Source: Strigops habroptila
Lineage: Eukaryota > Chordata > Aves > Psittaciformes > Psittacidae
Length of the DNA stretch: 64,000 bases
Reading direction: 5' to 3'
Assembly (NCBI RefSeq): GCF_004027225.2
Contig: NW_022651116.1
Span: 128,918-192,917, forward strand
A program made the position numbers and the translations under genes. The notes beneath the pieces were generated by a model. The model was not told the DNA's origin. It searched no databases and saw only the letters and a list, made by a program, of their open reading frames with translations. The number at the start of each line of letters is the position of its first letter. Within the stretch, counting starts at the first letter, position 1. Shown one piece after another: positions 1 to 64,000 of this stretch.

Positions 1-419
1 TGGGAGCCCCATGGCGGGGGTCTCCAAATAGAAGGTCCTTATGGGGCTGGCCAAGAGCCACGGGGGTGTCCCCAAATAGCAGGTCCTTGGCGGGCTGGGA
101 GCCCTATGGGGGGGTTCCCCATATGGGGTCTCCTGTGGGGGGGGGGGGGTCCATCCCCGTATCTCCAGCCCCTCGTTCAGGGCGGTTCTGGGGGGCCCCC
201 GCTCCTGGGGCGGCGGATCTTACCCAGCCCGTCCATGGGGGGACCCGCGGAGGGTCAGCGGGGGGCGCCGGCTCACCGCAAACCAAGGGCAAAGCACCAA
301 AAACCAACCGAGAAGATGATGAAAAGAGGCCGGGAAGCATCGGCTGAGCCGGTGCCGCCGCTGGGAACCGGCCCGGGGCGGGGGGGCGCTTGGCTTTGCC
401 GGGGGGGGGGTTATTCTAC
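1..419. other. CACNA1A intron after exon 37b, no exon seen
   Basis: G-rich sequence with an imperfect repeat of about 50 bases in 1-130 (AAATAG-AGGTCCTT blocks). I looked for exon 38 (the LLRMDLPVAD-type segment that follows exon 37 in the family) on the minus strand and do not find it. Confidence 0.6.
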
Positions 420-23991
<23,572 letters not shown>

Positions 23992-24760
23992 TGTGCGGAC
24001 GGAGAGCGGCGCCCGGGGCTTACGCTGCTGAGGCCGGCACCGGCGACGAGCTCATCACATCCCATGGGGGGGGGGGGCGGAGAAATAAAGCAATTTGGGG
24101 GGGGGGGGGACACGGACACCCCGGTCCCGGCCGGGTGGGGGTCGCTCAGGCGGCGGCGGGGCCGGGGGCAGCGGGAACCGGCCCGAGCATCCTCCCGCCG
24201 CGCCGCCCCCCCCGCTCCGGTAGCGGCGGAGGAGGGGGGGGGGGGGTCCCGCCGCTGCGGCTCCCGGTGCGATGGAGGGGGGGTGAAAGGGAGGGGGGGT
24301 GAAGGGCCCCGATGCAGCGCGGGGTGGGGGGGGGGGGCGCGGCGGCTGCGCCAAGGCGGGGGGGGGGCACCCAAAAAAATCCGCGTCCCCCCCCAAAAAA
24401 AAGAAGCTATTCCCAAAGGATCCAAGCGGTGCGAGGGAGGGAGGGAAGCGGCGGAGCGGGGCCCCCCCTCGGCACCGGGGGTCGCCGTCAGCCCCCCGGT
24501 AGCAGCGGGGCGGCGGAGCCCATCGGCCCGGGCTGCGGCAGAGCCTCCGCGATGCTGCTGCTGCTGCTGCTGCTCCTCCTCCTCTTCCTCCTCCTCCTGC
24601 TCCTGCTCCTGCCTCTGCTCCCGCTCCCCCCCTGCCCGCGGGGCTCTTCCTCCTCCTCCTCCTCCTCCTCCGCCGCCCCGGGAAGGCTCAAACGAGAGCG
24701 GTGATGGGGCGGGGGGGGGGGGAACGGAGCTGGGGGGCTGCGGGCGGGTAGAAACGGGTG
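23992..24760 (-). promoter_or_regulatory. CpG-rich CACNA1A leader/promoter with CAG and GGA tracts
   Basis: Very GC- and CpG-rich sequence just upstream of the CACNA1A start codon. It holds a (CTG)7 tract at 24554-24574 (CAG on the gene strand) flanked by CTC repeats, and (TCC)8 near 24649-24673. Long G runs (24070-24110, 24235-24245) interrupt it. The transcription start cannot be placed from sequence alone. Confidence 0.6.
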
Positions 24761-25735
24761 TGTGAAACGGGTGTGCGAAACGGGTGTGTGAAACGGGTGT
24801 GTGAAACGGGTGTGCGAAACGGGTGTGCAAAGCCACGGCCATCAGAAACACACGTGTGCAAAGCCAGGGGCATGGAAAGCCAGAGGCGTGCACGGGCACA
24901 TGTGAAGGTGTGAACCGGCACATGTGAACGTGCACACGGGCACATGTGAAGGTGGGCACTGGCACACGTGAAGGTGCACATGGGCACATGTGAAGGTGCA
25001 CATGGACGCATGTGAAGGTGTGCACCAGCACATGTGAAGGTGCGCACGGGCACACGTGAAGGCATGTACCAGCACATATGAAGGTGCGCACGGGCACACG
25101 TGAAGGTGTGAACCAGCTCATGTGAAGGCGTGCACTGGCACACGTGAATGTGCGCACTGGCACACGTGAAGGTGCACACGGGCACATATGAGGGTGTGAA
25201 TTGGCACATGTGGAGGTGTGAACCAGCACATGTGAAGGTGCGCACGGGCACATGTGAAGGTGCACACGGGCACATATGAGGGTGTGAACTGGCACATGTG
25301 AAGGTGTGAACCAGCTCATGTGAAGGCGTGCACTGGCACATGTGAATGTGCGCACTGGCACATGTGAAGGTGCACATGGCACATGTGAAGGTGTGCACCG
25401 GCACATGTGAAGGTGCACATGGCACATGTGAAGGTGTGCACCAGCACATGTGAAGGTGCGCACGGGCACACGTGAAGGCATGTACCGGCACATATGAAGG
25501 TGCGCACTGGCACACGTGAAGGTGCACACGGGCACATATGAGGGTGTGAACTGGCACATGTGAAGGTGTGCACCGGCCCATGTGAAGGTGTGAACCAGCG
25601 CATGTGAAGGTGCGCATGGGCACATGTGAAGGTGTGAACAGCACATGTGAATGTGCACACAGGCACATGTGAAGGCATGCACTGGCACATGTGAAGGTGT
25701 GAACCAGCGCATGTGAAGGCGCACACGGACACAGC
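24755..25735. repeat. CACATGTGAAGGTGTG minisatellite
   Basis: 24755-24835 is a short (GTGTGAAACGG)n array. 24890-25735 repeats units near 20 bases (GGCACATGTGAAGGTGTGAA), with CACATG or CACACG alternation. The E-box CACGTG recurs as ACACGTGAAGG in many copies. It lies between the CACNA1A leader and the YJU2B promoter. Confidence 0.93.
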
Positions 25736-26660
25736 GCGGGGTGCACGGCGGGGGGGGACACCGCGGCCATGGCAAGGGGGGGGTGTCCATTGTCCATTGC
25801 CCGGGCACGGCTGGAATTAGGTCGCCCGGTGCCCCCAGCCCCGCGCCTGACGTCAGCGCCTTTGTCCCGGCCCCGCTTTTATCCAGTCCCGGTGCGGCGA
25901 AAGTGGGGGGGCCCTTAAGCCCTCTCACCCCCCCCCCCCCGTACCCCGACTGTGCCCCGTCCCCATCCCCGCCAATGGGGAGGTGCCACCGCCGTGACCG
26001 TCCCCACCGGCGCCACCCCGTGGGGGCGATGGGGACCCCCAGAGCACCCGGCGGGGACCCGCCCCACCGGAGCAGGGGGTTGGTGCCAGCACCGCGGCCA
26101 AGGGAACGTGGTTCCTTCCATCCCGGTGCATCCCGGCCCCGGCTCCGGGCCCTGGCTGCGTGTGCCCGGGGCAGATGGACGCCCCGCGGTGCCGGCAGCC
26201 GGTGCGGCCACAACCGGGCTCCACTGCCAGCGCGGCCGGACGGGGGTTCTCCGGTGCCGGGGGAGAGAGATGGAAGGAGCCGGAGAAGGGAAAAGCCGGA
26301 TGCATCCGGTGACACCGTGGAGATGGGATGTCCCGGTTGTGCCGTTGCGGTCACCCCGTGTCCGAGGCCGGTGTGTCCCTGGCGCTGTGCGTGGTTCCAG
26401 ACCCGGAGGTGGGGCCGTGGGGACCCCATGGACATGGGCTGGGGATGCTGTGGCACCCAATGGTCCACCCATCCGCCCGCCGCGGGGACACGTTGGTGCT
26501 TCGCTGGGCTGAAGCAGCTCGGTGGCACCACGGCAAGGCCACAGCGGGACGGTGACACCCACCGTGTCCCTCCAGGGACCCAAATCGGGGTGCTCAAAGG
26601 GCCACGGGCAGTTTGGGGGGGTCCCTTTGTGCCGTGTCCCCAGTGTAAGGCCATGTGGAG
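25736..26660. other. Intergenic GC-rich stretch without recognised gene
   Basis: Non-repetitive, GC-rich, with a CRE-like TGACGTCA near 25848. Frames are open on both strands, but none resembles a family I know and none has convincing splice structure. Confidence 0.5.
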
Positions 26661-26689
26661 CGGCGGTGTCACCGTGCCGCGGTGTCACC

Positions 26690-27110
26690 GTGTTGTGGCA
26701 TCACCATGCCATGGTGTCACGGTGTTGTGGTGTCACTGTGCCGTGGTGTCACCGTGCTGTGGCGTCACCGTGTCGTGGTGTCACCGTGCCGCAGTGTCAC
26801 CGTGCTGTGGCGTCACCGTGTCATGGTGTCACCGTGCTGTGGTGTCACCATGTTGTGGCGTCACCGTGCCGCGGTGTCACCGTGCTGTGGCGTCACCGTG
26901 TCATGGTGTCACCGTGCTGTGGTGTCACCATGTTGTGGCGTCACCGTGCCGTGGTGTCACCGTGTTGTGGTGTCACCGTGTCGTGGTGCCACCGTGCAGT
27001 GGCGTCACCGTGTTGTGGCGTCACCGTGCCACGGTGTCACCGTGTTGTGGCATCACCGTGCCATGGTGTCACCATGCTGCGGTGTCACCGTACTGGGTCA
27101 CCCTGTTCTG
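26690..27110. repeat. TGTCACCGTG minisatellite
   Basis: Units of 15 bases (GGTGTCACCGTGCTGT) with variable triplets. 15 is a multiple of three, so frames stay open. Unique sequence with alternating ACACGTGTGC resumes at 27110-27400. Confidence 0.93.
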
Positions 27111-27399
27111 CCCATCCCCAAGGAAGGGGTGTGTGTGTTGGGGGGGGGGATAATCCCGGTGACCCCGTTATTGCAGCTGCACAGCGTGGCGGTGCACACG
27201 TGTGTGCACGTGCGGTGCACATGGACGCACACGTTCGCACACGCGTGTGCACGGCTCTGCCCTCGCCTGCGGGGTCACCTGAGGACAGCAGCGGCGGGAG
27301 GGGGGTGCCAAGGGGTAGAACAGCCACGAGGACCCCCGGGGGGGGGAGTGGTGGTGCTGGGGGCCTGGTTACCATGGGCCTGGTTGCCATGGGCCCGGT

Positions 27400-27600
27400 T
27401 GCCATAGCAACCCGTCGCTGGGGCAGGAGGGGCCCCGTTGCCATGGGCGGCCGCAGGTCACCGCGCTGCGGCGCGAGCCGGGCATGCGCGCGGCGGCGGG
27501 AGGGGAGAGGCACGCCCCCTTTTACGGCTGCGGAGTGACGTAAACGGAAGGGGCGGGGCGGCAGGAGGCGAGGCGGAAGAGGTTAGTGGGGAGCGGCGGG
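27400..27600 (+). promoter_or_regulatory. YJU2B CpG promoter and probable non-coding first exon
   Basis: An NRF1-type site GCATGCGCGC (27482-27491), a CRE-like TGACGTAA (27536-27543) and a GC box GGGCGGGGC (27551-27559) are followed by GGCGGAAGAG|GTTAGT, a plausible donor ending a 5' untranslated exon near 27580. This fits a TATA-less housekeeping promoter. The exact start is unknown. Confidence 0.6.
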
Positions 27601-27624
27601 AGCGGGGGTGCCGCGGCCGGGTCC

Positions 27625-28560
27625 CCATAGCCCAGAACGGGGTGTCCATAGCCCGTAACGGGGTGTCCATAGCCCGTAATGGGGTGTCCGTAGCCCGTAA
27701 TGGGGTGTCCATAGCCCTTAACGGGGTCCCCATAGCCCTTAACGGGGTCCCCATAGACCGTAATGGGGTATCCATGGCCTTTAACGGGGTCCCCATAGCC
27801 CGTAATGGGGTGTCCATAGCCTAGAACGGGGTGTCCATGGCCCGTTATGGGGTGTCTATGCGCCAGAACGTGGTGTCTATAGCCCGTAATGGGGTCCCCA
27901 TGGCCCGTAACGGGGTGTCCATAGCCCGTAACGGGGTCTCCAGGGCCTGTAATGGGGTGTCCATAGTCCGTAACAGGGTGTCCATGGCCCGTAATGGGGG
28001 TGTCCATAGCCCATAACGGGGTGTCCATAGCCCATAACGGGGTGTCCATGGCCCGTAACGGGGTGTCCATAGCCCGTAATGGGGTGTCCATGGCCCAGAA
28101 CGGGGTCCCCATAGCCCATAACGGGGTGTCCATAGCCCGTAACGGGGTGTCCATAGCCCGTAACGGCGTGTCCATGGCCCGTAATGGGGTGTCCATAGCC
28201 CTTAACGGGGTCCCCATAGACCGTAATGGGGTATCCATGGCCTTTAACGGGGTCCCCATAGCCCGTAATGGGGTGTCCATAGCCTAGAACGGAGTGTCCA
28301 TGCGCCAGAACGTGGTGTCTATAGCCTGTAATGGTGTGTCCATTGCCCGTAACGGAGTGTCCATGGCCCCTAACGGGGTGTCCATGGCCCCTAATGGGGT
28401 GTCCATGGCCCGTAACGGGGTGTCCGTGGCCTGTAACGTGGTGTCCATGGCCCGTAACGGGGTGTCCATGGCCCAGAACGGGGTGTCCATGGCCCGTAAC
28501 GGGGTGTCCATGGCCTGTAACGGGGTCCCCATGGCCCATAACGGGGTGTCCCCACCCCAT
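27625..28560. repeat. 21-base minisatellite in YJU2B 5' intron
   Basis: About 44 tandem 21-base units (GGGGTGTCCATAGCCCGTAA). Because 21 is a multiple of three, long open frames appear on both strands (up to about 250 codons) without any coding signal. A block of about 500 bases is duplicated: the stretch near 27710-27840 recurs at 28195-28290. Confidence 0.95.
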
Positions 28561-28715
28561 AGCCCGCACTGGGGGTTCCCTGTCCCCATCGCCCATCCTG
28601 GGGGGTGTCCGTGTCCCGGTTCAGGCTGGGAGCCCCCCATTTCCCCCCTGTTACCGCAGCTCCTTGTCCCCCAGCTCCGTGTGTCCCGCTCCAGTGGCAC
28701 CAGAGACCCTCCGCC

Positions 28716-35908
<7,193 letters not shown>

Positions 35909-36044
35909 GGGGGGCCGGGACCCCCCCCGGCTGCTCCAAACACCCCCCCCTTTGGAATTACCCCCTCTTTGGAATTACCCCCTCTTTGGAATTACCCCCC
36001 CTTTGGAATTACCCCCCCCTTCCATTCGTGTGTGTGTGTCCCCC

Positions 36045-36050
36045 ATTAAA
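36045..36050 (+). terminator. YJU2B poly(A) signal ATTAAA
   Basis: ATTAAA lies 137 bases after the YJU2B stop and 167 bases before the MRI1 start codon. The intervening DNA is CpG-rich with ETS-like TTCCGG sites and is probably the MRI1 promoter. Confidence 0.75.
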
Positions 36051-36509
36051 AGCTATTGGCAGCATCTCCCCCTGTCACTGCGTGGTGGCATATGGGGGGG
36101 TCACACACGGGGATCCCCCCCCCTCGCCCCGTTTCGGTTCCTTCCGGCCATGCCGGCGGCTCGGGGCGGGGCGGGGGGGGGGGGCAGGAAGCCCGATCTC
36201 CGCTTCCGTCCCCGCTATGGCGCTGGAGTCCATCCGGTACCGGCGCGGTTCCCTCTCGATCCTCAACCAGCTCCTGCTACCGGAGCAGCTCCGCTATGAG
36301 CGGGTGGACGGAGCGGAGCGCGCCTGGGAGGCCATCCACAGCATGGAGGTGACTTGTGGGGCAGAGGGGGGGGGACACACACACACGGGGACACCGGGGA
36401 CCCCCCCCCTCCCCGGACCCGGTTCCCCGAGCGCACCGCGCTGACACCGGCGGCGCCGCAGGTCCGGGGGAGCGCCGGCGATCGCCTTGGTCGGATGCTT
36501 GAGCCTGGC

Positions 36510-36620
36510 GCTGGAGCTGGCGGGCCGGTGCCGGGGCTGCCGGTGCCGGGATGCCGGTGCCGGGGCTGCCGGTTGCCGGGGCTGCCGGTGCCGGGGATGC
36601 CGGTGCCGGGGATGGGGTCG
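36510..36620 (+). repeat. Coding minisatellite inside MRI1 exon 2
   Basis: GGTGCCGGGGCTGCC and GGTGCCGGGATGCC repeats of 12-15 bases expand the exon between the LSLALELAG and VAALEAFVEQ blocks, adding a Gly/Ala-rich insert relative to the short AGAGG linker I recall in human. The frame changes within it. Confidence 0.75.
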
Positions 36621-36834
36621 CGGCGTTGGAAGCCTTCGTGGAGCAGCGCCTTCGGTTCCTGCTCACGGCGCGACCCACCGCGGTCAACCTGCACCGTGAG
36701 GCCGAGCGGCTCCGGGAGCGCCTGCGGGAATGGAGCCGGAGCCCCGGGATCACCGCCGGCGGGCTGCGAGAGCGGTACGGGCGCGGCGGGGGGTGGCGGG
36801 GGTGCCCCGTGGGGTGTTGGGGTGCTGGGGGGGT

Positions 36835-37915
36835 GTATTGGGGTGCTGAGGGGGGTATTGAGGTGTTGGGGGGTGTTGGGGTGTGAGGGGGATACTGGGG
36901 TGCTGAGGGGGATAGTGGGGTGCTGAGGGGGGTAGTGGGGTGCTAGGGGTCCTGGATGTGGTATTGGGGTGCTGGGGGGGGTAGTGGGGTGCTGGGGAGG
37001 TGTTTAGGGTGCCGGGGGGGGCAGTGGGGTGCGGGGGGGTGTTGGGTGCTGGGGGGTGCTGGGGTGCCGAGGGGGTATTGGGGTGCTGGGGGGTATTTGG
37101 GGTGCTGGGGGTGGGATTTTGGGGTGCTGGGGGGGTATTTGGGTGCTGGGGGGTATTTGGGTGCTGGGGGGGTAGTAGGGTCCGAGCGGGTATTGGGGTG
37201 CTATGGGGGGTGTTGGGGTGCTGGGGGGGGTAGTGGGGTGCTGAGGGTGTATTGGGGTGCCGGGGGGTGTACTGGGGTGCTGGGGGGTATTGGGGTGCTG
37301 AGGGGGGTATTGGGGTGCTGGAGGGGGTAGTGGGGTGCCAGGGGGATAGTGGGGTGCTGAGGGTGTATTGGGGGTGCTGGGGGTGTACTGGGGTGCTGGG
37401 GGGTATTGGGTGCTGAGGGGGGTATTGGGGTGCTGGAGGGGTAGTGGGGTGCCAGGGGATAGTGGGGTGCTGAGGGTGTATTGGGGTGCTGGGGGGGTAT
37501 TGGGATGCCGAGGGGGGTATTGGGTGCTGGGGGGGTAGGGGGGTGCCAGGGGGATAGTGGGGTGCTGGGGGTCCTGGGGGTGGTATTGGGGTGCTGGGGG
37601 GGTAGTGGGGTGCTGGGGGGCGTTGGGGTGCTGGGGGGTATTGGGGTGCTGAGGGGTAGTAGGGTGCCGAGGGGTGTTGGGGTGCTGGGGGTGCTGGGGT
37701 GCCAAGGGGGTATTGGGGTGCTGGGGAGGGTATTTGGGTGCTGGGGGGGGTAGTGGGGTGCTGGGGGGTGTTGGCGTGCTGGGGGTAGTGTTGGGGTGCT
37801 GGGGGTGATAGTGGGGTGCTGGGGGGTGGTGGGGTGCTGGTGGGGTATTGGGGTGCTGAGGGAGGTAGTGGGGTGCTGGGGGGGGTATTGGGGTGCTGGG
37901 GGGGGTGTTTGCTAC
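36835..37915. repeat. GGGGTGCTGGGGGGTATT minisatellite in MRI1 intron 2
   Basis: Units of 16-20 bases (TGGGGTGCTGGGGGGTATT), nearly 1.1 kb, G-rich on the sense strand. Confidence 0.94.
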
Positions 37916-38394
37916 CCAGGTTCATCCCCCCCCAGCATCATCGAGCACATCGAGGGGCTCTTGGCCAAGGACCGGGCGGACAACGAGAGCATCGGGGCTC
38001 ACGGAGCCCAGGACATCCTGCGCCGCGTCCCCGCCGGCGTCCCCGTCACCATCCTCACCCACTGCAACACCGGCAGCCTGGCCACGGCCGGCTACGGCAC
38101 CGCGCTCGGTGGGACCCCGACCCCCCCGAGCCCCCCCCAGCACCCCAAATCCCACCCACCACCCCCCCCCCCCCCCCCGCTGACCGCAGCACCCCGTTGC
38201 CTGCCGCAGGCATCGTGCGGGCGCTGCACGGGCAGGGCCGGCTGCGGCGGGTGCTGTGCACCGAGACCCGGCCCTACAACCAGGGCAGCCGCCTCACGGC
38301 CTTCGAGCTGCTCCACGACAACATCCCCGCCACCCTCATCGCCGACAGCGCCGCCGCCGCCGCCATGAGGGACTGCGGCGTCGATGGTGAGAGC

Positions 38395-38950
38395 CGGGAG
38401 GGAGCGCGGTGGGGATGGGATGGGGATGGCAGCGGGAGGGGATGGGGATGGGGCTGGCAACGGGATGGGGATGGCAACGGGGTGCGGATGGAGTTGGGAT
38501 GGGGATGGAGCTGGGATGGGGATGGGCATGGAGCTGGGATGGGGATGGCAGCGGGATGGGGATGGCAATGGGGTGGGGATGGAGCTGGGATGGGGATGGC
38601 AGCGGGATGGGGATGGCAATGAGGTGGGGATGGAGCTGGGATGGGGATGGCAATGGGAAGGGGATGGCACCAGGATGGGGATGGCAGCGGGATGGGGATG
38701 GAGTTGGGATGGGGATGGGGCTGTCAGCGGGATGGGGATGGGAGCTGGGATAGGGATGGGATGGGGATGGCAGTGGGATTGGGGATGGAGTGGGGATGGG
38801 GATGGAGTGGGGATGGGGATGGAGCTGGAATGGGGATTGGGATGGAGCTGGGATGGGGGATGGGGATGGCAACGGGATGGGGGTGGAGCCGGGATGGGAA
38901 TGGCACCGGGATAGGGATGGAGCTGGGATAGGGATGGAGCCGAGCCGGGG
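38395..38950. repeat. GATGGGGATGG repeat in MRI1 intron 4
   Basis: GGGATGGGGATGGCA and GATGGAGCTGGGATGGG units between exons 4 and 5. Confidence 0.92.
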
Positions 38951-39284
38951 CTGGTGCCGGGCCGGGCACACACACACTGACCGTCCCCTGGCCCCCCCCC
39001 GCAGCCGTGGTGGTGGGAGCCGACCGCCGTGGCGCCCAACGGGGACACGGCCAACAAGATCGGGACGTACCAGCTGGCGGTGGCCGCGCGGCACCACCGC
39101 GTCCCCTTCTACGTGGCGGCGCCGAGCTCGTCCTGCGACCCCGCGGTGCCGAGCGGGACCCACATCCCCATCGAGGAGCGGCCGGGCCGGGAGCTCACCC
39201 ACCTGCAGGGGGCTCTGCCTGGCCCCCCCCGGTGCGGTGCCCCACAGGCTGCTCATGGGCCCGGGGGGCCGTATGGGGCAGGGG

Positions 39285-40435
39285 GTTCCCATATAGGGCA
39301 GGGGGTCCCATATAGAGCAGGAGATCCCATATAGGGCAGGGTCCCATATAGGGCAGGGGGTCCCGTATAGGGCAGGGGGTCCCGTATAGGGAGAAGGGTC
39401 TTCTATAGGGCAGGGGTCCCGTATAGGGCAGGGGATCTTTTATAGGGCAGGGTGTCCTGTATAGGGCAGGAGGTCCCGTATAGCACAGGAGATCCCATAT
39501 AGGGCGGGGGGTCCCATATAGAGCAGGAGATCCCATATAGGGCAGAGGGTCTTGTATAGGGCAGGGGCTCCCGTATAGGGCAGGAGGTCCCGTATAGGGC
39601 AGGGGATCCCATATAGGGCAGGAGATCCCATATAGGGCACGGGGCCCCATATAGGGCAGGGGGTCCCGTATAGGGCAGGGGGTCCCGTATAGGGCAGGAG
39701 GTCCCGTATAGGGGAGGGGGTCCCATGTGTGGCTGGAGGGAGTCCTATATGGAATGGAGAGGTCCCGTATGGAGCAGAGGGTCCCATATAGGGCAGGGGG
39801 CTCCCCTATGGGTTTGGAGGGGTCCCACATGGAGTGAGGATCCCATAGGGGTTAGGGTCCTATATGAGACACGGGTGTTCCACGTGGCTTGGGGGTGTCC
39901 CCATTGCCCCCTGGGGGGTCTTATATGGGTTCCTATATAGGGTAGAGAGTCCCATGTGGGGCAGAGGGTCCCATATGAGGTGGGTAGGTCCTATATGGGG
40001 TATGGGGGGTCCTATATAGGGCAGGAGGGGTCCCATATAGGGCATGGGGGGTCCCATATAGGGCACGGGGGGGTCCCATATAGGGCGGGGGGTTCCATAT
40101 ATGGCACAGAGGGTCCCATATAGGGCACGGGGGGTCCCATATGCGGCACAGAGGGTCCCATATAGGGCACAGAGGGTCCCATATAGGGCACGGGGAGTCC
40201 TATATAGGGCACCGGGGGTTCCATGTAGGGCACGGGGGGTCCCATATAGGGCATAGGGGGTCCCATATAGGGCATGGTGGGTCCCATATAGGGCACGGGG
40301 GTCCCATATAGGGCAGGAGGGTGCCCATATAGGGCACGGGGGGGGTCCATATAGGGCAGGAGGGTGCCCATATAGGGCACGGGGGGGGTCCATATAGGGC
40401 AGGGGAGTCCCATATAGGGCACCGGGGGGCGGGGG
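39285..40435. repeat. CCCATATAGGGCA minisatellite in MRI1 intron 5
   Basis: Units of 17-19 bases (GGTCCCATATAGGGCAGGGG), about 60 copies, ending shortly before the last MRI1 exon. Each unit contains the palindrome-like CATATAG. Confidence 0.94.
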
Positions 40436-40729
40436 GTCCCACCTCCCCTCCCCCCCTCCCCCGTGACGCCGTTTCCCGCCATCTCCAGGTATCGACGTGT
40501 GGAACCCGGCGTTTGACGTCACGCCGCATGACCTCATCACGGGCGGCGTCGTCACCGAGTGGGGGGTGGTGCCCGCGAGCGACGTGCGCCGGGCGCTGGC
40601 GGAGCGCGCGGCCGCCGGGGGGCAGTAAAGCGCCTCCGCGTCCCGCCTCTATCCCATCGTGCCTTGCGCCGCCGCCGCCGCGCCTCTCTAGGCCCCGCCG
40701 TGCCGGAACCCGGAAGCGGCGGCGGCAGC

Positions 40730-41232
40730 ATGGCGCAGGGCAGGCCCAAGTCGGCGCCAAAGCGGCCCCGGAAGGCGGCGGCGGCGGCGGCGGCGGGAAC
40801 CGGGGCGCGGGGGCTGCGGAAGGGAGGTGAGACCGGGGGGGGGGGGAGTTGGGTTGGGTCTTATTGGGGTGTGGGGGGGGGATGGTCCCACCGACCCTTT
40901 ACCCCCCCCCCCCCAGGCCGCGCCATCGCGCCCAAGAAGCTCCACGTGATCCGGCAGCAGAAGCTGAAGAAGGTGAAGGGGGGGACAGGATATGGGGGGG
41001 CGGGGGAGGGGATGGGGCCAATGTGCCCCCCCCCCACCCCCCCAAATCTGACCCTTCCCTCCCCCCCCCCCCGCAGCGGCTCGAGGTCGGGATCCGCGCG
41101 CGGATCGAGCGGGACGCGCTGCAGCGCGCGAGCGCCGGCCCCCCCCCGCGGCTCGCGCTCCTCACCCCGCCCCCCGCCGCCTCTCAGCGCCCCGCCCCCC
41201 CCAAGGGCAAGGCCAAGAAGAGGCGGGGCTAA
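40730..41232 (+). CDS. C19orf53: C19orf53 homologue (leydig cell tumour 10 kDa protein-like)
   Basis: Small basic protein of 102 residues, function poorly known. Exons 40730-40826, 40917-40972 and 41077-41232 join in phase. Readable: MAQGRPKSAPKRPRK, an Ala run, KGGRAIAPKKLHVIRQQKLK, then RLEVGIRARIERDALQRASA and LALLTPPPA, ending KAKKRRG. The IAPKK, QQKLKK and EVGIR blocks match the UPF0390 family. Only 101 bases separate it from the MRI1 stop, so the two genes share a very tight head-to-tail junction. The Ala7 run is a GCG repeat. Confidence 0.92.
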
Positions 41233-41272
41233 ACCCCAACTCCCCCCCCCCTCCCCCGCGGTTAATTGTCTT

Positions 41273-41278
41273 AATAAA
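41273..41278 (+). terminator. C19orf53 poly(A) signal AATAAA
   Basis: AATAAA 40 bases after the stop codon. Confidence 0.85.
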
Positions 41279-41410
41279 GGCATTTTGGGGGGGACACACA
41301 CACACCCCCTTCTCCTTCTAAGGTGACGTTGTGGTGACGGCAGGAGGGCCCCGGGTGTGGGGAGGGGGGTTTTGGGGCCGCTCCTTTCCCGCTCCGTTCA
41401 TGCGGCCCCC

Positions 41411-41665
41411 GCGGAAGTGTTATGAATGGGTGGGAAAAAAAAAGCTCCCTAAGGCTCCGCCTCCTCGGCGCTGATTGGCTGCGGCAGCTGCCGCGCGCGG
41501 CGCGCCCCGCCCCTCGCAGTGATTGACGCGCAGCGGAAGTTTTATGAATGGGTGGGAAAAAAACTACCCCCGAGGCTCCGCCCCCCTCGGTGCTGATTGG
41601 CTGCGGCGCGCCCTGCCCTCCCAGTGATTGACGCGCGGCGGGGGCTGAGCTGTGATTGGCTCAAG
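41411..41665. promoter_or_regulatory. Duplicated CpG promoter-like module with inverted CCAAT boxes
   Basis: A module of 110-120 bases occurs twice (41411-41531 and 41532-41640): GCGGAAGT (ETS), TTATGAATGGGTGGGAAAAA, GGCTCCGCC, CTGATTGGCTGCGG, AGTGATTGACGCGC. A third ATTGGCT follows at about 41655. It sits where human ZSWIM4 would begin, but no ZSWIM4 coding sequence follows. It could equally serve an unannotated transcript in either direction. Confidence 0.55.
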
Positions 41666-41823
41666 GCTCCCGCTGGGGGGGGGGAGTCTGGAGGGAAGCT
41701 CTTAAAGGGGCCGCGTCTCGTTGTGTTATTGGGGGAAGGGGGGGCGGGACACGTGGGCAACCCCCCCGCGGGTGGGCGGATCTTGTTGGGGCGGTGCCGA
41801 AGCTCCTCCCCCACCGATGACGT

Positions 41824-41838
41824 CAGGGAAATTCCCTG
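41824..41838. promoter_or_regulatory. Perfect palindromic kappaB-like site
   Basis: CAGGGAAATTCCCTG is a 15-base perfect palindrome containing GGGAAATTCC, which fits the NF-kappaB consensus. Confidence 0.5.
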
Positions 41839-41887
41839 GAATCCGGGTTATTTTGGGAAACAAACAGGGAAAAACGGAAAAAGGCTC

Positions 41888-41893
41888 TTTATT
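41888..41893 (-). terminator. Candidate poly(A) signal for the minus-strand pri-microRNA
   Basis: TTTATT on plus, AATAAA on minus, about 950 bases downstream of the miR-24-2 hairpin. No other minus-strand gene precedes it. Confidence 0.4.
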
Positions 41894-42139
41894 GGGGGGG
41901 GGGGAGGGGCGTTAAACCCCCCCCACGTGACCCCCATCCTCCCCCCTTCCTCCCCCCCCCCCCCATTGCCATTGGTTCCAGCCGGGTTGGTTTTGGGGGA
42001 GTCCCAGCCCTGTGTATGTGTTGGGGGCCCCCCCCCCCCCCCAATTTGGGGCCCCCCAACGGTGGGTTCGGGGCGTCGCTGCTGTGGAAGAACCTGCGGG
42101 TCCCGGTGAGCTCAGTCCGACAGCGGGACCCGGGCAGGG

Positions 42140-42815
42140 CTCCACCACGGGGGGGTTGCGGACCCCAATGGGGGGATTTGGGGTCCGGGGGGGGTGGTTT
42201 AGGGGTCCGGAGGGGGGGTGCCTGGGGTCCTGGGGGGGGGTTTTGGGGTCCTGGAGGGGACTTTGAGGTCCTGGGAGGGGAATTGGGGACCCCAATGGGG
42301 GGTTTGTGGTCCCGGGGAGTGGTTTAGGGTCCGGGGGAAGGATTTTGGGGTCCCCAATGGGTGTTTTTGGGGTCCTGGAGGGGGTTTCGGGGACTCCAAT
42401 ATGGGGGGTGGTAATCCCAATGGGGGTTTTTAGAGTCCTGGAGGGGGGTTTTGGGGTCCTGGGGGAGGAATTGGGGACCCCAGTGGGGGTTTTTGAGTCC
42501 TGGAGGGGGAATTGGGGACCCTAACGGGGGTTTTTGGGTCCTGGAGGGGGAATTGGGGACCCTAACGGGGGTTTTTGGGTCCTGGAGGGGGTTTTGGGGA
42601 CCCCAATGGGGACTTTTGGGGTCTTGGAGGGGACTTTGAGGTCCTGGGGGGCGAATTGGGGTCCCTACTGGAGGTTTTTGGGCTCCTGGAGGGGGAATTG
42701 GACTCCTGGAGGGGGGTTTGGGGACCCCAAAGGGAGTTTTTGGGGTCATGGGGGGGGTTTTGGGGACCTCAATGGGGGTTTTTGGGGGTCCTGGGGGGGG
42801 TTTTGGGGACCCCGG
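42140..42815. repeat. GGGGACCCCAATGGGGG minisatellite
   Basis: Units of 30-45 bases (GGGTCCTGGAGGGG, GGGGACCCCAATGGGGGTTT) running up to 20 bases from the miR-24-2 precursor. Confidence 0.93.
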
Positions 42816-42836
42816 CAGCCACCAGCGCTCAGCCCA

Positions 42837-42912
42837 GACTCCTGTTCCTGCTGAACTGAGCCAGTTTAACCAAAGCAACTGCAAATCAGCTCAGTAGGCA
42901 CAGGAGGCAGCG
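42837..42912 (-). ncRNA. MIR24-2: mir-24-2 precursor
   Basis: The mature 3p arm is at 42842-42863 on minus (begins TGGCTCAGTT, ends GGAACAG). The 5p arm at about 42879-42900 begins TGCCTACTGAGCTGA and pairs with it. The loop is GCAGTTGCTTTGGTTAAA-like. Confidence 0.96.
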
Positions 42913-42999
42913 CCCGGGGGGGGCCCCGTGGCCTTGGGGGGGGGATCCCGGTGTCCTGGGGGGGGGATCCCGGTGTCCTGGGGGGGGATCCCGGTGTCC

Positions 43000-43072
43000 G
43001 GGGAGCGGAACTTAGCCACTGTGAACACGACCCGATGCCAACGCTGTTCACATGTGGGCTAAGCCCTACCCC
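43000..43072 (-). ncRNA. MIR27A: mir-27a precursor
   Basis: The mature 3p arm is at 43005-43025 on minus (begins TTCACAGTGG, ends GTTCCGC). The 5p arm near 43046-43067 begins AGGGCTTAGC. The bases preceding the 3p arm (GTCGT) also match mammalian mir-27a. Confidence 0.96.
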
Positions 43073-43162
43073 ACGGCGCCGGCTGCGGCGTGTCCCGGTG
43101 TTCCCGGTGTTCCCGGTGTGTCCCGGTGTGTCCCGGTGTTCCCGGCGGTGGCGGGTGCTGGC

Positions 43163-43238
43163 GCCCGTTGGAAATCCCTGGCAATGTGATTTTGGGCAGA
43201 AACGGTAAAAAATCGCATCGCCAGGAACCCCGGTGAGC
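43163..43238 (-). ncRNA. MIR23A: mir-23a precursor
   Basis: The mature 3p arm is at 43170-43190 on minus (begins ATCACATTGC, ends GGATTTCC). The 5p arm at about 43210-43231 reads GGGGTTCCTGGCGATGCGAT and pairs with it. Confidence 0.96.
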
Positions 43239-43319
43239 GGCAGCGGGGGGGGAGCGGGGGGGTACCGGGACCCCCCCACACACAGACCGGTGGCGGTGGT
43301 GGGTCAGGCTGGGTCAGTG

Positions 43320-44140
43320 CTCACAGGGGCTGTGGGGCACGGACACACATGGACACACATGGACACACATGGACATACATGGACATAGGGGTACATGGGG
43401 GCAGACGGACACACATGGACACACATGGACATAGGGACACACATGGACATAGGGACACACATGGACATACATGGACATAGGGATACATGGGGACACGGAC
43501 ACACATGGACACACATGGACACACATAGACATAGGGATACACATGGACATAGGGATACATGGACATACATGGACATAGGGACACACATGGACATAGGGAC
43601 ACACATGGACATACATGGACATAGGGGTACATGGGGGCAGACAAGACAGATACCCCTGGACATAGGGACATGGACACATGGACACACACATGGACACATG
43701 CAGACACACATGGACACAGGCACACACGTGGACACATACACAGACACGGGCACACACAGATGGACACACACGGACACGCATGGACACAGGCACACACAGA
43801 CACACGGGGACACACACGGACACACATGGACACATACAGATGGACACAGGCACACACACACAGGCACACGGACACACATGGACACACACATGGACACACA
43901 TGGACACACACACGGACACAGGTGCACACACACACACGGACACACACATGGACACACACATGGACATGGATACACACACACGGACACACACACACACACG
44001 GACACACACATGGACACGGACACACACACACGGACACACACACGGACACACATGGACATGGACACGCACACACAGACACACACACAGACACACGGACACA
44101 CACATGGACACGGACACACACACACGGACACACACGCGGG
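43320..44140. repeat. ACACACATGGACAC minisatellite
   Basis: Units of 10-12 bases (ACACATGGACACAC) with two longer duplicated blocks (43330-43470, 43560-43640). Alternating purine-pyrimidine over 800 bases; potential Z-DNA. Minus-strand frames reading CVCVCVS are artefacts. Confidence 0.93.
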
Positions 44141-44530
44141 CACCGCCCCGGTGCGGGCGCGCGAGGCTGACTCATGGCGCGGGCACGTGCCAGCACCGGC
44201 CGGTGCCATCGGCGCCGCCACGTGAGAGCCGGGACGTGCCCGGGCACGGCCGGGGGGGGCTGAGCCAGGGGCGCCAGGACCCCCCGGGGATGCGGCTGTG
44301 GGGCGGCTGTGGGGCAGCCGTGGGGCAGCCGTGGGGTCAAAGCTCCGGCGGTGCCGGTGCCAGGCCCCCCGTGTCCCCGTGGATGTGGCCATGGGGTGGC
44401 CGTGGGGCAGCCATAGGGCACCGTGGGGCTCGGTATCCCCAGCCAGGCAGCGGATGTGGGTGTCGAGGCTCTGGTGGTGGCACCGTGTCCCCCTGGTGCC
44501 AGTGCCAGGACCCCCGTGTCCTTATGGATG
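44141..44530. other. Intergenic stretch, no gene seen
   Basis: GC-rich with AP-1/MARE-like GCTGACTCA at 44167-44175 and CGTGGGGCAGCC repeats. Possible upstream regulatory DNA of the minus-strand microRNA cluster, unproven. Confidence 0.4.
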
Positions 44531-45140
44531 TGGCCATAGGGCAGCCATAGGGCACAATAGAGCACTATGGGGCAGCCATGGGGTACAAGAATGCACCATG
44601 GGGCAGCCATAGGGCACCATGGGGCAGCCATAGGGTACATTAGGGCACAATGGGGCACCATAGAGTACCACGGGGCAGCCCTAGGGCACCATGCAGCAGC
44701 CATAGGGTATTATAGGGTGCCATGGGGCACCATGCAGCAGCCATAGGGCAGCCATAGGGCACCATGGGGCACCCATAGGGCACCATGCAGCAGCCATGGG
44801 GCAGCTATAGGGCACCATAGGGCACCATGGGGCACCATAGAGCAGCCACAGGGCACCATGGGGCACCCATAGGGCGCCATGGGGCAGCCATAGAGCAGCC
44901 ATGGGGCACCATAGGGCGCCATGGGGCACCCATAGGGCACCATGCAGCAGCCATGGGGCAGCTATAGGGCACCATGGGGCACCATAGAGCAGCCATAGGA
45001 CACCATAGAGCAGCCACAGGGCACCATTGGGCACCCATAGGGCAGCCATAGGGCACCATGGGGCAGCCATAGGGCGCCATGGGGCAGCCATAGAGCAGCC
45101 ATGGGGCGCCATGGGGCAGCCATAGAGCAGCCATGGGGAG
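44530..45140. repeat. CCATAGGGCACCATGGGGCA minisatellite
   Basis: Units of 10-11 bases (CCATAGGGCA, CCATGGGGCA) combined in longer blocks. Confidence 0.94.
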
Positions 45141-45910
45141 CAGCCGCCGCCGCCGCCGCCGGCGGTGGGTGAGTTCCTGGAAGCAGCGTGTAATGGGGCC
45201 GGGGCCGTCGGGCGCCATGTGGGAGCCGCCGAGGCCCCGCCCCGGCCGTGACATCACGGTCTCCACGGCAACGGGGCAACTTCAAAGGGATTCGGGTGGA
45301 AAAGGACCAAGAAAATCTGGATCAACAGCGGCGGCGGCGGCGGCATCAACACAGCGGCCGGTGCCAACGGGGCGGCGGCGCCGAGTCCACCCGAGCGGAC
45401 CCGAGCAGGACCCGAGCGGTGCCGAGTCCACCCGAGCGGTGCCGACAAGACCCGAGCGGGGCGGGACGGGGGGTCCCCGGCGCCCCCCCCCCCCCTTGGC
45501 CGCTGCCCAAGCGGGAGCCGCCGGCGGGGCCGGGGCGTTGCCGGTTGGGCCGCACCGACCGGCTCCTATGGGGCGGAGGCGCCGCTGTGGGGCTGGCCCC
45601 CCCCCCCCCCCCCCCGCCGTTGTATGTGTGGGGCAGCGCGGGGGGACACGAGGCGCCGGCGGGGCCGCCGCGGTGCCGGTGCCAAGGCGGAGGCGGGGGC
45701 CGGGAGGGGCCGCCCCGTCCGCGCCCGTCGGCACACGCAGCGCCGGGGGGAAAGGATGAATCACCGCGGCGGCACCAACGCCCCGGCCGGGACGGGACGG
45801 GGGGGGGGACGGGGGGAACACGGACCCGAAACCCCTCCGGAACCGTTCGAAACGGCGCTTCGGGACAAGGCGGCGGCGGGACCCCGCGTCCGCCCCTTCG
45901 AGAGCCTCGG
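45135..45910. promoter_or_regulatory. CpG island, possible pri-microRNA promoter
   Basis: GCCGCC repeats, a CRE-like TGACATCA (45249-45256) and an RFX X-box-like GTCTCCACGGCAAC (45259-45272). It lies 1.9 kb upstream of mir-23a on the transcribed strand. No coding exon recognised in 45300-45910. Confidence 0.35.
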
Positions 45911-46575
45911 GTTCGGTGCCTTTCGGTACCGCTCGGAGGGGTTCGGGGCCTTTCGGCACCGCTCGGAGCGGTTCGGCACCGCTCGGAGGGGTTCGGGGCC
46001 CTTAAGTACCGCTCGGAGCGGTTCGGCACCGCTCTGAGGGGTTCGGTGCCTTCCGGTACCGTTCGGAGGGGTTCGGTACCCCTGGGAGCGGTTCGGTGCC
46101 TTTCCGTACCGCTCGGTGCCCTTCGGTGCCGCTCGGAGGGGTTCGGCACCGCTCGGAGCGGGTCGGGGCCTTTCGGTACCGCTCGGAGTGGTACGGCGCC
46201 CCTCGGAGCGGTCCGGCGCCCCTCGGAGCGATTCGGTGCCTTTCGGTACCGCCCGAAGGGGTTCAGTGCCCTTCGGTACCGCTCGGAGCGATTCGGGGCC
46301 TTTCGGTACCGCTCGAAGGGGTTCAGTGCCCTTCCGTACCGCTCGGTGCCCTTCCGTACCGCTCGGAGCGATTCGGGGCCTTTCGGTACCACTCGGAGTG
46401 GTCCTGCACCGCTCGAAGGGGTTAGGCGCCCCTCGGTGCCCTTCGGTACCACTCGGAGCGGTTCGGCGCCCCTCGGAGCGGTTCGGTGCCCTTCGGTACC
46501 ACTCGGAGCGGTTCGGCGCCCCCCGAAGGGGTTCGGTGCCTTTCGGTACCACTCGGAGCGGTTCGGCACCCCTCG
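45910..46575. repeat. GGTTCGGTGCCTTTCGGTAC minisatellite
   Basis: Units near 30 bases (CGCTCGGAGCGGTTCGG, TGCCTTTCGGTACC), CpG-rich, about 22 copies; open in many frames. The CpG density suggests this array could be methylation-sensitive. Confidence 0.94.
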
Positions 46576-46955
46576 ACGTGCAGCCCAGCCCAGCCCAGCC
46601 CAGCCCTGCCCTGCCCGGTCCGGCCGAGCCGAGCCGAGCGGAGCCGAACCCCGTCCCTCGCGGGCCCGGTCCGTACTCACCGGAGCGGCGGCGAGGGGGG
46701 GGTGGGGGGGGGCGGGCGCGGCCCCGGGGCGGCGGCGGCGCGCGCGGAGTCACCGACTTTTACTCCAAGAAGGGAAAATCCTTTTTAAACGCTTCGCCCC
46801 GCCCCGGAGGCCGCGGAACGGGGGGGGGGGGGAGGCGAGGGGAGGGGAGGGGCCTGCGCGCCCGGCGCCGCCGCCGCCGCCGCGCACCCGGCCGGGGCTG
46901 CCCCACGGCGGAGGGCGGGAGAGACACCCCCCCCCCACACACACACACATACCCC
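46576..46955. other. CpG-rich spacer, no gene seen
   Basis: CAGCC repeats, then GC-rich DNA with one AT-rich patch CCTTTTTAAACGC at about 46780. A TATA-like reading on minus is possible but unsupported. Confidence 0.35.
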
Positions 46956-49275
46956 GCCCCATGGCAATGGGGCGCTGCCCCATAGCGAGGGCGCTGTGTG
47001 ACCCATAGCGAGGGGGCTGCTTGTGCCCCATGGGGTGAGGCTGTGTGACCCCCATGGCAGTGGGGCTCAGTGCCCCATAGCGAGGGCACTATGTGCCCCA
47101 TAACAAGGGGACTTATTGCTCATGGCAGTGGGGCTCGGTGCCCCATGGCAAAGGGGCTCATTGCCTCATAGTGAGGGCAGTATGTGCCCCATAGCAAGGG
47201 GGCTCCATGTGCCCCATGGGGTGAGGCTGTGTGACCCCCATGGCAGTGGGGCTCGGTGCCCCATAGCAAGGGCGCTGTGAGACCCGTAGCAAGGGCGCTG
47301 TGTGACCCATGGCAATGGGGTTTAGTGCCCCATGGTGAGGGGGCTCATTGCCCCATAGCGAGGGCACTATGTGCCCCATAACAAGGGGACTTATTGCTCA
47401 TGGAAGTGGGGCTCGGTGCCCCATGGCAAAGAGGCTCATTGCCTCATAGTGAGGGCAGTATGTGCCCCATAGCAAGGGGGCTCCATGTGCCCCATGGGGT
47501 GAGGCTGTGTGACCCCCATGGCAGTGGGGCTTGGTGCCCCATAGCAAGGGGACTTATTGCTCATGGCAGTGGGGCTCATTGCCCCATAGTGAGGGCACTA
47601 TGTGGCCCATAGCAAGGGGGCTCAGTGCCCAAAGCAATGGGGCTTAGTGCCCCATGGTGAGGGGGATCATTGCCCCATAGCAAGGGCACTATGTGCCCCA
47701 TAGCAAGGGGACTCATTGCTCATGGCAGCGGGGATCGGTGCCCCATGGCAAAGGGGCTCATTGCCCCATAGTGAGGGCACTGTGAGACCCATAGCGAGGG
47801 GGCTCCGTGTGCCCCATGGGATGAGGGTGCGTGACCCCCACGGCAGTGGGGCTCAGTGCCCCATAGCGAGGGCACTGTGAGATCCATAGCGAGGGCGCCG
47901 TGTGACCCATGGCGAGGGCACTGTGAGACCCATGGCAAGGGCGCTGTGTGAGCCATGGCAATGGGGTTTAGTGCCCCATGGTGAGGGGGCTCATTGCCCC
48001 ATAGCAAGGGCACTATGTGCCCCATGGCAAGGGGACTCATTGCTCATGGCAGTGGGGCTCAGTGCCCCATGGCAAAGGGGCTCATTGCCCCATAGCGAGG
48101 GCACTGTGAGACCCATAGCGAGGGGGCTCCGTGTGCCACATGGGGTGAGGCTGCGTGACCCCCATGGCAGTGGGGCTCGGTGCCCCATAGCGAGGGCACT
48201 ATGTGGCCCATAGCAAAGGGGCTCAGTGCCCAAAGCAATGGGGCTTAGTGCCCCATGGTGAGGGGGATCATTGCCCCATAGCAAGGGCACTATGTGCCCC
48301 ATGGCAAGGGGACTCATTGCTCATGGCAGCGGGGATCGGTGCCCCATGGCAAAGGGGCTCATTGCCCCATAGTGAGGGCACTATGTGCCCCATAGCAAGG
48401 GGACTTATTGCTCATAGCAGCGGGGATCGGTGCCCCATAGCGAGGGCACTGTGAGACCCATAGTGAGGGGGCTCTGTGTGCCACATGGGGTGAGGCTGCG
48501 TGACCCCCATGGCAGTGGGGCTCGGTGCCCCATGGCAAAGGGGCTCATTGCCCCATAGCAAGGGCACTGTGAGACCCATAGTGAGGGGGCTCCGTGTGCC
48601 TCATGGGATGAGGCTGTATGACCCCCATGGCAATGGGGCGCTGCCCCATAGCGAGGGCGCTGTGTGACCCATAGCGAGGGCGCTGCCGCATAGCGAGGGC
48701 GCTGTGAGACCCATGGCAATGGGGTTTAGTGCCCCATGGTGAGGGGGCTCATTACCCCATAGCAAGGGCACTATGTGCCCCATGGCAAGGGGACTCATTG
48801 CTCATGGCAGTGGGGCTCAGTGCCCCATGGCAAAGGGGCTCATTGCCCTATAGTGAGGGCACTATATGCCCCTTAGCAAGGGGACTTACTGCTTGTGACC
48901 CATGGCGTGAGGCTGCGTGACCCCCATGGCAGTGGGGCGCTGCCCTATGGGGTGAGGCTGTGTGACCCCCATGGCAGTGGGGCTCGGTGCCCCATAGCAA
49001 GGGGACTCATCGCCCCATAGTGAGGGCACTATGTGCCCCATAGCAAAGGGGCTCAGTGCCCAAAGCAATGGGGCTTAGTGCCCCATGGTGAGGGGGCTCA
49101 TTGCCCCATAGCAAGGGCACTATATGCCCCATAGCAAGGGGGCTCTGTGTGCCCCACGGCAATGCCCCCTGGCGAGGGCACTATGTACCCCATAGCAAGG
49201 GGACTCATTGCTCATGGCAGTGGGGCTCAGTGCCCCATAGCGAGGGCGCTGTGTGCCCCACAGCAAGGGGACTGC
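46955..49275. repeat. 2.3-kb GCCCCATAGCAAGGG satellite with higher-order structure
   Basis: Basic unit near 23 bases (GTGCCCCATAGCGAGGGCAC), organised in super-repeats of roughly 300-400 bases. For example, the TTGCTCATGGCAGTGGGGCT segment recurs near 47110, 47390, 47560, 47730, 48030, 48320, 48800 and 49210. It is the largest array in the window. Confidence 0.95.
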
Positions 49276-49440
49276 GCGCCCCATAGCGCCGCCCCGCGCC
49301 CCATAGCGCCGCCCCGTGCCTCAGTTTCCCGCCGTCTCCATGGCGACGCCGCACACACACATTAAACACGGGATCGCGTCGGAAGTGGGTGAAACCGCAG
49401 CGCGTCACCGGGGGCGCTGCCGCCGGCCCCGGCCCCACAC
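49276..49440. other. Short unique spacer
   Basis: Contains TTTCCCGCC (E2F-like) and CCATGGCGAC. No gene recognised. Confidence 0.4.
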
Positions 49441-50295
49441 ATCCCCCCCGCCCCACAGCGCGGCCCTGACCCATAGCACAGCCCTGCCCCATAGCGCACC
49501 CCTGACCCACAGCGCAGCCCTGCCCCATAGTGCACCCCTGCCCGATAGCAAACCCACAGCCCCACAGCGCAGCCCTGCCCCACAGCGCACCCCTGCCCCA
49601 TAGCGCACCCCTGCCCCACAGCACAGCCCTGACCCATAGCGCACCCCTGCCCCACAGCGCACCCCAGCCCCACAGCACAGCCCTGCCCCACAGCGCAGCC
49701 GTGCCCCACAGCGCACCCCTGCCCCACAGCGCAGCCCTGACCCATAGCGCAGCCGTGCCTCACAGCGCAGCCCTGACCCATAGTGCAGCTGTGCCCCACA
49801 GCGCACCCCTGCCCCACAGCGCGGCCCTGCCCCATAGCACGGCCCTGCCCCATAGCGCACCCCTGCCCCACAGCGCAGCCCTGCCCCACAGCAAACCCAC
49901 AGCCCCATAGCACAGCCCTGCCGCACAGCACACCCTGCCCCATAGCAAACCCCCAGCCCCATAGCGCACCCCTGCCCCATAGCACACCCTGCCCCATAGC
50001 GCAGCCCTGCCCCATAGTGCACCTCTGCCCCATAGCACACCCCACAGCCCCATAGCACACCCCTGCCCCATAGCACACTGCAGCCCCATAGCACACCCCT
50101 GCCCCATAGTGCATCCCAGCCCCATAGCACACCCCTGCCCCATAGCGCACCCCTGCCCCATAGCGCACCCCAGCCCCATAGCACACCCCTGCCCCATAGC
50201 GCACCCCTGCCCCATAGCGCACCCCAGCCCCATAGCACACCCCTGCCCCATAGCGCACCCCACAGCCCCATAACACACCGCAGCCCCACACATGG
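49440..50295. repeat. 21-base CCTGCCCCATAGCGCACC minisatellite
   Basis: About 40 units of 20-21 bases (GCGCACCCCTGCCCCATA), related in wording (CCCCATAGC) to the 46.9-49.3 kb array, so the two may share an origin. Confidence 0.95.
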
Positions 50296-50870
50296 GGAGG
50301 AACCGCGCGCTGTGGGTCCGGTGGGACCCGGCCCCGCTCTCCCGGGGTTAACGCCCCCCCCCCCGGTGGAAGGTCCCAAATGCAACCCCCGGGGGGGGGG
50401 GGCGGAACCCGGTGCCCCCCCCCCCAAGTACCCCCATGGTGCCCCCCAAGCCCCCCCACATCTGGCACCGGCCCCACATCTGGGCACGAAACACGCGTGT
50501 GCGGCCGGCCACGCGTGTGGCTGCACACACGGAGCACACGCCACGCACATGCCCTACGGAGCCCCCGCCCCGGGGCAGCACATGCTTGCACACGCGTGTG
50601 CGCACCCGCCCGGGCCCAGCACACGCTTGCACACGCGTGTGCTCTGCGCCGCGCACAGACGTGTCCTTTCTAGGCAATGGCCGCGCCGGGGCCACATTCC
50701 ACACGCCTGAGTCAGCCCCGGCCCCGCCGCCGCCGCTGCACACGTGTGGCACCGCATGCACACGTGTGGCACCGCCTGGCGTTGCATGACATGGCATGAC
50801 ATAGCATGACGTGGCGTGACCTGGCTGGGAACAAGGGGGAGGAGGAGCTGGGGGTCAGGGTTGGGGGTCA
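50296..50870. other. Spacer with alternating CACGCGTGTG segments
   Basis: Recurring ACACGCGTGTGC-type palindromes (50488-50650), Z-DNA-prone, an AP-1 site TGAGTCA at 50708-50714, and a short CATGACATGG repeat at 50785-50825. No coding exon recognised. Confidence 0.5.
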
Positions 50871-52065
50871 CGCTGGGGGTCTATGGGTCTCTGTGGGTCA
50901 CTGTGGGTCTCTGGGTGGCACTGTGGGTCACTATAGGTGTCTGTGGGTCTCAGTGGGTCCCGCTGTGGGTTGTTGTGGGTCCTGCCGTGGGTGTCAGTGG
51001 GTCTCAGTAGGTCTCAGTGGGTCGCTGTGGGTCTCAGTGGGTTGCTGTCGGTCTCTGTGGGTCACTATGGGTCCTGCTGTGGGTCGCTGTGGGTCTCAGT
51101 GGGTCACTATGGGTCTCAGTGGGTCGCACTGTGGGTCTCAGTGGCTCTCAGTGGGTCGCTATGGGTCCCGCTGTGGGTCTCAGTGGGTCGCTGTTGCTCT
51201 CAGTGGGTCACTTTGGGTCCTGCTGTGGGTCCCAGTGGGTTGCTCTGGGTCGCTGTGGGTCTCATTGAGTCACTGTGGGTCACTATGGGTCTCGCTGTGG
51301 GTCACTATGGGTCCCGCTGTGGCTCTCAGTGGGTCGTTGTGGGTCACTATGGGTCCCGCTGTGGCTCTCAGTGGGTCGTTGTGGGTCACTATGGGTCCCG
51401 CTGTGGCTCTCAGTGAGTCGCTGTGGGTCACTATGGGTCCCGCTGTGGGTCCGAGTGGGTTGCTCTGGGTCCCTCTGTGGGTCTCACTGAGTCGCTGTGG
51501 GTCTCAGTGGGTCCCGTTGTGGCTCCCAGTGGGTTGCTATGGGTCGCTATGGGTCCCGCTGTGGGTCTCGGTGGGTCGCTGTGGGTCTCAGTGGGACGCT
51601 ACGGGTCTCAGTGGGTCGCTATGGGTCACACTGTGGGTCGCTATGGGTCCTGCTGTGGGTCTCATTGAGTCACTGTGGGTCTCAGTGGCTCCCTGTGGGT
51701 CTCAGTGGGACGCTACGGGTCTCAGTGGGTCGCTATGGGTCACACTGTGGGTCGCTATGGGTCCTGCTGTGGGTCCCGCTGTGGGTCTCATTGAGTCACT
51801 GTGGGTCACTGTGGGTCTCAGTGGCTCCCAGTGGGTCACTGTGGGTCCCGCTGTGGGTCTCAGTGGTCAGTGGGTCGCTGTGGGTCGCTGTGGGTCGCGC
51901 TGTGGGTCTCAGTGGGTCGCTGTGGGTCCCGCTGTGGGTCTCAGTGGTCAGTGGGTCGCTATGGGTCCCGCTGTGGGTCTCAGTGGGTCGCTATGGGTCC
52001 CGCTGTGGGTCCCGCTGTGGGTCTCAGTGGCTCCCAGTGGGTCGCTGTGGGTCGCGCTGTGGGTC
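50870..52065. repeat. GTCGCTGTGGGTCTCAGTGG minisatellite
   Basis: About 60 units near 20 bases (GGGTCTCAGTGGGTCGCTGT, GGGTCCCGCTGTG). Ends abruptly at GCGTGCCTTCGTTGCCGG. Confidence 0.95.
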
Positions 52066-52260
52066 CCTGCGTGCCTTCGTTGCCGGGCGCCGCTGTTTGT
52101 GTGGGGCTGACTCAGGCCGTGACTCACCGGCAGCACCGGGCGGGTCCCCCCCCCACATCCCCCCCCCCCCCGCGCCGGGTGTCCCCGGGGGGGGTGTCCC
52201 CCATGGCCCCCCCCCCCCCCCCGAGCGGCCTCGTGCCCATGAGTCACCGCGGGGGGGCCC

Positions 52261-53113
52261 CGGGGCGGCTCCCGGCCCCGCCATAACCCATGTCGTGACA
52301 TGTCGTGACGTAGCCGGGCGGCGTGACGTCATGTCGAGCCGCGTGACGTCGCGCCGCGCTTTGTGACGCCGCTGCCGCGCCGTCTGACGTCACGCCGCGC
52401 GTGGTTCTCACTCCCCCCCCCCCCGGCACCGCAGGGGTTAACCGCCGGCCCCCACGCTGGCCAATGGGAGGCGGCGGGGCGGTGACCAATGAGGGGGCGT
52501 GCACAGCGCTGCAGGTAGCCAATGGGAAGCGGCGGGGCGGTGACCAATGAGGGGGCGTGCACAGCGCCGCAGGTAGCCAATGAGAGCCGGCGGGGCGGTC
52601 CCTAACAGGGGGGCGGGCACAGCGCCGCAGGCAGCCAATGAGAGCGAGCGGGGCGGCGCTTGCAGCCAATGGGCGGAGCCGCAAGCCAAGGGGCGGAGCC
52701 GCTGCCCTGAGCTGACCCGCGGCTGCCAACCCCCCCCCCGGGAACGGCGCCGTCGGGTCCGTTCAACGCCAAAATCCCCCGTTTTCCCCCCAAAACCACG
52801 CTCCCCCCCACCCCCCCGGCGCCGTTTCACCCCAACCGCGGCCGCTTTAACCGCGGGGGCTCCGCTGGGGGCCGCCCCGACGTGCTTTAGCACGTGTGAA
52901 AACGCGCGTTTCCCGTTCCAACGCGTTTTAACCCTAAAAACAGCGTCTGGCGCCGCCGCGGCGCCGGGGGACGGGATCGGGGCGGGGGGGGGGGGGGTCC
53001 GGGGGGGGTGGGACGGGGGGAAGCGGCTCCGTCGCCGCGGCGGGGGCCGTTCCCGGCGGTTCCCGGCGGCTGCAGGCGACGCCCGGCGGCACGTGGCGGC
53101 GCTTCCCGGCGGG
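52261..53113 (+). promoter_or_regulatory. NANOS3 CpG promoter with CRE cluster and CCAAT minisatellite
   Basis: CRE motifs: TGACGTCA at 52324-52331 and 52385-52392, half-sites TGACGTAG (52306) and TGACGTCG (52344). Then 60-base repeats carry seven CCAAT boxes at 52461, 52486, 52519, 52544, 52577, 52635 and 52666, alternating with GGCGGGGCGG GC boxes. This pattern predicts NF-Y/Sp1 and CREB/CREM input. The start site is probably between 52700 and 53100. Confidence 0.7.
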
Positions 53114-53461
53114 ATGGAGCCGGGACGGCGGGAATTCGACATGTGGCGGGATTACCTGGGGCTGGCGGCCGTGGTGGCCGCGCTGCGGCGCGGGGCCGAG
53201 GCACCGGGAGCACCGGGAGCACCGAGCGGCGGCTGCACCTTCTGCAAGCACAACGGGGAAGCGAAGCAGGTCTACAGCGGGCACCGGCTGCGGGACGCGG
53301 CGGGCCGGGTGCTGTGCCCGGTGCTGCGGAGCTACGTGTGCCCGCAGTGCGGCGCCACCCAGGAGCGGGCGCACACCCGCCGCTTCTGCCCCCTCACCCG
53401 CCGCGGTTACGCCTCCGTTTACAGCCGGCCCGGCCGCGGGCCCCGCCGCAGCGACCACTGA
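53114..53461 (+). CDS. NANOS3: NANOS3, germline RNA-binding zinc-finger protein
   Basis: Nanos proteins repress target mRNAs with Pumilio and CCR4-NOT and protect primordial germ cells. The 115-residue frame begins [18 protein letters not shown]; the FDxWxDYLGLA block resembles the mammalian N-terminus, so this ATG is favoured over the internal one at 53141. Two CCHC fingers are intact: C-x2-C-x12-H-x10-C ([15 protein letters not shown]) and C-x2-C-x7-H-x4-C ([17 protein letters not shown]). The tail is short ([13 protein letters not shown]) compared with human. A GT-AG intron (53482-53558) seems to lie in the 3' untranslated region. AATAAA at 53762-53767 is the poly(A) signal. Confidence 0.95.
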
Positions 53462-53481
53462 GCGGCAGCACCGGCGCCGAG

Positions 53482-53558
53482 GTAACGGCGGCGGCCCCCG
53501 GGGGGGGAGCGGGATTCCCGCTGCATGGATGAGCCTCTCGCCCTCTTGTCTCTTCCAG
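53482..53558 (+). other. NANOS3 3' untranslated intron
   Basis: GCCGAG|GTAACG donor and CTCTTGTCTCTTCCAG acceptor, 77 bases, 20 bases after the stop codon; short enough after the stop not to trigger nonsense-mediated decay. Confidence 0.7.
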
Positions 53559-53714
53559 GACGGCGCTTCCCACGGCCGGCAGAGCCCCCTTCCTGACGGC
53601 GGGAGCCCGGCGTGGCTGGAACGGCGCTGGACGCCGGGGCTGGGCGGTGGGACCGGCCCCCGGGGGGGTGGGACCGGCCCCCGGTTGGGTTCGGTTGTGT
53701 TTTGGGGCGGTTTG

Positions 53715-55917
53715 TTACGTTCTGGCACACGGTTTATTGTCCGTCCGAGCCCCGGCCCGGTAATAAACGGGCTCCCCGGGGCTGCCCCGTTCCACCGGCT
53801 CCAGCCGCCTCCTGCCCGGGTTCGGTGGCCCCGGGCGCCGGCTCCGCCGCGGCTTCGGCCTCCTCAGCGCCTCCAGGCCCCGGTGGGCGCCCATGGCCAA
53901 GCGGCTGGTGGGGGGGGCACCGCGTCAGCCCCCGGCCCGGCCCCGCATCCCGGCCCAAATCCCTTGGGAAAAGCCTTACTTGAGGTCCGAGAGCTCCCGG
54001 ATGAGGCCGCAGATGATGGGGGTCGCGTCCTCCCTGTGGGGCACATGGGGGGGCTGTCGCCATTCCCGCTCTTCCAGGCGCCGGGAACACGGAGCAGCCC
54101 CCGGGACACCCACCTCGGGGCCTCTTCGGAGCGGTGCCGGGTGTCCTGTGGGACAACGGGGAATGGGTTGGGATGGAGGTGGCTCCGAGCCGTGCCCTTG
54201 GGCACTGCCGGGGAGGGGGAATGAGCCGGGGTCCCCCCTGCTCCGAGCCCGGCGGGTTATTCCCGCTTTTCCCGGTGATTTCCACTAGATCGGGGCAGTT
54301 CTGGGGGTTATTCCATGGGCAGGTGGGTGCTGCCACGGATTTACCTGGCGCTGTGGCGGCAGCTCCAGGGTGCTCCCTTCCTGGGGCTCATCCCGGGGCT
54401 CCTTCAGCTCATCCCGGGGCTCATCCCGGGGCTCATCCCGGGGCTCCTGCAGCTCATCCCGAGGCTCATCCCGGGGCTCCTCCTGCAGCTCATCCCGGGG
54501 CTCATCCCGGGGCTCCTGCAGCTCATCCCGGGGCTCATCCCGAGGCTCATCCCGGGGCTCCTGCACCTCATCCCGGGGCTCATCCTGAGGCTCCTCCCGG
54601 GGCTCCTGCAGCTCATCCCGGCGCTCCTTCTGCAGCTCATCCGGATACTCATCCCGGGGCTTACCCTGGGGCTCCTGCAGCTCATCCCGGGGCTCATCCC
54701 GGGGCTCATCCCGGGGCTCCTTCTGCAGCTCATCCGGATGCTCACCCCAGGGCTCCTGCAGCTCATCCCGGGGCTCATCCCGGGGCTCATCCCGGGGCTC
54801 CTTCTGCAGCTCATCCGGATGCTCACCCCGGGGCTCCTGCAGCTCACCCCGGGGCTCATCCCGGGGCTCCTGCTGAGGCTCATCCCGAGGCTCCTGCAGC
54901 TCATCCCGGGGCTCATCCCAATACTCACCCCGGGGCTTACCCTGGGGCTCCTGCAGCTCATCCTGGGGCTCATCCCGATGCTCATGCCGAGGCTCCTGCA
55001 GCTCATCCCGGGGCTCATCCTGATGCTCGTCCCGTGGCTCCTGCAGCTCATCCCGATGCTCATCCTGTGGCTCCTCCCAAGCCTCATCCCGGGGCTCCTC
55101 CCGGGGCTCACCCTGGGGCTCCGGCAGCTCATCCCGATGCTCATCCTGAGGCTCATCCCAAGCCTCATCCCGATGCTCATCCCGAGGCTCCTTCAGCTCA
55201 TCCCGGGGCTCATCCCGAGGCTTACCCTGAGGCTCCTGCAGCTCATCCCGCAGCTCATCCCGATGCTCATCCCGGAGCTCATCCCGCGGCTCCTGCAGCT
55301 CCTCCCGCTGCTCCTCCCGGGGCCCGTCCCCGCCACCCGCAGCGGAGCCCGCGGGGGGCGGTCCCGGCGCGGTCTCCTCCTGCTCGGTGCCGCGGTCCAG
55401 CTCCGCGCTGCCCCCGGGCCACGGCGCCCGCGTCCCCGCCTGCTCCCGGCGCTGCTCCGCGCTGCGAAGCCGACATCCCCCCCTTCACACCGGCCCCGGC
55501 GCTGCCCCCCGGGCCCGGCCCCGGCCCCGGCCCCGTCACCTCCTCCCCGCGGCCGCCGCTTGTCCCGGGGACGGAGCCTCCTCCTCTCCCGGCGGCTTCT
55601 GCTTCGCTTTGGGGACGTGGAGTCCGGCGGCCGCTGCTCGGGAGGGGGGGAAGTGTTTTTGGGGGGCTCTTTAGCCCCAATTCCCGGGGTCCCCCCCACC
55701 CCGAAACCCGCGGGGGGGGGGGGGGGGCGGGTTCAGCGCTTTAACGGGGCTCGCACGGAGCCGGTACCGGGGACACCGGGGGGGGGGGTGTTTGTCACCG
55801 CAAACGGGCTCGTTCCCCGTCGGCTTTAAAGGCGTTTGTTTGAAGCCGTCGTGGTGTGAATGGAGGCACCGACCCGGACCCGGTACCTGCCGCCGGCTCC
55901 TTCTTCCTCTTGCCCAT
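53715..55917 (-). CDS. BRME1: BRME1 (C19orf57), meiotic recombination factor with a pentad-repeat middle
   Basis: In mammals BRME1 binds HSF2BP (which binds BRCA2) and helps load RAD51/DMC1 in meiosis. Six coding exons: 55887-55917 ([10 protein letters not shown]), 55540-55606, 54345-55461, 54114-54145, 53980-54033, 53715-53904; they join in phase to 496 residues. The assignment rests on the KRKK start, the C-terminal [20 protein letters not shown] block, which resembles the human C-terminus as I recall it, and synteny. The 1117-base exon is a degenerate array of DEPRDE/DELQEP units. The acceptor of exon 2 (CCCCAAAG) is weak, so the second exon is the least certain. The stop at 53715-53717 lies just past a poly(A) signal. 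Confidence 0.82.
53733..53767. terminator. Convergent poly(A) signals of NANOS3 and BRME1
   Basis: Minus-strand AATAAA (TTTATT at 53733-53738) and plus-strand AATAAA (53762-53767) lie 23 bases apart. The minus signal sits inside the last BRME1 codons. The two transcripts must overlap tail to tail. Confidence 0.7.
54390..55310 (-). repeat. Coding minisatellite of 15-base units in BRME1
   Basis: About sixty degenerate units of GAGCCCCGGGAT (EPRD) and GAGCTGCAG (ELQ) keep one minus-strand frame open for 372 codons. Other frames across the array are also fairly open, but only this one connects in phase to conserved exons on both sides. The product is dominated by Glu, Asp, Arg, Pro, Leu and Gln. 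Confidence 0.88.
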
Positions 55918-56365
55918 GGCCTGAGGGGGGAGAACGCGATGAGCGCTAATGGCCGTCACCGCGGCCATCAAGGGGCCATTAACGGAGCTATTAAGGGGCC
56001 ATTCGCCGCCGCCTCCCTCGCCCCGGAGCCGGCGCCGGGGCCGGGTCACCATCGCCAGGCGCCAACGCGCCGGTTCCGAGGTGGGAACAGCGGCGTTTGA
56101 GCCGGTTTTGTCCCGTTTTCACCCGTTTTCACCCGTTTTTCGCCCGCCCCCCCCGTCGGGGCAGGCGCCATCTTGCCGCCTCACCTCAGGGTTTCCCGCC
56201 TTTTTTCGCCGCGCGGGGCACGCTGGGAGTTGTAGTCTTCACACCCCTCTCCCCCCACGGGAGGAGCCGTCGAGCGAAGCCGTGCTGCAATAACGACAGC
56301 GGCTTTCGCGACGGCGGCGCACGTAAAGCGCGGCGGGTTGTTGACAGCGGCTGGAGAAGGAAGTG
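55918..56365. promoter_or_regulatory. Bidirectional CpG promoter of BRME1 and CC2D1A
   Basis: The intergenic region between divergent genes holds a YY1-type GCCATCTTG (56167-56175), a ZNF143/SBF-type CTGGGAGTTGTAGT (56223-56236; reverse ACTACAACTCCCAG) and TTTCCCGCC. GGAGAAGGAA|GTGAGC near 56362 looks like the donor of a CC2D1A non-coding first exon. Confidence 0.65.
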
Positions 56366-56765
56366 AGCGGGGATCGGGGGGTCGGGAGCGGGAATGGGGC
56401 GGGAATGGGAGCGGGATGGGAGCGGGAATAGGGTCAGGAATGGGAACAGGATCGGGAATGGGACCGGGAATGGGGTCGGGAATGGGAGTGGGAATGGGAT
56501 GGGATGGGATCGGGATCGGGAATGGGACCGGGAATGGGAGCGGGACCGGGAATGGGATCGGGAATAGGGTCAGGAATGGGAACAGGATCGGGAATGGGAC
56601 CGGGAATGGGATGGGAATGGGATCGGGACAGGGATCGGGATCACGATCGGGACAGGGATCAGGAATGGTAATGGGACAGGGATTGGGATCGAGACTGGGA
56701 GCGGGAGTGGGAGAGAGGCTGGGAGTGGGATCGGGATCGTGACCGGGCCCAGGAGCAGGGCAGGG
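56365..56765. repeat. GGGAATGGGAGCGGGATC repeat in CC2D1A 5' intron
   Basis: Units of 6-18 bases (GGGATCGGGAATGGGACC). It occupies the place where human CC2D1A has its first coding exons; no MHKRKG-type exon is found. Confidence 0.9.
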
Positions 56766-56868
56766 ATCGGGCCCGGGCGGGGGGGGTGGATGATCCATCC
56801 CATTCCCTGTGGGAAGCGGCTCCGGGGCGGGGGGGGGGGGGGGATGAGCCCTGCCCGTGCTCCCGCAG

Positions 56869-59800
56869 CTCCCTTGGGAATGGAGGCGCTGGTGGCGGCG
56901 CTGCGCCTGGAGGAGCCGCGGGAGCAGGAGGAGGAGGAGGAGGAGGAGGAAGGGCTCCCGGTGAGGAAGGGCTGGAGCTGCGCAGCCCCCGCGGGCGGTT
57001 CCGGGCCGGGGTCGCGCTGACGGAGCCTCCGGCGCTTCCAGGCGCGGCCGCAGGAGGCGCTGACGGAGCCCGCGCGGCCCCGCCTCCGGCCCAGCTGCGG
57101 GACGGGCCCGGCCACGGCGAGCCACGGGGAGGGATCCAAAGGGAGGGATCTAAAGGGATCCAGAGGGATCTAAAGGGACACAGAGGGATCCAGAGGGAGG
57201 GATCTAGAGGGATCCAAAGGGACCCAGAGGGATCTAAAAGGATCTGGAGAGTTCTAAAGGGACTTGTATCCAGATGGAGGGATCTAAAGGGACCCAGAGG
57301 GATCCAGAGGAATCCAATGGGAGGGATCCAGAGGGATCTAAAGGGATCCAGAGAGATCTAAAGGGACCAAGAGGGAGGGATCCAGAGGGACTCAGAGGGA
57401 GAGATCCAGAGGGAGGGATCCAGAGGGATCTGAAGGGACCCAAACGGATCTAAAGGGACTTGTATCCAGGTGGAGGGATCTAAAGGGATCCAGAGGGAGG
57501 GATCTAAAGGGATCCAGAGGGCCCTAAAGGGATCCAGAGGGAGGATCCAGAGAGATCTAAAGGGATCCGGAGGGATCTGAAGGGACTTGTATCCAGATGG
57601 ATCTAAAGGGATCCGGAGGGATCTGAAGGGTTCCAGAGGGACCTAAATGGACCCAGAGGGACCCAGGGGGAGGGATCCAAAGGGATCCAGAGGGATCCAG
57701 AGGGACTCAGAGGGAGGGACCCAGAGAGATCCATAGGGAGGGATCCATCGGGAGGGATCCAGAGCTCCGTGGCTGCTTCCCAGCCCTTCCTGCTCGCTTT
57801 TCCCTCGGGATCACAGCGCCCATGGAGCGCCCGGAGGCCAGGAAGGGGCTCAGGGGGGCAAAGAAGGGATCTGGGGCTGGATGAGGCCTCCAGGCTCCCT
57901 CGTCCCGGGGGCTGAGCGGGCTGTGGGGAGCGCCGGAGCCGCCGGAATTCCACCCCCCCCTCCCCCCCATCATTCCCGGGGCTGTGTCAGCCCCCATCCG
58001 CCCCGGCTTGGAATTCCCATGGGAATGCCGGCGGGGTTTTGCTCCGGCAGAGGACCGATGCTCTCCTGGATGCTGCGGCCAAGGGGCAGCCGCTGGAGCC
58101 GAGCCCGGTGCCGCCGCCGCCTCCCGGTAAATCCCGGTGCTCCCGGTTGTGCCCCGCGGCGTTCCCGCTGCTCCCGGCGCCGCGTCCATCCCGCCCGTCC
58201 CCACAGGTCAGCTCCCGGAGCAGCCGGAGCCGCGTCCCACGGCGGAGCCTGAGGCCGAGCCCGATCCTGCTCCCGGTGCAGGTCAGAGCCTCTCCCCCTC
58301 CCGCCCCACAGCGGGGGCTTGACCCACAGCGGGATCCCCTTCCCACTCCCACTCCCGTTCCCATTCCTCTTCCCGTTCCCATTCTCACTCCCATTCCCCT
58401 TCCCATTCCCATTCTTGTTCCCATTCCTATTCCCATTCCCACTCCCATTCCCATTCCCTTTCCTGTTCCCACTTCGATTCCTCTTCCCGTTCCCATTCCC
58501 ATTCCCATTCCTATTCCCACTCGCACTCCCATTCCCACTCTCATTCCCATTCCCGTTCCTATTCCTGTTCCCACTCCCGTTCCCTTTCCCACTCCCGTTC
58601 CCATTCCCATTCCTGTTCCCCTTCCTGTTCCCATTCCCATTCCCACTTCCATTCCCATCCCACTCCCATTCCCACTCCCATTCGCACTCCCACTCTCATT
58701 CCCATTCCCATTCCCACTCCACTCCCATTCCCATTCCCACTCCCATTCCCCTTCCCATTCCCTTTCCTTTTCCCACTTCCATTCCCATTCCCGTTCCTAT
58801 TCCTATTCCCACTCGCACTCCCATTCCCACTCTCATTCCCATTCCTGTTCCTATTCCCGTTCCCCTTCCCACTCCCATTCCCCTTCCCGTTCCTGTTCCC
58901 ATTCCCGTTCCCATTCCCATCCCATTTCCATCCCATCCCATTCCCATTCCTGTTCCCGTTCCTATTCCTGTTCCCATTCCCACTCCCATTCCCGTTCCCA
59001 TTCCTGTTCCTGTTCCTGTTCCTATTCCCATTCCCATTCCCGCTCCCATTCCCATCCCATTCCCATCCCATCCCACTCCCATTCCCCTTCCCGTTCCCAT
59101 TCCTGTTCCTGTTCCTGTTGTTATTCCCGCTCCCATTCCCATCCCATTCCCATCCCATCCCGTTCCCATTCCCGCTCCTGCTGCCATCCCATTCCCGCTC
59201 CCATTCCCGCTCCCATTCCCATCCCATTCCCATCCCATCCCATTCCCATTCCTGCTCCTGCTGCCATACCATTCCTGCTCCCATTCCCGCTCCCATTCCC
59301 ATCCCATCCCGCTCCCATTCCCCTTCCTGTTCCCATTCCCATTCCCGTTCCTATTCCCATTCCTGCTCCCATTCCCGCTCCCATTCCCATCCCATTCCCA
59401 TCCCATCCCGCTCCCATTCCTCTTCCCATTCCCGCTCCCATTCCTGCTCCCATTCCCCTTCCCCATCCTGTTCCCATTCCCATCCCATTCCCATCCCATC
59501 CTGCTCCCATTCCCATCCCGCTCCCATTCCCATCCCATTCCCATCCCACCCCATCCCATCCCATCCCGGCAGGCGGGGGGGCCGTGCTGCCGGCGCTGCG
59601 GCTCCGCTTGTGCCGTTACGAGGCGGCGGCGGCGGCGGCGGCGGCGCGGGGGGACGCGCGCAAGGCCCGGATGCACCAGCGCATCGTCAAGGTACCGGAG
59701 CCCCCCCCCGGGACCCCCCCGGGACCCCCCCAAACCCCCCCGGACCCCCCGGTTCCCGCTCAGCTCCCGCCTCCCATCGCAGCAATACCAGGAGGCCATC

Positions 59801-62255
59801 CGGGCCCTGGCAGCCGGCAGAGCCGTGGATCTCTCGGAGCTTCCCGTGCCCCCAGGTACCCCCCCCCGGCCCGGCGCGGGCAGGGCGCGCATCCTGCACT
59901 TGGGGGGGGGGGGGGGGCGCTTTTCCCACCCCTTGGCCAGGATTCCCGCCCCTGCAGGGCGCGGATGCGGGAGCGGAGCGGAGCGTGGCCGAGCTGCTGG
60001 AGCAGGCGCTGAGGCTCGCGGGGCACCAGGAGCCCAAGGACGGGGATGGAGCCGAGGAGACGCGGATCCCGGAGCAGATCCCGGTGCGGATCCCGGTGCA
60101 GATCCCGGTGCAGATCCCAGAGCAGATCCCGGAGCAGGTCCCGGCACAGCCCAGAGGTGCCGGTGCCGGTTCCCAGCCCCGGCAGCTGCCTCCTCCCGGA
60201 GCGACCGGAGCCGCCGCCAAAGGCAGCAGCAGAGGTACCGGGGGGAGGCAGCGGGAGCCGGCCCGGAGCTGGAGGCAACGCGGGGGCCTCACCCTGCTCC
60301 TTCCCTCCTTCCTCCTCTTCTTCCTCCCTTTCTGTTCCTCTTCTTCCTCCCTTTTTCCTCCCTTTATTCTTCTCTTCTTCGTCCTTTATTCCTCTTCTTC
60401 TTCTTCCGTTGTTCTTTCTCTTTTTCTTCCTTTCTTCCTCCCTTTTTGCTCGTCTTGTTTCTTCTTTCTTCCTCCTGTTCTTTCACCCTTTTTCTCTTCT
60501 TCCTCCTTGTGTTCTTCTCTTCTTCCTCCGTTCTTCCCCCTCTTCTTCCTCTCTTCCTCCTTTTCTTCTCCTCTTCTTCCTTCCTTCTTACCCTTCTTCT
60601 TGCTCCTTTCTTCTTCTCTTTCTTCTTTTCTTCTTCCTCCCTTTTTCCTTCCTTTTTCCTTCCTCATTTCTCCCTTTTTCCTCCCTTTCTTCTTCCCTTC
60701 TTCTTCTCTTCTTCCTCTCTTGTTCCTTCCTTCTTCCTCCCATCTTCGCCCTCTTCTTCCTCATTTCTTTCTCCTTCTTCTTTTTTTCCTTTCTTCTTCT
60801 CCCTCTTCTTCCTCCCTTCTTCCCCCTCTTGTTTTTCCTTTTTTCCTCCCTTTCGTCTGCTCTTCTTCTTCCCTTTCTTCTCTTGTTCTTGCTCTCTTCT
60901 TCCTCCTTTTCTTTCCCCTTTCTTCCTGCTTTATTTGTCCTTTCTTCCTCCCTTTCTTTTCCTCTTTTTCCTCCTTTCTTCCTCCTCTTCTTCCTCTCTT
61001 GTTTCTCCTTTTCTTCTTCTCTTCTTCAACCCTTCTTCCCCTTCTTCTTCCTCATTTCTTCCTCTTTCTTCTCTTTTTCATTTCTTCTTCCACCTCTTCT
61101 TTCTCTGTTCTTCTTCCCTTACTTCTTCTCTTCTTCTTTCTTTCTTCCTCCTTTCTTCCTCTGTTCTTCATCCTTTCTTCCTCCCTTTCTTCCTCCCTTT
61201 CTTCCTCCTCTTCTTCCTCCCTTCTTCCCCTTCTCTTCCCCCTTTCTTCCTCCCCTTTTTCCTCCCCTTTACCCCTTCTCTCCCCCTTTGTCCCCCCAGC
61301 CCAGCAGCAGCTCCATTTCCTGGAATGCCGTCGGAAGCAGCTGCTGGAAGCTGCTTTGGGATCCAAGCGCCGCGGGGACGTGGAGGGGGCGAAGCTGTTC
61401 CTGCGCCGCGCCAAGGCGCTGGAGCCGGCGCTGGAGGCGTCTCGCCAGGGCCTCCCGGTGGACATCAGCAAGGTCCGGCCGGGAATGAGCTCCCACCTCA
61501 TCCCATTCCATCCCCATCCCAATCCCATCCTATCCCCATCCCATCCCCATCCCATCCCATCCCCATCCCATCCCCATCCCCATCCCCATCCCATCCCCAT
61601 CCCATCCCCATCCCATCCCATCCCCATCCCCATCCCATCCCCATCCCCATCCCATCCCCATCCCCATCCCATCCCATCCCCATCCCATCCCATCCCCATC
61701 CCCATCCCCATCCCATCCCCATCCCATCCCATCCCCATCCCATCCCCATCCCATCCCCATCCCCATCCCCATCCCCATCCCATCCCATCCCCATCCCATC
61801 CCCATCCCCATCCCCATCCCATCCCCATCCCATTCCCATCCCACCCCATTCCCACCCATTCCCACCCCATCCCCACCCCATTCCCACCCCATTCCCACCC
61901 TATTCCCACCCATTCCCACCCCATCCCCATCCCATCCCCATCCCATCCCCACCCCATCCCCACCTCATCCCCACCCCATTCCCGCCCCATCCCCACCCCA
62001 TTCCCGCCCCATCCCCACCCCATTCCCGCCCCATTCCCGCCCCATCCCCACCCCATTCCCGCCCCATTCCCACCCCATTCCCACCCCATTCCCGCCCCAT
62101 CCCCACCCGGCGCCGCTCCCCGTGTGCCGCAGGTGCCGGAGGCGCCGGGACTCCCGGAGCTGTTCGTGCTGGAGCCGCGCGGCGGCGCCGGGATCGCGCC
62201 GGCTGCGGCCTCCCGATACCTGGAGCTGATGCGGCTGCTCCGGCGCCAGCACGAG
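56869..62255 (+). CDS. CC2D1A: CC2D1A (partial), coiled-coil and C2 domain protein with DM14 repeats
   Basis: Scaffold/transcriptional repressor (Freud-1) that binds CHMP4-type ESCRT-III via DM14 domains and acts in signalling. Exons seen: 56869-56960 (PLGMEALVAAL plus an acidic run), 58051-58126, 58207-58275 (or to 58281), 59573-59691, 59783-59855, 59941-60234, 61300-61472, 62133-62255; phases join. DM14 signatures: YEAAAAAAAARGDARKARMH, IVKQYQEAIRALAAGRAVDL, SELPVPPG; and LHFLECRRKQLLEAALGSKR, FLRRAKALEPALEASRQGLP. The final exon ends SRYLELMRLLRRQHE. The first DM14 and half of the second are not found, and the N-terminal exon is absent. The C2 domain lies beyond base 64000. Confidence 0.92.
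57120..57765. repeat. GGGATCTAAAGGGATCCAGA repeat in CC2D1A intron
   Basis: Units of 10-20 bases (GGGATCTAAAGG, GATCCAGAGGGAGG) sit where exons for the first DM14 domain are expected. A candidate exon at 57042 onward (ARPQEALTEPARPR) is too doubtful to call. Confidence 0.92.
58325..59572. repeat. TTCCCATTCC simple repeat in CC2D1A intron
   Basis: 1.2 kb of six-base CCATTC/CCGTTC/CTGTTC units with larger duplicated blocks, ending at the acceptor of exon 59573. Confidence 0.95.
60290..61295. repeat. Polypyrimidine CTTCTTCC tract in CC2D1A intron
   Basis: 1 kb with almost no purines on the sense strand; TTCTTCCTCCC units. Triplex (H-DNA) potential. Confidence 0.96.
61495..62110. repeat. CCCATCCCCATCC repeat in CC2D1A intron
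   Basis: Short 5-6 base CATCCC repeats changing to CCCACCCCATTCC after 61840, between exons 61300-61472 and 62133-62255. Confidence 0.96.
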
Positions 62256-62279
62256 GTGAGGAGGAGGAGGAGGAGGGAG

Positions 62280-64000
62280 GGGGAGCGAGGAGGAAGGAAA
62301 CGAGCTGCTTCCTTCCTGCTTCCTCCCTGCTTCCCTCCTCTTCCCCCCTTCTTCCTCCCCTTATCCCCCTCTTCATCCTCCTTTCTTCCCCCTTGTTCCC
62401 CCTCTTCTTCCTGCTCTTTTTCCTCCCTTCTTCCTCCCTTTTCCCCCTTCTTCCTCCCTTCTTCCTCCCTTCTTCCCATCTTCTTCACCCTTTCTTCCTT
62501 CCTTCTTCCTCCCTTTTTCCCCCTCTTCTTTCTCTCTTCTTCTTCCCTTCTTCCCCCTCTCCTTTCCCCTCTTCTTCCTCCCTTTTTCATCCTCCTCTTC
62601 CTCCTTTCTTCTCCCCTTCTTCCTCCCTTTATCCTCCTCTTCTTCCTCCCTTTTCCCCCCTTCTTCCTCCCTTCTTCCCCATCTTCTTCCTCCTTTCCTC
62701 CTCCCTTTATTCCCCCGTCTTCCTCCCCTTTTCCCCCTCTTCTTCCTCCCTTCTTCCTCCCTTCTCCCCGTTCTCTTCACCCTTTCTTCCTTCCTTCTTC
62801 CTCCCTTTTTCTCCCTCTTCTTTGTCCCTGCTTCTTCCCTTCTTCCCCCTTTTCTTTCCCCTTTTCTTCCCTCCTTCTTCCTCCCTTTTCCCCCTCTTCT
62901 TCCTCCTTTCTTCCTCCCTTGTTCCCCTCTTCTTCCTTCCTTTTTCCTCCCTTCTTCCTGCCTTTTCTCCCTCTTCTTCCTCTCTTCTTCCTCCCTTTAT
63001 CCCCCTCTTCTTCTCCCCTTCTTCCTCCATTTTTCCTCCCTTTTTCCCCGTCTTCTTCCTCCCTTCTTCCCCTTCTTCTTTCTTCTTTCTTCCTCCTTTC
63101 TTCCCCTCTGTCTTCCTCCTTTCTTCCTCCCTTCTTCTTCCCTTCCTCCCTTTTTCTTTCCTTCTTCCTCCCTTCTTCCCCCTCTTTTTCCTCCCTTCTT
63201 CCTCCCTTTTTCCCCCTCTTCTTCCTCCTTTTTTCTTTTCTTCTTTCTTCTTTCTTCTTCCCTTTTTCCTTTTCTTCTTCCTCGTTTTATCCCCCCCTCT
63301 TCCTCCCTTTTTCCCTCTCTTTTTCCTCCCTTCTTCTTCCCTTCTTCCCCGTTTCCTCCATTCTTCTTCCCTTTTTCTTGCCGCCTTCTTCCTTTCTTCC
63401 TCCCTTTTTCCTCCTCTTCTTCCTCCTCTTCTTCCCCCCTTCTTCACCCTCTTCTTCCCCTTCTTTTTCCTCCCTTTTTCCTCCTTTCTTCCTCCTTTCT
63501 TCCTCCCTTCTCCCCATTTTCTTCACCCTTTCTTCTTTCCTTCTTCCTCCCTTTTTCCCCCTCTTCTTTGTCCGTGCTTCTTCCCTTCTTCCCCCTTTTC
63601 TTTCCCCTTTTCTTCCCCCCTTCTTCCTGCCTTTATCCCCCTCTTCTTCCTGCTTTCTTTCCCGCCTTCTTCCCCCTCTTCTTCTTCCCTTCTTTCTCCC
63701 TTTTCTCTCTCTTCTTCCTCCCTTCCTCCTCCCTTCTTCCTCCATTTTTCCTCCTTTTTTCCCCCTGTTCTTCCTCCTTTCTTCCTCCCTTCTTTTTCCC
63801 TTCCTCCCTTTTTCTTTCCTTTTCCTCCCTTCTTTCCCCTCTTTTTCCTTTCTTTTTCCTTTCTTCCTCTCTTCTTCCCTCTCTTTTTCCTCCCTTCTTC
63901 TTCCCTTCTTCCCCCTTTTCTTCCTCCCTTCCTCCTCCTCTTCTTCCCGTTTTCCCTCTCTTCTTCCTCTTTTCTTCCTTTCTTCTTTCTCTTTTCTTCC
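62280..64000. repeat. Polypyrimidine tract continuing off the right edge
   Basis: 1.7 kb of TTCTTCCTCCCTTTTTCCCC units downstream of the last visible CC2D1A exon. The block around TTCTTTGTCCCTGCTTCTTC (about 62818) recurs at about 63564, an offset near 746 bases, so a higher-order repeat is present. Confidence 0.95.

Follow-up and report, generated by a model that had tools for sequence, protein, structure and literature searches.

The window analysed here is a stretch of 64,000 bases of Strigops habroptila DNA (C88:128918-192917), and on its minus strand it carries three microRNA hairpins, mir-24, mir-27 and mir-23, which were the only three matches at or above the gathering score when the whole window was scanned with Rfam 15 cmscan (Table 1). 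Read along the minus strand their order is 23, 27, 24, and their span is 401 bases, within the approximately 1 kb taken as the criterion for a cluster. An earlier sequence-only reading had placed a cluster with this conserved order and strand here, and the Rfam matches agree with it; its location was right while its coordinates were one base off.

The cluster lies among protein-coding genes in the order CACNA1A, YJU2-family gene, MRI1, C19orf53, cluster, NANOS3 and CC2D1A. The CACNA1A exon at 6472-6675, compared with solved structures, matched the P/Q-type alpha-1A channel best (130.6 bits, against 121.7 bits for the N-type). From its position the YJU2-family gene is presumably YJU2B/CCDC130. 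The first MRI1 piece (36214-36354) matched PDB 4ldq with 48 bits, and the joined C19orf53 pieces matched PDB 8fla (69.6 bits) and PF09495 (57.7 bits). A search with the NANOS3 protein left 206 of 329 candidates as relatives, at E of 0.001 or less. Among the 120 of these 206 that were listed the best-scoring one other than the protein itself is NANOS3 of Amazona collaria, a parrot (identity 80%, over 90% of the length), next comes Melopsittacus (70% over 91%), several non-parrots have equal or higher identity, and a few waders and others reach 82-85%, but over only about 59%. We take human 19p13, the home of MIR23A/MIR27A/MIR24-2, to have the same gene order, and therefore the cluster is very probably the ortholog of these genes. 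The conserved synteny proposed earlier is thus borne out by MRI1, C19orf53 and NANOS3 flanking the cluster, if the human order is as given.

Table 1. Features of the window (positions in the 64,000 bases) and the evidence for each.
Feature	Position	Strand	Evidence and remarks
CACNA1A exons (voltage-gated calcium channel)	1943-23865	minus	exon translations recognised by eye
YJU2-family gene	30522-33765	plus	PF04502 pieces from three reading frames; one of the three exceeds its cut-off
MRI1 (methylthioribose-1-phosphate isomerase)	36214-40574	plus	PF01008 pieces, two above cut-off, one just below
C19orf53 ortholog (Leydig cell tumor 10 kDa protein homolog)	40730-41229	plus	three exon pieces
Candidate poly(A) signal AATAAA	41888-41893	minus	only AATAAA/ATTAAA on minus strand in 38000-42838
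Tandem arrays downstream of mir-24-2	42149-42813		TRF, periods 20/41/62
mir-24-2 hairpin	42839-42908	minus	RF00178, 80.8 bits, cut-off 50, E 1.3e-17
miR-24 mature 3p	42842-42863	minus	letters exact
Tandem array in 27a-24-2 spacer	42916-43003		TRF, periods 21/22; spacer 92% masked
mir-27a hairpin	42998-43076	minus	RF00644, 73.0 bits, cut-off 48.5, E 1.4e-14
miR-27a mature 3p	43005-43025	minus	letters identical to a-type
Tandem array in 23a-27a spacer	43086-43150		TRF, periods 9/28; spacer 76% masked
mir-23a hairpin	43162-43239	minus	RF00642, 62.7 bits, cut-off 52, E 1.2e-11
miR-23a mature 3p	43170-43190	minus	letters identical to a-type
Tandem arrays upstream of mir-23a	43341-44143		TRF; starting 101 bases from hairpin
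Candidate promoter and first exon of primary transcript	46675-46960	minus	inferred from pattern scan
Splice-donor-like CGGTGAGT	46675-46682	minus	pattern scan
TTTAAAA	46783-46789	minus	pattern scan
GC boxes of candidate promoter	46797-46805, 46952-46960	minus	pattern scan
NANOS3	53114-53461	plus	PF05741, 82.7 bits
CC2D1A, gene start only	59602-61475	plus	PF21528 (DM14) pieces, each below cut-off

Mature letters, folding and the paralogous cluster

The sequence-only reading had claimed an exact a-type match for all three 3p arms. This holds for miR-23 and miR-27, from which the b-type letters differ by one base each and whose a-type 3' ends are ...GGGATTTCC and ...AAGTTCCGC, in a comparison with reference mature strings. 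For miR-24 the match is exact but says nothing about type: the a and b copies found in this genome have identical 3p arms, and the 5p arm of the copy described here has almost equal numbers of mismatches to human 24-1 (five) and human 24-2 (four), so that miR-24 is not diagnostic for a versus b and the name 24-2 rests on position, not on sequence. Folding of the precursors, which the same reading had proposed, came out in its favour: all three form stable hairpins with both arms paired, at -33.3 kcal/mol for mir-23a (z -4.60), -40.2 kcal/mol for mir-27a (z -4.05) and -33.2 kcal/mol for mir-24-2 (z -4.81), and in each case none of 200 dinucleotide shuffles was as stable. A CNNC motif at about +16 to +19 follows 23a and 27a and does not follow 24-2, which is weak evidence either way because the surrounding DNA is C-rich, and a UG at -14 is present in the b copy of 23 only.

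Searches of the genome (1,148,577,936 bases in 89 contigs) with RF00642, RF00644 and RF00178 each gave at least two places over the cut-off, the present locus and one near 58.82 Mb on C26, a contig of 102 Mb; these copy counts are lower bounds, with 60, 59 and 62 first-look candidates scored, respectively. The other rows of these searches (1, 1 and 2) are weaker opposite-strand matches of the same hairpins, and the same three models gave no matches in 14 control genomes. The cluster on C26 shares the three families and their order with the cluster described here but differs from it in its letters, which are b-type, and in its span (837 against 401 bases), GC content and tandem repeat content. 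Its hairpins agree with those of the a-type cluster in 53 of 79, 51 of 79 and 60 of 72 columns. The 10 kb around it have 39.5% GC and 1.2% tandem repeat, and tandem repeats make up 2.5% of the 3 kb around mir-23b, compared with 60%, at 63% GC, around the a-type mir-23. We also note that the b-type miR-27 of this genome (L007:4762-4840, on C26) ends in ...AAGTTCTAC; human 27b presumably ends in ...AAGTTCTGC.

Tandem repeats around and between the hairpins

Tandem Repeats Finder (TRF) masked 58% of the window. The arrays come to within 25, 7, 9, 11 and 101 bases of the hairpin ends that they face, apart from one overlap, in which array 42916-43003 covers 6 bases of the mir-27 model past the mature end, with one base between. 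The masked bases within the hairpins are 0, 6 and 0, the six being those of mir-27, and the earlier description of the cluster as lying inside minisatellite DNA is correct for flanks and spacers and incorrect for the hairpins themselves. Locally recurring 10-mers give the same picture, as they cover 0.00, 0.03 and 0.00 of the 24, 27 and 23 hairpins and 0.71 and 0.66 of the spacers, while in the b cluster they cover at most 0.05 of spacers and flanks and 0.14 of the mir-23b hairpin.

It could be argued that the layout around the hairpins consists of chance gaps in repeat-rich DNA, and we consider this unlikely. Sparing of the hairpins alone is indeed not rare and not significant, since rotating the mask spares them equally in 9,096 of 64,000 cases (14%), and the array edges move with the TRF settings. 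With two of three extra settings the hairpins are no less free; the loosest setting takes 12 bases of the mir-27 hairpin, including five of the mature arm, and one base of mir-23 into an array. When free hairpins and full spacers are required jointly, with thresholds chosen post hoc after inspection of the data, only 10 of 62,999 placements along the window show the layout, and all are at the true place (within 9 bases of it). Also against chance, and likewise noticed post hoc, is the motif CCCGGTGT, which has eight plus-strand copies in the window, all eight of them in the two spacers beside mir-27a; in the opposite orientation it occurs twice elsewhere in the window.

Several other candidates were discarded. 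Copying of hairpin pieces into the arrays (“hairpin stuttering”) was sought by blastn of hairpins and pre-miRNAs against the window, which returned self matches, the hairpins' own opposite arms and one further match of 16 bases (E 0.3-0.4). Among the matches listed only the flanks of mir-27a recur clearly in the window (E 1.9e-07 and 1.2e-04), and for the flank of mir-23 no recurrence was among the matches listed (best 60, flanked queries against the window). The observation that none of 2,781 coding bases is masked is biased, because the coding pieces came from a scan penalising masked DNA, and was not used. Three Pfam rows were rejected as low-complexity: Gag_p10, which was below cut-off, and YkpC (28.5 bits against a cut-off of 27.7, in one frame) and D-Glu_cyclase (26.8 bits against 25); in none of the three does a stretch pass alone.

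The layout resembles one already described in birds. Hron et al. 2026 (PMC12954441) report that avian dot chromosomes have lost many genes and show “sequence stuttering”, in which short imperfect local repeats fill introns, and intergenic DNA too, while exons are intact and paralogs elsewhere are free of them. By analogy with that account, what we see may be of the same kind: short local repeats fill the non-coding DNA of the window, functional sequence is intact and the paralogous cluster is almost free of such repeats. The difference is that stuttering is described there mainly for introns and here the repeats occupy the spacers of a microRNA cluster; the words “miRNA” and “microRNA” have 0 occurrences in the main text of that paper.

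Predicted expression, neighbours not found and possible genomic setting

The genes of this family are normally transcribed by RNA polymerase II as one transcript with three hairpins, which are cut by Drosha and Dicer, the 3p arms being the main products. In the present locus the polymerase would read the minus strand, and its CpG-rich start may be near 46.7-47 kb. Between the cluster and NANOS3 the DNA at 45001-47000 is rich in CpG, with an observed/expected ratio of 0.78-1.16, and a pattern scan there suggests a candidate promoter and first exon, together with a candidate poly(A) signal beyond mir-24-2 (Table 1). As pattern matches these transcript ends stay candidates; the same scan of the minus strand at 43.2-52.7 kb gave three more GC boxes and one more donor-like site. 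The promoter of the human cluster is described in a review as having no TATA box (PMC2940846). Drosha-DGCR8 would then excise the three hairpins in the order 23a, 27a, 24-2, Dicer would trim them, and the 3p arms would load into Argonaute, where the a-type arms probably share their targets for repression with the b-type paralogs. The three hairpins would be kept by selection, and the spacers and the DNA around the cluster would turn over in the form of local tandem repeats.

The RNAs are already named in published work on birds. A paper on the Pekin duck (PMC3900480) lists miR-23a as ATCACATTGCCAGGGATTTCCA, with 4,008, 5,680 and 7,679 reads; the matching was against all animals and tolerated two mismatches, and the sequence listed has the a-type 3' end. 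Such reads suggest that the a-type is expressed in a bird but are no proof of it. In chicken, gga-miR-27a is named in a table of a review (PMC8002044) and miR-23a in a study of muscle (PMC7324647), and a survey from 2006 which included chicken credits tetrapods with two clusters of this kind (PMC1388199). No paper mapping a bird a-type cluster was among the matches listed in the open literature.

The neighbours of the cluster in human 19p13 presumably also include ZSWIM4 and mir-181c/d. No mir-181 reached the gathering score in the window with Rfam cmscan, and no degenerate one was among 71 matches with E up to 5 in 40500-60000. In the genome, where 57 candidates were scored, four mir-181 loci were found as two pairs (C16 and C8); a third pair was not found, nor was any mir-181 found between the cluster and NANOS3 (window 43.3-53.1 kb), the presumed place of mir-181c/d in human. 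Weak microRNA names that piled up at 40964-41078, between two C19orf53 exon pieces, are all below cut-off and were set aside as chance matches to a GC-rich hairpin. For ZSWIM4 there was no Pfam match on the plus strand in 30.5-42.9, 44.1-57.0 and 57.3-61.2 kb, nor on the minus strand in 40.0-59.8 kb. The genome search for ZSWIM4-8_C gave six matches, on C26, C8, C25 and C5, and none on C88.

Full-length ZSWIM4-8_C matches in one open frame are found on C26, on C8 and, as a third, at C25:27708292-27708825. The one on C25 is possibly a ZSWIM4 relocated from the cluster locus.

A stretch which seems to lose or shed genes in this manner, mir-181c/d and ZSWIM4 being expected beside the cluster from the presumed human order, raises the question whether the cluster itself is a conserved but silent relic that lost its function recently, with the b-type cluster doing all miR-23/27/24 work. 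We regard this as very improbable, as each of the three 3p arms is perfect to the letter and every stem pairs in DNA with repeat-filled spacers, the hairpins of the a and b clusters differ elsewhere to the extent given above, and the duck miR-23a reads end in a-type letters, with the two mismatches allowed (PMC3900480).

The contig is small (241,945 bases) and GC-rich, and ten 10-kb pieces of it outside the window have GC of 0.59-0.69 and 15-54% tandem repeat. Its small size and its N runs, one of them directly after the window, are the points in favour of an artefact, a contig that is foreign or misjoined within the window, but this is scarcely credible, since the window itself is without N, its NANOS3 scores best against a parrot, the named rows P0002-P0066 among the relatives of this protein are all birds (five rows are without a name), and the gene order is presumably the ancestral one.

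Further along the contig, the ultraconserved element uc_338 (TUC338) was found at C88:209620-209806 with 164 bits. Its human counterpart is presumably in the PCBP2 region, on 12q13 rather than 19p13. Between the window and this element are two N runs of 500 and 65 bases, and contig C88 may therefore be a scaffold join.

C88 may be part of a dot chromosome. Losses of RNA families in birds were in many cases traced to unassembled microchromosomes by Gardner et al. 2015 (PMC4378963). The earlier suggestion that the a-type cluster had been hidden in unassembled DNA gains indirect support, as a GC- and repeat-rich contig of 242 kb is of the kind that older bird assemblies missed (PMC12954441). Since bird papers already name miR-23a and miR-27a, and two clusters in tetrapods were stated in 2006, “hidden” may be a better description of the locus than of the RNA.

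From these results we conclude, with high confidence, that the cluster is the bird ortholog of vertebrate MIR23A/MIR27A/MIR24-2 and very probably a working gene, whose hairpins are spared while its spacers probably turn over as tandem repeats. With the human genes at 19p13 it presumably shares the families, their order on a single strand, the a-type 3p arms of 23 and 27 and the neighbouring genes; unlike them it has repeat-filled spacers, and ZSWIM4 and mir-181c/d were not found at the locus. Worth attention are the fixed hairpins as against the repeat-filled spacers, and a cluster kept where mir-181c/d were not found. A more far-reaching proposal, which we make tentatively and would put at somewhat less than an even chance, is that dot-chromosome stuttering has spread into the spacers of a polycistron still at work, right up to the Drosha substrates (one array stops a single base short of the 3' end of mature miR-27a), so that spacing and basal flanks of a conserved cluster vary freely in birds, perhaps even between individuals, with the hairpins fixed and the mir-181c/d cluster next to it lost.

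The cluster is ordinary in kind and useful to bird catalogues. At least one bird retains the full a-type cluster, apparently at its ancestral place, in DNA which older assemblies tended to miss, and bird microRNA catalogues with the b-type only would then be incomplete and not evidence of loss. Should the b-type cluster be linked to Z, as we take it to be in chicken, the a-type cluster would supply a second dose from a different contig that is probably autosomal, a point of relevance to work on sex-biased miR-23/27/24. Spacers filled with repeats may also serve as a natural test of how important spacing and basal flanks in a polycistron are for Drosha processing.

Follow-up and report, generated by a model that had tools for sequence, protein, structure and literature searches.

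A predicted miR-23a~27a~24-2 microRNA cluster in minisatellite-rich DNA of Strigops habroptila

Three hairpins on one strand

The DNA analysed here, 'the window', is a stretch of 64,000 nucleotides from contig C88 (NW_022651116.1, positions 128,918 to 192,917) of the Strigops habroptila assembly GCF_004027225.2. When the 64-kb window is scanned with cmscan, only three Rfam families reach their gathering scores—mir-24, mir-27 and mir-23—and their matches lie side by side on the minus strand: three hairpins in the order 23-27-24 (5' to 3') within 401 bp, at 42839–43239. The original prediction had placed a cluster here, too, but with coordinates one base off (42838–43238). The human mature and precursor sequences, and the human gene map, are the reference with which we compare the cluster.

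42839–42908, minus strand: mir-24-2 hairpin (Rfam RF00178, 80.8 bits, E 1.3e-17; gathering score 50)
42842–42863, minus strand: miR-24-3p mature arm (0 mismatches to human miR-24-3p)
42998–43076, minus strand: mir-27a hairpin (Rfam RF00644, 73 bits, E 1.4e-14; gathering score 48.5)
43005–43025, minus strand: miR-27a-3p mature arm (0 mismatches to human a-type, 1 to b-type)
43162–43239, minus strand: mir-23a hairpin (Rfam RF00642, 62.7 bits, E 1.2e-11; gathering score 52)
43170–43190, minus strand: miR-23a-3p mature arm (0 mismatches to human a-type, 2 to b-type)

The hairpins are intact and their 3p arms exact, as predicted. Members of the a-type are recognized by the ends of these arms, UUUCC in miR-23a-3p and UUCCGC in miR-27a-3p, and the miR-23 and miR-27 arms of the window end in just this way. 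The a-type identity claimed for all three microRNAs stands, then, for miR-23 and miR-27, but not for miR-24-3p, which is not diagnostic because it is identical in the a- and b-types. The mir-24 5p arm has four mismatches to human 24-2 and five to 24-1; the precursor scores 108 against 24-2 and 103 against 24-1, with ungapped identities of 87.0% and 96.9%, respectively. Sequence alone does not separate 24-2 from 24-1, and so the '-2' label rests on position. The mir-23 precursor shares 79.5% ungapped identity with human 23a and 83.6% with 23b, and scores 93.5 against the first and 85.0 against the second.

Folding the precursors, a check that came with the original prediction, supports all three. 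Their minimum free energies are -33.9 (mir-24), -41.5 (mir-27) and -34.4 (mir-23) kcal/mol, with z-scores of -2.85, -3.83 and -3.43; shuffled sequences fold as well as the native ones in 0, 0 and 1 of 200 cases, respectively. Each hairpin is paired as the MirGeneDB-type hairpin criterion prescribes.

The repeat setting

42909–42997: spacer between mir-24 and mir-27 (89 bp, 92% tandem repeat by TRF, 21–22 bp unit)
43077–43161: spacer between mir-27 and mir-23 (85 bp, 76% tandem repeat by TRF, 9 bp unit)

The cluster was predicted to lie inside minisatellite DNA, and its two spacers, together with the surrounding 10 kb (59% tandem repeat by TRF), confirm this. TRF cover of the hairpins is 0% for mir-24, 8% for mir-27 and 0% for mir-23. 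Contig C88 is 62.9% GC, with its 5,565 N included in the denominator, and 47% tandem repeat, and it is rich in GC and minisatellite over almost all of its 0.24 Mb. These values fit the proposal that the a-type cluster was hidden in unassembled GC-rich DNA, and older bird catalogues may have missed it.

Gene neighbours

3000–27000 (approximate), minus strand: CACNA1A exons (Ion_trans matches for four of the five ORFs searched; the fifth by PDB match)
28800–35908 (approximate), plus strand: YJU2B/CCDC130 exons (exon motifs; Saf4_Yju2, 55.6 bits for one exon)
36217–40628 (ends by eye), plus strand: MRI1 (methylthioribose-1-phosphate isomerase) exons (IF-2B, 67.8 bits; PDB 4ldq, 85.3 bits; exon frames)
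40730–40826, 40917–40972 and 41077–41232, plus strand: exons of the C19orf53 ortholog, the third ending with the stop codon
53114–53461, plus strand: NANOS3-like coding exon (zf-nanos, 84.9 bits; PDB nanos protein 3alr, 85.5 bits; frame)
53740–54284 (approximate), minus strand: BRME1-like C-terminal exons, weak (Pfam Brme1, 15.5 bits; cut-off 27)
59700–62255 (approximate), plus strand: CC2D1A-like exons, weak (Pfam CC2D1A-B_DM14, 14.5 bits for two joined exons; cut-off 24.6)

The fifth CACNA1A ORF finds its best PDB match in Cav2.1 (142.7 bits, versus 97.7 bits for Cav2.3). C19orf53 is recognizable once spliced: its exons carry GT/AG splice signals and form a frame of 102 aa that matches Pfam DUF2462 (62.8 bits), whereas the unspliced ORFs match nothing in Pfam or PDB. 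An ORF at 53737–54387, which overlaps the BRME1-like stretch in another frame, has no Pfam match, nor does a single CC2D1A-like exon searched alone; the CC2D1A-like exons were picked by eye. Very long polypyrimidine tracts with extreme strand skew occupy 60300–61290 and 62280–64000, within the CC2D1A-like introns.

The human a-type cluster lies at 19p13, between C19orf53/ZSWIM4 and NANOS3, on the strand opposite to both. The bird cluster, on the minus strand between plus-strand C19orf53 and NANOS3, matches this map, and the conserved order and synteny of the original prediction are upheld. Seven of the eight human neighbours are present, BRME1 and CC2D1A weakly so, with order and direction kept. 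The missing one is ZSWIM4, which was found neither by a SWIM-type motif search of C88 nor by a genome-wide search for the PF21055 family. The matches to the SWIM-type motif on C88 were rejected, their frames appearing low-complexity or unrelated. PF21055 occurs as three full-length exons in the genome, on contigs C26, C8 and C25, and as three partial matches on C5. The C25 and C26 exons are alike at 176 of 178 residues, as are 84.5% of the 3,620 columns in one blastn piece; this likeness fits a ZSWIM6 Z/W pair, and the full-length C-terminal exons look to us like ZSWIM5 and that ZSWIM6 pair. Gene loss and missing sequence are both possible reasons for the absence of ZSWIM4.

Two further Rfam matches occur on the same contig, C88. 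One, at C88:68562-68628 (L022:8562-8628), is to SNORD41 (43.5 bits; cut-off 41), whose human host gene, TNPO2, is also at 19p13; it would lengthen the synteny. The other, at C88:209620-209806 (L011:6820-7006), is to uc_338 (TUC338; 164.3 bits), an ultraconserved element of a PCBP gene.

Two clusters in one genome

The b-type cluster, miR-23b~27b~24, occupies C26:58824063-58824899. Contig C26 is very likely the Z chromosome, and the 3p ends of this cluster are of the b-type, in agreement with the b-type cluster on Z of which the original prediction speaks. Among the best candidates scored genome-wide (62 for mir-24, 59 for mir-27 and 60 for mir-23), two loci per family exceed the cut-off: those on C26 and C88. 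The miR-27b 3p arm on C26 (L005:1501-1579) ends UUCUAC, one base apart from the vertebrate UUCUGC.

The two clusters have much in common—families, order, strand arrangement, seeds and miR-24-3p—and the mir-24 hairpins agree at 63 of the 66 positions that align without gaps. One might suppose from this that the C88 cluster is a recent duplicate of the Z-linked one, inserted at its present location. The rest of the comparison makes that very hard to believe: the diagnostic 3p bases on C88 are a-type, the mir-23 and mir-27 hairpins of the two clusters are only 76% and 73% alike, and the flanking genes correspond to the neighbours of the a-type cluster in humans. The architectures differ, too. The b-type cluster spans 837 bp, with spacers of 454 and 160 bp in place of 89 and 85 bp, and its 10-kb locus is 39.8% GC and 1.7% tandem repeat, far below the values for C88.

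Outside their mature arms, the a-type hairpins have diverged more than the b-type, in loops and 5p arms. Compared with human a-type sequences, the C88 cluster is unchanged at all 64 positions of the mature arms and at 115 of 156 elsewhere; for the C26 cluster, compared with human b-type sequences, the counts are 63/64 and 145/157. The Rfam scores of the C26 hairpins are 88.8, 86 and 80.2 bits for mir-24, mir-27 and mir-23, all higher than those on C88. When the a- and b-type hairpins of the genome are folded together to a consensus, both sides of a pair have changed in 2 of 25 pairs for mir-27, 2 of 20 for mir-24 and 0 of 17 for mir-23. This covariation is weak support, because three of the four changed pairs (both in mir-24, one in mir-27) lie in or beside the loop, and because consensus pairs tend, by construction, to suit both sequences.

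Divergence of this extent also bears on the origin of the contig. C88 is small, 241,945 bases and one of 89 contigs in the assembly, and could be thought mammalian or otherwise foreign, a contaminant. We give this hardly any credence: only 74% of hairpin positions outside the mature arms (115/156) resemble human ones, the neighbours take up much less DNA than they do on the human map, the GC- and minisatellite-rich character extends along nearly the whole contig, and the miR-27 arm was found in 0 viral and 0 prokaryotic contigs.

A predicted transcript

41888–41893, minus strand: AATAAA, a candidate poly(A) signal that lies 946 nt beyond mir-24-2
44144–44297, minus strand: putative promoter, a weak candidate, CpG-rich and without tandem repeat, upstream of mir-23a

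From 39 to 46 kb, the minus strand contains a single AATAAA or ATTAAA, the one at 41893. The window has ten AATAAA sites versus 3.28 expected from shuffles; four of them lie in the polypyrimidine region at 60–63 kb, two lie in or beside CACNA1A, and three are close to where C19orf53, NANOS3 and BRME1 end. The candidate promoter is the unmasked run within 44001–44500, where the CpG observed/expected ratio is 0.72, and has rivals in other CpG-rich stretches at 45–47 kb. It includes TGACTCA at 44168 and CACGTG at 44184 and 44219, motifs that both exceed expectation across the window: CACGTG occurs 25 times versus 12.75 expected, a count reached by 0 of 100 shuffles, and eight of these sites are at 24.8–25.6 kb.

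Downstream of C19orf53, at 41400–41660, are two near-copies of a sequence with inverted CCAAT-type and GC-rich boxes (identified by eye); a CRE-like site comes after them, near 41818. The near-copies could be the promoter of an unrecognised transcript.

We are largely confident that the locus is a bird's ortholog of the miR-23a~27a~24-2 cluster of vertebrates, predicted to be co-transcribed and processed into three repressors of mRNA. RNA polymerase II would make a single minus-strand primary transcript of ~2.4 kb, starting in the CpG-rich stretch at 44.1–44.3 kb and ending by way of the AATAAA at 41893. Drosha and then Dicer would cut this transcript into miR-23a, miR-27a and miR-24, and these, once loaded into Argonaute, would repress seed-matched targets as in mammals. 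The Drosha, Dicer and Argonaute steps are established microRNA biology. In this reading, miR-24-3p would come from autosomal and Z loci both. Selection would hold the mature arms, and the spacers and loops would be rewritten by minisatellite expansion and by GC-biased change.

Judged from its sequence, the a-type locus is likely a working gene, because the hairpins keep their mature sequences within repetitive, GC-rich DNA. The same surroundings could be read in the opposite sense, as those of a decaying relic, readable but silent, its promoter or spacers destroyed by minisatellite invasion. The repeat content of the spacers (92% and 76%) would suit a relic, as would the drift of non-mature positions (115/156, below the 145/157 of the C26 cluster) and Rfam scores (80.8, 73 and 62.7 bits) lower than those of the C26 hairpins. 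A relic is improbable, nevertheless, given that all 64 mature-arm positions have been kept despite the drift elsewhere, that the stems fold with z-scores below -2.8, and that an AATAAA lies downstream on the correct strand. The working ortholog that we favour is likely a retained copy of a well-known vertebrate cluster in difficult DNA, and in kind it is not surprising.

A broader proposal is that birds keep a working autosomal a-type cluster, lost from short-read assemblies and catalogues because it sits in minisatellite-rich microchromosome DNA, that sets a floor under the uncompensated dosage of the Z-linked b-type cluster. We advance this tentatively, and rather doubt it. With such a floor, male bias would be weaker for miR-24 and for the seeds of miR-23/27 than for the other Z-encoded microRNAs.

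Significance for bird microRNAs

Expression of the a-type locus would mean that, in this bird, the Z is not the only source of miR-23, miR-24 and miR-27, and their sex bias would have to be reread. A locus would also be at hand for reads with a-type ends, which cannot be mapped to assemblies missing the DNA of C88. The cluster has uses both for bird microRNA catalogues and for the study of Z-linked microRNA dosage.

Zebra finch provides the background. There, according to the accessible text of Luo et al. 2012 (PMC3585881), miR-23b, miR-24 and miR-27b are among seven microRNAs that only the Z encodes, and most of these seven are slightly higher in males. The main text of that paper does not mention miR-23a, miR-27a or miR-24-2. 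Some 40% of the reads were unmapped, and 21 microRNAs were recognized only among these, as the same portions report; the 21 could already include miR-23a or miR-27a. They also report internal changes of >5% in 32 microRNAs, 25 of which, with a GGU-motif change, are printed in Table 2. That table, as far as the available portions go, is neutral on a-type reads, because a mixed pool of miR-27b and miR-27a falls outside it. Also described there is an A-to-G change at position 15 of miR-24 reads. A hidden paralog as the source of this change we reject, at least in this bird, since the miR-24-3p of the window has A at position 15.

Other sources say little, in those parts available to us. A chicken review has a single table entry for Gga-miR-27a, with neither sequence nor locus. 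In another paper, mention of miR-23a, miR-27a and miR-24-2 concerns cattle, pig and sheep; in an alligator paper, the members of the miR-23a cluster are named only in a reference title. The MirGeneDB 2.1 paper has chicken as a founding species, and its main text, in the form available, does not mention mir-23, mir-24 or mir-27. Bird assembly papers (including PMC8505442), in the sections at hand, annotate microRNAs in bulk and do not name the a-type cluster. In the open literature, as far as it was accessible, we found no description of an avian a-type locus. Duck assemblies, in the available part of their description (PMC8505442), recovered 'missing' protein genes largely on GC-rich microchromosomes. 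The cluster suggests that DNA of this kind can also house small conserved RNA genes, and apparent losses of bird microRNAs therefore need rechecking on complete assemblies.

Comparison with known clusters

The tgu-mir-24(3) cluster of zebra finch (PMC3585881), as given in the accessible text, comprises mir-24, mir-27b and mir-23b; it is b-type, unlike the cluster of the window. The closer counterpart is the mammalian MIR23A~27A~24-2 cluster, at 19p13 in humans. The bird locus departs from this in its minisatellite spacers, in its diverged loops and 5p arms (115/156 positions kept) and in ZSWIM4, which was not found in the searches above. With it, the bird locus shares order, strand and three exact 3p arms; the two are of similar span, 401 bp in the bird and 373 bp in humans; and the neighbours from CACNA1A to CC2D1A come in the same order in the bird as on the human map.
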